From positions 1 through 64,000 of the forward strand of contig CACVAS010000036.1 in assembly GCA_902727855.1 (NCBI GenBank): a DNA stretch of 64,000 nucleotides, in the 5' to 3' direction. Below the pieces are notes generated by a model. That model made no database searches. It was given only the letters and a program-made list of their open reading frames with translations, and was not told the DNA's origin. Source of the DNA: an uncultured Sulfurovum sp. (GTDB taxonomy: Bacteria; Campylobacterota; Campylobacteria; Campylobacterales; Sulfurovaceae). A program made the position numbers and the translations under genes. Of the stretch, positions 1 through 64,000 are shown piece by piece; within the stretch, counting starts at the first letter, position 1, and every line of letters starts with the position of its first letter.

Positions 1-2
1 GG

Positions 3-15
3 TTGTCAAAGATCA
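3..15 (-). promoter_or_regulatory. boxA-like antitermination element of an rRNA leader
   Basis: Read on the minus strand this is TGATCTTTGACAA, close to the bacterial rrn boxA (TGCTCTTTAACA). It lies about 55 bp downstream of a perfect sigma-70 promoter that fires out of the left edge. No rRNA body is visible, so the assignment to an rRNA operon is inferred from the promoter strength plus boxA. Confidence 0.55.
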
Positions 16-70
16 CTCAATAACACTCTTGCTAGCAACTCGCTAACCATCCATGTGTTGTTGGACGCGT

Positions 71-99
71 ATTATAGCACCGAAGTTATTCCTTGTCAA
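71..99 (-). promoter_or_regulatory. Consensus sigma-70 promoter, probably of an rRNA operon
   Basis: On the minus strand there is TTGACA (94-99), a 17-bp spacer and TATAAT (71-76): both hexamers are perfect. A GC-rich block (GCGTCC) follows the -10, as in the discriminators of stringently controlled stable-RNA promoters. Transcription runs leftwards off the window through a boxA-like site. The promoter is directly visible; the rRNA target is inference. Confidence 0.85.
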
Positions 100-450
100 G
101 GATTTATCGCAAAAATGTCCAAATTTATTGAAATTCTTTTTTTACTTACATTATACAGGTAAAAAAACTAAAAATAAACTTATCAATTTGAGAATGGATA
201 CAAATACACTTTATGTTATTGATTTCAATATATACGAGTCAGTAAGAATAATTTTTTGATTTGTAGTAGATTTGGGTTGCAATAAAAGTTTGGATGTGGT
301 AGAGGTTTGTTCTAACTGAGGTTTTGTAGAAAGGGTGCATACATAAAGTATCTCACCAAACGGAAAAACATCCGTTCGGACGAACACCCCTCTTATGCTT
401 TAGCAACGGGGTATCGCATTTAGTGCCAGAGATGTGCCGAGGCTAATCTT
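100..450. other. Intergenic stretch with structured DNA downstream of aclA
   Basis: No convincing gene. On the minus strand, about 70 nt past the aclA stop, there is a 9-bp hairpin (arms 371-379 and 356-364, loop TGTTTT, with one G-U pair that would be an A-C mismatch on the plus strand) and an ACCCC/GGGGT stem (386-390 with 408-412). The hairpin is not followed by a clean T run, so it could be an aclA terminator, a 3'-UTR structure or a small RNA. An ATG-started 68-codon frame at 53-259 crosses the rrn promoter and has no family likeness. Confidence 0.4.
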
Positions 451-2253
451 TTATAATTCTTCTGCTTTTTGTACGTCATAAAGGATATCATCCATTGGGT
501 GTCTATACATAGGCATTGCAAGACGTTTTTCATCAAGGATGTGACCAATGAATCCAATAGATCTACCCAGAATAAAGAATGCATTTAATGCACCTGCTTC
601 AATAAATACATCAATCTCTTCATCTGTGTAATCCAGTGCTCTCCACATATCTACCATAAGAATACCAATTGTACCATCAACGTTAAGAATAAGGTTCTCT
701 TTCTTAGATGTTGTCAATGCTTCTACAGTTCTTGCATAATCAAGAAGTGGTGTAGATGGGAAGTTCTCAGCAGCAAAGTCCATAAGTCCTTTAACTCTTA
801 AGTCAGGGTTTTTAAGTGACTTAATTCTGTGGCCTATACCTGGAATTGGTATACCTTCTTTCTTCATATGAGCTAAAAATTCTTTTGGTGACATATCATG
901 ATCATCTGCATATTTGAAATGTTCTGCTGCACCATCAATCGCACCACCAAATCTTGGACCAATTGTAAGAAGACCAGCAATCAGTGAAGAGATAACATCT
1001 TTACCCGCACGCGCAGTTACTTTTGCATTGTGTGCACCAGAAACTGCTGGTCCGTGATCTGCAACAGTTTTAAGTACTGTCTCAAGGAAGTCAACTGCCC
1101 ATCTTGGGTATCTTTTCTTGAACCATAGGATTGACATTACATCACCAATAGTGAACCCTGTATCTGGAGTTGCAACTGAAGAGATAGGATATCCACAGTA
1201 ATGCGCTTCTTCACCTCTATCATCAGAAATAGTACAAATAAACTCTTTAGATCTTCTAGAAGCTGGAACTGTATTCATCTCTGGCTCAGGAATCTCTGCA
1301 ATATTCATATCAGTAAATACTTTGTTAATCATTGCTGGAAGGTCATTGAATGAATCTGGTACATGAATACCTGCTTCTTTCATAGCATTGTTTTTATACT
1401 CAGCTGTTTCAGATTCAGCATTTGCAGAAGCACCTGCATGACCAAACTGAACACCTGAATCATAATGCTTAGCAATAGTACCAATACACCATGCAATCAC
1501 TGGTTTAGTAATTTGACCATTTTTAATCGCTTCGATGACTTTGTACTCTTCAGTACCACCCACTTCTCCAAGAAGAATCATGTACTTAACATCTGGGTTT
1601 TTTTCCATTCTAAGAAGGTTATCGATAAATACAGATCCAACGAATCTATCTCCACCAATCGCTACACCCTCAGCAATACCATCAGCATTAATAGAAATAA
1701 TGTTTGAAAGCTCGTTGAAAAGTCCACCTGAACGTGTTACAAGACCACATGAACCTGCTCTATGTAACTTAGAGTTAACGATGTTTGTAATCGTACCACC
1801 AATGTTTGCAACTTTAAACGCACCTGGAGTAATCGCACCAACAGTTGCAGGTCCTATTACAGTCACACCTTTTTCTCTTGCAGTTTGGTTCATACCACGT
1901 GCAAGTCTTTCGGGGATACCTTCAGCTGTAATCATCATAGATGAGAAACCACCAATTTCAAGTGCCTCCATAGTAACATCATATGCTGTTCTGAAAGATG
2001 CGAAGTTTAAAAGTACATCCGCTTGTGGTTGTGCAGCTTTTGCTTCAGCTGTTGACTTGAAAAGTGGGATCATCACTTCATCTGCACCATAGAAGAATTT
2101 CTCAAATTTATTTCCAGATGTAGGAGCAACGATTGCAGCTACTGATGGTTTTTCTCTTTTGATTGTGTAATCATAGTCTAACATTCTCTGGATAGCAGTT
2201 TTGTTGTTGTTCCAAAAAATCGCTTGTGTGTCTTTTGTATATAATCTTTCCAT
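451..2253 (-). CDS. aclA: ATP-citrate lyase, large subunit (citryl-CoA lyase part)
   Basis: 600 aa. With AclB it cleaves citrate with ATP and CoA to acetyl-CoA and oxaloacetate, the defining step of the reductive TCA cycle. An N-terminal succinyl-CoA-synthetase-like CoA-binding region carries the phosphohistidine in GHAGASAN (H272). The C-terminal citrate-synthase-like region has DHGPA (about 399-403) and PGIGHRIKS (471-479). This is the domain order of the C-terminal two thirds of animal ACL and of Chlorobium AclA. It starts 9 bp after the aclB stop, with AGGAG in the gap, so the two are cotranscribed. It implies autotrophic CO2 fixation. Confidence 0.96.
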   Translation of the reverse strand: MERLYTKDTQAIFWNNNKTAIQRMLDYDYTIKREKPSVAAIVAPTSGNKFEKFFYGADEVMIPLFKSTAEAKAAQPQADVLLNFASFRTAYDVTMEALEIGGFSSMMITAEGIPERLARGMNQTAREKGVTVIGPATVGAITPGAFKVANIGGTITNIVNSKLHRAGSCGLVTRSGGLFNELSNIISINADGIAEGVAIGGDRFVGSVFIDNLLRMEKNPDVKYMILLGEVGGTEEYKVIEAIKNGQITKPVIAWCIGTIAKHYDSGVQFGHAGASANAESETAEYKNNAMKEAGIHVPDSFNDLPAMINKVFTDMNIAEIPEPEMNTVPASRRSKEFICTISDDRGEEAHYCGYPISSVATPDTGFTIGDVMSILWFKKRYPRWAVDFLETVLKTVADHGPAVSGAHNAKVTARAGKDVISSLIAGLLTIGPRFGGAIDGAAEHFKYADDHDMSPKEFLAHMKKEGIPIPGIGHRIKSLKNPDLRVKGLMDFAAENFPSTPLLDYARTVEALTTSKKENLILNVDGTIGILMVDMWRALDYTDEEIDVFIEAGALNAFFILGRSIGFIGHILDEKRLAMPMYRHPMDDILYDVQKAEEL

Positions 2254-2262
2254 AGTATCTCC

Positions 2263-3600
2263 TTACTTCTCTAGTGCCATACGTACAATGTCTGTTACGT
2301 GTGTTTCTGGCCCATATACTTCGATGTAAAGACCCATTCTGTCTGCTGCTTCTTTAATATCTTTTAGACCTTTTTCATAGTTTGGTCCACCACGTCTAAC
2401 GTAAATTTTTGCACCAACTTCTTTTAGCTTGTCTTGATAGTTTTCAAATGCTTGAATAATACCTGTAAATGTTTTTGCAACATCTGTAAAGTTAGCAATA
2501 GCTCCACCAATAATAAGGACTTTCCCTCTACCTTGTGCATCTTTTTCTCTTGTCATAAGATCAAAAAGTGTTTCAGCGTAGAACTTAGTTTCACCTGTGG
2601 TTGGTCCGCCTGAGTACTCACCGTAGTTAGCAAGGTCTTCAATACCAGCCATATCAGCAATTGTGTCAGCATAAACAACTGAAGCACCACCACCAGCAAC
2701 CATTGTCCAGATTCTAGCTTCTGGTTTAAGAATTGTAAGTTTAAGTGAAGCACCTGTTTTTGAATCTGCAAGCTCTACTGCTTCTTCTTCAGGAGACTTG
2801 TCTTCCATACCAAATGCAGTTGGGTAAGAAACATCTCCCCACTGGTCAACCATCATAAATCCAGCAGTATCGTCAAGCTTAGCAACCATATCAAGAAGTT
2901 CAATCTTCTTACCTTGCATTACAAATGGATTGATTTCAAGATATGCGAAGTTTAATTCTCTGTATGCTTTAAAAAAACCGATACAAAATTCTGCAAATTG
3001 CTCTTTATCTGCATCTGCAACATCTGCAGGTACATTTGCTCTAATTTTTTCAGCAATCTCATCTTCTGTTGCAGTGATAGGGAATGCTACTTCAGTCACT
3101 TTCTCGTCCCAACCCTCTTCAACTTCCATTCCACCTTCAGCAGACATGTAAATAACATCATCATCACCTACACAAGTTGCAGATACATAGTACTCTTCAG
3201 CTTGTTCATGTGGCGTAAATGGCTCAACAACAAAGTGTGTAAGTTTATCTATACTTGGCTCACCAGTAGGAGTATCACCATCAAATGAAAAGTATACTTC
3301 TTGGTCAGTAGATGATTTTTCATCAATCCATGATGCAGCTTTTGCAAGTTTTACATCACCTGGCTTAGCATCTTTAAAAAGTACTAGTCCATTTTTACCT
3401 CTTTTACCAAAAAGCATATCTGGTTTTGCAACCAATGTTTTTTCATTTAACCATGCATTTGTTTTTGCAGCCTCTGTAAGGTCTGCCCCATTTTGAACCA
3501 TTACAGTTTCATATGCATATGTAAAGTCTGGGAAATATTTATCCCAGTGTTTTGCTAGAATTGACTTTGCGTCATACTCTCTAATCGCCTTTTGAGCCAT
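2263..3600 (-). CDS. aclB: ATP-citrate lyase, small subunit (ATP-grasp part)
   Basis: 445 aa, matching the N-terminal part of animal ACL: an ATP-grasp/succinyl-CoA synthetase beta-like domain followed by a citrate-binding domain with a GGGASVVYAD segment. It binds ATP and citrate and phosphorylates the AclA histidine. First gene of aclBA. The start has AGGAG eight bases upstream; a TATACT -10 candidate lies at 3629-3634 on the minus strand, with only a weak -35. The 170-bp upstream gap up to the next gene holds nothing else recognisable. Confidence 0.95.
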   Translation of the reverse strand: MAQKAIREYDAKSILAKHWDKYFPDFTYAYETVMVQNGADLTEAAKTNAWLNEKTLVAKPDMLFGKRGKNGLVLFKDAKPGDVKLAKAASWIDEKSSTDQEVYFSFDGDTPTGEPSIDKLTHFVVEPFTPHEQAEEYYVSATCVGDDDVIYMSAEGGMEVEEGWDEKVTEVAFPITATEDEIAEKIRANVPADVADADKEQFAEFCIGFFKAYRELNFAYLEINPFVMQGKKIELLDMVAKLDDTAGFMMVDQWGDVSYPTAFGMEDKSPEEEAVELADSKTGASLKLTILKPEARIWTMVAGGGASVVYADTIADMAGIEDLANYGEYSGGPTTGETKFYAETLFDLMTREKDAQGRGKVLIIGGAIANFTDVAKTFTGIIQAFENYQDKLKEVGAKIYVRRGGPNYEKGLKDIKEAADRMGLYIEVYGPETHVTDIVRMALEK

Positions 3601-3771
3601 CGAGTTCTCCTTTAATTTTGTTCTGAATAGTATATCATTAAGTAGTTTTAGATTTTGTTTAGCTTATGAAAATGATAAAATTAAATTTTTTATTGTGTAT
3701 TTTAGAAACATATTCCAGTAGGTTTAATATGCTCAGAATAGAAAATTATTTTGATAACCTAAATGTACGTA

Positions 3772-4863
3772 TCAATAGTTATCACAAGGTAAAAAGCCAT
3801 AATACTGTAGCTGGTAATACTCTCTTTTTCTAAACCCCTGGTAACACTCTTTATCATCATTATTGAGTTTTTTTGAAAAATAGTAAGGACTATAAATATT
3901 TTTTGCAAAATGCTGTTTCTTATTTGTCATAGTTTTATAACTTATTTGATGAAAAATAACCAATACAATAGAAATAAGCAGTAATACCATGACTGCCACA
4001 AAGCCTTGTTTATAACGCTTTTGAAACTCAGGAAGTCTCACACGCACACTTTTGTTAAATATATCTAACATTGGTATGATTGAAATCATCACGTAAGGAG
4101 CAAAGTCAGTTAAATGTACACGTTGTCGAATAGAAAGCAGTAAGGAAAATGCAAGTGCTGTAAACGATACATACCATAATAAAGTTTTTTTCTCACGTAA
4201 CAAGATACGATACATTGCATAGAAAAAGTAGAGGAATAAAAGAGGAGAAAACACACTTGCATATAACCCAAATATTTCGATAAAGTGTCCCGATGGACGT
4301 CCACCAATTTCTATCCCCTTGGTAAAAATTAAAAATGCTAAAAGGAATGCACTACTGCTTATAGTTAATAATTTATCTTTATGTACAAATCCATAGATAA
4401 GTAATGCAATAAAGAATATAATAGAGGCATCATGGATGAAAAAAAGTGAAAACATTACAAAAGGAAGTGCTATATACTTTTTTTGTTCATACATAAGTAC
4501 AAAAAAGAGCACCAATGGCAATACAAGAATGGCGATACTTGCCATTGATGTTGCTGTTAGTATACCTGGTAAAAACATATAAATAATCGTTGCTACATAA
4601 GCATCATTTTTTTTACTAAAGTAACGTTGTGAAATTTTATAAAATAAATAAACACTTATCAAACCAAAAGGAATAAAAAGAATACGTAAACCTAAAAAAC
4701 CATCTACATAGATTGTGCCTGCATGCATAAGCCAATGGACTACACCCTCTGAAGTAAAAAATATTTTTGCTTCATGTGGTGTAATAGGTGTACTAATAGC
4801 AAGATATAGTATAGCAACTATATAAAAGACAAGTGCTATGAATAAATGCTTTTTTTTCATCAT
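3772..4863 (-). CDS. Multi-pass membrane protein, GT-C glycosyltransferase-like
   Basis: 363 aa with roughly nine to ten hydrophobic helices. The first periplasmic loop has PITPHEAK, which resembles the short acidic loop of GT-C (GT39/PMT-like) lipid-linked glycosyltransferases, but no family is certain. The C-terminal ~50 residues are soluble, Tyr/Lys-rich and contain two Cys. It begins 1 bp after the trpG stop, so it is the last gene of a trpG-type leftward operon. No clear ribosome-binding site; two adjacent ATGs, start uncertain by one codon. Confidence 0.55.
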   Translation of the reverse strand: MMKKKHLFIALVFYIVAILYLAISTPITPHEAKIFFTSEGVVHWLMHAGTIYVDGFLGLRILFIPFGLISVYLFYKISQRYFSKKNDAYVATIIYMFLPGILTATSMASIAILVLPLVLFFVLMYEQKKYIALPFVMFSLFFIHDASIIFFIALLIYGFVHKDKLLTISSSAFLLAFLIFTKGIEIGGRPSGHFIEIFGLYASVFSPLLFLYFFYAMYRILLREKKTLLWYVSFTALAFSLLLSIRQRVHLTDFAPYVMISIIPMLDIFNKSVRVRLPEFQKRYKQGFVAVMVLLLISIVLVIFHQISYKTMTNKKQHFAKNIYSPYYFSKKLNNDDKECYQGFRKREYYQLQYYGFLPCDNY

Positions 4864-4864
4864 T

Positions 4865-5434
4865 TTAAAGTTTTAAAAAGTTATCTAACATCTCGTACCC
4901 GTACTCACTCATAATTGACTCTGGATGAAACTGTACACCATAAACCGGTTTATCCTTTATCTGTAAAGACATAATCTCATTATCATCCATACTATGCGAT
5001 GTAGCTATAACAGTATTGGGAAGATTATCTTTATTGACTGTAAGTGAATGATACCTAGTCGCTCTAAATTCATTTGGCAAGTCTTTAAATATAGGAGTAA
5101 CTTTATCTATAGCAACCTGTGAAGTCTTCCCATGCATCATATTTTTAGCACGTATCACTTCTCCGCCAAAAGCTTGAGCAATACTCTGATGTCCAAGACA
5201 AATACCAAATATAGGTGTAGTATCAGAAAACGCTTTAATGACATCTAGTGTTACCCCTGCATCATCTGGTGTAGCTGGGCCTGGAGAGAGTATGATTTTA
5301 TCAGGATTTAAAGCTTTGATCTCATCTATTGTTAGTTCATCATTACGAATAACTTTAAGATCAGCCCCAAGTTCCCTACAATATTGTACGACATTGTAAG
5401 TAAAGCTGTCGTAGTTGTCTATCATTAATACCAT
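4865..5434 (-). CDS. trpG: Class I glutamine amidotransferase, TrpG/PabA type
   Basis: 189 aa, full family length. It supplies ammonia from glutamine to anthranilate synthase and/or aminodeoxychorismate synthase. The nucleophile is C79 in GICLGHQ; H170 and E172 of FHPES complete the triad; the oxyanion loop SPGP is at 50-53. There is no trpE or pabB next door, so whether it serves tryptophan or folate synthesis cannot be decided here; many bacteria use one such subunit for both. It starts 1 bp after the upstream phosphoribosyltransferase stop. Confidence 0.9.
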   Translation of the reverse strand: MVLMIDNYDSFTYNVVQYCRELGADLKVIRNDELTIDEIKALNPDKIILSPGPATPDDAGVTLDVIKAFSDTTPIFGICLGHQSIAQAFGGEVIRAKNMMHGKTSQVAIDKVTPIFKDLPNEFRATRYHSLTVNKDNLPNTVIATSHSMDDNEIMSLQIKDKPVYGVQFHPESIMSEYGYEMLDNFLKL

Positions 5435-5435
5435 T

Positions 5436-5888
5436 TTACTTCCTTAAATCAACAGACCAAAAAAAATCAATCCATCCTTTTGGTTCCTTCACAAACCATG
5501 TTGGTGCTATTTTAGCAGTTTTTTTATAAAACAGTGAGGCACTAAAAAAAGTAACTGCAGGGTATTTTTCGTGTAATACCTTCAATACCTCAACCAATGT
5601 ATCACCTGAATCTACAATATCATCTACTATAAGAACTGTTTTTCGTGATTGCAAGTCTGGTATATTAAATACCTCAACAAATTCATTTTTTTGATTATCT
5701 TCATACCCTATTGTATTGATGGCATACACATCACGTAAACCATAATACTCTCCCAACATTTGAGCCATAGATAAGCCCCCTCTTGCGATACCTAGTATTG
5801 CATCAAAAGGTTGGTCAATGTAACTTATTAAGACCTTTAAATCTTGCTTGTATTCTTCATAGGCATAGTATATTTCACTACTCATCAT
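5436..5888 (-). CDS. gpt: Purine phosphoribosyltransferase (xanthine/hypoxanthine/guanine type)
   Basis: 150 aa. The PRPP-binding motif VLIVDDIVDSGDTL and an early ARGG loop identify a type I phosphoribosyltransferase that salvages a purine base to its nucleotide. Size and the WxxFFW-like C-terminus resemble Gpt of Helicobacter. AAGG precedes the first ATG by seven bases. It heads a tightly packed leftward operon with trpG and the membrane protein. The exact base specificity is inference. Confidence 0.75.
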   Translation of the reverse strand: MMSSEIYYAYEEYKQDLKVLISYIDQPFDAILGIARGGLSMAQMLGEYYGLRDVYAINTIGYEDNQKNEFVEVFNIPDLQSRKTVLIVDDIVDSGDTLVEVLKVLHEKYPAVTFFSASLFYKKTAKIAPTWFVKEPKGWIDFFWSVDLRK

Positions 5889-5921
5889 TTAGTGCCTTGT
5901 GTGTAGTGAACTTTAATTCTT

Positions 5922-6347
5922 CTACTCATAATTATCTTGCTTCATTAATGCTAAAAACTCCTCAGGAGCGACGACTGTAACTTTAGACTTCTTAAAACCT
6001 TTTTTATCCCGTGTCACGATTATATCAATGTTTTCTTGCTTAGCCGCACAATAAATAACACTATCTTCATAATCTAAACCATTTTCACTACATGCATGCT
6101 GTAGTACTGTTTTATCTATATTAGCTATGTTAAAGAGAGACAGTAGCTCCTCTATCGTTTTATCTGCATCATTTTTACCTAAATTTTTTGCTAGCAAATA
6201 ATGTAATGTGGTCACAGATGAGGCACAAAGGTATCCATCTACTGCATCATTTTCAATGAGTACAAATATTTCCCTTGCGCTTTGTATAAACTCTTTTCTT
6301 GCAAGCAATACATCTAATACTATATTTGTATCTAAAAGAACTTTCAC
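5922..6347 (-). CDS. PIN-domain ribonuclease toxin
   Basis: 141 aa. The opening MKVLLDTNIVLD (D6, D12) and later acidic positions in DYEDSVIY and VTRDKKG are the metal-binding residues of PIN (VapC-like) ribonucleases; the layout fits the PIN_3 group. The start codon overlaps the stop of the upstream RHH antitoxin by 4 bp (ATGA type), so translation is coupled. Together they form a type II toxin-antitoxin module with its own perfect promoter. The RNA target is unknown. Confidence 0.82.
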   Translation of the reverse strand: MKVLLDTNIVLDVLLARKEFIQSAREIFVLIENDAVDGYLCASSVTTLHYLLAKNLGKNDADKTIEELLSLFNIANIDKTVLQHACSENGLDYEDSVIYCAAKQENIDIIVTRDKKGFKKSKVTVVAPEEFLALMKQDNYE

Positions 6348-6577
6348 AGATACTTCTCTTGCAAATAATCCTTATAAGTATCTTCATCTATATTTTTAAG
6401 CTTACCTATCAGACTATCTGTAATTTTAGACCTTTTAGTATCTGGATTTTCTTTTTGTAGAAGATTTTTAAAAAAGTTATTTACTATTTTAGAGACAGAA
6501 GTATTATGCTCTTTAGCATAAAGTTTTATGCTGTTTATAAGTTCTTCATCTGAGTAAAGGGTTATTTTTGTAGACAT
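6344..6577 (-). CDS. Ribbon-helix-helix antitoxin partner of the PIN toxin
   Basis: 77 aa. The N-terminal half (KITLYSDEELINSIKLYAKE then HNTSVSKIVNNFF) has the beta-helix-helix pattern of CopG/Arc-type RHH DNA-binding proteins, close to the DUF6364 antitoxins found with PIN_3 toxins. The C-terminal half is charged, as expected for the toxin-wrapping tail. It is the first gene of the module and the likely autorepressor through the palindrome over its -10 box. Confidence 0.75.
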   Translation of the reverse strand: MSTKITLYSDEELINSIKLYAKEHNTSVSKIVNNFFKNLLQKENPDTKRSKITDSLIGKLKNIDEDTYKDYLQEKYL

Positions 6578-6590
6578 GAGTTTCCTTTAG

Positions 6591-6637
6591 TCGTATATAT
6601 TTAAATTTATTATACGATAATGAATTATTTTTGTCAA
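6591..6637 (-). promoter_or_regulatory. Promoter and palindromic operator of the RHH/PIN module
   Basis: On the minus strand TTGACA (6632-6637), a 17-bp spacer and TATAAT (6609-6614) form a perfect sigma-70 promoter. An inverted repeat TCGTATA (6591-6597) / TATACGA (6611-6617) covers the -10 and the start region, where an autorepressing antitoxin would be expected to bind. The promoter is seen directly; the operator role is inference. Confidence 0.75.
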
Positions 6638-6656
6638 TACTATGTAACTCCCAAAA

Positions 6657-6809
6657 CTAAGGCATTATTTTTGCCAAAGCCCCACGAATCCCTACACTTT
6701 GTTTCTCTATGTAGGCTAAATGCTCTTGTTCTATATGCCCTATCAAGTCAGAACTAAGCTCTTGAAACTCTCTATTCATCTGCTCTATTTGAGGCAATAA
6801 ATCAGCCAT
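6657..6809 (-). CDS. Small 50-aa protein coupled to the HEPN gene
   Basis: An ATG-started frame of 50 codons beginning MADLLPQIEQMNREFQ and ending GIRGALAKIMP. Its start overlaps the last codons of hepT (ATGGCTGA: start and stop share 8 bp), the same geometry that joins mntA to hepT, so it reads as a third coupled gene of the module. It is predicted to be largely helical and amphipathic. No family recognised; it could be an accessory protein or the remnant of a longer gene. Confidence 0.5.
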   Translation of the reverse strand: MADLLPQIEQMNREFQELSSDLIGHIEQEHLAYIEKQSVGIRGALAKIMP

Positions 6810-7195
6810 TTTCTTCATCACTTTTCATATCAAATAACATCTTATTTGTTGCATTTAATAACTCATCTAGGTACTTATCACAAATCATAAAAATAGTCTC
6901 AGCATCCAAGTCAAAATAGTTATGAGACAAAATATCTCGTACTCCTTTAACACCTTTCCGATTGACTTTTGGATAATTGGGTAGCAACTTTTTATCGGTT
7001 AATTTATCAATATTTTTAAACCCCTCACCAATTGCCACCAATCGCATAGAAATACCATCCAGTTTCTCCAATCCATCTTCATTAGCCAAAAAAATCATCA
7101 CTACTATCAATCTTTTCAAATCGCTTCATAATAAGCTCAATAGAAAATAGAATATCTTCAAGTGTGGAGAGAATCATTAATTGTTTATCAGACAT
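6802..7195 (-). pseudogene. hepT: HepT-like HEPN ribonuclease toxin, interrupted by a frameshift
   Basis: The natural start is ATG at 7195, overlapping the mntA stop by 8 bp (begins MSDKQLMILSTLEDI). That frame ends after about 37 codons. The HEPN body continues one frame over (NEDGLEKLDGISMRLVAIGE) to the RX4HXY catalytic motif RDILSHNY and stops at 6802. The switch sits in a run of seven T (7088-7094); six T would restore one 130-aa protein. HepT cuts or inactivates RNA and is neutralised by MntA. Possible explanations are a disabled toxin, phase variation, slippage, or a sequencing error. The downstream part alone could start at ATG 7119 but would lack the first helix. Confidence 0.75.
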
Positions 7196-7475
7196 AAGCA
7201 ATATCCTTTTGTATCATTTTTAAAAGAAAGGGTTTAATGTACTTATGGTCTCTAATAATATCAACTCTCTTTTCTAAATCTTCTTCTATTTGCTCTTTCA
7301 ATTCAACAAGCTTAAACAAATCAGGCTTCATCTGAACAAAAATATCTATATCACTATCTACATTCGCCTCATCACGAGCATAAGAGCCAAAAAGACCTAT
7401 CTTCTCTACTTCATACTCTTTTTGAAATGCTTGTTTATGGGTTGTTAGGTAGTTTAGTATGGTTTCTTTGGTCAT
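7188..7475 (-). CDS. mntA: MntA-type minimal nucleotidyltransferase antitoxin
   Basis: 95 aa. GSYARDEANVDSDID matches the MNT signature GSX10DXD. In type VII MntA/HepT systems this enzyme adds AMP to a tyrosine of the HEPN toxin and silences it. It precedes and overlaps the hepT gene. AGGAG lies upstream of the ATG. Whether it still has a full-length partner depends on the hepT frameshift. Confidence 0.82.
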   Translation of the reverse strand: MTKETILNYLTTHKQAFQKEYEVEKIGLFGSYARDEANVDSDIDIFVQMKPDLFKLVELKEQIEEDLEKRVDIIRDHKYIKPFLLKMIQKDIAYV

Positions 7476-7531
7476 TTTTTAGCTCCTTTTATTTTATTAT
7501 AGTGTATCTTTTAAATTTATCTTTCGTATGC

Positions 7532-7554
7532 ATTCCCACTTAGAAAGTGGGAAT
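7532..7554. repeat. Perfect 10-bp stem hairpin between two MNT/HEPN pairs
   Basis: ATTCCCACTT (7532-7541), AGA, AAGTGGGAAT (7545-7554). It lies about 30 bp past the stop of the second HEPN gene on the minus strand and could end that transcript, but no T run follows on either strand, so a REP-like or other repeat element is equally possible. Confidence 0.5.
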
Positions 7555-7587
7555 AAGAAAATATAGTTCTCATAACGAATCAACATA

Positions 7588-7989
7588 TCAATTCTTGAAT
7601 TTTATCATCCCAATAAGTCTTTCAAGCACAAGAATATACCTATCAGCCTGATTAATGTCATCATGAATAATCGAATAACGACCCTCAACAGCATAATCAT
7701 TAAGCTCTATTAAGCATTCAATATCTTCTGTGAGACAAATATTATACTTTTCACAAAGTTCAATAATCTGTTCTATATCATGACTTTTAAGAAAAGAAAT
7801 TGCCTCTCTTGAAAGCATTGACTTTAAAAGTTTCTCTCCACTCTGTTGCAATTCAAAATATATCTTTTCTATATCAATCTTTATCTTATCTGCATTAAAT
7901 GCTTCAAGTAAATATTTACCACTATTCAAATCAACTATGGCTTTATAGAGAAACATATCTGCACTATTTTTAATGTCACTTTTGTTCAT
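7588..7989 (-). CDS. HEPN-domain protein, partner of the second nucleotidyltransferase
   Basis: 133 aa from the ATG at 7989 (MNKSDIKNSADMF), chosen because upstream ATGs lie deep in the preceding gene and GGGGTGG stands before it. Helical, with R-x4-H in GRYSIIHDD, the HEPN catalytic signature, but without the following Tyr of HepT. It overlaps the nucleotidyltransferase gene by 14 bp. Probably an RNase toxin or a substrate-binding HEPN of an MNT/HEPN pair. Confidence 0.7.
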   Translation of the reverse strand: MNKSDIKNSADMFLYKAIVDLNSGKYLLEAFNADKIKIDIEKIYFELQQSGEKLLKSMLSREAISFLKSHDIEQIIELCEKYNICLTEDIECLIELNDYAVEGRYSIIHDDINQADRYILVLERLIGMIKFKN

Positions 7990-8299
7990 ACAAAACCACC
8001 CCATTATGCCTAGCATCATACAGAGCCGTATTTATCCAATTTTCATCACTATGTGCCATAAAATAGTCATAATTTTCCACCAAAATATCTTTTGCTATTT
8101 TTATATCTTTTAAAGCTTCTCTAATTTTAGATTTTTTCTCTTTTTTGGAGACCATATTTTTTTCTATCACACATATATCTAAGTCACTATCTTTAGTAGG
8201 ATTACCATAAGCGTAAGACCCAAAGAGTATAACCCTATAAGGATTCAAGGGCTTTAGCTTTTCAGCAATATCAAGTTTTATTTTTTCTATGTCCAGCAT
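7976..8299 (-). CDS. Second minimal nucleotidyltransferase (MNT/HEPN pair)
   Basis: 107 aa. GSYAYGNPTKDSDLD fits GSX10DXD exactly. The C-terminal part (SDENWINTALYDARHNGVVLYE) is the usual tail of HEPN-linked nucleotidyltransferases. It differs clearly in sequence from the MntA 700 bp away, so the two pairs are not a recent duplication. An ACTCC-type ribosome-binding site (minus-strand GGAGT) lies before the ATG. Expected to modify or neutralise the following HEPN protein. Confidence 0.75.
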   Translation of the reverse strand: MLDIEKIKLDIAEKLKPLNPYRVILFGSYAYGNPTKDSDLDICVIEKNMVSKKEKKSKIREALKDIKIAKDILVENYDYFMAHSDENWINTALYDARHNGVVLYEQK

Positions 8300-8335
8300 T
8301 TTTACTCCTTTTCTTTTATTATAGCCTATATTCCC

Positions 8336-8401
8336 GTAGGTTCGATTTCATCGAACAATGTCTCATGCCCCATAAAAAATGTTCGATAAAATCGAACCTA
8401 C
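8336..8401. repeat. GTAG-ended REP hairpin pair (BIME-like) next to a RAYT gene
   Basis: Arms 8336-8357 and 8380-8401 are inverted copies of 22 bp that differ at one position; the outer ends are GTAG and CTAC. Each arm is itself a hairpin: TTCGAT, 3 nt, ATCGAA. GTAG followed by a short palindrome is the recognition layout of REP sequences mobilised by RAYT enzymes, and a RAYT gene lies 0.6 kb away. Confidence 0.75.
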
Positions 8402-8512
8402 ACGGCACAAAATCCCTCGCGACACTGCGGGGGCTTAAGAGCCTATACTTCAAACTCTTCTAATGAATCCCAATCATAACTCTATGCAAATAAGATAAAG
8501 TCAAAAGTCAAG

Positions 8513-9029
8513 TTACTCTCCTGCTCTAACGCAACGAACGTAATTGCTATCGGACTTAACGTCGTAGCTCTGAGAGCCGAAGTTGAAATAGACGTTCCAC
8601 GCATAGTAGGTATAGCCAACATAGGTAGTAGACGACCAATAATAGTTAGACGCAAAACCTTTATTTTTATAACATGATTGATAAGCACTATTAAGTCTGT
8701 TATTCTTGAAATCCTCCATTGTACCACCACACTCAGTCACAACTTTTTTGAGCTCATCAATGGTTGGCAATCTTCCTCCGTTAGCACGGCAAATCTTTTG
8801 TGCATCTCGCCAGTCAGCCTGACAACCATCACTATCTATACTTACCACCATCATTTCTACAGGTAGAGTTTAATGGGGTTATCCAGCTTGTAAACCTAAT
8901 ATTTGAACTACAAATATTTATGATTTCATCTTTAGAAAAACCCACATCACTCAATTTTAATATTTCATTTTTTGTACACTGAGCATTGCTATATATTGTT
9001 AGTAATACCAAAATCACTAGATACTTCAT
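8513..9029 (-). pseudogene. Secreted DUF1566 (Fib-succ-major-like) protein, frameshifted
   Basis: The 5' part (ATG at 9029) encodes a signal peptide (MKYLVILVLLTIYSNAQC) and an N-domain that ends WITPLNSTCRNDGGKYR. The rest of the DUF1566 domain is read one frame over from about 8840 to 8513: CQADWRDAQKIC, GGRLPTIDEL, YYWSST, and a YVRCVRAGE terminus. Deleting one base near 8840 would give the smooth join GGKIDSDGCQADW. A recent frameshift or a sequencing error is likely. Its ATG overlaps the stop of the transposase gene. The function of such secreted domains is not known in detail. Confidence 0.7.
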
Positions 9030-9484
9030 AAAGATCCTTTTTTGTTTTTATTATATCGTGATTTTATTTGAAGATGATTTTCATAATCTCTACTCCACAA
9101 GGTACCTTTTGTACCTAATACTTTATGGATTTGGCGAGATGATCCCCCCCCCTTTAGTATTTGCATGATTTTTGGGAATTCAGCATTTTCTTTGAGTAGT
9201 ATATGAATATGATTTGGCATGATACTGACTGCTATTACCTCAGATAGTGCTTTGTCATATTCTACATAATACTCTATGATTTGATCAATCACCTCATCAT
9301 ATAGATATGCACCCTTAGTAGAAGTGTCTAGATATTGGTCTATTTTGTATTGTTTGATGTGTGTTGCTTCGTCGTTGGTGTATAGCTTGTTTAGGTAGCT
9401 ATCCAAACTATCTTTGGTACGAAATGTAATGAATTGATAATGACCTACAAGATTGATATGTGCTAGATGGGTATATTTTTTCAT
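9026..9484 (-). CDS. RAYT / IS200-like Y1 transposase (REP-associated)
   Basis: 152 aa. It carries the HUH motif in MPNHIHIL and the N-terminal FxTFRTKD and C-terminal LWSRDY segments of REP-associated tyrosine transposases. After SRDYENH the sequence departs from the family and stops early, overlapping the next gene, so the C-terminus looks cut. A run of nine G on the coding strand (9144-9152 on plus are C) encodes GGG inside the ILKGGGSSRQIHK helix, a slippage-prone tract. The catalytic Tyr is not assigned with certainty. Confidence 0.75.
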   Translation of the reverse strand: MKKYTHLAHINLVGHYQFITFRTKDSLDSYLNKLYTNDEATHIKQYKIDQYLDTSTKGAYLYDEVIDQIIEYYVEYDKALSEVIAVSIMPNHIHILLKENAEFPKIMQILKGGGSSRQIHKVLGTKGTLWSRDYENHLQIKSRYNKNKKGSL

Positions 9485-9660
9485 TGTTTTTCTTTTGTAT
9501 GTTCGGGGCTAAAGCCTCCGCTTCCTTGGTTTTTGGCACTAATTAAACTTCTTAGAATCAGTGCTTTATCTCCGCCTATACCAAAACTATACACCCTACC
9601 CCTGCAGGACTAAAGTCGCCATTTCCGTGACTCTTGGAATCGCTATTTTAGCTCCGTTTG
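9485..9660. other. Intergenic region with two CTAAAG hairpin units
   Basis: Two short related units, one around GGGGCTAAAGCCTCC (9505-9519) and one around GGACTAAAGTCGCC (9607-9620), each a small stem over a TAA(A) loop followed by a TTCC box. They sit upstream of the RAYT gene and resemble degenerate REP hairpins of a second type. No gene seen. Confidence 0.4.
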
Positions 9661-10722
9661 CTAATACACCTTCAACTCATTATATAAACTATCTCTTTCA
9701 ACAGGTGTGAAGCCTGCATTTTTAATGAGTCCTACAAAGTCATCTAGTGGCATACCATGTGCTCCTTCAGAACCAGCTGCGGACTGAATAGACTCTTTTT
9801 CTATAGTGCCATCTAAGTCATCACAACCAAACTCTTGCGCGATAAGTGCTAGGTTAATAGAAGCTGTTACCCAGTAAGCTTTAATGTGTGGAATATTGTC
9901 TAAAATAATACGTGAAATAGCATAGGTTTTCAATACCTCCTGTCCAGAGGGAAAATTACAATTTTTCATATAGTTATTTTCTCTTTGGTACACCAGTGGT
10001 ATAAATGCATTAAATCCACCTGTACGGTCTTGTAAATTACGTAAGCGAATCATATGGTCAATACGATGTGCCCTCGTTTCAACATGCCCAAAAAGCATGG
10101 TCGCATTTGACTCTCGTCCTCTTTGGTGCCATTTTTCATGGATTTCTAACCATTGCGCAGATGTTACTTTTCCTTTACACAAATACTCTCGTACCTCTTC
10201 ATCAAAAATTTCAGCACCACCACCTGGCATAGAGTCTACACCATTTTCTATCATCATATCTAACACTTCATCATAGCTATGCCCATACTCACGTGTAATG
10301 AAGTCTACTTCAGCTGCTGTCATTGCTTTAACATGTAGCTCAGGGTACTTTGCTTTAATTTTTCTAAAAGCTCCCATGTACCACTCTACACCATCGTTAG
10401 GGTTATGTGCAGAGACCAAATGCATCTCTTTGGCATGGTTTTTAACAGAGTTATCTACAATTTCAAGTATTTTTTCATGACTCATTGTATATTGATGGGG
10501 GTTTTTTCGTGTAGCCGAATACGCACAAAATTTACAGACATCTGCACATACATTGGTAGGGTTTATGTGTCTATTGATGTTAAAATATGATTTGTTACCA
10601 TACTTTTCTTTACGTATTTCATCTGCTAGTTCACCTAAGGTATAAAGGTCAAGCTCATAGAGTGCTTCACCTTCTTCTTGTGTGAGTCTTATTTTCTTAC
10701 GTACTTTTGTTATGAGATCCAT
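9661..10722 (-). CDS. mqnE: Aminofutalosine synthase (radical SAM)
   Basis: 353 aa. It joins 3-[(1-carboxyvinyl)oxy]benzoate and SAM to form aminofutalosine in the futalosine route to menaquinone, the quinone of Campylobacterota. The radical-SAM cluster motif is C59-x3-C63-x2-C66 (NVCADVCKFC), preceded by RHINPTN, which favours MqnE over MqnC. Glycine-rich PGGGAEIFDEE follows at about 170. It stands alone, divergent from glnD; an extended -10 (TGATATAAT) is seen at 10752-10760 on the minus strand. Confidence 0.9.
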   Translation of the reverse strand: MDLITKVRKKIRLTQEEGEALYELDLYTLGELADEIRKEKYGNKSYFNINRHINPTNVCADVCKFCAYSATRKNPHQYTMSHEKILEIVDNSVKNHAKEMHLVSAHNPNDGVEWYMGAFRKIKAKYPELHVKAMTAAEVDFITREYGHSYDEVLDMMIENGVDSMPGGGAEIFDEEVREYLCKGKVTSAQWLEIHEKWHQRGRESNATMLFGHVETRAHRIDHMIRLRNLQDRTGGFNAFIPLVYQRENNYMKNCNFPSGQEVLKTYAISRIILDNIPHIKAYWVTASINLALIAQEFGCDDLDGTIEKESIQSAAGSEGAHGMPLDDFVGLIKNAGFTPVERDSLYNELKVY

Positions 10723-10783
10723 CTTATCATTTGCCCTTAGCTATTTTGGGTATTATATCAATAATTGATTAGGAGTTACTAAC

Positions 10784-13255
10784 GTGAACAATCTAAAAGT
10801 ACAAATAGAAGCGTTACTATATGAAAATGCAGCAGATTTTGAGATAGCCAAAGTCCTCAAAAAAGAGAGCAAAGTTTATTTTGACACACTAGAAGAGACC
10901 TTTGCTACCTCTGGAGGCAAAGATTTTCTTGTGAAACACACAAAAAAAATTGACAGTATCTTAAAACTCATTTACAAAGTTGCCCATCGTTCAATGTTTG
11001 GGGACTATGTACCTATGAAAAACTCTATACCCTTGTCTCTTGTAGCCTTAGGTTCATATGGAAGGGAACAACTCTGTGTACATTCAGATATCGATTTGAT
11101 GATTGTCTATAAAGAGATACCTGGATATAACACCAAGGAGATGATCGAAAAAATCCTCTATATCTTATGGGACACAGGGTTGAAATTGGGTCACCGTGTA
11201 CATACTGTTGAAGAATTATACGAGGTATCTAAAACGGATATTACCATAAAGACTGCACTTATAGAGTCTCGTTTTATAGAAGGCTCTCATTTTATCTGGA
11301 CTGAGACACAAAATGCAATTAGTCAAATACGTCACGATAATGTAGAAGAATTTATACATCTTAAACTTGAAGAGCAAGCAAATAAACACAAAAGATATCC
11401 TATAACCATGGAGCCAAATCTTAAGGATGGTGAAGGTGGCTTTAGAGATGCTAATCTTGTCTATTGGATTGGAAAAGTACTCTTTAATACTGACAATATC
11501 AAATCACTCCCCTCAAATATTATAGCTGACAAGGAGTATAAAGAATTTCGTATTGCCTTAGAGTTTTTATTTCGTGTTCGTTCTGCTTTACATATTGTTA
11601 CCAAAAGAAAAGAAGACAAACTACGCCTAGACCTTATACCCGATGTGGCAAAACTACTTGGTTATGATATGAATCAAAAAAGCCATATGCGTTTTGCTTC
11701 TAAAGTTATAGAAAACCTAAAAAGCATTAGACTCTATAGTATGATATGGCGTGATGCACTCACACATACCTATAAAAAAGAAGATCTCACAAAGAGTTAT
11801 ATTTATCCACAAAAGTCTGCAAAAGACTTTAATACTGTGCTCAATCGTCTCATTGACTCTGCAGACAAACCTTTTACTGCACACGCTACACTTTTACAAA
11901 AACTCATCAATATGCCAAAACCTGAACGTCTTGACAGTACCTTATATAGTAGTATATCTAAGCTCTTTATGCGTCCAAATGTCTACTCCGTCTTGGTCGC
12001 TCTGTCTTATGCAAGGCTGCTCCCATACACCATCCCCCCTATGAAAAAAGTGATTAATTTACCACAATTTGACGGATACCATCAATACGCTGTAGATACT
12101 CATTCTTTACTTTGTATCTACCATTTAGAACACATAAAAGACGATTTGATACAAAGTCTTTGGGATAGCTTGAATGTTGAAGAACAAAAGATGCTAAAAA
12201 TAGTTACACTCTTACATGATGCGGGGAAAGGACGTAAACGTGACCATCATTATGTTGGGGCATCACTCTTTAAAGTATTTGCATCTAAGTTAGGTATGGA
12301 AGACTCACTCATACAAACAGGGGAAACCCTCATTCATTACCATACACTGATGTCAAAGGTGGCTCAAAGAGAAGACCTCTATGCTGAAGCGGTGATACTC
12401 AATTTTGCTGCACATTTTAAAACACAAAAACGTCTAGACATGATATACATTTTAACCTATGCTGATATGTCTGGTGTGGGAGACGATATCTATAACTCAT
12501 ATTCTGCTAAGCTTATACGTACGCTCTACAAACAATCTTCTATGGTACTAGGACAATCTAAAAGGCTAGATGAAGCAGCCAAACGTGCAAAAAAAATCGC
12601 TTCACTAAACCGTAATACACAGTTTAATTCACTTACGCGATTACAGCAAAAGAAAATTGTAGCTATTCCTTCAAACTTATTATTTTTACGCTACACACCC
12701 AAACGCATTTTAGCTATTACCTCAAGAGCATTTGAAACCAAAGACTATACCTATAATATTTCAAATGAAAAATATTTAACCATAGAAATCATACGAAAAA
12801 GCACTTTCAATCTTAGCTATTTACTAGGAGAGCTATCTAATCTTGATGTAGTCAATATGGATATTTGTAAACTCTTTAATGATCTTAAATATTTTAAAAT
12901 TGATTTTTCAGAAACTATTGATGAAGATGAGATAGGGTTTGCTGAAGAGATGATACGTAAATCTTTTACTCCCCTCAATAACAAGATACCTTTAAAAGCA
13001 AGTATGTCAAAAAAAGAGATTGACATAGACTGTGAACACTCAAAAACCTATGCCATTATGCATATTAATACTAAAAATCAAAAAGGTCTACTCGCGTATA
13101 TCATAGACATGTTTGATGATATGGGAATTGATATTGTCACTGCAAAAGTACATACACTTAAAAACAGAGCTAGAGATATGTTTCTCATCGAGAAGAATGG
13201 AAACTTTTGTCATAATGTCGACAAAATAATTGAAAAACTTGCAGGTGCAAATTAG
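10784..13255 (+). CDS. glnD: [Protein-PII] uridylyltransferase / uridylyl-removing enzyme
   Basis: 823 aa, starting with GTG eight bases after AGGAG. The nucleotidyltransferase domain has GSYGREQLCVHSDIDLM (about 90); the HD phosphohydrolase domain has LLHDAGKGRKRDHH (about 490); two ACT-like domains fill the last ~150 residues. Senses glutamine and modifies PII to control nitrogen assimilation. No glnB or glnA is in the window. The glmS start lies 13 bp downstream, so glnD-glmS may be cotranscribed, both glutamine-linked. Confidence 0.9.
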   Translation: MNNLKVQIEALLYENAADFEIAKVLKKESKVYFDTLEETFATSGGKDFLVKHTKKIDSILKLIYKVAHRSMFGDYVPMKNSIPLSLVALGSYGREQLCVHSDIDLMIVYKEIPGYNTKEMIEKILYILWDTGLKLGHRVHTVEELYEVSKTDITIKTALIESRFIEGSHFIWTETQNAISQIRHDNVEEFIHLKLEEQANKHKRYPITMEPNLKDGEGGFRDANLVYWIGKVLFNTDNIKSLPSNIIADKEYKEFRIALEFLFRVRSALHIVTKRKEDKLRLDLIPDVAKLLGYDMNQKSHMRFASKVIENLKSIRLYSMIWRDALTHTYKKEDLTKSYIYPQKSAKDFNTVLNRLIDSADKPFTAHATLLQKLINMPKPERLDSTLYSSISKLFMRPNVYSVLVALSYARLLPYTIPPMKKVINLPQFDGYHQYAVDTHSLLCIYHLEHIKDDLIQSLWDSLNVEEQKMLKIVTLLHDAGKGRKRDHHYVGASLFKVFASKLGMEDSLIQTGETLIHYHTLMSKVAQREDLYAEAVILNFAAHFKTQKRLDMIYILTYADMSGVGDDIYNSYSAKLIRTLYKQSSMVLGQSKRLDEAAKRAKKIASLNRNTQFNSLTRLQQKKIVAIPSNLLFLRYTPKRILAITSRAFETKDYTYNISNEKYLTIEIIRKSTFNLSYLLGELSNLDVVNMDICKLFNDLKYFKIDFSETIDEDEIGFAEEMIRKSFTPLNNKIPLKASMSKKEIDIDCEHSKTYAIMHINTKNQKGLLAYIIDMFDDMGIDIVTAKVHTLKNRARDMFLIEKNGNFCHNVDKIIEKLAGAN

Positions 13256-13268
13256 TATTGGAGAAAAT

Positions 13269-15077
13269 ATGTGTGGAATTGTAGGCTACTTAGGCAATGA
13301 AGAGAAAAAAGAAATTTTACTTGATGGTCTTCAAGAACTTGAATACCGTGGCTATGACTCAGCTGGTATTGCTGTTATTGAAGGCGAGAAACTCTCTAAT
13401 TATAAAGCCATTGGTAAACTAGAAAACCTTAGAGAAAAAACCAAAAACTACAGTAGCGAAAACTTTGGTATATCTATAGGACATACACGCTGGGCAACCC
13501 ATGGCAAACCTACGGAACTCAACGCCCATCCACACCTAGGTGCCTACTCTTACGTTGTGCACAACGGTATCATAGAGAACTATCAAGAACTTAAAAAAGA
13601 GTTACAAGACGATGGTGTAAATTTTTTAAGCCAAACCGATACAGAAACCATTGTACATCTTTTCGAGAAAAAACACAAAACTGCCAACTCTGTTTTTTCT
13701 GCCTTTGAACAAACTATAGAAAGACTAGACGGTGCCTATGCCACACTACTTATCACTGAAGCAGATGTCGATACTATTTACTTTGCAAAAAATGGTTCAC
13801 CTATGCTCATTGGATTTAATGGTTCAGATATTCATTTTGCATCTTCAGATACGCCTATCATTGGTAAAGCTTCTGAAGTCTATTACTTAGAAGATGGTGA
13901 ATATGGTTATGCCAAACAAGGTGAACTCAAACTTTTTGATGCCAATGGTGAGAAAAGTTTTACAAAACAACCCCTCACCGCAGACAAAGTCTCTGCTCAA
14001 AAAGACGGCTACCGTTTCTTTATGGAAAAAGAGATCTATGAGCAGCACCGTGTCATGAGTGAGACCATGATGGGAAGAGTACTAGATAACAGTATAGACT
14101 TTGACGAAATAGACAAATCATTTTTTGATGGCATTAAGGCTATAAAAATATGTGCATGTGGTACATCTTACCACTCTGCGCTTGCTTCTGCCTATCTTTT
14201 TGAGCGTATTGCAAAAGTGCGATGTGACATCGAAATAGCTTCAGAATTTAGATACAAAGAACCATTACTTTCAGATGACACACTGTTTATTACCATCTCA
14301 CAAAGTGGTGAGACTGCTGACACCCTAGAAGCCCTTAAAATGGCAAAACGTGCAGGACTAAAAAGTCTAAGCATTTGTAATGTAGATAACTCTTCGATAG
14401 TAAGAGAAAGTGACGCTGCCATACTCACACGTGCGGGCATAGAAAAAGGGGTTGCAAGTACCAAAGCATTTGCCACACAAACCATGGTACTTTGGATGCT
14501 TTCTCTCTATATGGGTCAAGAGAAAAACAGTATCTCAAAAGAGCTTCTTCAAACAGAAATAGATGCTATGCTCCATACTCCAAAAGCACTTTTAGTTACA
14601 GACGACTTACATGCCAAACTTCACCGTTTAAGCAAGCGCTATCTACATGGTCATGGCTTCTTCTTCATAGGACGTGACATCTTTTTCCCACTTGCCTTAG
14701 AAGGCGCACTAAAACTGAAAGAGATTTCTTACATGCATGCAGAAGGCTACCCTGCAGGAGAGATGAAACACGGCCCCATCGCCCTTGCAGACTCAGAACT
14801 CTTCACCATTGCACTCATGCCTAAAACCATGCATTACGACAAAATAAAATCTAATGTAGAAGAGTTAAGCGCTAGAGATGCTACCATCTGTGCTATCTCC
14901 CCTCTACCTTTCGACTTAGCAGATGACTTCATACAAACGAAGTATGACTCTCACCCTATGCTAGAGTTTTTTGAGATGATGGTAGTAACACAACTATTGG
15001 CTCTTGAGATTTCTGTAAGACTTGGAAATGATGTAGATATGCCGAGGAATTTGGCTAAGAGTGTGACTGTAGAATAA
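13269..15077 (+). CDS. glmS: Glutamine-fructose-6-phosphate aminotransferase
   Basis: 602 aa from the ATG at 13269, which places the catalytic Cys directly after Met (MCGIVGYLG) as the Ntn-type glutaminase needs; the longer upstream frame would bury it. GGAG precedes this ATG. N-terminal glutaminase class II domain (GHTRWATHG), then two SIS sugar-isomerase domains (ICACGTSYHSA; ISQSGETADT), and the usual end NLAKSVTVE. Makes glucosamine-6-phosphate for peptidoglycan and LPS. No glmS ribozyme is apparent upstream. Confidence 0.96.
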   Translation: MCGIVGYLGNEEKKEILLDGLQELEYRGYDSAGIAVIEGEKLSNYKAIGKLENLREKTKNYSSENFGISIGHTRWATHGKPTELNAHPHLGAYSYVVHNGIIENYQELKKELQDDGVNFLSQTDTETIVHLFEKKHKTANSVFSAFEQTIERLDGAYATLLITEADVDTIYFAKNGSPMLIGFNGSDIHFASSDTPIIGKASEVYYLEDGEYGYAKQGELKLFDANGEKSFTKQPLTADKVSAQKDGYRFFMEKEIYEQHRVMSETMMGRVLDNSIDFDEIDKSFFDGIKAIKICACGTSYHSALASAYLFERIAKVRCDIEIASEFRYKEPLLSDDTLFITISQSGETADTLEALKMAKRAGLKSLSICNVDNSSIVRESDAAILTRAGIEKGVASTKAFATQTMVLWMLSLYMGQEKNSISKELLQTEIDAMLHTPKALLVTDDLHAKLHRLSKRYLHGHGFFFIGRDIFFPLALEGALKLKEISYMHAEGYPAGEMKHGPIALADSELFTIALMPKTMHYDKIKSNVEELSARDATICAISPLPFDLADDFIQTKYDSHPMLEFFEMMVVTQLLALEISVRLGNDVDMPRNLAKSVTVE

Positions 15078-15098
15078 TGTAGACAAAAGGGTATTTAA

Positions 15099-16103
15099 AT
15101 GGCTATTTATAAATGTGATGCATGTCACTATATACAAGAAACCTCAAATGAATATATTGGGAAAAAAGCAAAATGCCCTCAGTGCAAAGAAGTGGGTGTA
15201 ATCCTCAATACAATTTCTTATTTGCAAGAAGTAACTGAAAAAAATATTTTACTAGAAAAAAAACTACTAGACAAAGACACAATAAAAGAGAGAAACACCT
15301 CAAAAAATATTGATAATATATTGCAAGTGCAAGACAGTATCCCTATTAAAGATTTTAATATACACAACACTGATATTTTTTCTCAGAAAGACCATTATAC
15401 TCCCATTGTAACATGGTTTAAAGATAGATATATTCAAGCTAAAGTTGATCCAAAGATGATGGATACCACAGGTTTTTTTGATGAGGTTGCACTATATATA
15501 GGACGTAATTTTAATAATATAGGTTCAATTGTGAATCAAATAAAATATATTCAGAATAAACAGTATGATACAGTTAAAATTAATTTATCAAAAAACAATA
15601 ATAATGAAATCGAACAAATTATTGAATTTTGTAAGATGTTACACCATTATTCTTTTATTGCAAGATATAATTTCCAGAAAAAAGATAAGATTATTTACTT
15701 AACACTCTCAAATATTACAAAAATAAAAAACTTTTTTAATGGTTTATGGATGGAATGGTTTGTATTCATCCAGATTATTTCTTTTTTTAAAGAAAAACAT
15801 ATGACCTTACCTATCGTCAGAGGTATGAACATTACTTTCCAAAACAAAGATAAAAGTGAACTTGATATTTTTTTCATTAATAATCAAGGAGAACCAGTGT
15901 GTATTGAATGCAAAACTGGGGAGTTTAGGCAAGATTTAAATAAATACTTCTTACTACAAAAAAAACTTAATATCAAAAAAGAACACTTTCTTCTTTGTGT
16001 GTTTGGATTAGAAGAAGAACAAGCTAAGGGGTTAACCAGTATGTATGAAATAACATTAGTGAATGAAACGACACTTATTCCTCATATCAAATCACTTTTT
16101 TAA
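15099..16103 (+). CDS. Zinc-ribbon protein with DUF1887/PD-(D/E)XK-like nuclease C-terminus
   Basis: 334 aa, much more AT-rich and Lys/Asn/Ile-rich than glmS. N-terminus is a small zinc ribbon (CDAC at 6-9, CPQC at 26-29), then a coiled, charged linker. The C-terminal ~120 residues have GLWMEWFVF, then SELDIFFIN and CIECKTGEFRQDL, the E...D...ExK order of PD-(D/E)XK nucleases, most like the DUF1887 (Card1/Can2-like) fold. No CRISPR array or cyclic-oligonucleotide (CARF) domain is obvious. Probably a horizontally acquired nucleic-acid-cleaving, possibly defence, protein; function not known. Confidence 0.55.
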   Translation: MAIYKCDACHYIQETSNEYIGKKAKCPQCKEVGVILNTISYLQEVTEKNILLEKKLLDKDTIKERNTSKNIDNILQVQDSIPIKDFNIHNTDIFSQKDHYTPIVTWFKDRYIQAKVDPKMMDTTGFFDEVALYIGRNFNNIGSIVNQIKYIQNKQYDTVKINLSKNNNNEIEQIIEFCKMLHHYSFIARYNFQKKDKIIYLTLSNITKIKNFFNGLWMEWFVFIQIISFFKEKHMTLPIVRGMNITFQNKDKSELDIFFINNQGEPVCIECKTGEFRQDLNKYFLLQKKLNIKKEHFLLCVFGLEEEQAKGLTSMYEITLVNETTLIPHIKSLF

Positions 16104-16245
16104 CTCTTTACACGGGAGTAGGTAGCAACACATATTTCACTCTAAACTAGAAAACCAATTTTCTACATATATTAAACTCGCATATAAATATAGAAACCAT
16201 TTATTGGGAGATTTAACAAGTCATAATATCTTGTCACAAACCTCT

Positions 16246-16263
16246 TCTTGACATCTGTCAAGA
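16246..16263. promoter_or_regulatory. CRP/FNR-type palindrome upstream of the hemerythrin gene
   Basis: Perfect inverted repeat TCTTGACA-TC-TGTCAAGA; its core TTGAC-N4-GTCAA has the arm and spacer geometry of FNR/CRP-superfamily sites. It lies 51 bp before the start codon. A weaker ACAAG-N9-CTTGT repeat is just upstream. A role in oxygen- or nitric-oxide-responsive control is inference from the target. Confidence 0.55.
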
Positions 16264-16314
16264 GCATCATCTTCCATATTTGATAGTATGTTACAAAATG
16301 ATTAAAGGATATTT

Positions 16315-16761
16315 ATGCTTATCTCTCATGACGATATACCTCAAGTTTCACAAGATTTTATGAATCATACACATAGCGAGGAAGTAACACTCATTAATGC
16401 CCTATTTACAGAGATACTTGCTTACGAAAAGAATCAAAATACAACAGACACCATAGATACTATGTATCAAGCATGGATAGAACATACCATTGAGCATTTT
16501 ACTACCGAAGAAGTGGAGATGATGGAAGCAGTGTTTCCTGCATATCCTATACATAAAGAGGCACACGATACAGCTTTAAAGCAGATGTATGAAGTCTTTA
16601 ATGCATGGAAAGAAACCAGAGAAATAAAAGTACTCAAAACATACCTTATAGAAGTTGTTCCTCAATGGTTTATGGCACATGTTTCAACAATGGACGCCAT
16701 GACTGCCAACTACATTGGTGGTAGCATAACACCCTCTGGTGCAGGAATGACTAGGTTTTAA
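16315..16761 (+). CDS. Bacteriohemerythrin
   Basis: 148 aa. Di-iron ligands can be assigned: H18 or H20, H57/H61 with E65 (EHFTTEE), H80, H84, then H122 and D127 (AHVSTMD). Binds O2 reversibly through a non-haem di-iron centre; single-domain forms in microaerophiles protect or supply oxygen-sensitive enzymes such as those of the reductive TCA cycle. Own promoter region with a CRP/FNR-like palindrome. Stop overlaps the end of the convergent kinase gene by 11 bp. Confidence 0.88.
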   Translation: MLISHDDIPQVSQDFMNHTHSEEVTLINALFTEILAYEKNQNTTDTIDTMYQAWIEHTIEHFTTEEVEMMEAVFPAYPIHKEAHDTALKQMYEVFNAWKETREIKVLKTYLIEVVPQWFMAHVSTMDAMTANYIGGSITPSGAGMTRF

Positions 16762-17440
16762 ACCACTCCTCACATAAAGTCTTATAGATTATTTTATAAG
16801 ATTCTAACTTTTCTTTGGAGTATCTCTTAGAAAAGTAAGCCTTTAGAAATATCTCCTGCATCTCCTCATCCAACGAAAACTCAACACAAATGCAAGCCAA
16901 GTCAAAATATCTGTCATTGACCCCAGCATATTCCCAGTCAATAAACTTTATATCATGTGAAAAAAATATATTTTTTGGATTCAAGTCATTATGACAAAGT
17001 ACATACTCTTTAGGGTACTTTTCTATGGTTGTCAAAGCTTTAGTTATTGTTTCAGTGTGATTTTGTATCTCTAAAGGTATAGGGCTACCCCCATACTCAA
17101 TGTTATGTAGTTTTTTTAATACTTCTGCCAAACCTTTTAGCTCATGCGCATCTAATGTCTCTTTATGCTTTCCTTCTAAAAACGCAAATATCATGATTTC
17201 ATTTACTTCATCATAAAGCAAAGGTGCTGCAGTAATACCTTCGTTGTAGGCTAAATGATGTATTTTATATTCGTTTTGTCTATCGATGTCATCACGTAGG
17301 AGTTTACGCAGAAGGTATTTGTTTTTATCTGTGGTGATGATGTGGTTTTCGTTGCAGTAGCCTTGATGGGCTAAGAGATTACAAGAGAGTATGGTTTGAT
17401 TGTCAAAGAGTGTATAGTGAGATAATAGCTTTTTATCCAT
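16751..17440 (-). CDS. APH-fold small-molecule kinase, probably thiamine kinase
   Basis: 229 aa from the ATG at 17440; the longer open frame would run back through the pnuC-like gene. Brenner motif LCHNDLNPKNIFF and metal-binding IDWEYAG mark a choline/thiamine-kinase-like phosphotransferase. It overlaps the PnuC-family gene by 8 bp and is the fourth gene of a TPP-riboswitch-led uptake operon, which makes phosphorylation and trapping of imported thiamine the best guess. A choline kinase would have the same motifs. Confidence 0.7.
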   Translation of the reverse strand: MDKKLLSHYTLFDNQTILSCNLLAHQGYCNENHIITTDKNKYLLRKLLRDDIDRQNEYKIHHLAYNEGITAAPLLYDEVNEIMIFAFLEGKHKETLDAHELKGLAEVLKKLHNIEYGGSPIPLEIQNHTETITKALTTIEKYPKEYVLCHNDLNPKNIFFSHDIKFIDWEYAGVNDRYFDLACICVEFSLDEEMQEIFLKAYFSKRYSKEKLESYKIIYKTLCEEWFKT

Positions 17441-18035
17441 TTTCACTAAACACCTTTCGCCATGAGGTATAGCCATAAAAAGCCAATACCACATAGAGTG
17501 TAAATAATACGACCGTAGCGACATATCCAGATTGCCAGTACAAAACAATTGCTGCAGAGTCAATGACTACCCAATAGAGCCAGTTTTCTAGTACCTTATT
17601 GGCAAGCATCCATGTAGCTATCACGGAAAATACCATTACAAAAGTATCTAAGTAGACAAACTTAGCTTCTGTGTAGCTGTCAAACAAAAAGCCTAACACA
17701 ACACTCAGCAGTAGTCCAAATGCTATGGTAATACTATTTTTTTTCAGTGACCATGTACTTATTTCTAGTTCTTGACTCTGTTTGTTACCTCGCCACAAGA
17801 CAAAACCATACACAGCCATGAGCATATAATAAAAGTTAAGAAGAGAAGAAGAGAGCAATGCACCCTCCCAAAAAAGGATGGTATAAATAAGCGTACCAAA
17901 AAATGCAAAAAACCATGTCCATAAAGACTCTTTAGCTGCTAGAAGAACATAAGCTATACCAAAAATGACAGCTGTTATCTCCCAAGCAGGCATGCTTGCA
18001 AAAGCTTGAGCAATGGTTTCTACATTCAGTTGCAT
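17433..18035 (-). CDS. PnuC-family vitamin transporter, probably thiamine (PnuT)
   Basis: 200 aa from ATG 18035 (the open frame reaches a TTG further up). About seven to eight membrane helices with the W-rich PnuC pattern (SLWTWFFAFFGTLIYTILFW and YWVVIDSAAIVLYW). PnuC relatives carry nicotinamide riboside, thiamine or riboflavin by facilitated diffusion; the TPP riboswitch, the thiamine-binding protein and the kinase next to it point to thiamine. Overlaps the kinase and starts right after the YkoF-like stop. Confidence 0.82.
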   Translation of the reverse strand: MQLNVETIAQAFASMPAWEITAVIFGIAYVLLAAKESLWTWFFAFFGTLIYTILFWEGALLSSSLLNFYYMLMAVYGFVLWRGNKQSQELEISTWSLKKNSITIAFGLLLSVVLGFLFDSYTEAKFVYLDTFVMVFSVIATWMLANKVLENWLYWVVIDSAAIVLYWQSGYVATVVLFTLYVVLAFYGYTSWRKVFSENG

Positions 18036-18036
18036 G

Positions 18037-18291
18037 CTAGAAAATGCCTTTTCTATTGTTTCCCACAAACTTCATAACAAAGATAGAGTGAGGAATCTCT
18101 TCAAAAACTTCATAGACTTCTTTTTCTAGAAGTGCCATAATGGTTTTGTACTCACCATGTACTTGCGTACTAAGCTCATTACGCACCACTTCTATAGCTG
18201 TTTCTTTTTCAAGAGCAGCGATAAAAGCAAGTATAGGTTTTTCGTATCCCTCTTGCAGAGGGTACATACTAATATCAACAGAAATTTCCAT
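18037..18291 (-). CDS. Small thiamine-binding protein, YkoF/MTH1187 (DUF77) family
   Basis: 84 aa ferredoxin-like fold protein: VDISMYPLQEGYEKPI near the N-terminus and a central LSTQVHGEY, both typical of the MTH1187/YkoF thiamine-binding family. It starts where the TonB receptor stops (1-bp sharing) and sits before the PnuT-like gene. Cytoplasmic, no signal peptide. The exact role, carrier or sensor of free thiamine, is not established. Confidence 0.75.
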   Translation of the reverse strand: MEISVDISMYPLQEGYEKPILAFIAALEKETAIEVVRNELSTQVHGEYKTIMALLEKEVYEVFEEIPHSIFVMKFVGNNRKGIF

Positions 18292-20381
18292 TAGAAATCA
18301 TACCCTACTGTAAATCCAAATGTTCTTGGACTCCCTTGTTGTGTGTACAATTCTGTAGCATAACCATTGCCAGGGTTGTTTCCAAAACTCCCAAAACCAC
18401 GTGTTTCATAGTCTACGTCCATAAGGTTTCTTCCCCATACTGTCGCAGTAAAGTTGTTATGAAAATACGTGATACTTGCATTTAAAAGTTGGTAAGCTGT
18501 TGACTTTTCATCGTGTCTGTTAGAGAAGTAATACTCTGCTTTTCCTACCACTTCCGTTTTAAAGTTCCAGTTGTCTGCAATTCCAACATCCATACCTATC
18601 GTATATTGGTACTCAGGAGATTGTGCTGGTGCTCTACCATTTACATCTACGTTTGATGGGTTAGGGTCTGTATACTCATCAAACTCAGCTTTGAGTAAAC
18701 CAAGACTTGCATACACATGTACCATATCTTCAGGATAGTAGTCTACTTGTGACTCTAAACCATAGTAATAACTCTTCGCAGCATTTGCCAAGTAGTCAGT
18801 AAAGTCAGTACTTCCATCTTCACGTACTTGTACAACAGATGATTTAACTTGCTGGTCACGTCTTAAACCATAAAAAGCATTCATACGTGTTTTTAAACTG
18901 CCATCTAAGAATGTTCCTACACTTCCGACATCTAAATTCCACAAATGTTCTGTTTTAAACTCTCTTGCATTATCATTTAAACTATTGTCAGCATTGACTC
19001 CTCCAGGCTTGTATCCTTTTGAAAGTGTAATGTAACGTAAGCAGTTTTCATTTTGCTGGTATGCAAGACCTATCTTTCCACCTACAAGTACCTCATCTGT
19101 ATCAATGTTTAATGCATCAGAATCAGAAAATGCTGCATCCCACTTCTCTACTCTGAGTCCAGTAGTTAACGTAAGTTTGTCTGTAATTTTACTATCTAAC
19201 TGACCATAAAGTGCTATGTTTTTAGTGTCAAATGTACTTGTATAAGGCCCATCTAAGTACGTATAGTTTCTTACTAGGTCTTCATTTTGTTTTTTATAAT
19301 ACGCACCTACAGTCCAGTCTGTTGTACCTTCAAACAAACGTCCCTCTTCATCTGAGACTAAACGTACATCAATGTCTAGCTTTTTTCTCTCTCTTAAGTA
19401 TTGATCAAATGAGCTATATGGATATAAATCATCAGAAAATGCACCTTCATAAGACCAATCTTCATCATAAGAGTACTCCATGTCAGATTTTGAAGCAGAA
19501 ATTTTTGAAACCAAGTGCATTGCATCATTCACTTGATACGTTGACTTTAAAGCAAATGCATCTGTCTCTTGTGTATCTCTTCCTGGTTTGTCTGACATTG
19601 AGTTACGTGAATTATCGAAAGTAAAGGCATCATATCCATTGTCTACATCAACATGCATAAAGTTAATATCTACTGTATGGTTTTCAGATGCAAACCAACG
19701 TAACGCTGCTTTTGCTGTAAGTTCATCTATATTTTGTGTCTCTTCACTGTTTAAAAATGTGTTATCCATAAAACCATCAGATGTATTTTTATAGACAGAA
19801 AAACGTCCAAGTAGTGTACTATCAATAAGTGTTCCACCTACGGCTGCACCATACGCTTTGGTATTGTAATTTCCTACAGTTGCTTCTATGTGACCTTGTG
19901 TCTCTTTGCTAGGTTCATTACTTTGTAAAGAGATAACACCTGCCAGTCCATTAGCACCAAAAGTGGTTCCTTGTGGTCCTTTAAGAACTTCTACTTGCTT
20001 GGTATCAAACATCGTTAATGCCAATGCAGAGTCAGACACATCTATACCATCGACCATAAGCCCTACGGAAGGATTTACCGGAGATTTAAACTGGCTTCTT
20101 TCACCAATACCACGAATCTGCACATAGTGTGCTCTAGACGCGCCTGAAGTAAAGTTTACGTTAGGTACTTGACCCAATACATCTTCAAAAGCTTGTGAAG
20201 ACTTATCATAAAGTTTATCTTCTCCTAAAATGCTAACTGCTTTAGATGTTTTTGAAAGTTTCGCTTCTCTAAAGTCAGAGCTTACTACAATGGGGTCAAG
20301 TATTATCTCTTCTGCAAATGATGTGCTTACAAGTAATGCACAAGATGCTAAAACAGAGAGTTTTAAAGTATTTGATTTCAT
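18291..20381 (-). CDS. TonB-dependent outer-membrane receptor, probably for thiamine
   Basis: 696 aa from ATG 20381 (AAGGAA six bases before); the open frame extends 16 codons further into the leader. Signal peptide ends at STSFAEE. TonB box-like EIILDPIVVSS, plug domain with VRGIG and VEVLKGPQGTTFGANGLAGVI, then a 22-strand barrel ending in FTVGYDF with terminal aromatic residue. It directly follows a TPP riboswitch and leads the uptake operon, so thiamine or its phosphates are the likely substrate. Confidence 0.85.
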   Translation of the reverse strand: MKSNTLKLSVLASCALLVSTSFAEEIILDPIVVSSDFREAKLSKTSKAVSILGEDKLYDKSSQAFEDVLGQVPNVNFTSGASRAHYVQIRGIGERSQFKSPVNPSVGLMVDGIDVSDSALALTMFDTKQVEVLKGPQGTTFGANGLAGVISLQSNEPSKETQGHIEATVGNYNTKAYGAAVGGTLIDSTLLGRFSVYKNTSDGFMDNTFLNSEETQNIDELTAKAALRWFASENHTVDINFMHVDVDNGYDAFTFDNSRNSMSDKPGRDTQETDAFALKSTYQVNDAMHLVSKISASKSDMEYSYDEDWSYEGAFSDDLYPYSSFDQYLRERKKLDIDVRLVSDEEGRLFEGTTDWTVGAYYKKQNEDLVRNYTYLDGPYTSTFDTKNIALYGQLDSKITDKLTLTTGLRVEKWDAAFSDSDALNIDTDEVLVGGKIGLAYQQNENCLRYITLSKGYKPGGVNADNSLNDNAREFKTEHLWNLDVGSVGTFLDGSLKTRMNAFYGLRRDQQVKSSVVQVREDGSTDFTDYLANAAKSYYYGLESQVDYYPEDMVHVYASLGLLKAEFDEYTDPNPSNVDVNGRAPAQSPEYQYTIGMDVGIADNWNFKTEVVGKAEYYFSNRHDEKSTAYQLLNASITYFHNNFTATVWGRNLMDVDYETRGFGSFGNNPGNGYATELYTQQGSPRTFGFTVGYDF

Positions 20382-20433
20382 AATGTTCCTTAAAATAATC
20401 ATAAGGAGAGGAGTAAATAAGTAACACATAAAC

Positions 20434-20521
20434 TTCTCTTCCCTACGCTGGAATTATCCAGTTCAAGTTCAGCGGGTTTTCTCAGCCATATTTATATAGA
20501 TAATTGGCACCCCGAGAGACT
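20434..20521 (-). promoter_or_regulatory. TPP riboswitch (thi box) for the thiamine uptake operon
   Basis: On the minus strand: CTCTCGGGGTGCC, GGCTGAGA, ACCCGCTGAACTTGAACTGG and CCAGCGTAGGGAAGAGA, the conserved blocks of the TPP aptamer in order, with TCTCT/AGAGA closing P1. About 50 nt separate it from the receptor start codon; a CTCCTCTCC block in that stretch could pair with the aptamer 3' side. High TPP should switch the operon off. Confidence 0.95.
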
Positions 20522-20585
20522 AATGGTTACTTATACTTTAAATTTGTTTTAATTATGCTTAATTTGATGTATTTGAAAAAGAGGC

Positions 20586-21212
20586 TTAAACATTAAAAGC
20601 TTCTATAAGATTTAAGGTTCTCTCTTTTGAAATTTCACCCTCTTCTAACACATCTGATATCATCGCTATACCTGAAGCGGCCTGTGTCTCAACGACATTG
20701 GCTATATTTTCTATAGTAATCCCACCTATAGCGACAATAGGATAATCCACTTTTTTCGCCCAACGTTTTAAATCTTCAGGACCCACCGTATTATAAACCA
20801 GCTTTTTTGATATAGGTTCATAAATAGGTCCTATAGCCAAATAAGATGGTTCAAACCCTAACGCAATTTCTATCTCTTTTGGAGTATGTGTACTAATCCC
20901 AAGTCTTATGCCAGTATCAAGTATCGCTTGCACATCTGCTTCTTGGATATCTTCTTGGCCTAAGTGTATGCCATACGCTTGATGCTTAATGCCTAGTTCC
21001 CAGAAATCATTAAGAAAAAACCGTGCATTAAAAGCTTCAGAGATTTTTATAGCTTCTATCACCTCATCTTCAAGTGCTTGACCTGAAAATGCATCTTTTG
21101 TTCTAAGTTGCGCTGTAGTGATACCTACTTCATAAAGAGATTTTAGTTTATAAGCTCTATCTACAACGGGGTAGATGCCTAAAGGAGTTTCGTCACACTT
21201 TGGGAATTTCAT
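20586..21212 (-). CDS. thiE: Thiamine-phosphate synthase
   Basis: 208 aa TIM barrel. Couples HMP-PP with thiazole phosphate to give thiamine phosphate. Visible blocks: AQLRTKD, ARFFLNDFWELG, YGIHLGQEDI, LGISTHTPKE, YLAIGPIYEP, and PIVAIGGIT with a SGIAMISDV phosphate loop. Last of the thi cluster, separated from thiG by 184 bp that hold a terminator-like hairpin, so it may have weaker or separate expression. Confidence 0.9.
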   Translation of the reverse strand: MKFPKCDETPLGIYPVVDRAYKLKSLYEVGITTAQLRTKDAFSGQALEDEVIEAIKISEAFNARFFLNDFWELGIKHQAYGIHLGQEDIQEADVQAILDTGIRLGISTHTPKEIEIALGFEPSYLAIGPIYEPISKKLVYNTVGPEDLKRWAKKVDYPIVAIGGITIENIANVVETQAASGIAMISDVLEEGEISKERTLNLIEAFNV

Positions 21213-21297
21213 ATTTTCTCTTTTTGTTTATTAAAATTTCCACATTATTAAACTTGTGGCATTGTTCTCTTTCAATTTTTTTAGAAAAAAACGAAAC

Positions 21298-21352
21298 AAA
21301 AAAATCGTCGTCCCTCTCAAAGCGCTCTGCTTACAAGGGTGTTCGTGACGAC
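21298..21352 (-). terminator. Terminator-like hairpin between thiG and thiE
   Basis: Minus strand: GTCGTC (21347-21352) pairs with GACGAC (21307-21312), with inner CCCT/AGGG pairing, followed by GA and seven T (21298-21304). The loop is long (34 nt), so strength is uncertain. It would end or attenuate the thiCOSG transcript before thiE. Confidence 0.5.
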
Positions 21353-21396
21353 ATGGCACGCATTCGCGTGATTTAAAATATATGACAAGCCATTGG

Positions 21397-22200
21397 CTAG
21401 TCAAACTGGTGCCAAAAAGGTGTACCGACAGTGGGTGTAGAAGGACTTGCAAATTCACGTTCTTTCATCACACCTGCTTCGTAACCTAAACGTCCTGCCT
21501 CAACTGCAATCCTAAAGGCATCTGCCATTTTTACAGGGTCTTGTGCAAGTGCAATTGCAGAGTTAAGCAGTACCCCATCATATCCAAGTTCCATAGCCTG
21601 AGTAGCATGAGATGGTTTACCAATGCCCGCGTCAATCACTAGTTGTAAGTCAGGAAACTGCTTACGAATGGCTATCAGGTTATCGGGATTCATCAATCCT
21701 TTACCCGAACCTATCATAGAACCCCAAGGCATAATGATCTTACAACCGACATCTGCCAAACGCTTTGCTACAACCAAATCATCTGTGGTATATGGAAATA
21801 CTTCAAATCCTTCTTTTATAAGTACCTCTGCAGCTTTTACCGTCTCAAAAGGGTCTGGTTGTAAATTATACTGGTCACCAATAACCTCTAGTTTAATCCA
21901 ATTTGTACCAAAGACTTCTCTAGCCATTTGTGCTGTCGTTATCGCCTCTTTCGCAGAGTGTGATCCCGCCGTATTAGGAAGTATTTCAATGCCTAAAGAT
22001 TTTATAATATCCCAAAACTGGTTGCCACCTTTTGAGTGTGTATCACCAGCTGCCTGTCTACGAAGGGCAACCGTGACTATTTGTGACTTAGAAATCTTTA
22101 TAGCATCTTCCATATTGGCTGGACTAGGGTAAAGTGCAGATCCAATAAGCAATCTCGAATTTAACGTTTTCCCACCTATCTTCCATGTCTCATGATGCAT
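21397..22200 (-). CDS. thiG: Thiazole synthase
   Basis: 267 aa from ATG 22200 ([10 protein letters not shown]), chosen because the thiS stop region supplies AAGGTGGG just upstream; the open frame begins 9 codons earlier inside thiS. TIM barrel with the Schiff-base lysine in [10 protein letters not shown], plus [21 protein letters not shown] and [12 protein letters not shown]. Makes the thiazole phosphate of thiamine from DXP, dehydroglycine and ThiS thiocarboxylate. Confidence 0.95.
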
Positions 22201-22204
22201 AATG

Positions 22205-22408
22205 TTACCCACCTTGTACAGGAGCAAGTATCTCTAAACTGTCATTATCATTTACGATGGTTGTCTCATAGGTTGCTATAGCAACAAAAGTACCATTAAC
22301 TGCTAAACAATACCCTTTCCCTTTGTACTCTAATGCCTCAACGACCTCTTTGACATTAAGTCCATGAGGCACACTTTTTCTTTCACCATTTACAATGATC
22401 TCTATCAT
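22205..22408 (-). CDS. thiS: Sulfur carrier protein ThiS
   Basis: 67 aa ubiquitin-like protein ending in GG ([10 protein letters not shown]), the end that is adenylated and thiocarboxylated. Starts MIEIIVNGE. Overlaps the thiO stop by 4 bp and lies 4 bp from thiG; donor of sulfur to ThiG. No thiF is in the window. Confidence 0.93.
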
Positions 22409-23436
22409 TTTAAAACTCCTTCATTTAAAGCTTTTTCTACAATGGCTGGTGCTAACAGATAACCATGTCTATAAAGTCCATTGATACGTGTCATTTTAGT
22501 ACTATGCTCAATTTTAGGTAAATTATCTCTTAAAGAGGGTCTACAATTTGTTAGCATATTGACTATACGTGCTTCTGCAAATCCAGAGTGCATACTATAC
22601 ACTGCAGAGAGCAATTCTAAGCTAGAACGTACTGACATAGGACTTTTATCTTCACTTTCTATCTCTGTTGCACCTATAACATATCTGTTATTGGGACGTG
22701 GAACGATGTATATTTTATACCTTGGGTGTAACATACGTGTAGGTCTCGTAATATGAACCTCTGGAGCATCGAGCCAAAATACTTCTCCTCTTACGCCACG
22801 TAAGTCATTGACTTGTTCTTGCGCACCTAATCCTCGTGTATCAAATACCCAATCAAAATGTTGCACTTCATTGTTCGCAAATATAGCGCCAGAAGAAACA
22901 TCCATCACTTTTGTCTTTTGATGCCATGTCACATCTGAGTGAGCTAAAAGATACTCACTTGATGCATGCATAAAACGCTGTGCATCCACCTGTCCCTCAT
23001 GAGGGATATAAAATGCTTTACTATGCTGTTCTAAGTCAGGTTCAAGTGCCACAATACCTTCTTTATCCAGTCGTTGAATCTCCGAAGCCTCAGACACCTT
23101 CGACTGCAACGTTTCAATAAAGTGTTCTAACTCATTATAGTCTTGAGGATGTGCGGTAATAATACTACCCTCTTGCTGATAGGCATCTAAAATATTTATC
23201 TGCTTTAACAGTTCTGGCCACAAAGCAATAGAACGTTGTCCATGTTCAAAAATAATAGACTCTGCACTTTCAAGTTCTGCAAATACAGCTAACATACCTG
23301 CAGCTGTCATACCTGCAGCACTATCTCCATAGGCTGTATCTTCATCAAACAGTGTAAGTGTATGACCTTGTTGTAAAAGGTTTAGTGCTAAAACTCTTCC
23401 CACAAGTCCTACACCAGCTATGCCTATATTCATCAC
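22405..23436 (-). CDS. thiO: Glycine oxidase (FAD-dependent)
   Basis: 343 aa. N-terminal Rossmann motif GIAGVGLVGRVLA, a DAO-type FAD domain with SAAGMTAAGML, and the late segments YIVPRPNNRYVIGATE and GLYRHGYLLAPAI. Oxidises glycine to dehydroglycine for ThiG. The presence of thiO rather than the radical-SAM thiH means the pathway here uses O2, which suits a microaerophile. It starts at the thiC stop and overlaps thiS. Confidence 0.9.
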   Translation of the reverse strand: MMNIGIAGVGLVGRVLALNLLQQGHTLTLFDEDTAYGDSAAGMTAAGMLAVFAELESAESIIFEHGQRSIALWPELLKQINILDAYQQEGSIITAHPQDYNELEHFIETLQSKVSEASEIQRLDKEGIVALEPDLEQHSKAFYIPHEGQVDAQRFMHASSEYLLAHSDVTWHQKTKVMDVSSGAIFANNEVQHFDWVFDTRGLGAQEQVNDLRGVRGEVFWLDAPEVHITRPTRMLHPRYKIYIVPRPNNRYVIGATEIESEDKSPMSVRSSLELLSAVYSMHSGFAEARIVNMLTNCRPSLRDNLPKIEHSTKMTRINGLYRHGYLLAPAIVEKALNEGVLK

Positions 23437-25386
<1,950 letters not shown>

Positions 25387-25433
25387 TTAAAACCTTTTAA
25401 GTCTTAAAGTTATCCACTTATGTAGTATATACA

Positions 25434-25540
25434 GTCTCTTCCTTACGCTGGTCTTAACCAGTTCAAGTTCAACGGGACAGGCAAGGATATGCCATCTCAG
25501 CCAAAGTATCTTTATAAAAAGATTTCAGCACCCCGAGAGG
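25434..25540 (-). promoter_or_regulatory. TPP riboswitch upstream of thiC
   Basis: Minus strand: CCTCTCGGGGTGCTGAAA, GGCTGAGA, CCCGTTGAACTTGAACTGG and CCAGCGTAAGGAAGAGAC. Compared with the copy at 20434-20521 it has an enlarged P3 arm (TGGCATATCCTTGCC). About 108 nt lie between aptamer and thiC, room for a terminator or a Shine-Dalgarno mask. Confidence 0.95.
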
Positions 25541-25613
25541 TTGATGAGTAAATATACTAAAAGAAAAATATATTTCACCTTAAATCAATAAAATAGAAGA
25601 AATGGAATTTGAG

Positions 25614-25650
25614 ACTAAATCTGAACTATACAATAATTCAGAGTTTAGTA
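25614..25650 (-). terminator. Hairpin after the surface-protein operon
   Basis: Arms 25614-25626 and 25638-25650 (ACTAAA-TCTGAA / TTCAGA-GTTTAGT) form an 11-12 bp stem with one mismatch, 30 bp past the stop of the 309-aa gene. No T run follows on the minus strand, so termination is plausible but not clear. Confidence 0.4.
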
Positions 25651-25680
25651 TATAAAAAATGTTCAAATAGTAGTTTAAAG

Positions 25681-26610
25681 TTAAAGACGTTTCTGTAAGG
25701 TATCCCTATCACTATTGTTGTCAATATTACTATCACCACCCGTGGTAGACTTTATAGTTGTTTCTAAAATAAACTTCCCAACTTCACCCTCTTCAACAGT
25801 CATTGACCCCGTAAGTGCAAAGCGGGATTGTGCATTTGGCATTTGGGAACCATTGTAGGTAATACTATAATCAAAGGGGTCACTATTATCAAAGTCCCAA
25901 AGGTTATTTTGTACACTTAAACCTTTAAAGGTTGTAAGTTCAACATCATAATTGAGTGTAATAGATTTGTTTTTAGGTATGGTTATTTCTAAAGGCTCAC
26001 CTGGCTGATAAGTTCCACCGACAGCGAGATCTCTTACCAAAGTATCAAATGAAAATTGATGAGTAGCTTGACCATAAACCACACCCCCATAAACAGTCAA
26101 TATAGGTCTATAATCTGGGTCTGAAACTTCAACTGTTGAGGTATATTCACTTGCACTCATATCTTCATTGGCTACTGTTACTTCAAAGCCATTTAATGGA
26201 TTTTCAGAAGTTGATTCTTCCGTTACATCAACAGGAATATTGACAGATATATTTAAGTCTGCAGGAATGTCTATATTTTGTGTGAAAATCACCTCATGGG
26301 TTACATCATCATAACTTAATGTGAAATAGTCACTTATATCTGGTGAGATTAAAGATAAATCATGATTTTTTAATTCAACGGCATTTAAGTCTACGGTTAA
26401 TACACAAGAAGGTAAACCTTCTTCATTATCTAAAGGGATGGGTCTATCAGAAATGTCCGAAAGTACAAAACTAGTAGTGCCCTCAGAACCTAAAGTCATA
26501 GGCGCTGGTGAAACTACAGGTGAAGTGAGAGAAATGGGACAAGTAGCCCATAAAGGTGTTAAATATACTATCCCTAAAACTATAACTTTTAGCTTATGAT
26601 ATATTATCAT
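25681..26610 (-). CDS. Secreted protein with N-module and shared C-terminal module
   Basis: 309 aa. Signal peptide to about residue 22 (VYLTPLWATC). Residues 40-160 look like a diverged form of the N-module of its neighbours (LNAVELKNHDLSLIS, YFTLSYDD). Residues 165-309 are the same ~145-residue C-terminal module as in the 1153- and 1157-aa proteins, beginning PDYRPILTVYGGVVYG and ending [17 protein letters not shown]. Last gene of a c-di-GMP-riboswitch-led operon, 30 bp after the 160-aa gene, with AGGAG before the ATG. Function unknown; a surface or matrix role is inferred. Confidence 0.65.
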   Translation of the reverse strand: MIIYHKLKVIVLGIVYLTPLWATCPISLTSPVVSPAPMTLGSEGTTSFVLSDISDRPIPLDNEEGLPSCVLTVDLNAVELKNHDLSLISPDISDYFTLSYDDVTHEVIFTQNIDIPADLNISVNIPVDVTEESTSENPLNGFEVTVANEDMSASEYTSTVEVSDPDYRPILTVYGGVVYGQATHQFSFDTLVRDLAVGGTYQPGEPLEITIPKNKSITLNYDVELTTFKGLSVQNNLWDFDNSDPFDYSITYNGSQMPNAQSRFALTGSMTVEEGEVGKFILETTIKSTTGGDSNIDNNSDRDTLQKRL

Positions 26611-26640
26611 CCTATACTCCTGAAATTAAATTATTTCATA

Positions 26641-27123
26641 TTATAACATACCATCAGCTATAGCATCTCCTTCAGAGCTCATATTGACTAAAAAGTCATT
26701 TCCGGAACTTTGTTTAATATTTATATTTGCAATAACAGAAATACTAATACGGTACCTCATATTTGCACTCAAGTTTTCATTTACTTTTTGTTGAATAATC
26801 ACCATATTATCAGCCTCTAAATATCTAACTGAAAACTTATCTGTGACATCTTTACGCTCATCAGTCAAATCTACTATGGAAATATATTCAATGTCACTAT
26901 CTTCAACTCTTGTTTTACCCATAGCAACCGTTATTTTAATTCTATTGTTTCCTAAAACTTCAATATTATTTTTTTCTATAAGTAAAAACGTAATCTCTGC
27001 TTTTTGGGTTGCTTCCAAGTATGAAGGAACCATTCTTGCTTCTTTCAAGCCTATCAACGGTGCAGCCTCCAATAAAGCTGCACATATTAACAAAAAAATA
27101 AATGTAATATTTTTTTTCATCAT
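26641..27123 (-). CDS. Secreted stand-alone N-module protein
   Basis: 160 aa. Signal peptide MMKKNITFIFLLICAALLEA then one domain homologous to residues 25-167 of the 1153-aa protein: shared positions include EITFLLIEKNNIEVLGNNRIK, DVTDKFSVRYL, and the end FLVNMSSEGDAIADG, where it stops after two more residues. So it is either a subunit made of the N-module alone or the 5' remnant of a larger repetitive gene. It starts 6 bp after the 1157-aa stop. No known family recognised. Confidence 0.6.
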   Translation of the reverse strand: MMKKNITFIFLLICAALLEAAPLIGLKEARMVPSYLEATQKAEITFLLIEKNNIEVLGNNRIKITVAMGKTRVEDSDIEYISIVDLTDERKDVTDKFSVRYLEADNMVIIQQKVNENLSANMRYRISISVIANINIKQSSGNDFLVNMSSEGDAIADGML

Positions 27124-27129
27124 ATAAAC

Positions 27130-30100
27130 CTAAAGTTTTTTCTGCATCGTGTCTCTGTCACTGTTGTTGTCGATATTGCTATCCCCACCTGTTCCTGACT
27201 TAATAGTAGTCTCTAAAATAAATCTACCTACTTCACCCTCTTCAACTGTAAAGGTTCCCGTAATAGCAAATCTTGACCTATTCGTTGGGATATCTGTTCC
27301 TAAGTATGTCATCACATAATCAAAGGCATTAGTATCATCAAAGCTCCACAAGTTATTTTCTACATCATCTCCTTTAAAGAGTGTCATTGTCGAATCATAA
27401 CTTAAAATAAGTGCCTCATTTTTAGGTATTCTAATAATCAATGGATTATTCGCATCATAGGTACTTCCTGGGATGACATTAAGTACTAGTGTATCAAAGG
27501 AGAAGTCATGGACACCTGCACCATAGACTATTCCACCATAGACAGTAAGTACTGGTTTAAAGTCTGGAGCAATAGCAGTCACTGTCACCGTTACATTGGC
27601 TTCATCACAGTTATTTGGGTTTAGGTTTTCACAGATGGTATAGTTAAACGTGTACTCACCTGCTGGTGTAGTACCTGTTGGGATGGTCACTGAACCTGTT
27701 GCTGGGTCTACTACCAGTGGTGTGGTGTTATTGACCTCTGTGATATTCACATCATCCCCTAGTATCACTGGGTCACCATCTAGTGTATCGTTATTGGTGA
27801 CATTGGCTATCACTTCTCCCACTTGACCTGTTGCGTTATCATCGATTGCATCAATGACCAACACCAACACAGAGTTATCTCTATAGTCAAGGTCTGTTGT
27901 CATAGGACTAGCATCACTTCCATCATCTGCTGTATCATCATCGGTATCATCTAAAGTGAAGATACCACCATCATAGGCTTTACCATTTGTATCATTATAG
28001 TCATCTGCATTTTCTGATACTGTATTGGCTAAACCATTCACACCTACTGGGTCAGTGGTACTTCCATTGACATCTGCGTTGAGTCCTTGTCCTGACTCGA
28101 CAATATCAAATATGCCATCATTATCTGAGTCTAAGTCTAGGTAATCTACTGTGTCATTATTATCTGTATTGACTGGTGTAACACCTGTACTATTTGTTTC
28201 ACCCGACGTATTAGCATCATAAGCATCATCAAGTCCATCATTATCTGCGTCTACTCCACTTGGTAAAATATACCCTTGTGTAGTTTGTGCTTCTATGTTA
28301 TCTGGGATTCCGTCGTTGTCGCTGTCTAGGTCTAGGTAGTCCTCAAGTCCATCATTATCGCTATCTGTATAATAGTCATACATTCTATATATTTCTGTAC
28401 TTCCCCCTAAACTTGAACCTACTAAACTTGTTTGAAAGCCTGTTACAACCAGTTGATCAATCGGTTCCATAAATTGAATGAAAGTATACACATGATTAGG
28501 TGAACCTGTAGCCGTTCCATCAGAAATTATTTCTATAGCACCTGACGGTAAGGTAAGAAGCTTTTGAGTCTCAACCACATCATAAATTATTTCACCATTA
28601 ATAAAATAAGTAGAGACTAATGGAGTAATCGCTACACCGTTTCTATATCCGACAAGGCGTAAAGCTTCATGATTATCTAAGTCCCCCAAAATGAATCCCA
28701 GTCTTTTTGGTATCAAAGAAGTAAAATCTAAGGTATAACTTTCTTCACTACCCAAAGGAAGAGGGCTTCCTGATAAACCTTGATAAACATGACTATATAA
28801 CTGTAATACTCCATTATCAGTACTATTATAAACTAATGCATTAACAAAGTCCGTATGAGTAATCGTCTCAGTATAGTTATGTTCAGCACCTAATACATCG
28901 GTAAAAGTATAATCACGATTTACATCTAAATCATATACAACACCATAATCTGGATTATAGTTATCATCAATCTCAAGACTTGGGCTTACATCATTATTAG
29001 CATATTGATTAATGATATTCCTTACCCTTTCTTCCTTATCCAAAATCCCATCATTATCATCATCTATGTCTATGTAATCTGGTATACCATCCGCATCTGT
29101 ATCTTCTAGTACTGTTACAATAATATTTGCATCATCACAGTTACTTGGGTTGGCTATCTCACATAATGTATACATCTCTATATACGTACCCGCAGGTGTA
29201 GATGGAGGTACAGTTACTGTACCACTTAAAGTGTCAATAATTAATGGCGTAGTATTCGTTACAGATGTAATATTTACATCTGTGCCTAATAGGGTGCTAT
29301 TAGTATCTAATGTATCATTGACAGTCACATCTGCTATTGCCACACCTCCTACACCTGTTACTGAAGTATTGAAGTCATCAACTGCATCTATCACCAACAC
29401 CAACACAGCGTTATCTCTATAGTCAAGGTCTGTTGTCATAGGACTAGCATCACTTCCATCATCTGCGGTATCATTATCGGTATCATCTAAAGTAAAGATG
29501 CCACCATCATGGGCTTTACCATTGGTATCATTATAGTCATCTGCATTTTCTGATACTGTATTGGCTAGACCATTCACACCTACTGGGTCAGTGGTACTTC
29601 CATTGACATCTGCGTTGAGTCCTTGTCCTGACTCGACAATATCAAATATGCCATCATTATCTGAGTCTAAGTCTAGGTAATCTACTGTGTCATTACTATC
29701 TGTATTGACTGGTGTAACACCTGTACTATTTGTTTCACCCGACGTATTAGCATCATAAGCATCATCAAGTCCATCATTATCTGCGTCTACTCCACTTGGT
29801 AAAATATACCCTTGTGTTGTTTGTGCTTCTATGTTATCTGGGATTCCGTCGTTGTCAGAGTCTAGGTCTAAGTGGTTATCAATACCATCATTATCTAGAT
29901 CGCAATCTGGTAATGTGTTCTGCGACAAGTTTACATAGTAACGATCGTTAGCAGCTTCTAAACTAGTGATTTTTACTTCTATTGTACCTGCTGGTATTAA
30001 TGTAGATGTTCCTCCCTCATGTGGTGTAGTACCAGGTAAAGGTATAGCTGTAAACGTATCTGTTCCTATCCCTGTGCCGTTTATAAGGGTTTCTATCATT

Positions 30101-30603
30101 GTATTACTGATTGTATAACTATAATCAAATCCTGCTATATGTAAATACATAGGCTCTGTAAGTGCCTGTGTAAATGTAAATATTGTCTCTTCAAGACCAG
30201 CACCACCGGTCTGTGAAGTATGCACGATTTCAAGTCTTTCTGAAGTAGAAAAATCTGCACCTAGTGCATTCAACCCACCATCACCAATCGTAATGAATTC
30301 ATCTGTTTTGATTTGTAAAGGTAGAGAATGAGGACTTGTTGTTGTAACTGTAACACCTACACCATTTAATGTACCAGATATCTGTGTAGCAGTCTCAGTC
30401 AGTTGATTCCAGTCCACCAATGGGCTAGAGCATTCGAAGCTATCCAAAATCCCATCATTATCATCATCTATATCAATAGTATTATCTATGCTATCTCCAT
30501 CGGTATCTAGTGCCATAGCTTGTGTTGGGATAAAAAGTGCAAACATTATGACTAGCATAAGTTTGATAAATAGATGTATTGTTTTATTATTCGTATATTC
30601 CAT
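27130..30603 (-). CDS. Giant secreted repeat protein, TSP3-like Ca-binding and Ig-like repeats
   Basis: 1157 aa. Signal peptide to about 32. Thrombospondin type-3-like acidic repeats ([30 protein letters not shown]) recur in three blocks and should bind calcium. Between them lie a jelly-roll-like segment (about 60-210), two Ig-like NDTL repeats of the kind seen in the 1153-aa protein, and another unique domain (about 535-730). The last 145 residues are the shared C-module. A 464-bp DNA segment is present twice within the gene. Very acidic, poor in Cys. Probably an adhesin or matrix protein made under c-di-GMP control. AAGGAA precedes the ATG. Confidence 0.75.
27857..28320 (-). repeat. 464-bp direct repeat, copy 2, inside the 1157-aa gene
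   Basis: Near-identical to 29393-29856 at a constant offset of 1536 bp, with only scattered substitutions. Encodes the TSP3-like unit from [15 protein letters not shown] to [12 protein letters not shown]. Low divergence suggests recent duplication or gene conversion; it is a natural site for deletion or expansion. Confidence 0.85.
29393..29856 (-). repeat. 464-bp direct repeat, copy 1, inside the 1157-aa gene
   Basis: Partner of 27857-28320. Both copies are followed in the protein by an Ig-like NDTL repeat, so the duplicated unit in the protein is larger (about 200 residues) than the near-identical DNA core. Confidence 0.85.
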
Positions 30604-30636
30604 ACTATTTCCTTAATTCATAAAAAATTATATTAA

Positions 30637-30717
30637 ATAACCCGGCTATCTGCTCACATAGTAAATATTGAGGGGGAGACCCGTGGCTTTCCGTCCTACA
30701 TTCACATGTAGTTTGGC
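30637..30717 (-). promoter_or_regulatory. c-di-GMP-I (GEMM) riboswitch, gene-proximal copy
   Basis: Minus strand: GCCAAA, a P2 hairpin CTACAT-GTGA-ATGTAG with a GNRA tetraloop, GACGGAAAGCCACGGGTCT, a P3 arm and AGCCGGGTTA: the conserved order of GEMM-I. The usual CGCAAAGC reads CGGAAAGC here. Only 33 nt lie between the aptamer 3' side and the start codon, with no terminator, so control of translation start is likely. Confidence 0.88.
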
Positions 30718-30789
30718 TTTAAATTGTCTGTTTGAGTGGTGGTTTATGAGAAACAACCAAAGTTACCCAAATTAAATATTCGTTTCTAA

Positions 30790-30871
30790 GTAACCCGGCT
30801 GTCTGTTCCAATAGTAAATATTGGGGGGGGAGACCCGTGGCTTTCCGTCCTACATTCACATGTAGTTTGGC
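30790..30871 (-). promoter_or_regulatory. c-di-GMP-I (GEMM) riboswitch, promoter-proximal copy
   Basis: Second aptamer about 72 nt upstream of the first in the same transcript, with identical P2 and GACGGAAAGCCACGGGTCT core and ending CAGCCGGGTTAC. The P3 side has a run of eight G/C (30833-30840) where the other copy has five. Between the aptamers is a small hairpin (GGTTGTTT / AAACCACC, one mismatch). Confidence 0.88.
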
Positions 30872-30984
30872 ATTTGTTTATATATCTCTAAAAAATATAA
30901 AACTGCTAAACTATATCATAATATAAGTTAAAAATATTTAAATTTGATTTTGGATTATTTGGAATATATAAAAATAAGTTAAAT

Positions 30985-31009
30985 CTACCCAGCTAAAGAA
31001 GCTGGGTAG
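30985..31009 (-). terminator. Terminator of the 1153-aa gene
   Basis: Perfect 10-bp stem CTACCCAGCT (30985-30994) / AGCTGGGTAG (31000-31009) twelve bases past the stop, followed on the minus strand by a T-rich tail (ATTTAACTTATTTTT). Separates the 1153-aa gene from the riboswitch-led operon. Confidence 0.8.
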
Positions 31010-31021
31010 TATTGTATGTGG

Positions 31022-34000
31022 TTAGAGTTTTTTCTGCATCGTGTCTCTGTCACTATTGTTGTCGATATTGCTATCGCCACCTGTGCTTGACTTAATGGTA
31101 GTTTCTAGTATAAACTTACCTACTTCACCCTCTTCAACACTAAAGGTTCCTGTAATGGCAAATCTTGATCTATTCGTTGGGATATCTGTCCCTAAGTATG
31201 TCATCACATAATCAAAAGAGTCAGTATCATCGAAGCTCCACAAGTTATTTTCTACGTCATCTCCTTTAAAGAGTGTCATTGATGGGTCATAACTTAAATT
31301 AAGTGCAGAATTTTTAGGAATTCTAATAATCAATGGATTACTCGCATCATATGGGCTATCTGCTACTACATTAAGTACCAGTGTGTCAAATGAGAAATCA
31401 TGGACGCCTTCACCATATACAATCCCACCATATACTGTAAGTACTGGTTTATAGTCTGGCTCTGGTACATCATCTACAATGACTGCTTCATCCATACCTT
31501 CTGGAGAAGTATTTCCTGCTGGATCTGTAACAGTTGCTTTAACTATAATAGGATCTACTTGCTCTGGGTAACTTGTTGTATAGCCATTGTCTAGCAACTC
31601 TTGTGTCACTGGTACATCTGTTGTACTTCCATCTGGGTTTGTAACGGTAAGAGTATCTCCTACTTCTGCATCTACTGGAAGTGTAATATTTACATCTACT
31701 GTACCATTAAGCTCTGTATATCTTGAAATGTTACCATCATCATTCGTATCTTCTGTAATCACTACAGTTGGTACACTTGGTGCAGTAGTATCTATCGTAA
31801 TTGTATCGATAGGTGAGATTGGTGATGTAATATTGTTCTCTCCTGTTTGTGTTACTGTTGCATTGTGTTCACCTTCTGTAAGAGGCACAGTTGGAATAAG
31901 ACTAAACGTACCTTCTGCTGTACATGTTGTACTTGGGTCTATATCTGCACCATCTATTTGAACAGTTACTGTGAGGTTTGCTTCACATGTACCGTTTATT
32001 TCTGGTGTTGTGTCATTTGTGTCTACATTGGTTGGAGTAACACCTTCTGTGTCTTTACCATCAATGATTGTAATCTCTGGTAGAGACGGTTGAACATCGC
32101 CATTTGCTAGATAACATGTATAATCTTCATTAAGTTCCATATTAAAGTGTGCTACGTGTTGACGACTATTTGCACTATCTACATAGTTTTCAGGTGATGT
32201 TTTATCACCCACATATACAGGAGTAAGATTATTGTCTATACATGTAATGTTGACAAATTCATATTGTGCAACATCATTTTCAAATATATGATATGTTCCT
32301 ACATTAGCCACGTCTTGAGTCACGCCTGAGACCATGTTAAGTACCGTTGTTCCTCCTGTATGTGCATCATCCACTTCAAAAGTAAATGCTGAAGCTGTAA
32401 GCGTACCACCATTATCATTGACTACTTGTTTTACGATTGTCAGTGTAGGTAATATATCTATAAGTACTGCACTATCTGAAGCTTCTGGGCCAGTATTTCC
32501 TGCCTCATCCGTAACCGTAGCCTTTACTACCACTGGCGTATCATCAGATGGTGCTGGGTATGAAGTATGGTATCCATTATCAAGCATATCTTGAGTCACT
32601 GGTACATCTGTTGTAGTTCCATCTGGGTTTGTAATAGTAAGTGTATCGTTCACTTCTGCATCTACTGGAAGTGTTATAGTAACATTCACATCTCCTACTA
32701 ACTCATCTTTTCTAGAGATATTTCCATCATTGTTAATATCTTCTGTAATGACAACAGTTGGAGCAGATGGTGCAACATCATCTGTCACAGTCACGGTTAC
32801 ATTCGCATCATCACAATTGCTTGGATTGAGTGTCTCACAAAGTGTATAGGTTTCTGTGTAAGTGCCTGCTGGTGTATTTGCTGGTACCGTTGCTTCTCCA
32901 GTAAGAAGATTTACTTCTAATGGTGTATTGTCTGTCACTGCTGTAAGATTTACATCAGTTCCTAAGGTTACTGGGTTTGCATCCAATGTGTCATTGGTTG
33001 TTACATCGGCAACTGCTACGCCACCTGTGCTACTTAAAACTGTACCCGTATCATCAACTGCGTCTATGACTGCTGCTGTGACAGTCACGGTGACATTCGC
33101 ATCATCACAATTGCTTGGGTTGAGTGTCTCACAAAGTGTATAGGTTTCTGTGTAAGTGCCTGCTGGTGTATTGGCTGGTACCGTTGCTTCTCCAGTAAGA
33201 AGATTCACTTCTAATGGTGTATTGTCTGTCACTGCTGTAAGATTTACATCAGTCCCTAAGGTTACTGGGTTTGCATCCAATGTGTCATTGCTTGTTACAT
33301 CTGCAACTGCTACGCCACCTGTGCTACTTAAAACTGTACCCGTATCATCAACTGCGTCTATGACTGCTGCTGTGACAGTCACGGTGACATTCGCATCATC
33401 ACAATTGCTTGGATTGAGTGTCTCACAAAGTGTATACGTTTCTGTGTAAGTGCCTGCTGGTGTATTGGCTGGTACGGTTGCCTCTCCAGTAAGAAGGTTT
33501 ACTTCTAATGGTGTGTTGTCTGTGACTGCTGTAAGATTTACATCTGTCCCTAAGGTTACTGCATTTCCACCCAATGTGTCATTGTTTGTGACATCGGCTA
33601 CTGCTACGCCACCTGTAGTACTTAAAACTGTACCCATATCATCAACTGCGTCTATGACTGCTGCTGTGACAGTCACGGTGACATTCGCATCATCACAATT
33701 GCTTGGATTGAGTGTCTCACAAAGTGTATACGTTTCTGTGTAAGTGCCTGCTTGTGTATTTGCTGGTACCGTTGCTTCTCCAGTAAGAAGATTTACTTCT
33801 AGTGGTGTATTGTCTGTTACTGTAGTAAGACTTACATCAGTCCCTAAGGTTACGGGGGTTCCACCCAATGTGTCATTGGTTGTGACATCAGCTACTACTG
33901 TACCACCTGTGATACTACCGACTGTTCCAGTATCGTCGACTGCGTCTATATTAGATAGTGTATAAGTGTAATCACTAGAGTCACCATCAGCAATAGCATC

Positions 34001-34483
34001 GCCTTCTGAACTCATGTTTACTAAAAAACCATTACCTGGATTTGTAATTGGAGTATTTACTCTTACAGTCACAGGTACAACAGCACGATATATCATAAAT
34101 GCTGGTAAAGTCTCGGTACCTTTTTGTTGAATACGTACAGTATAATCAGGAGCATCTAAATAAGTTACATCAAATTTATTGGTCACATCAACGTCACCAT
34201 TTTGTGAGTCTAAAACTTTTACGAGTGAAGTATCTCCATTTTTTAGTTCCACCTTTCCTAAAGCAATTGTAAGCTTAAATCTATTGATACCGGGAACTTC
34301 AACATCGTTTATTTCCCTCATTAGAAAAGTTACATTACCCTCACCATTACTTTCTACCGCATCCAATGGTGACGGTTCTATGGCTGGTTGTGCTAAAGAC
34401 ATGAGCGGAGCAGCATGCAATGCTGTTGCTAACATGAATATAAATAGCATACTCAATTTAATATGTTTTTTTAGTATAAACAT
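31022..34483 (-). CDS. Giant secreted protein with four tandem NDTL Ig-like repeats
   Basis: 1153 aa. Signal peptide to residue 24 (ALHA-APL). N-module 25-175; four 98-residue Ig-like repeats 179-567 (each IDAVDD...NDTL...[18 protein letters not shown], with two Cys); two related Ig-like domains around 570-680 and 900-1000 (APSxPTVVITED, TDxAGNT); a domain at 680-790 (LTIVKQVVNDNGGTLT) like pilin-type Ig domains of Gram-positive surface proteins; another Ig-like domain near 810-900; shared C-module 1009-1153. Monocistronic, own terminator, no riboswitch upstream. Adhesin or matrix role inferred. Confidence 0.75.
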   Translation of the reverse strand: MFILKKHIKLSMLFIFMLATALHAAPLMSLAQPAIEPSPLDAVESNGEGNVTFLMREINDVEVPGINRFKLTIALGKVELKNGDTSLVKVLDSQNGDVDVTNKFDVTYLDAPDYTVRIQQKGTETLPAFMIYRAVVPVTVRVNTPITNPGNGFLVNMSSEGDAIADGDSSDYTYTLSNIDAVDDTGTVGSITGGTVVADVTTNDTLGGTPVTLGTDVSLTTVTDNTPLEVNLLTGEATVPANTQAGTYTETYTLCETLNPSNCDDANVTVTVTAAVIDAVDDMGTVLSTTGGVAVADVTNNDTLGGNAVTLGTDVNLTAVTDNTPLEVNLLTGEATVPANTPAGTYTETYTLCETLNPSNCDDANVTVTVTAAVIDAVDDTGTVLSSTGGVAVADVTSNDTLDANPVTLGTDVNLTAVTDNTPLEVNLLTGEATVPANTPAGTYTETYTLCETLNPSNCDDANVTVTVTAAVIDAVDDTGTVLSSTGGVAVADVTTNDTLDANPVTLGTDVNLTAVTDNTPLEVNLLTGEATVPANTPAGTYTETYTLCETLNPSNCDDANVTVTVTDDVAPSAPTVVITEDINNDGNISRKDELVGDVNVTITLPVDAEVNDTLTITNPDGTTTDVPVTQDMLDNGYHTSYPAPSDDTPVVVKATVTDEAGNTGPEASDSAVLIDILPTLTIVKQVVNDNGGTLTASAFTFEVDDAHTGGTTVLNMVSGVTQDVANVGTYHIFENDVAQYEFVNITCIDNNLTPVYVGDKTSPENYVDSANSRQHVAHFNMELNEDYTCYLANGDVQPSLPEITIIDGKDTEGVTPTNVDTNDTTPEINGTCEANLTVTVQIDGADIDPSTTCTAEGTFSLIPTVPLTEGEHNATVTQTGENNITSPISPIDTITIDTTAPSVPTVVITEDTNDDGNISRYTELNGTVDVNITLPVDAEVGDTLTVTNPDGSTTDVPVTQELLDNGYTTSYPEQVDPIIVKATVTDPAGNTSPEGMDEAVIVDDVPEPDYKPVLTVYGGIVYGEGVHDFSFDTLVLNVVADSPYDASNPLIIRIPKNSALNLSYDPSMTLFKGDDVENNLWSFDDTDSFDYVMTYLGTDIPTNRSRFAITGTFSVEEGEVGKFILETTIKSSTGGDSNIDNNSDRDTMQKKL
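32783..33949 (-). repeat. Four tandem 294-bp coding repeats
   Basis: Exact 294-bp period, corresponding to 98 codons, four copies (starts in protein at 179, 277, 375, 473). Near-identical DNA: differences are a few synonymous and conservative changes per copy. Repeat number may vary between strains. Confidence 0.9.
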
Positions 34484-34628
34484 TATTTTTCCTTTTATTA
34501 TTTATAATTCTATTCTTAAACTATCTATATAAGAAACCAAAATATTACGATTATATGATATCAGAAAAGAAATTAGACCATCTTTATTTCAAAACTCAAT
34601 ACAATGATAGTATGATAATACCACTATA

Positions 34629-34886
34629 CTACTCTTCTGTTTTCATTTCTACCAATTCATTTAGCAGTTCTTCAATTTCATCAGCTTCAAGTTCATTACG
34701 TCCAAGTTCTTCAATAATGGCAAAACACTCTGTACGCATTTCCCGCATCTCTTCAAGGTCTTGTTTTTGTTCTTTTGAAGCATTTTTACTTTTATCAATT
34801 ACTGAAAAAAGCTCATCGATAGCAGCTTCAAGATCTGGGATGATTTCTAGTTCCAAAAGGTTTTTTAGTTTGTCAGCATTATTCAT
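34629..34886 (-). CDS. Small acidic coiled-coil protein
   Basis: 85 aa from ATG 34886 (MNNADKLKNLLELEII), with GGA seven bases before; an ATG two codons earlier and a longer open frame overlapping the receptor stop are alternatives. Heptad-like, Glu/Leu-rich throughout, no signal peptide, no Cys. Follows the ZnuD-like receptor by 87 bp in the same direction and may belong to its operon. No family recognised. Confidence 0.55.
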   Translation of the reverse strand: MNNADKLKNLLELEIIPDLEAAIDELFSVIDKSKNASKEQKQDLEEMREMRTECFAIIEELGRNELEADEIEELLNELVEMKTEE

Positions 34887-34972
34887 AGTCATTCCATGTA
34901 GTGGTTTTTTTGTATTGTATCTAAAAAGAGGAAGAGAAAAGAAGTACCAAGGTGGATTAATCCACCTTAGCA

Positions 34973-37075
34973 TTAAAATTTGTAGTCAAGTCCAACGGTG
35001 ACTGATCTACCCGGTAAAGGTGCAGTCTCTTTGAGAAATGAGATATGGTTTCTTGCCACATCATCTGTCAAGTTGTTGGCTTTGAGCCAAAATTCAAGGG
35101 AACCACGCGTAAGATCATAGTGATATTTACTCGAAAAGTTTAACATAGTGTATCCATCAGTCGAAGTTTCGTTCTGTGCGACATTACGGCTTTTGTCTAC
35201 CCATTTATAAGTGATTTCACTATGTAAATCCATATGATCATGCTCTAGACAAAAGGTTGCATTGTATGGAGACATTCTTGGAATGTACCCACCACTGTCA
35301 AGTTCACCTTTCATCACATTAAACTGTGCGGAGAAAGTAAGATTATGAAGACCTAGTGTCTTTTTGTATTTCTCTTCTATACCAAGACCATAGACCTTAG
35401 CACCTACACCCAAAATTTGCCACACTGGACTAAGATGAAATGGGTCAAGTATCACGTCACCCGTTCCATCTACCATTGGTGATTGATAGATATAGTTTTC
35501 AAAGTCATAATAGTAAAGGCTGACTCTAGATGAAAAATTATCTGTATGCTTATAGATTGCATCTAAATCAAAGTTTATTGAGGTCTCTTTATCTAAATCT
35601 CTGTTACCATAGATATAACTCTCTGTTGCATGATGGAAACCATTCCAAAATAGCTCTTGTGAAGATGGGAGACGTTGCATATAAGCCAAAGAAACCTGAG
35701 TTTCGAGTGCTTCATTCCAACTATGCCACCAACCCAAAGAGAGACTCACTGCGACATCAGTATCATCTTCATAATAGTCACCATCTACAAGAGAATGCAT
35801 GAGCCAAGTCTCTTGCATATTACTTGGGTCTGCTGAGAGTTTTCTTGCTACGATGTTTGTGGCTAAACTTAACTCATCAGTCTCACCCATATAATGTTTA
35901 ACATTGAGAGCCATAAGAAGTTTTTGTTCCTCAGTATCTGGCATAGGATGACCATGAGAATAAGCAATACCTCTGTCATTATAATAATTAAGTAGGGAAA
36001 GTCCATCTTCTACACTGGTTCTAAGTGCACTTTCAAACTCTTGACATCTACCATGTTCATGACATACTTTAAGTTCATTACCAACCCACTCAAGACGGAA
36101 ATGTGCGTCTGTACTCTCTGCAAGCTTAAAGTCAAACTCACTACTTAAACTCTGTTGCTGCTGATCAAAAAGACCATCATACCGTCCTGCCTCACGCTCA
36201 AAATGAGTGTAGTCACTGTACTGATACTCAGTGATGACATTCTTTAGCTTACCAATAGACTCACTATGTAAAACAACACCATAACGCTGTTGCTCCATGA
36301 TAATATCTGTACGTTCTGTTGTTCTATTTGGTACACCATACTCTTTGTCCATAGTATCTGCATATAGTTTTACTGTATGTTCTGGCGATATCTTCCAACC
36401 TAATACACCATGAAACTGTTCACTGAAAGTATCTGTGTGTGCTACTGTTTTGCCATCACTTTGAAAGTTATCTGCTTCATTACTGTAGTAATTTAGGTTC
36501 ACAGAATAGTCATCTTGCGCATAGGCACTTTTGATGCTTGTTGTTCCAAAGCCAGTATCGGAGTTCATCGATATAGATGAGTCTAAAGAGAGACCTTTTT
36601 TAGGCAACTTTGCTTCATGCTCTTCCCCAAGCGTACGTATCACGCCTCCACTATAAGAGCCATAAAGTAAAGATGCCGGCCCTTTGACCATCTCTATACG
36701 TTCTACCATTCTTGCATTCAGTCCAACTGCATGGTCTTGACTCATAGCAGAGAGATCGTTAAGTGTAATCCCTCCTTGTGCGATACCTACACGATACCCT
36801 TCCATCCCACGTACAGTGGGTCTACCCACAGCAGGGCCATAGCTTGCACTATCTACCCCTAGTTGGTCAGAAAGGTAATCACCAAGCGTTTCGCCTGAAG
36901 AGTGGTTGGCTAATGTGCCTGTATCATAAGAGGTGTTGTAAGAGACTTCATCTGCTTGTAAGTGGATACTATGTGCATCCACGTTGATCTCTCCAAGCTC
37001 CACCTGTTCTGCGAGTAAGCTGGTACTTAAAAGTACCAGGCAAGCACTCACAGATAAATAGGATTTAGTGGTCAT
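34973..37075 (-). CDS. znuD: TonB-dependent receptor, ZnuD-like (zinc or similar metal)
   Basis: 700 aa from ATG 37075 (MTTKSYLSVS), overlapping the lipoprotein stop by 11 bp; a start six codons earlier is possible. Signal peptide ends LLAEQ. Plug: RPTVRGMEGYRV, DHAVGLNARMVERIEMVKGPASLLYG, closely following ZnuD. Barrel ends VTVGLDYKF. An external loop has VCHEHGRC (Cys/His) and another HGHPMP, likely metal-binding. Fur-family regulator upstream and ZnuABC nearby support zinc. Confidence 0.8.
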   Translation of the reverse strand: MTTKSYLSVSACLVLLSTSLLAEQVELGEINVDAHSIHLQADEVSYNTSYDTGTLANHSSGETLGDYLSDQLGVDSASYGPAVGRPTVRGMEGYRVGIAQGGITLNDLSAMSQDHAVGLNARMVERIEMVKGPASLLYGSYSGGVIRTLGEEHEAKLPKKGLSLDSSISMNSDTGFGTTSIKSAYAQDDYSVNLNYYSNEADNFQSDGKTVAHTDTFSEQFHGVLGWKISPEHTVKLYADTMDKEYGVPNRTTERTDIIMEQQRYGVVLHSESIGKLKNVITEYQYSDYTHFEREAGRYDGLFDQQQQSLSSEFDFKLAESTDAHFRLEWVGNELKVCHEHGRCQEFESALRTSVEDGLSLLNYYNDRGIAYSHGHPMPDTEEQKLLMALNVKHYMGETDELSLATNIVARKLSADPSNMQETWLMHSLVDGDYYEDDTDVAVSLSLGWWHSWNEALETQVSLAYMQRLPSSQELFWNGFHHATESYIYGNRDLDKETSINFDLDAIYKHTDNFSSRVSLYYYDFENYIYQSPMVDGTGDVILDPFHLSPVWQILGVGAKVYGLGIEEKYKKTLGLHNLTFSAQFNVMKGELDSGGYIPRMSPYNATFCLEHDHMDLHSEITYKWVDKSRNVAQNETSTDGYTMLNFSSKYHYDLTRGSLEFWLKANNLTDDVARNHISFLKETAPLPGRSVTVGLDYKF

Positions 37076-37967
37076 GGTATTCGTCACTCTCACCTATACC
37101 TGTAAAGGTTGTTGGTGTAAATCCTGCTGGTAAAAATCTATCTGTATCCCAAGTACTATGTACATGGAAGTCTTCTCCATGAGAATCCACTAAATAGATT
37201 TTTTGGCTCTGTGCAGAAAACACAAGTACACCATAGTCATCGTTTTTGATGATACCACTTTGGTTTTGGCTACACTGACTCACACCATCAAGTAAAAATG
37301 TAGATTGTGAAGCTACTAAGCCTTCTTCATTCTCCTCAAATATATACATTTTTCCTGTAGTTGTTAGTGCGATATGAGGTGTTGCTTCTTCCTCTTCTCC
37401 ATCATCATGATCTTCATGTTCAAAAACAAAAAAGTTACAAAGTGTTTCACCACTTGGCAATGCTTCAGCAATTTCATTTTTGATTTCATTTTGCTCTGTT
37501 AAGTGTGCATTAAATGACACCAATGCAGCTTTTTGCCCATCACTAGAAACTGCTGGATCAAACTCATCTGCACTGTGTGCTGCAAAGACAGGTACACTGT
37601 TTTCTTCATGAAAGTGTCCAAGGTAATGCATGTCTTCATAGGTAAAACTACCATTGGTAATATCAAAATATTCATCTACCATAACAATTTTTTGATCCAC
37701 ACCAGCATCTGTCTCATGGTTCCACATGACTAACTGACCATTTTTACCTGTCATATCATAGTTCTCACCAGCTATATTCATGCTTGAAGCAGTTTCAGTA
37801 TCTGTATTATATAGGTACTGTGCAGAGCTTGCATTATCAAAAAAGATCAGTGTCTTACCATCAGGTAAATCAATCGCTGTTGTTTCCTCATTACTTGAAG
37901 AGCTACTTCCACATCCTGTCATTATCATTGCAGTTGCTATTGCACTTGCTATCCATATTTTTTTCAT
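37065..37967 (-). CDS. His/acidic-rich lipoprotein of the metal uptake operon
   Basis: 300 aa. Lipobox MTGC (C19) then a Ser-rich linker. Scattered His/Glu/Asp clusters (YLGHFHEEN, HEDHDDGEEEE, HGEDFHVHS, and the end EYHDH) and a beta-propeller-like repetition. Periplasmic or surface metal-binding lipoprotein upstream of, and overlapping, the ZnuD-like receptor; probably hands metal to or from it. No named family recognised. Confidence 0.65.
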   Translation of the reverse strand: MKKIWIASAIATAMIMTGCGSSSSSNEETTAIDLPDGKTLIFFDNASSAQYLYNTDTETASSMNIAGENYDMTGKNGQLVMWNHETDAGVDQKIVMVDEYFDITNGSFTYEDMHYLGHFHEENSVPVFAAHSADEFDPAVSSDGQKAALVSFNAHLTEQNEIKNEIAEALPSGETLCNFFVFEHEDHDDGEEEEATPHIALTTTGKMYIFEENEEGLVASQSTFLLDGVSQCSQNQSGIIKNDDYGVLVFSAQSQKIYLVDSHGEDFHVHSTWDTDRFLPAGFTPTTFTGIGESDEYHDH

Positions 37968-38016
37968 CGTTTTCCTTTTAATATTTTTATTATTTAGTAT
38001 TGCGTTCTTGTGTTGG

Positions 38017-38370
38017 TTATACCGTAGTATATGGAGGTGCAGTAGACAAGTATCCTAAAGGTATAGTGACTACTGCATATTGTCTATTCCCTACTATATC
38101 TACTAACTTATATTCTGCTTTACCTCTATAATCAAATCTAGACTTAATCACAACTTTTTCTACATGCTTTCTGGCTTTAATCGCAAGGTTTTCATTTACT
38201 ATTATTACAGAAGTACTATGATGCGCTAAGTTAAGCTTTTCAAAGGTATGACAAGTACTACACTCTACCACCTCTTCAATCTCATGATGTTGAAAGTGTA
38301 CAGTCGAACTTTGAAAGCTCCATACAAAAAGAGCAATCAATAGTACATTAACAGATTGTTTTAGTTTCAT
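38017..38370 (-). CDS. Small secreted/membrane-anchored CxxC protein
   Basis: 117 aa from ATG 38370 with AGGAG upstream. N-terminal signal anchor (SVNVLLIALFVWSF), then HFQHHEIEEVVECSTCHTF with HH and CxxCH, a plausible metal site. Similar small DUF2946-like proteins accompany TonB metal receptors. Sits between the Fur-family gene (37 bp away) and the lipoprotein (49 bp). Function not known. Confidence 0.6.
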   Translation of the reverse strand: MKLKQSVNVLLIALFVWSFQSSTVHFQHHEIEEVVECSTCHTFEKLNLAHHSTSVIIVNENLAIKARKHVEKVVIKSRFDYRGKAEYKLVDIVGNRQYAVVTIPLGYLSTAPPYTTV

Positions 38371-38407
38371 GGTGATTGTCTCCTTTCGTATTATTCTATT
38401 TGCTAAA

Positions 38408-38776
38408 TTAAACTGATGTTGCACAAGATGGGCATTTACCATTAATGATGACATTGTTTATCTCATACTTTGGCAAATTTATCTCAATATTTTTGATGCA
38501 CTCTACACTATTGCAGACTATACATACAAAGTGTGCATGTGCATTTTGCTTGACTTCGAAGTATCGTTTTTTATCATTTGATTCAAAAGCATTGAGTATA
38601 CCCTCTTCTTCAAACTTGGAAATATTTCTATAAAAAGTCGCTTTATCCATGGAGATATCTCTTTTAATCTCTTCATAACATAAAGGTTTATCAGCTACTT
38701 CAAGGATTTGTAATAATTTTAACCTAGCAGATGTAAGCTTGATATTTTTATCTTTTATCAGTTCTTCTATTTTCAT
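38408..38776 (-). CDS. Fur-family metalloregulator 1 (Zur/Fur)
   Basis: 122 aa. Winged helix with LTSARLKLLQIL and the recognition helix MDKATFYRNISKFEEEG; a C-terminal dimer domain with HAHFVCIVCNSVEC and CPSC, the structural zinc tetra-Cys. Leads the lipoprotein/ZnuD operon and is divergent from slyD. Its -35 region lies in one of two palindromes, so it likely autoregulates. Zinc is the best guess for the sensed metal, but iron or nickel cannot be excluded. Confidence 0.82.
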   Translation of the reverse strand: MKIEELIKDKNIKLTSARLKLLQILEVADKPLCYEEIKRDISMDKATFYRNISKFEEEGILNAFESNDKKRYFEVKQNAHAHFVCIVCNSVECIKNIEINLPKYEINNVIINGKCPSCATSV

Positions 38777-38803
38777 GGCGGGATTATAACTGAACTATTA
38801 TTA

Positions 38804-38868
38804 AATGCGACTAAGTTGCAATATATCAAAATTTGACTACAATGCTAAACGTGCAACCTAGTCGCATT
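38804..38868. promoter_or_regulatory. Two inverted metalloregulator operators between fur and slyD
   Basis: AATGCGACTAAGTTGCA (38804-38820) and TGCAACCTAGTCGCATT (38852-38868) are inverted copies with one mismatch, and each is itself an imperfect palindrome TGCRAC-N3-GTTGCA. Promoters overlap: minus-strand TATAAT at 38783-38788 for the regulator; plus-strand TTGCAA (38816-38821), 16 bp, TACAAT (38838-38843) for slyD. A degenerate third copy may lie at 38880-38894. Confidence 0.7.
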
Positions 38869-38937
38869 GTACTCCTCTTTCGACTAGTTGTACTAAAAAT
38901 TTACAAAATAGTACAGTCTTAAAGATAAAGTAAACAT

Positions 38938-39396
38938 ATGAACACAATCAAAAAAAACACACTTGTATCTCTCTTCATGATAACAGAGGATCAAGTGGGA
39001 AACCTTTTAGAAGAGAATGAAGAGATCATGTATCTCCATGGAGCATACGGTCAAATTTTTCAAAAACTTGAAGATGAACTTGAAGGCAAAACAGTAGGTG
39101 ATAGTTTTAACCTGTTTCTTTTACCTAAAGAAGCATTTGGTGACTACGACGAAACATTGGTCGTCAAAGAGTCACTTCAAGACTTACCTGATGATATTGA
39201 TTTAGCGATGGAGTTTGAAGATGAACAAGAAAAAAAAGTATGGATTGTTGAAACGATAGAAGAAAACTATGCCATACTCAATGCCAACCATGAACTAGCA
39301 GGTGTACCTCTACGCATATCTGGAAAAGTTTTGGAACTTGAACAACTCAGTGACAAAGATGCAAAAGAGATTCTCGCTATGGAACATACGCATTAA
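38938..39396 (+). CDS. slyD: SlyD-type FKBP peptidyl-prolyl isomerase
   Basis: 152 aa. EEIMYLHGAYGQIFQKLEDEL with GKTVGDSFN, then an inserted flap and NANHELAGVPL, the FKBP/IF arrangement of SlyD. Ends in HTH only; it lacks the long His/Cys tail of E. coli SlyD. Folding helper and metallochaperone; its placement opposite a Fur-family regulator with shared operators suggests metal-controlled expression. Confidence 0.85.
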   Translation: MNTIKKNTLVSLFMITEDQVGNLLEENEEIMYLHGAYGQIFQKLEDELEGKTVGDSFNLFLLPKEAFGDYDETLVVKESLQDLPDDIDLAMEFEDEQEKKVWIVETIEENYAILNANHELAGVPLRISGKVLELEQLSDKDAKEILAMEHTH

Positions 39397-39405
39397 TGTG
39401 TATGG

Positions 39406-39834
39406 CTAAAGACACTGTTCACATACACCATTAAGCGTGATATTAATCGAATTAACCTTATGTTGTTTTGCCATATTAGAGAAGTGCAGTGCATCATCAA
39501 ATCCTAACTCACCTAAACACAGAACTTTGTTACACTTTTCACACTGAAAATGAGGGTGTGCACGTGAGCCTTGATGGATATATTCATACTGAACTACTCC
39601 GTCTTTAGCAAGAAATTCTTGAACCAACTCTCGTTCATGAAACTGCTGAAGGCTTCTATAGACAGTTACCAAATTTACAGAGGTCTCTTTTTGACATTCA
39701 CCATGTAGTGTATTGACATCTAAAGGTCCCTGCGTATTTTTAAGAATATGCAGTAAGATACCCTTTGCCTTGGTATTTTTGATACCTTTTTCTCTAAGTT
39801 CTTCTTTTATTTCATTGTTATTCATGTGAACCAT
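39406..39834 (-). CDS. Fur-family metalloregulator 2 (Zur-like)
   Basis: 142 aa (possibly 139 from the fourth codon, ATG at 39825). Recognition helix NLVTVYRSLQQFHE; HPHFQCEKC and CEQC carry the structural zinc cysteines; GVVQYEYIHQGSRAHPHF supplies likely sensory His. Differs clearly from regulator 1. A perfect AATGCAAT-N3-ATTGCATT palindrome lies 74 bp upstream. Candidate Zur for the znu/COG0523 genes. Confidence 0.8.
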   Translation of the reverse strand: MVHMNNNEIKEELREKGIKNTKAKGILLHILKNTQGPLDVNTLHGECQKETSVNLVTVYRSLQQFHERELVQEFLAKDGVVQYEYIHQGSRAHPHFQCEKCNKVLCLGELGFDDALHFSNMAKQHKVNSINITLNGVCEQCL

Positions 39835-39907
39835 TATAAGTAGTATTGCTTAAATCCATCAAAGCGTATGTCCCATTTTATTTTTTTACTTAAAAATATA
39901 GATTTCA

Positions 39908-39926
39908 AATGCAATCAAATTGCATT
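39908..39926. promoter_or_regulatory. Zur-box-like palindrome upstream of regulator 2
   Basis: AATGCAAT-CAA-ATTGCATT, perfect 8-bp arms with a 3-bp spacer. It shares the ATGCAA/TTGCAT half-sites with the palindrome at 40562-40598 and resembles those at 38804-38868. Likely autoregulatory. Confidence 0.65.
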
Positions 39927-39939
39927 AATTTTACTTTAT

Positions 39940-40518
39940 TTAACCTAACTCTCCATAATCAAATTGTATAAATGTCACCCTTTTAATAATCTTAATACCC
40001 AGTTTTTGGGAAATATGTACCAAGTTGATATCATGAGTAATAAGTTTAATGCGTGAAAGACTCAAATCTTTAAAAATAAAACCTATAGACTGAAACTCTT
40101 TTTCATAGGTTTTAAGGTCTTGTTTTACGGTTGCCTTTGTCATGACTTCATCCATTGAGTCCAGTGCACGAACGTTTAGCTCCTGAAGCAGTCCATCTAT
40201 ATTTCTCACATCTTGACTATAGTAGACAATAGCACCTCCTTCGTTATGTATCATCTTTAGTGCAGCATCTATTTGATGATTACAATAACACATCTCATGG
40301 TCTGCGGTGTCACAGTTATGTGACTCAGAGTAACTATAGACGATAGGTGTCTCCAACTCAAAAAAATCTCTACTCATTATCACTAAAAATTCGTGCTGAC
40401 CATCTTTATATATTTTGGCTTGAAATATGCCATATTTGGTTAATATCTTTTTTTTATTAGAGTGTCTGATTAGGTCTTTTTGAAAAAAATAATGAATGAG
40501 TTCTCTCATCATACCCAT
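39940..40518 (-). CDS. RibA-like (GTP cyclohydrolase II fold) paralogue in the zinc cluster
   Basis: 192 aa; AAGGAGG six bases before ATG. Follows GTP cyclohydrolase II in outline: metal site SHNCDTADHEMCYCNHQID (C-x7-CxC instead of the usual C-x10-CxC), then GGAIVYYSQDVRNIDG at the YLRQEGRGIG position, and a C-terminal KLITHDINLVHISQKLGIKI like LLTNNPxKxxGLxxxGxxI. The shortened zinc loop and altered catalytic Arg/Gly segment suggest changed activity. It fires divergently from the COG0523 gene across one long palindrome. A metal-independent or low-zinc stand-in is a hypothesis. Confidence 0.65.
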   Translation of the reverse strand: MGMMRELIHYFFQKDLIRHSNKKKILTKYGIFQAKIYKDGQHEFLVIMSRDFFELETPIVYSYSESHNCDTADHEMCYCNHQIDAALKMIHNEGGAIVYYSQDVRNIDGLLQELNVRALDSMDEVMTKATVKQDLKTYEKEFQSIGFIFKDLSLSRIKLITHDINLVHISQKLGIKIIKRVTFIQFDYGELG

Positions 40519-40561
40519 ACTATTCCTCCTTATAAGTTTAATTTACAGAAGTATACCAATC

Positions 40562-40598
40562 TGTATCATAAATGCAAATTAATTGCATTTATGATACA
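40562..40598. promoter_or_regulatory. Long perfect palindrome at the divergent ribA-like/COG0523 promoters
   Basis: 16-bp perfect arms (40562-40577 and 40583-40598) around ATTAA, with ATGCAA/TTGCAT at the inner ends. On the minus strand TTGCAT (40572-40577), 16 bp, TATACT (40550-40555) forms the promoter of the ribA-like gene, so a bound regulator would block it; a TACAAT at 40595-40600 could serve the plus side. Predicted Zur operator. Confidence 0.75.
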
Positions 40599-40694
40599 AT
40601 CCGGCACCTATAAATAAAATAGCTACTTTTTTCAAGGTAGCAAGTGCCATTGAGCATACATATTTTGTTTTATTTTAAATTAAAAAGGATTAAT

Positions 40695-41741
40695 ATGATT
40701 CAATCATTTATTATTACAGGCTTTCTAGGCGTTGGAAAAAGTAGTATGCTTACCAACACGGTTAAAAACCATTTTCAAGATAAAAACATAGCACTTATTG
40801 TGAACGAATTTGGTGAGGTTGGTGTTGACCAGAATATTTTAAAAAATGTTCACAGTGATGTCATTGAAATATCTGAGGGGTGTATCTGTTGTACGATGGC
40901 ACAAGAATTTGAAAGTGGTGTCATTGAAATCATTGGAAAATATAACCCAGATATCATTTTTGTAGAAACTTCAGGAGCAGCAGAGCCTTTCCCAGTGTTT
41001 ATGTCACTGCAAAACCTTGGTATTTCTGTAGAGGGAGTTATCTGTGTGGTTGATGCTAAAAATTATGACTCCTACATGCACAACGCAACGGCAAAGTATC
41101 AAGTAGGTGGTTCAAACATCATTGTTTTGAACAAATCTGACTTGGTAAATGATGAAGCGTTAGCACAAGCTCAAAAAGACATTACAGCCATTAAAGAAGA
41201 GCATGACATCAAAAATACGATGACAGGCAAAAAAGTATTTAACAACTATTTTCTTCATACCGCCCAGCAAGGTATACTAGGTAAAGAGGTCTTTGAAGGT
41301 GTCTATGAAATCGATGAAATTATAGGCTTATCTAAAGACTATCATCAACATTCTCATGAGGAACATGATAAGTTTGAACAAAAAGTTTCACATATCTCGG
41401 GTGAAATACTATTTGAGCAATTAGATGATTTAATCAAATCACTTCCTGAGAATATTTATAGGTTAAAAGGGATAGTAAAAACTGAAGATGTACCTACACC
41501 TCTGGTTGTAAATTATTCTTTTGGTAATGTATCCTTTGAAGAACTACAGGACTATGACGAAGAGTCCGTTCTAGTCTTTATTGGTGAAGATATAGAAAGT
41601 GACATTAAAACATTAAAAAACACATTTTCATTCTTGAAATTCATTGGGCATGCTCATAGCCATGAGCATCATCATCACCATGACCACGACCATCATGAGC
41701 ATCATCATCACCATGACCACGACCATCATACACATAGTTAA
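40695..41741 (+). CDS. COG0523 (CobW/ZigA-type) GTP-dependent metallochaperone
   Basis: 348 aa from ATG 40695 after AAGGA; the open frame extends 17 codons up into the leader, which can fold (GGCAC/GTGCC and GCTAC/GTAGC stems, 40603-40648). G1 loop GFLGVGKSS (9-17), metal motif C63-I-C-C66, Walker B ETSGAAEP, NKSD G4, CobW C-terminal domain, and a tail of about 28 residues that is mostly His and Asp. First gene of an operon with a dksA-like gene and znuACB. Delivers zinc to client enzymes. Confidence 0.88.
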   Translation: MIQSFIITGFLGVGKSSMLTNTVKNHFQDKNIALIVNEFGEVGVDQNILKNVHSDVIEISEGCICCTMAQEFESGVIEIIGKYNPDIIFVETSGAAEPFPVFMSLQNLGISVEGVICVVDAKNYDSYMHNATAKYQVGGSNIIVLNKSDLVNDEALAQAQKDITAIKEEHDIKNTMTGKKVFNNYFLHTAQQGILGKEVFEGVYEIDEIIGLSKDYHQHSHEEHDKFEQKVSHISGEILFEQLDDLIKSLPENIYRLKGIVKTEDVPTPLVVNYSFGNVSFEELQDYDEESVLVFIGEDIESDIKTLKNTFSFLKFIGHAHSHEHHHHHDHDHHEHHHHHDHDHHTHS

Positions 41742-41753
41742 AAAGAGGACACA

Positions 41754-42110
41754 TTGGAAGCTAGTAAACTAAACTATTATAAAGAGATTCTTGAGGATAG
41801 AAAGAAACAAATTTTCAAAAATATCCATAATGTCTCTGATGAACTTGCTCAGTTGAGTGAATGTGAATTGAATGATGAAGGTGACCATGTCGCTACCATA
41901 ACGCATTCTGTGGTAGATAATATCCTTGCCAGAAGGCAAGTACAAGAACTAAAAGAGATTAACCGAGCTTTAAACAAGATAGCATCAAAAAAATACGGTA
42001 CATGTGAAATGTGTGGGGTTGATATAGGCAGTCAAAGACTTGGAGTAAAGCCTCACGCTCTTTATTGTATCGATTGTAGAGAGATTGCTGAAAAAACAGA
42101 GGATATATAA
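41754..42110 (+). CDS. DksA/TraR-family zinc-finger protein
   Basis: 118 aa with a TTG start eight bases after AGAGG. Coiled-coil N-half (YYKEILEDRKKQIFKNI) with DEGDHVA near the tip, then the C4 zinc finger CEMCGVDIG...CIDC. Acts on RNA polymerase with ppGpp in known relatives. It keeps all four Cys, unlike the zinc-free DksA2 paralogues usually found in Zur regulons, which is odd for a low-zinc operon. Overlaps the znuA start by 1 bp. Confidence 0.8.
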   Translation: MEASKLNYYKEILEDRKKQIFKNIHNVSDELAQLSECELNDEGDHVATITHSVVDNILARRQVQELKEINRALNKIASKKYGTCEMCGVDIGSQRLGVKPHALYCIDCREIAEKTEDI

Positions 42111-43393
42111 TGTTAAAAAAAATTATATTAAGTTCTTTACTTGGCACAGGTAGCTTTGTATATGCAAATATTAATGTAATGGTCAGTATTTTACCTCAAC
42201 AAACATTTGTTGAAAAAATCGGTGGCGATAAAGTGCACGTTACTACCATGGTAAAACCAGGCAGTGACCCTCACTCCTATGAGCCAAAGCCATCGCAGAT
42301 GATTGCCCTTTCACAAGCGAAGCTTTATTTTCCTATTAGAATAGAATTTGAAAATGCATGGCTTCCTAAATTTAAAGAACATAATGCACAGATGCAATTT
42401 GTAGAGATGACACAAGGAGTCAAGTTTCTAAAAATGCCTACACACACAAATGAGCTACAGAACCTAAGTGGATTACCTTTTGAATGGACAGGTGCTTTTG
42501 ACCTAAAAAAAGGAGAATACCGTTGGAGTTTTGCAAAAGTAGGTGGTAAGTATGCAGACCCTAAAATGAAATTTCTTATGATTAAAGCAGGCACACAAGA
42601 TGAAGACCTCATAGAGCTGTATGAAAATGAAGCGAAATTACTTTTTGAAACAGCACAAAGTACTGCAAAAGACGATGATAGCATTGATGCGAACAAAAAA
42701 ACATATAGTCTCACCTTTGATGAAACACAAAATCAGACTATTTTTAAACTCTCTATTCAAGAAGATGGTACCTACCTCTTTTTTACAGAACATATGCCAT
42801 TTGAGTTTGAGGACAAAGAACATTTTTTAAAAGATTTAGCTGGCAATGACATTGAACCCGTACAAACAAAGCCTGAGTCGAATGGAGGGCATCATCACCA
42901 TCATGGGGGTGTTGACCCTCACACGTGGACCGCACCATCTAATGTAAAGATTATGGCAAAAAACATCTATGAAACTTTAATAAAGATTGATATAAAAAAT
43001 AGTGCTTACTACAAAAAAAACTATGAGACATTTTTAGAAGAAATAGAACAAACCGATAAAAAAATAAAAGAGATATTTACTACAGTACCACAAGGTTCTA
43101 AATTTATGGTATTTCATCCATCGTGGGGCTACTTTGCCAACGAGTATGGTCTAGTTCAGCTTTCCATTGAAGTGGAAGGGAAAGAGCCCAAACCAAAAAC
43201 ATTAAGAAAGATTATTGATAAAGCTCGACAAGAAAATATAAAAGCAGTATTTACACAGCAGGAGTTTTCTGAAAAAAGTGCTAAAGCACTTGCCCGTGAG
43301 CTAGGTATAAAAGTCATCAAAGAGACACCACTTGCAAAAGAGTGGTCAAGTAATTTACTCAAAATGGTGAATGCAATTGCAAACACAAACTAA
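42110..43393 (+). CDS. znuA: Zinc ABC transporter substrate-binding protein with inserted domain
   Basis: 427 aa, about 120 more than usual. Signal peptide to about 19. N-lobe with zinc ligand H55 (SDPHSYEP); residues 117-253 are an extra beta-rich domain (LPFEWTGAFDLKKGEYRW to FFTEHMPFEFE) placed where the His-rich loop normally is; then HHHHHGGVDPHTW (H271), H336 in FHPSWGY, and an acidic ligand in QQEFSEKSA. Periplasmic capture of zinc for ZnuBC. Overlaps znuC by 23 bp. Confidence 0.88.
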   Translation: MLKKIILSSLLGTGSFVYANINVMVSILPQQTFVEKIGGDKVHVTTMVKPGSDPHSYEPKPSQMIALSQAKLYFPIRIEFENAWLPKFKEHNAQMQFVEMTQGVKFLKMPTHTNELQNLSGLPFEWTGAFDLKKGEYRWSFAKVGGKYADPKMKFLMIKAGTQDEDLIELYENEAKLLFETAQSTAKDDDSIDANKKTYSLTFDETQNQTIFKLSIQEDGTYLFFTEHMPFEFEDKEHFLKDLAGNDIEPVQTKPESNGGHHHHHGGVDPHTWTAPSNVKIMAKNIYETLIKIDIKNSAYYKKNYETFLEEIEQTDKKIKEIFTTVPQGSKFMVFHPSWGYFANEYGLVQLSIEVEGKEPKPKTLRKIIDKARQENIKAVFTQQEFSEKSAKALARELGIKVIKETPLAKEWSSNLLKMVNAIANTN

Positions 43394-44129
43394 AGTAGCT
43401 ATTGAAGCTTCAAACCTTAGCTTCTCTTACGAAAAGCAGATAGTATTAGAAGATATTCATTTTCAAATTAAGGAGAAAGAATTTCTAGCCATCATAGGCC
43501 CCAACGGTGGAGGAAAGTCAACACTTTTAAAACTTATATTAGGCATTAATACCTTACAAAAAGGGAAGATAAACATCTTTAATGAGCCACATACACAACA
43601 GACACAATATATTGGGTATGTCCCACAAAATACGAACATCAATACCACCTTTCCAATCTCTGTCCTAGAGGTCGTCATGATGGGACAAAATAGTCTGAAA
43701 CAAAGAATCTTTGGTTACAAGGAAAAGGAGAAGCAACAAGCCTATGATGCATTAGAGAAAGTCAATATGCGTGAATTTGCCTCTAATACAATTTCTGAAC
43801 TTTCAGGAGGTCAAAGGCAAAGGGTTTTTATTGCCCGTGCTCTCTTTTCAAATCCAAAAATATTACTACTTGATGAACCTACTTCGAGTGTAGATATTCA
43901 ATGGTCTAAACAAGTCTATGAGACTTTAAAAACGTTAAATAAGGAAATTACAGTCGTAGTTGTTAGCCATGATATATCTGTCATCTTACAGTACGCTACA
44001 AGAGCATTTCATATCAATAAAAAATTAGTAAATCATGGTTTAGACCATATAAAAAACAATTTCGAACATCATGATACACATGTCTGTGAAGTGGAACTCT
44101 TAGAGATGTTAGGAGCTTCTCGATGTTAG
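43371..44129 (+). CDS. znuC: Zinc ABC transporter ATP-binding protein
   Basis: 252 aa. Walker A GPNGGGKST, Q-loop YVPQN, signature LSGGQRQRV, Walker B ILLLDEPTSSVD, H-switch VVSHD. C-terminal extra with HHDTHVCEVE, a possible metal site. The start at 43371 overlaps znuA; later in-frame Met codons would lose the first strand. Overlaps znuB by 7 bp. Confidence 0.93.
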   Translation: MQLQTQTKVAIEASNLSFSYEKQIVLEDIHFQIKEKEFLAIIGPNGGGKSTLLKLILGINTLQKGKINIFNEPHTQQTQYIGYVPQNTNINTTFPISVLEVVMMGQNSLKQRIFGYKEKEKQQAYDALEKVNMREFASNTISELSGGQRQRVFIARALFSNPKILLLDEPTSSVDIQWSKQVYETLKTLNKEITVVVVSHDISVILQYATRAFHINKKLVNHGLDHIKNNFEHHDTHVCEVELLEMLGASRC

Positions 44130-44929
44130 AGACACTCTCCTATACGTTTATGCAAAATGCACTTATTTCTGTGGTGCTAGTAAGTATTATCACAGGGATT
44201 ATTGGTAGCTTGGTCGTGGTCAATAAAATGGTATTTTTATCAGGAGGAATTGCCCACAGTGCCTACGGTGGCATAGGACTAGCCATTTTCTTTGGTTTAC
44301 CTATGTTACTTTCAACCTCTTTATTCTGTATTTTTATTACGCTCATCATTGCTATGACAAGTTTTAAACATAGAGAGCACCTCGATATACTCATAGGTAT
44401 CACATGGGCTGCAGGTATGTCACTTGGTATCATACTTGTAGACCTCACACCAGGGTACCAGTCTGACCTTATGAGCTATCTATTTGGTTCACTCCTAGCT
44501 GTAACTGGGGATGACATCACCTATATGTCTGTACTTTTAGCTCTTATCATTGCTGTTGTTTTTACCTTCTATAGAGATATTTTAGCTGTTTCATACGATA
44601 CTGAATATGCTACACTAAGAGGTGTCAAAACAAAGTTCTTTTACACACTTATTTTATTATTATCAAGCTTGACCATTGTCATTTCCATCAAAGTTGTTGG
44701 TCTTATTTTGGTGATAGCTCTATTGACTATCCCTATATATATAGCAAGTTTTTTCTCAAAGAGTCTCTATAGCATGATGTTCAATGCTACCCTACTCTCG
44801 ATCTTTTTTTCACTCATTGGTTTAACACTCTCTTATAATTTTGACTTGAGCTCTGGTCCTTCTATTATCATGGTAAGTTCATTGTTTGCTTTATGTGCAT
44901 TTATTGTAAAACATTTTAAAAAGAGATAG
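44123..44929 (+). CDS. znuB: Zinc ABC transporter permease
   Basis: 268 aa with eight to nine membrane helices; family segments IAHSAYGGIGLAIF and GLILVIALLTIPI are visible. ABC-3 (manganese/zinc) permease. Last gene of the COG0523-dksA-znuACB run; 105 bp without recognised features follow before the NicO gene. Confidence 0.92.
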   Translation: MLETLSYTFMQNALISVVLVSIITGIIGSLVVVNKMVFLSGGIAHSAYGGIGLAIFFGLPMLLSTSLFCIFITLIIAMTSFKHREHLDILIGITWAAGMSLGIILVDLTPGYQSDLMSYLFGSLLAVTGDDITYMSVLLALIIAVVFTFYRDILAVSYDTEYATLRGVKTKFFYTLILLLSSLTIVISIKVVGLILVIALLTIPIYIASFFSKSLYSMMFNATLLSIFFSLIGLTLSYNFDLSSGPSIIMVSSLFALCAFIVKHFKKR

Positions 44930-45034
44930 TTATGCAATATTGTTTACAATTAATTCATTTAGCTCTATAAAAATAATACAATACATGTAAAATACGCGTA
45001 AACAAAAAACTATGAAGAGAGTATCTATATAAAT

Positions 45035-46504
45035 ATGCATTTAACAAAAATTATCTTGTTTTTTTCACTCCTTTTCCATTTTAGCTATGGCTGTGCCACC
45101 TGTGTATTCATGGTACCCTCTGTAGAAGTTGATGCAAAGTTACATGTCAAAGAGAAAGAACTCCATCAAATTGATTTTACATGGAAATTTTCAGAGACAT
45201 TTACCAAAGAGTTAATACCTATGTATGATACCAATGACAATCAAGTGCTTGATAAAGAAGAACTCACTAACATACTTCTTGCCAAGCTTGACTACCTTGA
45301 GCCAAAGTATATGTTAACCACCATACAATACGCTGATGATAATGCCACAGAAGCGCTAGTCCTTCATCCAAGTTTTAAACATTTCACTATAGAAGTTGTA
45401 GACAATTCTTTGGTCTTCACTTACCAAGCTAAACTCCAAAAAACGCTGTTTGATAATGCCAGTCTATCTATCGCACTTGCAGACGATGAAGGATATTTCA
45501 CCTTTAGAATAAAACAACTTAGTATGAGTAAAGGTGATTTTGCCTATTCCAAAAACCTTTATTTGTCTACGGTTTCCGTACTCTTTAAAGACAAATCTCT
45601 TCTGCATGAAATAACAGAACCAAACACAGTACAAAGCACAACCAAAAAACCTAGTGTTGAACAAAATCCAAAAGAGAATATAGCTCCTATAAAAGAAGAA
45701 AAAGAAGAGCCTTTGGAAGAACCTTTTCAGAAGAGTCTTTTAAAATCAAGTATGGAAAAAATAAAATCTCTTTTCGAGTCCATTAAAGATGAAAAAAACC
45801 CAATGACCTATCTTTTCTTGCTCTTTTTTGCCTTTGCTTATGGTGTCATACATGCCTTAGGCCCAGGACATGGAAAAACGCTTGTGGCAAGCTACTTTCT
45901 ATCCAACGACAGGTCATACTCAAAGGCTTTTTTTATCTCACTTGCTATTGGGGTGGTACATACCTTCTCTGCTTTCGTATTGACCCTTGTTATCTACTTT
46001 CTTGTCAATACTCTCTTAGCACAGTTTTTAGATGATACGGTCTACTATACAACCAAGATTTCTGCGCTTATTATCATTGCCATAGCACTCTACTTGATAT
46101 ACAAAAAGTATCTGCTCTATAAAAAAATTGAAGCCGATAAAAAGGCCACACAGTTACAAAAGTTTAGCACCTCTTCTATCCACCTCTCCACATGTGGCTG
46201 TCATTCATGTAAAGTAGATAAAGACTCTACAGATATTGCACTCATTATCTCAGCAGGTATCATACCATGCCCGGGAACTACTACACTCTTTATTTTTGCT
46301 ATTTCTACAGGTCTTTACTATGCTGGGTTTATCTCTGCATTGGTCATGAGTCTTGGTATGAGTAGTGTTATCTTTATTTCAGCACTTTTAAGTACTATAG
46401 TACGTCAAAAGACGCTACATTCACATGAAAAATTGAAAAAATATTTGGAGTTTGTAAGTTTACTGCTTATTCTCATTTTAGGAAGCGTTTTACTCTTTTT
46501 CTAA
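45035..46504 (+). CDS. DUF1007 + NicO/RcnA-type metal transporter
   Basis: 489 aa. Signal peptide, then a periplasmic DUF1007-like domain with an EF-hand-like DTNDNQVLDKEE (about 66-77), a charged linker (190-240), and a six-helix NicO/RcnA domain: HALGPGHGKTLVASYFLSND, GVVHTFSAF, and GIIPCPGTTTL. A Cys-rich cytosolic loop CGCHSCK and HS sites may bind metal. Such proteins export Ni/Co or related metals; location next to znuACB suggests a link with zinc homeostasis. Direction of transport is not proved. Confidence 0.8.
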   Translation: MHLTKIILFFSLLFHFSYGCATCVFMVPSVEVDAKLHVKEKELHQIDFTWKFSETFTKELIPMYDTNDNQVLDKEELTNILLAKLDYLEPKYMLTTIQYADDNATEALVLHPSFKHFTIEVVDNSLVFTYQAKLQKTLFDNASLSIALADDEGYFTFRIKQLSMSKGDFAYSKNLYLSTVSVLFKDKSLLHEITEPNTVQSTTKKPSVEQNPKENIAPIKEEKEEPLEEPFQKSLLKSSMEKIKSLFESIKDEKNPMTYLFLLFFAFAYGVIHALGPGHGKTLVASYFLSNDRSYSKAFFISLAIGVVHTFSAFVLTLVIYFLVNTLLAQFLDDTVYYTTKISALIIIAIALYLIYKKYLLYKKIEADKKATQLQKFSTSSIHLSTCGCHSCKVDKDSTDIALIISAGIIPCPGTTTLFIFAISTGLYYAGFISALVMSLGMSSVIFISALLSTIVRQKTLHSHEKLKKYLEFVSLLLILILGSVLLFF

Positions 46505-46546
46505 TACCTATATTTCATGTGCAAAGCTACAAAAATCATAGGGACT

Positions 46547-47746
46547 CTAAAAATCAATTGAGAAAAGGTTCACTCCCAATTGATGCTTATAGCTCAAGAT
46601 GTACCCATGTTTAGAGATGATATTGTGCGTGATGTATAGTCCAAGCCCTAATCCCCTTCCCGTACTTTCAAATTGACGGTTAAAGAGCTTCTCAAATGAG
46701 ATGTTCTGTAGTGCTTCTCCCGTAGATGCAATAGTAATTTTATTATTTTCAATAATCACCTTAGGTTGTCCTTCACCATACTTAATGGCATTATCCAACA
46801 GGTTTTTCATCGCGATAGAAAGATATTCATAATCTGCTATGATTTCAAGGTTCTCATATGATTGTATATCTATAAGTTCACTGGCATTTTCTAAAAGTAA
46901 GAGTTCTATGGCATTATTTAAAATATCTATGGCTCGGTAGTGTTTCAGGTCAAGCTCTATAGCATTTGACGTAATGCGCTCAATTTTTGAAAACTCACTT
47001 AAAAGATACTCAAATCTTGAAAATACACGTTTTAGTCTACTTTTTTGTTTTGTCTCTTGCATTAAATCTGTAATGAGCATACCCTTGGTGATAGGTGTGT
47101 TTAACTCATGCATGATATTACGTAAAAAGAGATTACGTGAATCTTGTAAGGTTTTTATTTTGCCTATTGCATTATTAAATTCATTTGAAACCTCTGAAAT
47201 TTCATCTTTTTCGTTTTTGGGTTCAGTCATTTCTAATTTTCCATTAGAAAAGTCTACAATTTTCGCTTTCAATGCCTGTAGAGGCCTTAGTTTTTTTAGA
47301 ATATAAAAATAAAATAAAAAAAGTAATACATTGATAATAAGCGCAAATACCCATGAATTGACTTGTTCTGATGCTTCCTTCTTGTAACGAAATGCCATTG
47401 TATGGTCTCTTCTTTTATCATGGTGCAAGTAGTAAATATAGCTCTTGTCTTGGTAGACGCTCAAGCCTCGGTTTTGAAGAATTAACTTTGATGCATGAAC
47501 TTTTTCTATATCTTCTTCAAATTCCATCTTGGTCAGTGCTTTGAGCCGCTCTTCTCTTTTGTGAGGAGGAGGCATACCCCTACCACGCTCACGTAATATA
47601 CGTTCAGCTTCATGAAAACGTTTTAATAAAATTTCTTTTTCATGATTGTTTTCTAATTGTTTTTGATAATAAAAAAGACCATTAATCACAAGAAGAAGCA
47701 CACTAAAAAAGAGTGAAATATGGAAAATAAGTGAGTGTCTATTCAT
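46547..47746 (-). CDS. arsS: Sensor histidine kinase, ArsS-like
   Basis: 399 aa from ATG 47746 (within the response regulator's last codons; a TTG two codons earlier is possible). One N-terminal helix, a ~110-residue periplasmic sensor rich in Arg/His (ERGRGMPPPHKREER, HHDKRRDH), a second helix near 140, HAMP-like linker, H-box FLRNIMHELNTPITKG, N-box MKNLLDNAIKYG, and G-box GRGLGLGLYITHNI. Resembles the acid-sensing ArsS of Helicobacter; the real signal here is unknown. Confidence 0.82.
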   Translation of the reverse strand: MNRHSLIFHISLFFSVLLLVINGLFYYQKQLENNHEKEILLKRFHEAERILRERGRGMPPPHKREERLKALTKMEFEEDIEKVHASKLILQNRGLSVYQDKSYIYYLHHDKRRDHTMAFRYKKEASEQVNSWVFALIINVLLFLFYFYILKKLRPLQALKAKIVDFSNGKLEMTEPKNEKDEISEVSNEFNNAIGKIKTLQDSRNLFLRNIMHELNTPITKGMLITDLMQETKQKSRLKRVFSRFEYLLSEFSKIERITSNAIELDLKHYRAIDILNNAIELLLLENASELIDIQSYENLEIIADYEYLSIAMKNLLDNAIKYGEGQPKVIIENNKITIASTGEALQNISFEKLFNRQFESTGRGLGLGLYITHNIISKHGYILSYKHQLGVNLFSIDF

Positions 47747-48413
47747 TAACAAGTTTATATCCTAGCCCTCTTACTGAGATGATATGGCGGGGTTGTTTTG
47801 GGTTTGTTTCTATCTTCGTACGAAGTCTGCCTATCATCACATCTATACTTTTTAGCGTACTGTCAAAGTTGATAGCATCTACATTGCTTAACAGTTCTTC
47901 TCTACTGACAACAAAGCCATCTTTTTTGATGAAATAAGCCATGATTTCAAATTCTGCATTTGTAAAATAGATCATTTCATTATTTTTTTTGATTTCATGA
48001 CGGTCCTCATCTAGTTTGAAAGCCTTTTTTTTCTCTTCCTCTATTGGCTTGTTGTTCACTCTTCTTAAAATGGAGTGTATACGCAGTAATAACTCCTGCG
48101 ATTCATAGGGTTTAGGCAAATAGTCATCTGCACCCATGTAAAAACAAGCAGACTTGTCTGACATATCAGAACGTGCAGAAGAGATAATGATGGGGATATC
48201 AGACTTCTCACGTACAAGTCTACAAACTTCTAGTCCATCCATATCGGGTAAAGAAAGATCAAGTATCAGTAAGTCAAACTTTTTTATGTTGAGTGCTGAA
48301 AGACCAATATCTGGTGTATCATAATTGGTCACTTTTATGTTATGAAGTAACAGATATTCAGTAATTAGTTCAGCAATTTCAATATCATCTTCTATCATGA
48401 TAATATTAATCAT
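47739..48413 (-). CDS. arsR: OmpR-type response regulator, ArsR-like (two-component)
   Basis: 224 aa from ATG 48413 (MINIIMIEDD); an ATG four codons up is an alternative. Receiver with acidic pair at 8-10, phospho-acceptor D52 (LLILDLSLPD) and KP switch; C-terminal winged helix with RGLGYKL. Overlaps the kinase gene by 8 bp. Not the arsenic-type ArsR. Confidence 0.88.
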   Translation of the reverse strand: MINIIMIEDDIEIAELITEYLLLHNIKVTNYDTPDIGLSALNIKKFDLLILDLSLPDMDGLEVCRLVREKSDIPIIISSARSDMSDKSACFYMGADDYLPKPYESQELLLRIHSILRRVNNKPIEEEKKKAFKLDEDRHEIKKNNEMIYFTNAEFEIMAYFIKKDGFVVSREELLSNVDAINFDSTLKSIDVMIGRLRTKIETNPKQPRHIISVRGLGYKLVNE

Positions 48414-48478
48414 TTCAAGCTCCAATGTTTATATATTGATAGTATAACATGAACCTATCACTATATGTATTTAGAAAA

Positions 48479-48496
48479 GTAAAGGGGTTACTTTAC
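48479..48496 (-). terminator. Terminator after the CotH-like gene
   Basis: Minus strand: GTAAAG-TAACCC-CTTTAC followed by TTTTC, five bases past the stop; longer flanking AAAGTAAAAG/CTTTTACTTT can extend the pairing. Confidence 0.65.
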
Positions 48497-48500
48497 ACTT

Positions 48501-49952
48501 TTACTTTAAATAGTTCTCAACAGCTGTTGCACGCTCACTTGCATGTGCTTTTAGTTCTGATACAGCGTCTAAAAAGTCACGGCTACTGCTTAAGAATGAA
48601 TACCCAGATCTTTCAGATGTTGCGTAAGGCTCTATCAAGTCTGCATAGGTGTCATATTTGTCTTGCATAGTGCTTGTCTCAAAAGCCCCATCGATTACCT
48701 CTTGCACATACGCATCATACTGTGCTTTGTATGTATCATCTGCATAGAGTTTAGCAATGAGTGGCCAGTCTGCATCATTGAGGTTTGAAAAGTCTAGATT
48801 GAGTGCACCACCTAACTTTCCATCTTGTAATGCTTCATTGTTATCCCAAGGAACCCATGTCAATAGACCATTATCAGGATTATTATAGAGATAATAGTTA
48901 TGTGCCATCCTCCCGTAAGTATCCCAGTTTTGGATAATACCATTTACCGCAAGATATTTTAAATACTGATCAACATTAAACACTGACTCAATATCTATTC
49001 TCCAAGAAGCAGCATCACTCACACGGCTGTCATCATGTAATGCCGCAAATAATGATTCTATATCAGACCAGTCTTCTTCATCTTCGTTGGTTTTTTTTGT
49101 AAAATCTTCTGTATTGAATGTACCCTCTACAAAGTTTGCACTGCCATCTTCAGGCTTATAAAGATTCCCCTCATCACTTGAGAATTGAGTATCCAATACT
49201 TCACCATCAACTTCTTCTACTAGCGTGTAGAGTCCAAAGTATTCCGGCCCTTCACCATAGTCAACATACAGTGTGTAAAATGCCGTATGTGATACCGCAA
49301 GACCAGCATCTTTAAATACATCAGCAGCAACTTTTTCTCGTAAAAATGATTGGTCATCATAATTGTTTTTGAGAGAAAATTTCTTAAATCCATAAAATCT
49401 TTGGTTGTCAATTTGTGGATAATCATCTTCATATTCATCAAAGTCTAGCTTAAAAGAGAGTTTTAAAATGCCATTTTTCCATGCAGACTGTAAAGAGGAG
49501 TTTCCTTTAAATCGTATACCTACACGATACCACTGCGTTCCCTCATAATAAACATCGGCCGGTACAAAAATAGGATCTTCATCCGTATCTATCAATCCAG
49601 TATTACCTTGTGAACCTTGCCCTAATGTACCATAGGTATTTGTCATATCATCAAGCATGCTTTGCCAACGCTCTTTCGTCACGACAAAGTCTAAACGTTT
49701 GACTTGGGCATCATCAAATACTTCATCATAGTTGGGGTCTACATTTTTACTATGTGTCTCTTCAGTCCAGTCTGTAGCTGCGAAGTCTGCATCACTTTGT
49801 GTTGTAGTACTTGCACTCGTTGTATTTGTTTCTATGGTTGTACTACTTGTAGAATCTGTAGTAGAAGTATCACTAGAGCTTCCACATCCACTCAATGTAA
49901 ATATGGTTGCTATAATCGTTGTAAATAGTGCTATTTTTGTCACTCTTGTCAT
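48501..49952 (-). CDS. CotH-family lipoprotein (secreted kinase-like)
   Basis: 483 aa. Lipobox LSGC then a Ser/Thr linker. CotH fold marks: VGIRFKGNSSL, KKFSLKNNYDDQSFLREKV, FGLYTLVEEVDGEVL, GNLYKPEDG, then YYLYNNPDNG and VPWDNNEAL, where D370-region is the metal-binding Asp. CotH proteins are atypical protein kinases of spore coats, also found in Gram-negatives as lipoproteins or cellulosome parts. No target is evident. AGGAG before ATG; monocistronic. Confidence 0.82.
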   Translation of the reverse strand: MTRVTKIALFTTIIATIFTLSGCGSSSDTSTTDSTSSTTIETNTTSASTTTQSDADFAATDWTEETHSKNVDPNYDEVFDDAQVKRLDFVVTKERWQSMLDDMTNTYGTLGQGSQGNTGLIDTDEDPIFVPADVYYEGTQWYRVGIRFKGNSSLQSAWKNGILKLSFKLDFDEYEDDYPQIDNQRFYGFKKFSLKNNYDDQSFLREKVAADVFKDAGLAVSHTAFYTLYVDYGEGPEYFGLYTLVEEVDGEVLDTQFSSDEGNLYKPEDGSANFVEGTFNTEDFTKKTNEDEEDWSDIESLFAALHDDSRVSDAASWRIDIESVFNVDQYLKYLAVNGIIQNWDTYGRMAHNYYLYNNPDNGLLTWVPWDNNEALQDGKLGGALNLDFSNLNDADWPLIAKLYADDTYKAQYDAYVQEVIDGAFETSTMQDKYDTYADLIEPYATSERSGYSFLSSSRDFLDAVSELKAHASERATAVENYLK

Positions 49953-50033
49953 CTCATCTCCTAAAATATATTGATACTAAAAGTTTAGTAAGATAACAAC
50001 AATAACAAGTAAGCAAAAGTAAATGGAGAGTAA

Positions 50034-50059
50034 CACACTGACACGAGAGTATCAGTGTG
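50034..50059. terminator. Hairpin with T run at the end of the small Cys protein
   Basis: CACACTGA (50034-50041) / TCAGTGTG (50052-50059). Five T follow on the plus strand and AAAAAG precedes it on the minus strand, so it may end leftward transcripts weakly and rightward ones strongly. Confidence 0.6.
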
Positions 50060-50071
50060 CTTTTTAATTTA

Positions 50072-50323
50072 TTAAGAACGTTCTTTCTTGTGGTGTTTAG
50101 GTTTACATGCAAAGTATAGTCCATCTGGAGTATTTTTACATGTACCTTCTACAGTGTCTCCTCGTGGAGTCTCCATAGTACAACTTGATCCTTCATCCTG
50201 ACCTTCACAGATTTCAATTGCTGCTGGTGGCGGTGTACGTTTCCCACCCTTTGACTCTTGCACCTCTTGAGCAAAACCTACAGATAAGGCTAATATTGTG
50301 AATGTTGTAATGATTTTTTTCAT
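50072..50323 (-). CDS. Small periplasmic four-Cys protein
   Basis: 83 aa. Signal peptide ending GFAQE; mature part about 64 residues with four Cys (39, 48, 62, 73) in EICEGQDEGSSCTMETPRG and EGTCKNTP..YFACKP, enough for two disulfides, and a basic His/Lys tail. Similar orphan proteins occur in other proteobacteria, function unknown. Ribosome-binding site AAGGAA. Confidence 0.65.
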   Translation of the reverse strand: MKKIITTFTILALSVGFAQEVQESKGGKRTPPPAAIEICEGQDEGSSCTMETPRGDTVEGTCKNTPDGLYFACKPKHHKKERS

Positions 50324-50665
50324 TTGTGTTCCTTTTTTAATTGGTGTATCTCATTATATGTATCTTGAGTATCAGTTAGGTATCAAAAAGTAAACTGTTT
50401 GTAACAATTAGCATATAAAATGCTACGTTTGACTTTAGATTTCATGTAAGATAATCTATTCCAAGACTTCATTAATTTTTTCAATTTAATATGTCTATAT
50501 TTGTAACAGATGATTTAAATAAGATAAATTTTATCCTATTCAAGTCATCTTGTTTCTGGAAATAGGTTACTATCCAAATATACATTGAAACTAAGGAGTA
50601 ATAATGTCTATATTATCAAAAAGTATTAGATTAGACAGAGAAATATCTCACAGGAAGGATACCTC
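50324..50665. other. Leader region of sbtAB with palindromes
   Basis: No full-size gene. It holds TAGCAT-N5-ATGCTA (50409-50425), a TTGACT...GATAAT promoter candidate with a short 15-bp spacer (about 50430-50456), and a long imperfect hairpin around 50506-50552 (AGATGA ... TCATCT outside, ATAAGATAAA / TTTTATCCTAT inside). These could be an operator and a leader structure controlling bicarbonate uptake. Confidence 0.4.
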
Positions 50666-50675
50666 ATGGGAATAG
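50604..50675 (+). CDS. 23-aa leader peptide coupled to sbtA
   Basis: ATG with AAGGAG eight bases before; codes MSILSKSIRLDREISHRKD and four more residues, and stops 10 bp inside sbtA (start ATG at 50666). The stronger ribosome-binding site sits before this mini-gene, so its translation probably feeds or gates that of sbtA. No attenuator-type codon run seen. Confidence 0.45.
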   Translation: MSILSKSIRLDREISHRKDTSWE

Positions 50676-51652
50676 ATAGTCTACTCATACCAGCAGTAAT
50701 GTTTTTTGGGCTAGGTGTCCTAGCTAAGCTTATAAATTCAGATCTTAAGTTTCCTGAAGGCATGAGTAAAGGAATAGGTGTTTACCTTTTAATGGCCATC
50801 GGATTAAAAGGTGGTATTGCATTAAGTAAAGCAGATTTCGGATTGGCGGTTGAGTCTATTATTTGGGCAACGATATTAGGTTTCTTATTACCAATTATCG
50901 GTTATGCTCTCTTACGTTTTAGAAATAAGATCAATGAGTTTGACGCTGCAGCTATAGCTGCACACTACGGTTCAGTAAGTGCTGCAACATTCCTAACAGC
51001 AGTAGCATTTTTAGAGGTGTCTGGAGTTTCGTATGAAAGTTATCCTATTGTCATGATGGTTATTATGGAATCACCTGCAATTATTGTGGGACTCATGATG
51101 GCAGCTTTTGTCAGAAAAAGAATGGCTGCACAGAAAGGTACAGCTGAAGTAAAAACTGAATGGGGTCCATTGTTACATGAGGCATTCACAAATGGAAGTG
51201 TGGTCGTATTACTCGGTGCACTATTCATAGGTGCCACAGCATCACCAGAGTCTCTTGCGAAAGTTACACCGTTTACGCAAGACATCTTTATGGGTGTTTT
51301 ATGTCTCTTCTTACTTGATATGGGTATTGAAGCTGCCAAAAAAGCAGATACACTAAAGAAAGCGGGTGTTATACTTGTCTCATTTGGTATGATTATGCCG
51401 CTTATTGGTGGAACATTGGGTATTATTATCGGTGGATCTATCCTCGAGTTTTCTGTAGGTGGGACTTTTTTATTGGCTATTTTATCTGCCAGTGCTTCTT
51501 ATATTGCTGTACCTCCCGCTATGCGTTATGGAGTACCCGAAGCAAATCCATCTTACTACTTAACATTGTCTTTAGGGGTTACTTTCCCTTTCAATGTTGT
51601 GGTGGGAATCCCACTCTTCTACCAAATGACACTTTGGTATATAGGGTCTTAA
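50666..51652 (+). CDS. sbtA: SbtA-type sodium/bicarbonate symporter
   Basis: 328 aa, about ten membrane helices in two inverted halves with an internal charged linker (RKRMAAQKGTAEVKTEW). GIGVYLLMAIGLKGG and AAHYGSVSAATF followed by ASYIAVPPAMRYGVPEANPS are the SbtA (DUF897) signatures. Imports HCO3- with Na+, feeding CO2 fixation. AAGGA is six bases upstream. Followed by an SbtB-like gene 33 bp on. Confidence 0.88.
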   Translation: MGIDSLLIPAVMFFGLGVLAKLINSDLKFPEGMSKGIGVYLLMAIGLKGGIALSKADFGLAVESIIWATILGFLLPIIGYALLRFRNKINEFDAAAIAAHYGSVSAATFLTAVAFLEVSGVSYESYPIVMMVIMESPAIIVGLMMAAFVRKRMAAQKGTAEVKTEWGPLLHEAFTNGSVVVLLGALFIGATASPESLAKVTPFTQDIFMGVLCLFLLDMGIEAAKKADTLKKAGVILVSFGMIMPLIGGTLGIIIGGSILEFSVGGTFLLAILSASASYIAVPPAMRYGVPEANPSYYLTLSLGVTFPFNVVVGIPLFYQMTLWYIGS

Positions 51653-51685
51653 AGCATAACATATAAAAGAAAAAAGGAGTTAAGT

Positions 51686-52030
51686 ATGTCAACAGAGATG
51701 TATTCAGGAAAATCAGTGCAAATCATTGTCAACAGTACGTTTGAAAATAAATTAGTTAGGATCCTTAAAAATATTGGGGTTACAGGATATACGCAGCTAA
51801 ATGCTCGAGGAGATGGTGACTCAGGTGTCCAAGATGGACACTCTGATGGTGAGTCCAATGTCATGTTTGTAGTGTTAGTATCGAATGAACTAGCCGAAAC
51901 TTTAATAAAAAATTTAAATACCTACAGAGAAATGGGACATCATATATTTGTCTATACACATGATGCACAGATATTAAATTCTGAAAAGTGCGATGATTCT
52001 GAACTCAAGTGTCCAGGATGGACTTTTTAA
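51686..52030 (+). CDS. sbtB: SbtB-like PII-family regulator
   Basis: 114 aa with the PII beta-alpha-beta pattern (VQIIVNSTFENKLVRILKN, GVTGYTQLNARGDG with a short T-loop, VMFVVLVSNELAETLI). The tail holds two Cys (EKCDDSELKCPGW), comparable to the redox-sensitive R-loop of cyanobacterial SbtB (CGPxGC) but with six residues between. Expected to bind adenine nucleotides and gate SbtA. Own AAGGAG site. Confidence 0.78.
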   Translation: MSTEMYSGKSVQIIVNSTFENKLVRILKNIGVTGYTQLNARGDGDSGVQDGHSDGESNVMFVVLVSNELAETLIKNLNTYREMGHHIFVYTHDAQILNSEKCDDSELKCPGWTF

Positions 52031-52258
52031 TAGTCTTTTCAAGGAAGATTAAAAAGTATTTCTTACTTTTTTTTCACTTGATAACTAAAATTTTTTATAC
52101 TATTTTTAGTCATTATAAATAATCAAAGACTACTGCAAAACTCATTAATCGTAGTTTTTTATCTAGTGCTTTAGCATTCTATCCATCTTTTTTCATTAAC
52201 TCTAAAATTATTGTTACATGCTAGAATATATTTAGACTTCACTCAAAAGGAAAAATAG

Positions 52259-53575
52259 ATGATGCAGCAGCCCCCTTTACGATGGATATGGGAGCATAAA
52301 AAGTATGGAACCTTCCCTTATAATATGGATGAGCTTGTTACCATACTCAATGATATTCATGTCATGAAAAGAATGTTAGACAATATTCTTTCTATTTATG
52401 CAGAAAATGTTGTTGACGAAGTACAGATAGAAAATGTCACGGAAGAGATCTACGATAATTCCCGCATTGAGGGAGAACATCTGGAAAGGGAGTCTATTAG
52501 AAACTCCATGGCAAAAGCAATCAACAAGAACTATGCACAGTCACACGGTATCTCTACCAAGCATACCGACGCACTGGTAGATCTTCTTATGGAGAGCAGA
52601 GAGAACAACAAACCTATTACGTTAAGTAGACTGCACAATTGGCACAGGGGTGTATTTATCCATACTAGAACGAACTACAAGCGTAGTCAAGAAGATAAGA
52701 TCATCTTCGGTCGATTCAGAGACAAAGAGGTACGAGTCATAGAAGAACTATTCGGACGAGGAGGTCATCGGACTCGTTATCTTGCCCCACCACCTGAGAC
52801 TCTTGAGGAGGATGTAAAACGCTTCCTTCATTACTGCAACTATACACAGGAAGATCCTTACATTAAAGCCGCTATCGCGCATTTATGGTTTGTCTCTATC
52901 CACCCTTATGATGATGGTAATGGGAGGATATCCAGAGCTGTTTCTGATCATATTCTCGCCCATGAGACCAAAGAACAGTACAAAACCTATTCTATCTCTT
53001 CGGGAATCTATATGAAGCATGCGGATTACTACGGTATCCTCTCTGAAACGACCGACCTCTACAGAAACCGTCACTTTGACTTCACGCCATGGATTAAGTG
53101 GCATCTACAGATTACCTTTGCCGCTATAAAAAAGTCCCTCAAGGAGAGTACCTTTATTATAGAAAGAGGACAATTCTGGGAGAAGCATCAGGTTTTCAAT
53201 CTCAACGACAGAGAATCAAAGACCATCAATACAATGTTCGATGCGCTCTCCAAAGGAAAAATTGAAAGCTTCAGTACCAAAGAGTATATGCTAGAACACG
53301 GTGTGTCAAGAAGTACCACCAGGCGTGACATCAATGCACTTGTCGACGCTAACATGCTTGCAAAGGTAGAGTGTGAATCAGAACGCTACCCTAGATACAT
53401 CTTAAAAACAGACGAGACAAGTGATCTTGAGATGCTAAGCCTTACAAAAGCGAAAGGGGTTAAGAGGGAAACCAACTGCCTTATCTCTGAGACTAGAAAT
53501 ACAAACCCCTCTAGCCCTTCACCTCATGAAGAGAATACACCGTATACCCACGAGAGCAAACCCTCTCAGAGATAA
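52259..53575 (+). CDS. Fic-family (AMPylator) protein with winged-helix tail
   Basis: 438 aa. N-terminal DUF4172-like region; inhibitory-helix segment NSRIEGEHL (67-75) typical of class II Fic; catalytic loop HPYDDGNGRISR near 220; flap region upstream. C-terminal winged helix (EYMLEHGVSRSTTRRDINAL) and a Ser/Pro-rich end. Transfers AMP to target proteins, held off by its own glutamate; target unknown. GC content and codon use look closer to other bacteria than to neighbours, suggesting transfer. Confidence 0.85.
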   Translation: MMQQPPLRWIWEHKKYGTFPYNMDELVTILNDIHVMKRMLDNILSIYAENVVDEVQIENVTEEIYDNSRIEGEHLERESIRNSMAKAINKNYAQSHGISTKHTDALVDLLMESRENNKPITLSRLHNWHRGVFIHTRTNYKRSQEDKIIFGRFRDKEVRVIEELFGRGGHRTRYLAPPPETLEEDVKRFLHYCNYTQEDPYIKAAIAHLWFVSIHPYDDGNGRISRAVSDHILAHETKEQYKTYSISSGIYMKHADYYGILSETTDLYRNRHFDFTPWIKWHLQITFAAIKKSLKESTFIIERGQFWEKHQVFNLNDRESKTINTMFDALSKGKIESFSTKEYMLEHGVSRSTTRRDINALVDANMLAKVECESERYPRYILKTDETSDLEMLSLTKAKGVKRETNCLISETRNTNPSSPSPHEENTPYTHESKPSQR

Positions 53576-53663
53576 GATGTTTTTCTCAGTTGCTCCGTAT
53601 ATGAGCTATGTTTACATTTTCGTTAGTATACTATTGATTGGAAATATGAGATCAAGTAGAAGA

Positions 53664-53737
53664 ACCTGCAAAGTAGCAGGTAACGAATGAAATGCCAATC
53701 TTCAAGACGAAGATGGCATCAAACCTAAGGAAGGTTT
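53664..53737. terminator. Three stacked hairpins between convergent fic and mrp
   Basis: ACCTGC/GCAGGT (53664-53681), a strong ATGCC-ATCTTC stem (53692-53703 with 53709-53719, one bulge), and AAACCT/AGGTTT (53721-53737, overlapping the mrp stop). Likely a bidirectional termination zone; only short T stretches follow. Confidence 0.6.
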
Positions 53738-54932
53738 AGTGACAGCCACAGCCTGTACCACAACTCTCATCTGCTTTTGCAGGTGCTTCTTTTACTGGCG
53801 CTGCAGCTGCTGGTGCTGCACCAGTACTACAAGCAGATACACCAGGAGGTGTTGTTGGTTGTACACCTGAATTGTCTGCTAAACCTTCAGTATTTACCTT
53901 GTCAATAAATGCAAGAAGATTGCTTGCCGCTTCTTGGTAACGTTTTGCTGTTTCTGAATCTGGCTTATGGTATGTCACTGGCATACCTGTATCACCACCT
54001 ACTCTGATCTCAGGTTCTATCGGTATACGAGCAATTACATCTGTATCATACTCTTTTGCAACGGGTACTGTTGTACCCATACCAAAGATATCTGACTCTG
54101 TATCACATGAAGGACAGATAAATCCTGACATATTCTCTATAATCCCTGCTGTTGGGATATGTAGTTTTTGAAACATATTGAGTGAACGTCTTGAGTCATC
54201 TAATGATACCTCTTGAGGTGTTGTGACTGTAATCCCTGCTGTAATAGGTATAGACTGAGCAAGTGAAAGTTGTGCATCACCTGTTCCTGGAGGCATATCT
54301 ATTACCAATACATCTAGTTCTGACCATAAAATATCTCTTAAAAATTGTTCAATGGCCTTCATAATCATAGACCCTCTCCAGATAAGAGCTTCACCTTCAC
54401 CCATCAATGAGCCCATAGACATGATCTCAACACCATATGCTTTTAAAGGATGTACTTTGTTTCCTTCTATTTCTGGTTTTTGTCCATGTACACCCATCAT
54501 ACGAGGGATATTTGGTCCATAAATATCGGCGTCAAGCAAACCTACCTTCTTACCTTGCATTGCCATAGCAACTGCTATATTTACGGATGTTGTTGATTTA
54601 CCAACCCCACCTTTTCCAGAACTTACCATGACAAAGTTCTTAACATGTGGTGCAATGTTTTTTCCACTGACTGAATTTGACATTTGTTTTGGTGCTTCGG
54701 GAGCAGCAATGTTAATCTTTACATTTTCAAAACCTAGTTTCTTTAATTCACTTGTAGATTCATCTGTAAGCTGTGCCTTCACTTCATCTGCTGAAGAAGT
54801 AATATCTATCGTTAAAGCTACTGTTGTACCATCAACAACAACATCTTTTACGAAACCAAAAGTTACAATATCTTTAGTAAATCCTGGGTATGTTACATTA
54901 CCCAATGCTTCTAATACATTTTCTTGTGTCAT
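53736..54932 (-). CDS. mrp: Mrp/ApbC-type iron-sulfur cluster carrier ATPase
   Basis: 398 aa. N-terminal MIP18/FSCA-like domain (1-85), then deviant Walker A VSSGKGGVGKSTT, DADIYGPNIPRMMG, IDMPPGTGD, and the cluster CxxC in FICPSCD. A Pro/Ala-rich tail ends with a Cys cluster (SCGTGCGCH), which is an addition to the core family. Transfers Fe-S clusters to apo-proteins in the cytoplasm. Divergent from ispDF with 176 bp between. Confidence 0.92.
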   Translation of the reverse strand: MTQENVLEALGNVTYPGFTKDIVTFGFVKDVVVDGTTVALTIDITSSADEVKAQLTDESTSELKKLGFENVKINIAAPEAPKQMSNSVSGKNIAPHVKNFVMVSSGKGGVGKSTTSVNIAVAMAMQGKKVGLLDADIYGPNIPRMMGVHGQKPEIEGNKVHPLKAYGVEIMSMGSLMGEGEALIWRGSMIMKAIEQFLRDILWSELDVLVIDMPPGTGDAQLSLAQSIPITAGITVTTPQEVSLDDSRRSLNMFQKLHIPTAGIIENMSGFICPSCDTESDIFGMGTTVPVAKEYDTDVIARIPIEPEIRVGGDTGMPVTYHKPDSETAKRYQEAASNLLAFIDKVNTEGLADNSGVQPTTPPGVSACSTGAAPAAAAPVKEAPAKADESCGTGCGCH

Positions 54933-55108
54933 GTCTATTCCTAATAATTTAGTTATAGGGAGTTATACCAACACAATCTTAAATTAGATTGAATTTTGAG
55001 CTGTTTTTTGCAAATAAGACTATTTTTATCTGATTAAAGATTGTAAAAGTATTTCTTCTGTATACTCCGTTACCAATAGTTACATGATATATTTATTTAG
55101 GAAAACCT

Positions 55109-56230
55109 TTGTTCAACACAACTTTGATACTTCTAGGTGCTGGAAGTTCTACAAGATTTGATACAAATGTCAAAAAGCAGTGGATCTTTACAAAAGACAC
55201 TCCCTTATGGCAATATGTAGCAGAACACTTTGAAAAAAGTGCGCATTTTGATAAAATCATCATTGTTTCGTCTTCTGAAGAAATATCTTATATGAGACAT
55301 TTTGCTTCATACACCTATATAGAGGGAGGCAACAGCCGTCAAAAATCACTACAAAATGCACTAGCACATGTAAGCTCTGATTACGTCATGGTCTCAGACA
55401 TTGCAAGATGTTGTATCCCTTCAACAATGATACAACGTATTTTAGAGGCAAAAGAAGAAGCATCTTGTATTGTACCTGTACTTGCTGTCACAGATACGCT
55501 CTACTTAGATACGCAACCTATAAATAGAGAAAAAGCTAAAATCATCCAAACCCCTCAACTTTCAAGAACCACATTACTCAAAAAAGCATTGCACACAGAA
55601 ACACTCTTTACAGATGATTCTTCTGCCATTACATCACTCGGTGAGACAGTGCACTTTGTAGAGGGTTCTAGTAAAGCACATAAACTTACAACACTTCAAG
55701 ATTTACAAAAAGTAACGTGCTTAAGTGCACCATCCAACAAAACACTCACGGGTTTTGGTATTGACATTCATCCTTTTGAAAAAGATAAACAGATGTTTCT
55801 TTGTGGCGTTCCTATAGATGTTAACTATGGGTTTAAAGCACACAGTGATGGTGATGTCGCAATCCATGCACTCATTGATGCACTTTTAGGTGCTGCAGGC
55901 ATGGGTGACATTGGCGAACTCTATCCAGATACTGAAGATACGTATGCAGGAGCAGACTCAAAAATGCTCCTTAGTGACACTGTAAAGCGTATTGAATCTT
56001 TTGGGTATAGCATTGGAAATGTTGACCTTACTATCATAGCTGAGGCACCAAAAATAAACCCTTATAAAATAAAAATGAAAGAGACAATTGCCACCTTACT
56101 TGGCATACGAAAAAACTTTATCAATATCAAAGCCACAACAGCTGAAAAACTAGGCTTTATAGGGCGTAAAGAAGGCGTGACAGTTCACGCAGTAGCAAAT
56201 ATAACGTATACAAACTGGAAAACACTATGA
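55109..56230 (+). CDS. ispDF: Bifunctional IspD/IspF of the MEP isoprenoid pathway
   Basis: 373 aa with a TTG start after AGGA. IspD half (1-210): LILLGAGSSTRF and a cytidylyltransferase fold ending around LQDLQKV. IspF half (215-373): GFGIDIHPF (Asp-x-His zinc site), AHSDGDVAIHALIDALLGAAGMGDIG. Makes 4-diphosphocytidyl-ME and ME-cyclodiphosphate. The fusion is usual in Campylobacterota. Followed by the HP1021-type gene within 13 bp. Confidence 0.93.
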   Translation: MFNTTLILLGAGSSTRFDTNVKKQWIFTKDTPLWQYVAEHFEKSAHFDKIIIVSSSEEISYMRHFASYTYIEGGNSRQKSLQNALAHVSSDYVMVSDIARCCIPSTMIQRILEAKEEASCIVPVLAVTDTLYLDTQPINREKAKIIQTPQLSRTTLLKKALHTETLFTDDSSAITSLGETVHFVEGSSKAHKLTTLQDLQKVTCLSAPSNKTLTGFGIDIHPFEKDKQMFLCGVPIDVNYGFKAHSDGDVAIHALIDALLGAAGMGDIGELYPDTEDTYAGADSKMLLSDTVKRIESFGYSIGNVDLTIIAEAPKINPYKIKMKETIATLLGIRKNFINIKATTAEKLGFIGRKEGVTVHAVANITYTNWKTL

Positions 56231-56243
56231 AATGGAACAAAAA

Positions 56244-57125
56244 ATGAAAATAATCATTGTAGAAAATGAAATCTACTTGGCGCAAAGTATTGCATCTAAA
56301 CTTGGAGAAAATGGATTTGAAAGCGAAATATACTCTTCTAGTAAGGAAGCGATGAAAAGTAAAGGTGATGTCTATCTTCTTTCCACCAATTTGCCTGGTC
56401 AAGACACCAATCCATTAATCAAAGCTTGTAAAGATAAAATTGTTATTCTTATGGTTAACTATATTAACAATGATACTGTAAGTCAACCACTTAAATTAGG
56501 TGCAAAAGACTACATAGTCAAACCTTTTATGATAGAAGAACTTTTACGTAAGATAGAGCACTATCAAGAGTATCAAGAGTTAAAGAAACGTACAGAACTG
56601 TATGAAGAGTATATTAATAATCTACTCAAAGATATTAAGACAAATGACGTGCCAGAGACACTTTCAACACCACTTGTAATAGAAACTAACTATCAAAGAC
56701 TTGTTGATAAAGTTGTGTTTAATTACGCACAGGTTGAAAATAAGACCCTTACATTAATTTCACTTAATGAAAAAATCTGGAAAGAAAAAATAGACAATGC
56801 AAGTGCTAACACCCTCCTTTATATCACTGATGTCAATGGACTCAAGAAATCTGATAAAGAGTACTTACTTGAAGTACTTAAAAGGTGTGACTTCATAGTG
56901 TGTAGTACCAGTGAGTTTGAATCTGACTTTGATACCATTTCTATGAATACGGATTCAAAACTATATGATCAAAATGAAATTTTAACGATTGATGATTATG
57001 TTAAATTTATTGTCAACAGTTTTCAATACAAATTTCCAGATACTGAACTTTCAAAAAAGTTAGGTATTTCTCGAAAAAGCCTATGGGAAAAAAGAAAAAA
57101 ATATGAACTCTTTAAAAAGAAATAA
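56244..57125 (+). CDS. Atypical response regulator, HP1021/Cj1608 type
   Basis: 293 aa from ATG 56244 (GGA seven bases before); an in-frame ATG four codons earlier lacks a site. The receiver starts MKIIIVENEI with E/N/E for the acidic pair; the phospho-acceptor is replaced by S47 (YLLSTNL); K93 remains. The C-terminal helix-turn-helix LSKKLGISRKSLWEKRKKY is Fis-like. In Helicobacter the equivalent gene next to ispDF binds oriC and controls many genes without phosphorylation. Gene order supports orthology. Confidence 0.85.
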   Translation: MKIIIVENEIYLAQSIASKLGENGFESEIYSSSKEAMKSKGDVYLLSTNLPGQDTNPLIKACKDKIVILMVNYINNDTVSQPLKLGAKDYIVKPFMIEELLRKIEHYQEYQELKKRTELYEEYINNLLKDIKTNDVPETLSTPLVIETNYQRLVDKVVFNYAQVENKTLTLISLNEKIWKEKIDNASANTLLYITDVNGLKKSDKEYLLEVLKRCDFIVCSTSEFESDFDTISMNTDSKLYDQNEILTIDDYVKFIVNSFQYKFPDTELSKKLGISRKSLWEKRKKYELFKKK

Positions 57126-57153
57126 TACTATTTAACTATTATAAGGATTTTAC

Positions 57154-58335
57154 ATGGCAGTACGTCAAGCACTCCAGATAGATACAGAAGCACTCTCTAC
57201 ACTTGCACTTGTTCAAGCAGGACTTATTGCACCTGTAACAAAACTAATGAATCGTCAAGAGTCAGAAGAAGTGAACCAAACAAAGTACTATAAGGGTGTA
57301 CCCTTTCCTTTCTCTTTTGTACTAGCTCCCATAGGTAAAAAAAACCTTCAGGTTTTAAAAACGCTTCAAAAAGGTGAGTTGATTGACCTTTATACAAATG
57401 GTAAAAAAGTTGGTTCACTTACTGTAGATGAGACCTTTCCTATTGATCCTAAGCAACGTCTTCAAAATATTTATGGTACAGATGATCCTTCTCACCCTGG
57501 TGTAAAAAACACCAATAAAAGACTGGGTACCATTGCTGTTTCTGGTGAGTATGTTGTCAAGTATCCATTACTTGAAGACAACAAAAAACGTATTCAACAA
57601 ATGATTCAAAAAACAGGTGCTAACTATGTCAGTTCATTAATGTTAGCGGCCAACCCACTCAACCGTGCCCATGAACGTATGATACGCCAAGCCACTTCTG
57701 ACGCTGACTTACTTATCATCTTTTTACGTAAACCATTTACCTCTGATGGACTAAGGTATGACATTAGACACAATGCATTATCAACCTTTGTTGATAATTT
57801 TTTACCTCGTAATAAAGTACTTATTATTCCATTTGAAAATTCTTATATCTTTGCTGGCTTTAATGAACTTATTTTAGATGCCGTTCTTGCCAAAAATTAT
57901 GGTTGTCACCAACTTGTTGTAGGTAAGAATCATGGTGGTTTGGGGCTTTACTACGATAAAAATCGTCAAAACTCTGTTTTTGATCATTGTAAGGATATAG
58001 ACATCAACATAAAAACTGTAGATGAATATGTTTATTGTGATACATGTAAAACATTAGTAAGTACAAACACTTGCCCACATGGACAACATCACCATGTACA
58101 TTATCACTCTGACTCTATCATGAAACTTATACAGTCTGGACTTATTCCACCATCTATTTTAGTACGAAAAGAAGTCACTGCCAATATACTTGCTGCCCTT
58201 TTCCCAGAAAGGTTTGAAAACTTACAAGAGTTACACTACTCACTCATACCTGGTTCTGGTCTTCTTGAGCAACAAAGTGAAGAGCAGTTTTATCTTAAGC
58301 TTATAGAACTCTACCAAACTACATCACTCACATAA
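57154..58335 (+). CDS. sat: Sulfate adenylyltransferase-like protein with altered active site
   Basis: 393 aa. PUA-like N-domain (FPFSFVLAPIG) and nucleotidyltransferase C-domain. The ATP-binding QxRNPxHRxH motif reads LAANPLNRAHE, lacking the Gln and Arg and with His to Asn; the GRDHAG motif reads GKNHGG. A zinc-type CDTC...CPHGQHHHVHYH follows. Position between the HP1021-type gene and pgpA matches the Campylobacter order. Because key residues differ, real ATP sulfurylase activity is uncertain. Confidence 0.72.
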   Translation: MAVRQALQIDTEALSTLALVQAGLIAPVTKLMNRQESEEVNQTKYYKGVPFPFSFVLAPIGKKNLQVLKTLQKGELIDLYTNGKKVGSLTVDETFPIDPKQRLQNIYGTDDPSHPGVKNTNKRLGTIAVSGEYVVKYPLLEDNKKRIQQMIQKTGANYVSSLMLAANPLNRAHERMIRQATSDADLLIIFLRKPFTSDGLRYDIRHNALSTFVDNFLPRNKVLIIPFENSYIFAGFNELILDAVLAKNYGCHQLVVGKNHGGLGLYYDKNRQNSVFDHCKDIDINIKTVDEYVYCDTCKTLVSTNTCPHGQHHHVHYHSDSIMKLIQSGLIPPSILVRKEVTANILAALFPERFENLQELHYSLIPGSGLLEQQSEEQFYLKLIELYQTTSLT

Positions 58336-58356
58336 CAAAAAACAAAGGATGTACGC

Positions 58357-58848
58357 ATGACAATACAAAAACTTTTTTTAACCTTTTTTGGTGCAGGGCT
58401 TAGCCCCAAAGCACCAGGTACTGTAGGTACCTTAGCCTCACTTCCTGTAGGACTTGCAGTGCTCTACTATTTTGGCATGAACACACTCTTTATGCTCACC
58501 CTTGCTATTACCCTCATAGGTATCTTTGAAATAAACAAATATGAAAAAGCTACTGGTATCCATGACCACCAACAAATAGTTATAGATGAAGCTGCCGGTA
58601 TGTGGCTAAGCCTTATGATAGCTTTTTCAACTGCAACCACAATGAATTATGATTATGCCATACCTTTGGCCATCGTTTTTAGCTTCGCTGCATTTCGTCT
58701 TTTTGATATTTGGAAACCTTCCACTATTGGCTGGATAGACAGAGAACTTAAAGGGGGTATGGGTGTGATGCTTGATGATGTACTCGCAGGAATCGCAGGT
58801 GGTTTACTCTCAGCTCTTATTTTAATGGGTATAGAAAAATTAGTTTAA
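58357..58848 (+). CDS. pgpA: Phosphatidylglycerophosphatase A
   Basis: 163 aa with four membrane helices. SPKAPGTVGTLASLP near the N-terminus, VIDEAAGMW in the middle, RLFDIWKPSTIGWIDR and GGMGVMLDDVLAG at the end are the PgpA conserved parts, including catalytic Asp/Glu. Removes phosphate from phosphatidylglycerophosphate. Ends 9 bp into the convergent GTPase gene. Confidence 0.92.
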   Translation: MTIQKLFLTFFGAGLSPKAPGTVGTLASLPVGLAVLYYFGMNTLFMLTLAITLIGIFEINKYEKATGIHDHQQIVIDEAAGMWLSLMIAFSTATTMNYDYAIPLAIVFSFAAFRLFDIWKPSTIGWIDRELKGGMGVMLDDVLAGIAGGLLSALILMGIEKLV

Positions 58849-60243
58849 ACCCTCTAAAACCTTTTTAATGAGATCCTCATACTCTTGTAAAACTTCAGCT
58901 TCCACGGCTTTAGTCTTACGAAACTTTTTATGGTAAGTTTCTAGAGACTTACGTAGATTTTCATCTAACCATGTATCTTTAAAAGCACTTCCCATCTCTA
59001 AATCTGCTACCCCTCTTTTTGCATGAGAACGTTTAGAAACTTTTTGTGTATGATATAGAGCACGACCTAGTAAAATGTATGGAAAGTTTCTATTTTTCAT
59101 GGGTCCCATTTGTAAGTAACGCTTTCCAAGCGTCTGACCCAATACTTTTACTTCCGAGAGTTCATCAAATCCAAAGTATGCACCGACTCCACCAGCAACT
59201 CCACCAATCAGTCCACCAAGTAAAAGCGTATGTCCTACAAACAGTAAATCAATCCCAGCTCCGGCAACTGCTCCTGATGTCGCTCCCGTAATAATCAATT
59301 CTTTACGTGTAAGTCCAAAAACAGAAGCAGTCTCTTCAGAAAAAAGATCCATACCTTCAAATGTTAATCCCTCTTGCTTTAACTGTAAATTATCATGATT
59401 CCAAATATGTTCAATGTTATCTTGTACATCAATTTCTAATTTTCGCAAAGTATCTTTATATTTTTTTTCTATTTTTTTATTATCTTCTTCTGAAGCATCT
59501 TCAGTATAAAACAGTAACTTTTCTACTCTAGAGGTAGACTCATAGATCAACCGACTAATAAGAAATGCAGACTTCTCAACCATTTGTTGGTGATACATTT
59601 CAAAAAGTTTAATAGAGGCCTTAACTGGTGTCACCCACTCCTCTTTAAGCTGTGCCATACTCTCTAAGATACTCACATGCTGTGTTATACTCATTTGCAT
59701 AGGGTTAAACGTACGTACCATCTTAAAATACTGTTCCAATGCTCTTTTCCACTCTATAGTGTAGTCAGATGTTTCTATATGGTTAATAAGTGCCATAGAA
59801 GGCTGTCCAGTCCAACGTAGCACCTCCATCTCTGCTTCATACTCTTTACCATAGGGCTTAGATGCATCTACCACATAAATGATACCTGCACCCTCCATAA
59901 TAGGTTCAAGCAATGCTATTTCATCGCTATAGCGTTCATCATCTTTGTGGTCTTTAAGAAAAGCACGTACAACTTCATGTTTTCTATCTGCACTGACATC
60001 ATGCTTTTCTAACCAAGCCAATACTCGTCTGGCTCTTTGAAACCCTGGTGTATCAAAAAGTTCATAGAGTACTTTTCCATCTACATTCAATGGAAATGAA
60101 CGTTGTCTTACAGTTGTCCCTGGAGTATCAGATATCTGCACAGAGTCATCCATAGCCAAAGCAGAAACAATTGAACTTTTTCCTTTATTTGGATGCCCAA
60201 CCACTGCAAATTTAGGATGTGTGCTATTTAACGTTTCAGCCAT
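58840..60243 (-). CDS. GTPase with DUF3482 domain
   Basis: 467 aa. G1 GHPNKGKSS (16-24), switch DTPGTT and G3 DTPG within LFDTPGFQRA; the usual NKxD is not clear (NHIETSD). A helical middle (200-300), then a glycine-rich hydrophobic hairpin (TSGAVAGAGIDLLFVGHTLL, GGLIGGVAGGVGAYFG) that could insert in membrane, and a basic tail. Known in other bacteria as the partner of the DUF2868 protein; function undefined. Overlaps that gene by 16 bp. Confidence 0.8.
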   Translation of the reverse strand: MAETLNSTHPKFAVVGHPNKGKSSIVSALAMDDSVQISDTPGTTVRQRSFPLNVDGKVLYELFDTPGFQRARRVLAWLEKHDVSADRKHEVVRAFLKDHKDDERYSDEIALLEPIMEGAGIIYVVDASKPYGKEYEAEMEVLRWTGQPSMALINHIETSDYTIEWKRALEQYFKMVRTFNPMQMSITQHVSILESMAQLKEEWVTPVKASIKLFEMYHQQMVEKSAFLISRLIYESTSRVEKLLFYTEDASEEDNKKIEKKYKDTLRKLEIDVQDNIEHIWNHDNLQLKQEGLTFEGMDLFSEETASVFGLTRKELIITGATSGAVAGAGIDLLFVGHTLLLGGLIGGVAGGVGAYFGFDELSEVKVLGQTLGKRYLQMGPMKNRNFPYILLGRALYHTQKVSKRSHAKRGVADLEMGSAFKDTWLDENLRKSLETYHKKFRKTKAVEAEVLQEYEDLIKKVLEGLN

Positions 60244-61610
60244 ACTTTTTCCTCATTTATTTGGGTGAGTTTTCTATCCCAAACATCTATAGCACTTTGT
60301 TTAATCTCATAGTTGTTCTCTACTGTACCAATGGGCATTATGATAACTTTCTCTACACTATGACTTAGTTCTAAAAGGTAGTCAACAAAATCCATTGTAG
60401 GCGGTTCCCACCCTTTAACAAAAAAGAGTACTTCTCCTCTACTCTTGGCAATGATGTCAGCATCTTCTTCAAAGCTATTTACGCCACCTACTTCAAAAAA
60501 CTTAGGAGCAATGACCCTCATACTGTCATTAAGTACTACCAACTGTTCTTTACTGATAGCCCATCCTTGTACCACATCATAAGAACTATCTAGTTTCTGT
60601 ATAATCTGTACATAACTCTCTTTTGTAGGCACAAAAAGCTCTTCATCATGAGGCGCATGGGTAGTAATAATAGGTTCATTCATCTCTCTTAGAAGTTTAC
60701 TCGTACCCGACAATGTTAAAAAGGATTTTTTAATCGCTCTATGTAGTCCAAAAACAGATAGTAAAAACATCAAAAAACGTAAGATAAGTGCATAAAAAAG
60801 TGTAGCCATTGCTAAAAACTTCCACCACTCTCCAAGCTTAGAAGCATTGTTTATCATCTCTTGACTTAGTTTGTCACCTAACCTAAAGTACTGACTTTGT
60901 TCTATGAGCTCTACAGAAGGTACCGCAGAAGGGTAAAATGCCTTCCATGGATACGATACAGCCTGTAAAAAGCCATGAAAGGTCTCTGGTGTAACCTGCA
61001 GTGTTGTACTCCATGCAAAAGCGATATCTTTGGTAATCACCATGGCAAGTAATGCCACCAATAACCCAAGGGAAAAAAACAGTGCAATAAGCTGTGAACG
61101 TTTAATCATCACCCAGTTTAACAACAGAGGATTTATCTTCAAGTCTGAGACATTACTTTGCATTTTAGCAGGTAACAAAGAGAGAACTTTTTCCATCCAA
61201 AATGCAGGAGATATATGTACAAGTAAAGACTGTGCATGGTTAGCACGTAACATTGACAGCATTGCCAATACCATAGTAATTAATGGGAAAAATACTACCA
61301 TCGCTATAAAGTAGATGACATTGACAGGTTCATGTCCACTATAGGAGAGTAACCCTACCCCAGATAATACACCTATCATAACTGCAAGTATCACCAACGT
61401 CAAAGTCATCCCATACAAGTACGAGGAAAGTGTATCAGACATGCTAGGATTGTCTAGTTTTTGGATATGTTCCTTTTCCCAGGCCAATAACTGTTCAATA
61501 GGTTGATTTTTCAATAAGAGATGAGACAAACCAAACGCACGGTTCTCCTCATGTGAAGCAATCTTATTTTCTAGCAGTTCATAAATATTTAGGTAAGATT
61601 TTAAATTCAA
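60228..61610 (-). CDS. DUF2868 membrane protein, partner of the GTPase
   Basis: 460 aa. Four to five membrane helices (about 68-90, 100-125, 175-195, 275-300) around a large middle segment and a cytoplasmic C-domain of about 140 residues (VVQGWAISKEQLVVLNDSM). Together with the DUF3482 GTPase it forms a conserved two-gene unit; a membrane-associated GTPase complex is inferred. Confidence 0.75.
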   Translation of the reverse strand: MNLKSYLNIYELLENKIASHEENRAFGLSHLLLKNQPIEQLLAWEKEHIQKLDNPSMSDTLSSYLYGMTLTLVILAVMIGVLSGVGLLSYSGHEPVNVIYFIAMVVFFPLITMVLAMLSMLRANHAQSLLVHISPAFWMEKVLSLLPAKMQSNVSDLKINPLLLNWVMIKRSQLIALFFSLGLLVALLAMVITKDIAFAWSTTLQVTPETFHGFLQAVSYPWKAFYPSAVPSVELIEQSQYFRLGDKLSQEMINNASKLGEWWKFLAMATLFYALILRFLMFLLSVFGLHRAIKKSFLTLSGTSKLLREMNEPIITTHAPHDEELFVPTKESYVQIIQKLDSSYDVVQGWAISKEQLVVLNDSMRVIAPKFFEVGGVNSFEEDADIIAKSRGEVLFFVKGWEPPTMDFVDYLLELSHSVEKVIIMPIGTVENNYEIKQSAIDVWDRKLTQINEEKVWLKR

Positions 61611-61668
61611 TGTTTTCCTTGCTTATCTAAATATTTAATTCTAATAATTATACTGCAAGGTTGTTTAG

Positions 61669-61815
61669 GGTTATCTATTTAAAGAAAATATTATTTTCCA
61701 ACTTTTCAATGAGAGTGAGTTACTAGATTGTCTAGAGGTCATTAAAAGTTCACAAGCCCGATACATATCTCACTCAAACCACATAGAGAAAGACTTTAGA
61801 CTATATCATCGTTAA
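61669..61815 (+). other. Possible gene remnant (48-codon open frame without start)
   Basis: A plus-strand frame free of stops with ordinary protein-like composition (FNESELLDCLEVIKSSQARY and onward to FRLYHR) but with no ATG, GTG or TTG with a ribosome site. It ends 20 bp inside the 3' end of the convergent 158-aa gene. Could be chance or a decayed gene. Confidence 0.25.
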
Positions 61816-62272
61816 AGTACTCTTCAATAATCTGTGGAAATAATTTGATTGTTTTTCTGGCTTTATCTATTTTGGGTTGGAAGACCTCTTTAGAAGTAGG
61901 ATAGCCATCAATAAACTCATTATAAATATCTATTTTATTTTCCATATGTGCTTCTAGCGCATAAAGTATAGACTGCATGTTTTCTTTTGAAGTACCATAC
62001 TTCATCAATAGTTCAAACATACGTTTACGAGGGTGTATAGCCATAGAATCACCCGCAGCTGAAGCAATGTCCTTGATATCCCATCTTGAGATATAAATAC
62101 CAGATACATTGGGTGCAACAAGTTTTGCATACAGTGCTTCGGTATAAGATGGATAATCTTGTAAGTCTACCTCTTCATCGGAAGCACACTGTTGTCCGTC
62201 CCCTCCAAATTGAGCGAAGTTCTTGTCACTAAAGTTATTAAATTCTTTTCTTAATTCATCTATATCTCTCAT
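61796..62272 (-). CDS. Hypothetical cytoplasmic protein, ferredoxin cluster
   Basis: 158 aa, acidic, mostly helical, no signal peptide or membrane helix; a single Cys (CASDEEVD). Centre has YISRWDIKDIASAAGDSMAIHPRKRMFELL. Same direction as the 155-aa and ferredoxin genes, 18 bp from the former. Family not recognised; its position suggests an accessory role in redox-enzyme assembly, as a chaperone-like helical protein. Confidence 0.6.
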   Translation of the reverse strand: MRDIDELRKEFNNFSDKNFAQFGGDGQQCASDEEVDLQDYPSYTEALYAKLVAPNVSGIYISRWDIKDIASAAGDSMAIHPRKRMFELLMKYGTSKENMQSILYALEAHMENKIDIYNEFIDGYPTSKEVFQPKIDKARKTIKLFPQIIEEYFNDDIV

Positions 62273-62290
62273 CTTATACTCCTCATGTCA

Positions 62291-62758
62291 TCATTTAATC
62301 AGAAGTGGAATATCATCCACTTCAATGTCCGTATCAAACCATCTGTTTGCTATTAGCATTATTTTTGCAACAAAAAGTATTTGGTCATCTAAAAAAGTTT
62401 TGTTTTCAAACAACGCTTCTGAAGCATCCTGCAAACAATAACCATGTACCTTCCCATCGTTAACCTCAATAAAATCTACACGTTCCTCACGAGATGCGCA
62501 ATCATCTAAACTGTCACAATAGTGTACAGCCTTTTGTCCAAACTCTCTTTCAATCATCATCTTATCGACTTTTGACTGCCCTACACTGCTCATAGTAAAG
62601 TCAAAATGTTCATCTGTAATGTTCAATGCAATGGCTGTAGCATTTTTACTATTATGCTTCATAATCTTGTTAAAATATTTACGCGTGTAGCCAGTTTGCG
62701 CATTATGCCCTAAAATAGTACATAAACCCGTGTCTGGCTTTATTTCATGTGGTTGCAC
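62291..62758 (-). CDS. Hypothetical protein, ferredoxin cluster
   Basis: 155 aa. No signal peptide. Starts MQPHEIKPDTGLCTILGHNAQTGYTRKYFNK; four Cys (13, and YCDSLDDC, GYC). The first codon comes directly after the stop of the 373-aa ferredoxin gene, so they are co-translated. No family recognised. Confidence 0.6.
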   Translation of the reverse strand: MQPHEIKPDTGLCTILGHNAQTGYTRKYFNKIMKHNSKNATAIALNITDEHFDFTMSSVGQSKVDKMMIEREFGQKAVHYCDSLDDCASREERVDFIEVNDGKVHGYCLQDASEALFENKTFLDDQILFVAKIMLIANRWFDTDIEVDDIPLLIK

Positions 62759-63880
62759 CTAGTCATCCTTCTCTTCAAGTTTTGCTTTCATCGCCAGTGC
62801 ATTTGTGTGTAAGAATATTGCTTCATCTTCCTCTACTAAACATCTTGGACAACTTAATTCACCACCAGTATAAGTAAAATTATTACCACACTCGTTACAA
62901 CGTTTTATCGTAAATTTTGCCAAAGTTCTTTGTGTCGTCTCAAAAAACTCTTTAATCTCAAAACTAGGCTGTAACTTAATGGCATCAGGCTCACATACAT
63001 CGTGACAAAGACGACATTTTACACAAAGCATAGAATCAAAATTAATCAATGAAAATTTACCATCTGAACTGAGTGCACCTGTTGGACAAATACGGTAACA
63101 TATCTGACAATTTGTACAGCTATCATCCACATACTTTTGTGACACGAATGAGACATCTTCTTCAGCCAATACTTCAAATATTTCAGGTTTATTAATATGT
63201 TTTAGTGTAGTAAATAGAATCTTTCTTTTATCTGGTAGATGTTTTTCTTTTATCTTGGCAATAGTTGCTCTGTCTAATTGAAATGCTTTTAACTCCTCGG
63301 CCTCCACAGCTTCATCAAAAGACATTTTATGCTTGACAACACCTTTGAGTGAAGCATTACCTAAAAAAGAACGTCTTGAAGTTCTTTCTTCTTCAATATT
63401 TTTCTCTTCTTTTATCTCTTGAGCCTTTTGGCTATTTGTTTCCAAACGCTTGTCACTAAAAGAAGAGAGAACAAAGTTTGCCTCATCAATACGTGCGTCT
63501 ATCTGATCATACAAAATACTCTCAACATCATAGGAAGACATATCTAAGGTTATACTCTCTTCTGATGCCAATGCCAAAGAAATAAGATGCTCTACACTCA
63601 ATACTGAGATACAAGGAACATTAAACTTAGGAGATATAAGTCTGATTTTAGAATCTAAAAATGTAAAGAAAAACTCTGTGGTAGAGAAATCTGAAAGAGA
63701 AAATGCCTCTGTAGGACATACCCCAATACAAGCCGCTGCTTCAACGCCTGTTTTATTAGCAAAAGATGGCAAGTTATCTAAAAGCTGTATAGACTCAGGA
63801 CAAGCATCAACACATTTCGTACACTCTGAAAACTTAGATGTCGCACGTACACACGCTGATAGGTTAAAGTAAAGTGACAT
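62759..63880 (-). CDS. Ferredoxin-type protein with several 4Fe-4S sites and a zinc ribbon
   Basis: 373 aa. N-terminal CTKCVDACPES with a second CIGVCP (about 20-55), a helical middle with a Tat-like but internal SRRSFLGNAS (about 168), then two classical 4Fe-4S motifs CTNCQICYRICP and CVKCRLCHDVCEP (about 258-305), and a CNECG...CPRC ribbon near the end. Electron-transfer or assembly protein of the kind near formate dehydrogenase and other molybdoenzymes in Campylobacterota; the partner enzyme lies outside. Overlaps the upstream partial gene by 1 bp. Confidence 0.75.
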   Translation of the reverse strand: MSLYFNLSACVRATSKFSECTKCVDACPESIQLLDNLPSFANKTGVEAAACIGVCPTEAFSLSDFSTTEFFFTFLDSKIRLISPKFNVPCISVLSVEHLISLALASEESITLDMSSYDVESILYDQIDARIDEANFVLSSFSDKRLETNSQKAQEIKEEKNIEEERTSRRSFLGNASLKGVVKHKMSFDEAVEAEELKAFQLDRATIAKIKEKHLPDKRKILFTTLKHINKPEIFEVLAEEDVSFVSQKYVDDSCTNCQICYRICPTGALSSDGKFSLINFDSMLCVKCRLCHDVCEPDAIKLQPSFEIKEFFETTQRTLAKFTIKRCNECGNNFTYTGGELSCPRCLVEEDEAIFLHTNALAMKAKLEEKDD

Positions 63881-64000
63881 TATTTTAAAGAGAGCCCACA
63901 GTAGTCTGAAAGCTTTTGGGTAAGGTACTCAAAATCTGAGAGTATAAACTCTAAAGTAAGCTCTGTTCCATCATGATAAAGTGGAGTACGTGACTCTCTT
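63880..64000 (-). CDS. C-terminal part of a further gene (cut by the window edge)
   Basis: The last 39 codons of a leftward gene; the stop TAA shares a base with the ferredoxin ATG. The visible end reads LTLEFILSDFEYLTQKLSDY then CGLSLK, helical. Too little to name; the tight coupling suggests one operon with the ferredoxin cluster. Confidence 0.6.
   Translation of the reverse strand, partial: RESRTPLYHDGTELTLEFILSDFEYLTQKLSDYCGLSLK

Follow-up and report, generated by a model that had tools for sequence, protein, structure and literature searches.

A family of C-terminal domains and an N-terminal module linked to it at a Sulfurovum locus, with relatives in Bacteroidota and a possible role in docking

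The window analysed here is a 64,000-nucleotide stretch of an uncultured Sulfurovum sp. (contig CACVAS010000036.1, positions 1 to 64,000). It contains a locus of four minus-strand open reading frames of 309, 160, 1157, and 1153 aa (P0001, P0002, P0003, and P0004, respectively), which is flanked by thiC (23437-25341) and a TonB-type receptor gene (34973-37093), both named by eye. P0004 is the upstream gene and is separated from P0003 by 418 bp, and the gaps between P0003 and P0002 (6 bp) and between P0002 and P0001 (30 bp) are operon-like in spacing. An apparent Sec signal peptide is present on all four proteins (by eye). The content of two recurring modules, an N-module and a C-module, divides the proteins into types N...C (P0004), C (P0003), N (P0002), and N-C (P0001), with the following features.

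31022..34483, minus strand: P0004, 1153 aa, type N...C; signal peptide (by eye), N-module, four Ig-like repeats (by eye), Big_13 and SpaA_2 domains, C-module
33983..34414, minus strand: N-module of P0004 (E 1.0e-71 to the A2 profile, which includes the P0004 copy)
31025..31456, minus strand: C-module of P0004, up to the stop codon (profile and pairwise comparison)
27130..30603, minus strand: P0003, 1157 aa, type C; signal peptide and Asp-rich DxDxDG repeats (by eye), Ig-like repeats in common with P0004, C-module
27133..27564, minus strand: C-module of P0003 (profile and pairwise comparison)
26641..27123, minus strand: P0002, 160 aa, type N; signal peptide (by eye) and N-module alone, starting 6 bp past the P0003 stop codon
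26647..27066, minus strand: N-module of P0002 (profile match)
25681..26610, minus strand: P0001, 309 aa, type N-C; signal peptide (by eye), diverged N-module, C-module, starting 30 bp past the P0002 stop codon
26137..26547, minus strand: N-module of P0001 (profile match; predicted beta-sandwich by AlphaFold2)
25684..26115, minus strand: C-module of P0001 (profile match, pairwise comparison, AlphaFold2)

The C-module is 144 aa long and ends the 309-, 1157-, and 1153-aa proteins, as the initial annotation had proposed, with identities of 63, 63, and 89 % among the copies of P0001, P0003, and P0004. The same annotation had an N-module opening 'two or three' of the four proteins and standing alone in the 160-aa protein; the count is three (P0004, P0002, and P0001), and a search of P0003 with the N-module profile (A2) gave no match. 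The P0001 and P0004 N-modules share 32 % identity, and the P0001 copy has an E of 1.3e-52 to a profile containing that copy. The middles of the proteins had been taken as unrelated, but P0003 and P0004 share an Ig-like repeat of ~95 aa (IDAVDD...) that is ~50-60 % identical and present in two and four copies, respectively (by eye), and P0001 has no middle at all between its modules. A reading of P0002 as a broken gene was dropped in favour of a real one, given that its start is its own, that a signal peptide can be made out (by eye), and that its spacing resembles that of an operon.

Comparison of P0001-P0004 with Pfam and NCBIfam gave nothing inside either module near its cut-off (the best match in an N-module is 0.0061, with 16.8 bits against a cut-off of 32.4), which agrees with the earlier suggestion that the modules may be undescribed. 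The T9SS sorting domains (TIGR04183, TIGR04131, NF033708, PF18962, and PF13585) give no match to P0001-P0004 up to E 1. When 23 C-modules of both phyla in which the module is found (see below) were compared with Pfam at E 0.1, six families were matched, none better than 0.026, and these include neither T9SS sorting families (CHU_C among them) nor DUF11/CLIPPER (PF01345, PF24346). Dockerin families are likewise absent from the Pfam and NCBIfam matches of the window proteins and from the Pfam matches of the 23 C-modules. On these catalogue searches, a known Ig or sorting domain was dropped as the identity of the modules. DUF11/CLIPPER-type matches do occur in a database relative, P0008, and sit before its C-module, outside the module. 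No earlier description of either module was found among the literature titles and abstract openings searched, a set that reaches little into subscription journals.

The C-module is predicted to be nearly all-beta, and both modules are predicted beta-sandwiches of a common kind whose structural neighbours include integrin, pilin, and CLIPPER; Foldseek with the whole P0001 model returns generic Ig tandems with a query TM below 0.3 among the 50 matches listed. P0001 has no match among PDB sequences up to E 1, and further PDB sequence searches were unconvincing, with best values of 0.0035 (a glucanase/xylanase chain) in one and 0.18 in another. The last ~20 residues of the C-module are unplaced in the predicted models. 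Most C-modules end in a GGE/GGD...NN motif, and over 48 aligned C-modules a Trp is conserved in 48/48, two Asn in 47/47 and 46/47, and a Gly pair in 41/48 and 44/48. A conserved Lys is present in 39/48 rows. An internal isopeptide bond as in CLIPPER (a Lys-Asp/Glu-Asn triad), for which this Lys and the two Asn would be candidate residues, was considered and dropped.

The genome from which the window derives (3.1 Mb in 170 contigs, with a contamination estimate of 9 %) encodes seven C-module proteins, including the three of the window (profile E 1.9e-95 to 1.9e-41), and has six N-module matches, one of which is weak (2.2e-9) and lies outside the window and the contig C107 locus. The C107 locus (L008) consists of a type C gene (1211 aa), a 113 bp gap, an N...C gene (619 aa), a 49 bp gap, and a gene for an N-protein of 1216 aa without a C-module, whose C-terminal end is hydrophobic and then charged (by eye); 15 bp beyond it lies a gene for a 197-aa outer-membrane barrel (PF13505). 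Contig C128 codes for two type C proteins of 1450 and 844 aa, and contig C147 for a lone 246-aa N-protein whose C-terminal half resembles TIGR04183 weakly (0.0086, below the cut-off). Duplication within this genome is evident. A search of the genome for the SprA translocon (SprA_N, PF14349) gave no match, and two Spirosoma genomes have one gene each that the same model hits over two stretches. On this result, and with only two weak TIGR04183 matches below the cut-off in the window's genome, we dropped the idea of a T9SS there.

We searched for the C-module in draws of 121, 395, and 397 genomes, and for the N-module in draws of 60 and 121. Among 60 close relatives either module is found in a single genome, which is the window's own, and among 397 Campylobacterota genomes the C-module occurs in two, the window's own and one of another genus in the same family, with two matches. 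Database relatives of P0001 include P0015 (309 aa, 78 % identical over the whole length) and P0016 (310 aa, 46 % identical), and further relatives are P0018 (a CAP-domain protein), P0019, P0020, P0006, and P0008, with P0006 and P0018 named at source as Campylobacterota MAG proteins. Outside the phylum, a contig scan for the window's C-modules turned up two Spirosoma loci and nothing further; in whole-genome searches at E 0.01, Spirosoma validum yields 78 C-module matches and S. endophyticum yields 31. Campylobacterota and Spirosoma C-modules align by hhalign with a probability of 99.4 % (E 2.2e-21, ~27 % identity). The module is present in 5/296 (A3 profile) and 6/395 (A9 profile) genomes drawn from Bacteroidota, and in 24/121 (A3) and 43/121 (A9) genomes of the S. 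validum family, counts that place it, within the reach of the profiles, mainly in one Bacteroidota family with a sporadic occurrence elsewhere. In a tree, two Bacteroidota C-modules (L115 and L119) group with those of the window (support 98/90), and those of the second Campylobacterota genome are placed elsewhere with weak support. The C-module is a member of a family of C-terminal domains in Bacteroidota that is as yet without a name. The initial annotation had listed, as findings that would speak against it, good matches of the modules to known Ig-like or sorting domains and confinement to these genes of this genome, and the catalogue and genome searches bear out neither; the modules are found in other genomes and in another phylum, and the C-module there is carried by diverse passengers.

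The position of the C-module is constant. In Spirosoma the profile match stops 3-6 aa short of the C-terminus in 81 of 83 ORF records (82 distinct, made up of 71 of the 78 S. validum matches, the 7 weakest being omitted, and 11 of the 31 S. endophyticum matches), and the remaining two are partial matches with sequence visibly running on to the end; at loci L114-L158 the match lies 0-13 aa from the C-terminus. What precedes it varies widely: among 46 S. validum C-proteins, those of a set of 60 that are no longer than 1250 aa, 51 Pfam families are matched at 1e-5, and no family recurs in more than 4/46. The constant ends with exchangeable passengers seen by the initial annotation hold true in Bacteroidota. 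The 25 of these 51 families listed include subtilases, a carboxypeptidase, a sugar dehydrogenase, an ice-binding-like adhesin, RCC1, cadherin, and SprB repeats; the 25 listed of 39 NCBIfam families include ExeM nuclease, alpha-amylase, choice-of-anchor Q (10/46) and A (1/46), and M36 peptidase models of three kinds (T9SS, rhombosortase, and myxosortase). In another genome, a C-protein has a match of 6.1e-51 to the T9SS-dependent M36 model. To judge from the model names, these passenger families elsewhere end in a surface anchor, and the C-module thus seems to occupy the anchor slot. A simple family of adhesin paralogues was considered and dropped, as the modules are found on enzymes and structural passengers alike.

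In Bacteroidota the C gene is commonly followed by a partner gene. At 26 of 34 loci (S. validum excluded) an ORF of at least 180 codons starts within 200 bp downstream of the C gene; four of these ORFs run off the stretch, one ends in a C-module (L149), and 21 code for proteins of 341-373 aa with a signal peptide (by eye), an N-module-like domain of varying resemblance, mostly a PLPVTL-type segment, and a T9SS-like end. Twenty of 22 N-partners match TIGR04183 and 19/22 match PF18962. The 11 NCBIfam families matched by 19 distinct C-proteins at these loci include no T9SS sorting-domain model. One of the 19 is the C-protein with the T9SS-dependent M36 match mentioned above. Profile comparison relates the Campylobacterota N-modules to those of five Bacteroidota partners with a probability of 97.5 % (E 5.6e-12) and to those of all 19 with 92.9 % (E 3.7e-7), and the partner N-modules, with a mean column identity of 26 %, are diverse enough that they may not all be one family. 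A comparison of the C profile with the N profile gives no match.

Linkage of the two modules was examined across the 121 genomes of the S. validum family. The 43 with a C-module comprise S. validum itself, 7 with weak matches only (E over 1e-6), and 35 used for linkage, and an N-module is detected (A5 profile) in 33 of the 121, 32 of them among the 35. Fifty-three of 61 N matches follow a C-module on their own strand at a distance of 72-238 bp, or 37/45 after subtracting the 16 that trained the N profile and were linked by choice; by our own arithmetic a single N match placed at random would be so positioned with a chance of ~1 in 10,000. Four of the eight other N matches (G391 C13, G407 C163, G432 C128, and G449 C13) share contig, strand, and frame length with a C-module, so that N and C are probably on one protein. 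Seen from the C side, 28 of 81 C genes have no N match directly downstream (S. validum and 20 weak rows excluded), or 48/101 including the weak rows, which have E values of 6.7e-6 to 9.1e-4 and include every match from 7 genomes. With the A5 profile S. validum, for all its 78 C matches, gives no N match; an N-like partner is present downstream of one of its C genes (L211, by eye), indicating that this profile misses some. In S. validum and in S. endophyticum the N-like proteins seen are single ones only. L115 and L119 have no N-like gene within 1.5 kb downstream, and neither of the two C loci in the second Campylobacterota genome has an N neighbour.

Longer arrays are also shared. The order C, N...C, N plus tail, seen at contig C107 of the window's genome, recurs in Bacteroidota at L167 and L169, near-identical loci of two genomes that represent one lineage, with a third copy (L166) in which a foreign ORF separates the first two genes. 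It is probably present at L160 too, where the third ORF contains an unknown base that leaves its end unsure, and the stretches at L159 and L161 reach no further than the first two genes, which are in this order. At L162, L163, L165, and L168 one N gene is flanked by two or three C genes, and S. endophyticum encodes a small N-C protein (326 aa) like P0001.

The two modules also co-diverge. Of 34 C/N pairs 32 were used (L194 and one short row were left out), and 28 remain after dropping near-identical pairs; for these the distance matrices of C and N correlate with r 0.54 (0/2000 permutations as high), compared with 0.26 for C and the tail of the N-protein and 0.38 for N and the tail. The partial correlations are 0.49 for C-N versus 0.08 for C-tail, and the difference between 0.54 and 0.26 (0.28) has a jackknife standard error of 0.11. 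Gene linkage alone should raise both the C-N and the C-tail correlations. The tail domain may simply carry less signal, and we regard the co-divergence as moderate evidence for C-N contact, short of decisive.

The find at this locus is real and larger than the initial annotation stated, comprising an uncatalogued C-terminal domain family together with a linked N-terminal module. The best-supported mechanism, which we consider an even call, is docking of the C-module onto the N-module, such that passengers would be tied head-to-tail to an anchored partner. The signal peptide (by eye) would take each protein into the periplasm, where the C-module of one protein would bind the N-module at the mature N-terminus of another, probably through the strongly conserved last ~20 residues of the C-module. 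Type C proteins would then form tips, type N...C proteins links, and type N proteins with another tail the bases, giving either head-to-tail chains or many passengers hung on one base, presumably at the cell surface. In Bacteroidota the T9SS type A domain would export and anchor the base. No T9SS translocon was detected in the Campylobacterota genome, and the base there must be held otherwise; the hydrophobic C-terminal tail of the C107 N-protein, with its adjoining outer-membrane barrel gene, may be an example of such an anchor. We put forward more tentatively, as possible but doubtful, that assembly is sortase-independent and either non-covalent or of a latch type, that any C-module passenger can slot into a chain on an anchored N-protein, and that the system is T9SS-borne in Bacteroidota and was passed on, perhaps on two occasions, to Campylobacterota in which no T9SS is detected. 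The C genes without an N neighbour count against docking, including L115 and L119, whose Bacteroidota C-modules share a group with the window's in the tree, and the two loci of the second Campylobacterota genome. The initial annotation had spoken of a secretion, anchoring, or polymerisation system, and this class is the right one, with the evidence leaning to putative docking of C onto N, in a system that is rare in Campylobacterota.

Several known systems offer partial parallels. In the cohesin-dockerin pairs of cellulosomes many passengers carry one terminal docking domain and fewer receptors are present, with a beta-sandwich partner, an arrangement to which the putative C-N pair would be analogous; dockerins, however, are small calcium-binding helical repeats with a duplicated motif, whereas the C- and N-modules are both predicted beta-sandwiches. 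The NCBIfam choice-of-anchor families name the passenger and not the anchor, the same passenger occurring with different C-terminal anchors, and the S. validum matches to Q and A end in the C-module, which would be a new anchor class. The T9SS type A domain (TIGR04183/PF18962) is likewise an Ig-like beta-sandwich ending many secreted passengers and is present on the partner gene of the C-proteins, but the C-module has no sequence match to it, is ~140 aa long as opposed to models of 72-75 positions, comes with an N-module partner gene, and occurs in a genome without a detected SprA. Excerpts of a report on the type B C-terminal domain have it held at the surface by a PorP/SprF-like outer-membrane barrel (PMC9143113), which resembles the present case in the dedicated, here putative, partner for a C-terminal domain; the partner there is a barrel and here an N-module protein with its own sorting tail, and CHU_C is not found on the 23 C-modules. 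DUF11/CLIPPER domains, described in part of their source as CnaA-like isopeptide domains (9IFR; PMC12617251), differ in that they form a tandem stalk and not a single terminal copy, and DUF11 does not match the 23 C-modules.

The main rival to docking is that the C-module is itself an outer-membrane export or sorting signal, that is, a further T9SS C-terminal domain class borrowed by Campylobacterota for another translocon, with the N-protein a co-transcribed co-substrate. The C-terminal position is as expected for such a signal, and the 19 C-proteins lack a T9SS sorting model, though SprA is encoded in the two Spirosoma genomes, each with 62 TIGR04183 matches (E up to 0.01); moreover, the C-module fills the anchor slot in M36, ExeM, and choice-of-anchor A and Q families, whose relatives carry T9SS, GlyGly, or MYXO tails, and type A domains are Ig-like sandwiches too, according to excerpts of one source (PMC12618676). 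The window's genome nonetheless has seven C-modules and no SprA_N match, and an export signal alone leaves the directly downstream N gene, the N...C links, and the C-N co-divergence unexplained. The T9SS C-terminal domain types named in the excerpted part of a review are A, B, and C only (PMC10202324). We regard this explanation as somewhat unlikely.

Alternatively, both modules could be Ig-like domains of the ordinary kind that forms the stalk or cap in fibrillar adhesins (with a CnaA or DUF11-like fold), which were copied as gene ends by duplication and do not pair. This would fit the common predicted fold with its integrin, pilin, and CLIPPER neighbours, the Ig-like repeats among the passengers, the duplication within the genome, and the C genes that stand without an N neighbour. 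Stalk domains occur in tandem and at any position, a habit unlike that of the C-module, which is terminal in the ORFs checked in two phyla at ~27 % identity, and most N matches directly follow a C gene; on balance this is improbable. Less probable again, and in our view very unlikely, is a role for the small N- and N-C proteins as secreted chaperones, or as partners in maturation, that maintain the fold of the large C-proteins within the periplasm and are not permanent docking sites. The short distance between the modules (72-238 bp) and the composition of P0002, which is N-module only, are in keeping with such a role, but a T9SS type A domain on 20/22 Bacteroidota N-proteins is not, and the N-module also heads proteins of 600-1200 aa.

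A C-terminal domain that ends dozens of secreted proteins of one genome, and for which Pfam and NCBIfam gave no matching entry, suggests a class of bacterial surface proteins with a mode of sorting or attachment that is still unnamed. If the proposed docking of C onto N is correct, it would explain how large adhesins and enzymes without a known T9SS signal could arrive at the surface or be retained there, and how such a surface repertoire could function in a phylum without T9SS, and it would offer a two-part protein clip.

At E 0.01, the genome of Spirosoma validum has 78 matches to the C-module, exceeding the 62 to the T9SS type A domain, and N-partners, the N-module genes directly downstream of C genes, are hardly detected. 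The numbers of C-modules and N-partners are thus out of balance in this genome. A recognisable N-partner follows just one of the four loci of a C-module subfamily in G310.

L039-L098 and L202-L220: Spirosoma validum C-module loci
L206, L210, L212 and L214 (G310): C-module subfamily with NNIYVRxxNAL-type tails

Two ORFs resembling parts of mobile elements were recognised by eye.

L166, 6572-8296: 574-aa ORF, group II intron reverse transcriptase-like
Window, 9026-9484, minus strand: 152-aa ORF with a PNHIHIL motif

The former separates a C gene from an N...C gene in a Bacteroidota cluster that is unbroken in L167 and L169; the latter, with its motif, resembles a REP-associated or IS200-type transposase.

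The assembly of the window's genome is 3.1 Mb, whereas the same-genus genomes listed for comparison are 1.1-2.6 Mb, and its contamination estimate is 9 %. A mixture of strains is possible, but ordinary housekeeping genes are present on the module-bearing contigs, as judged by eye. Its other module-bearing contigs include C147 and C107.

Contig C147 (L189), 6242-6982: solitary N-module protein, 246 aa
Contig C107 (L008), 5847-15764: second module cluster

The C-terminal half of the solitary protein weakly resembles the type A sorting domain model TIGR04183, scoring below the cut-off. The second cluster encodes, in order, a C-protein, an N...C protein, an N-protein with a hydrophobic tail and, starting 15 bp 3′ of the N-protein gene, an OMP_b-brl barrel. 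In the proposed chain, in which C-modules would dock head-to-tail onto N-modules, this barrel protein may serve as the foot in the outer membrane.
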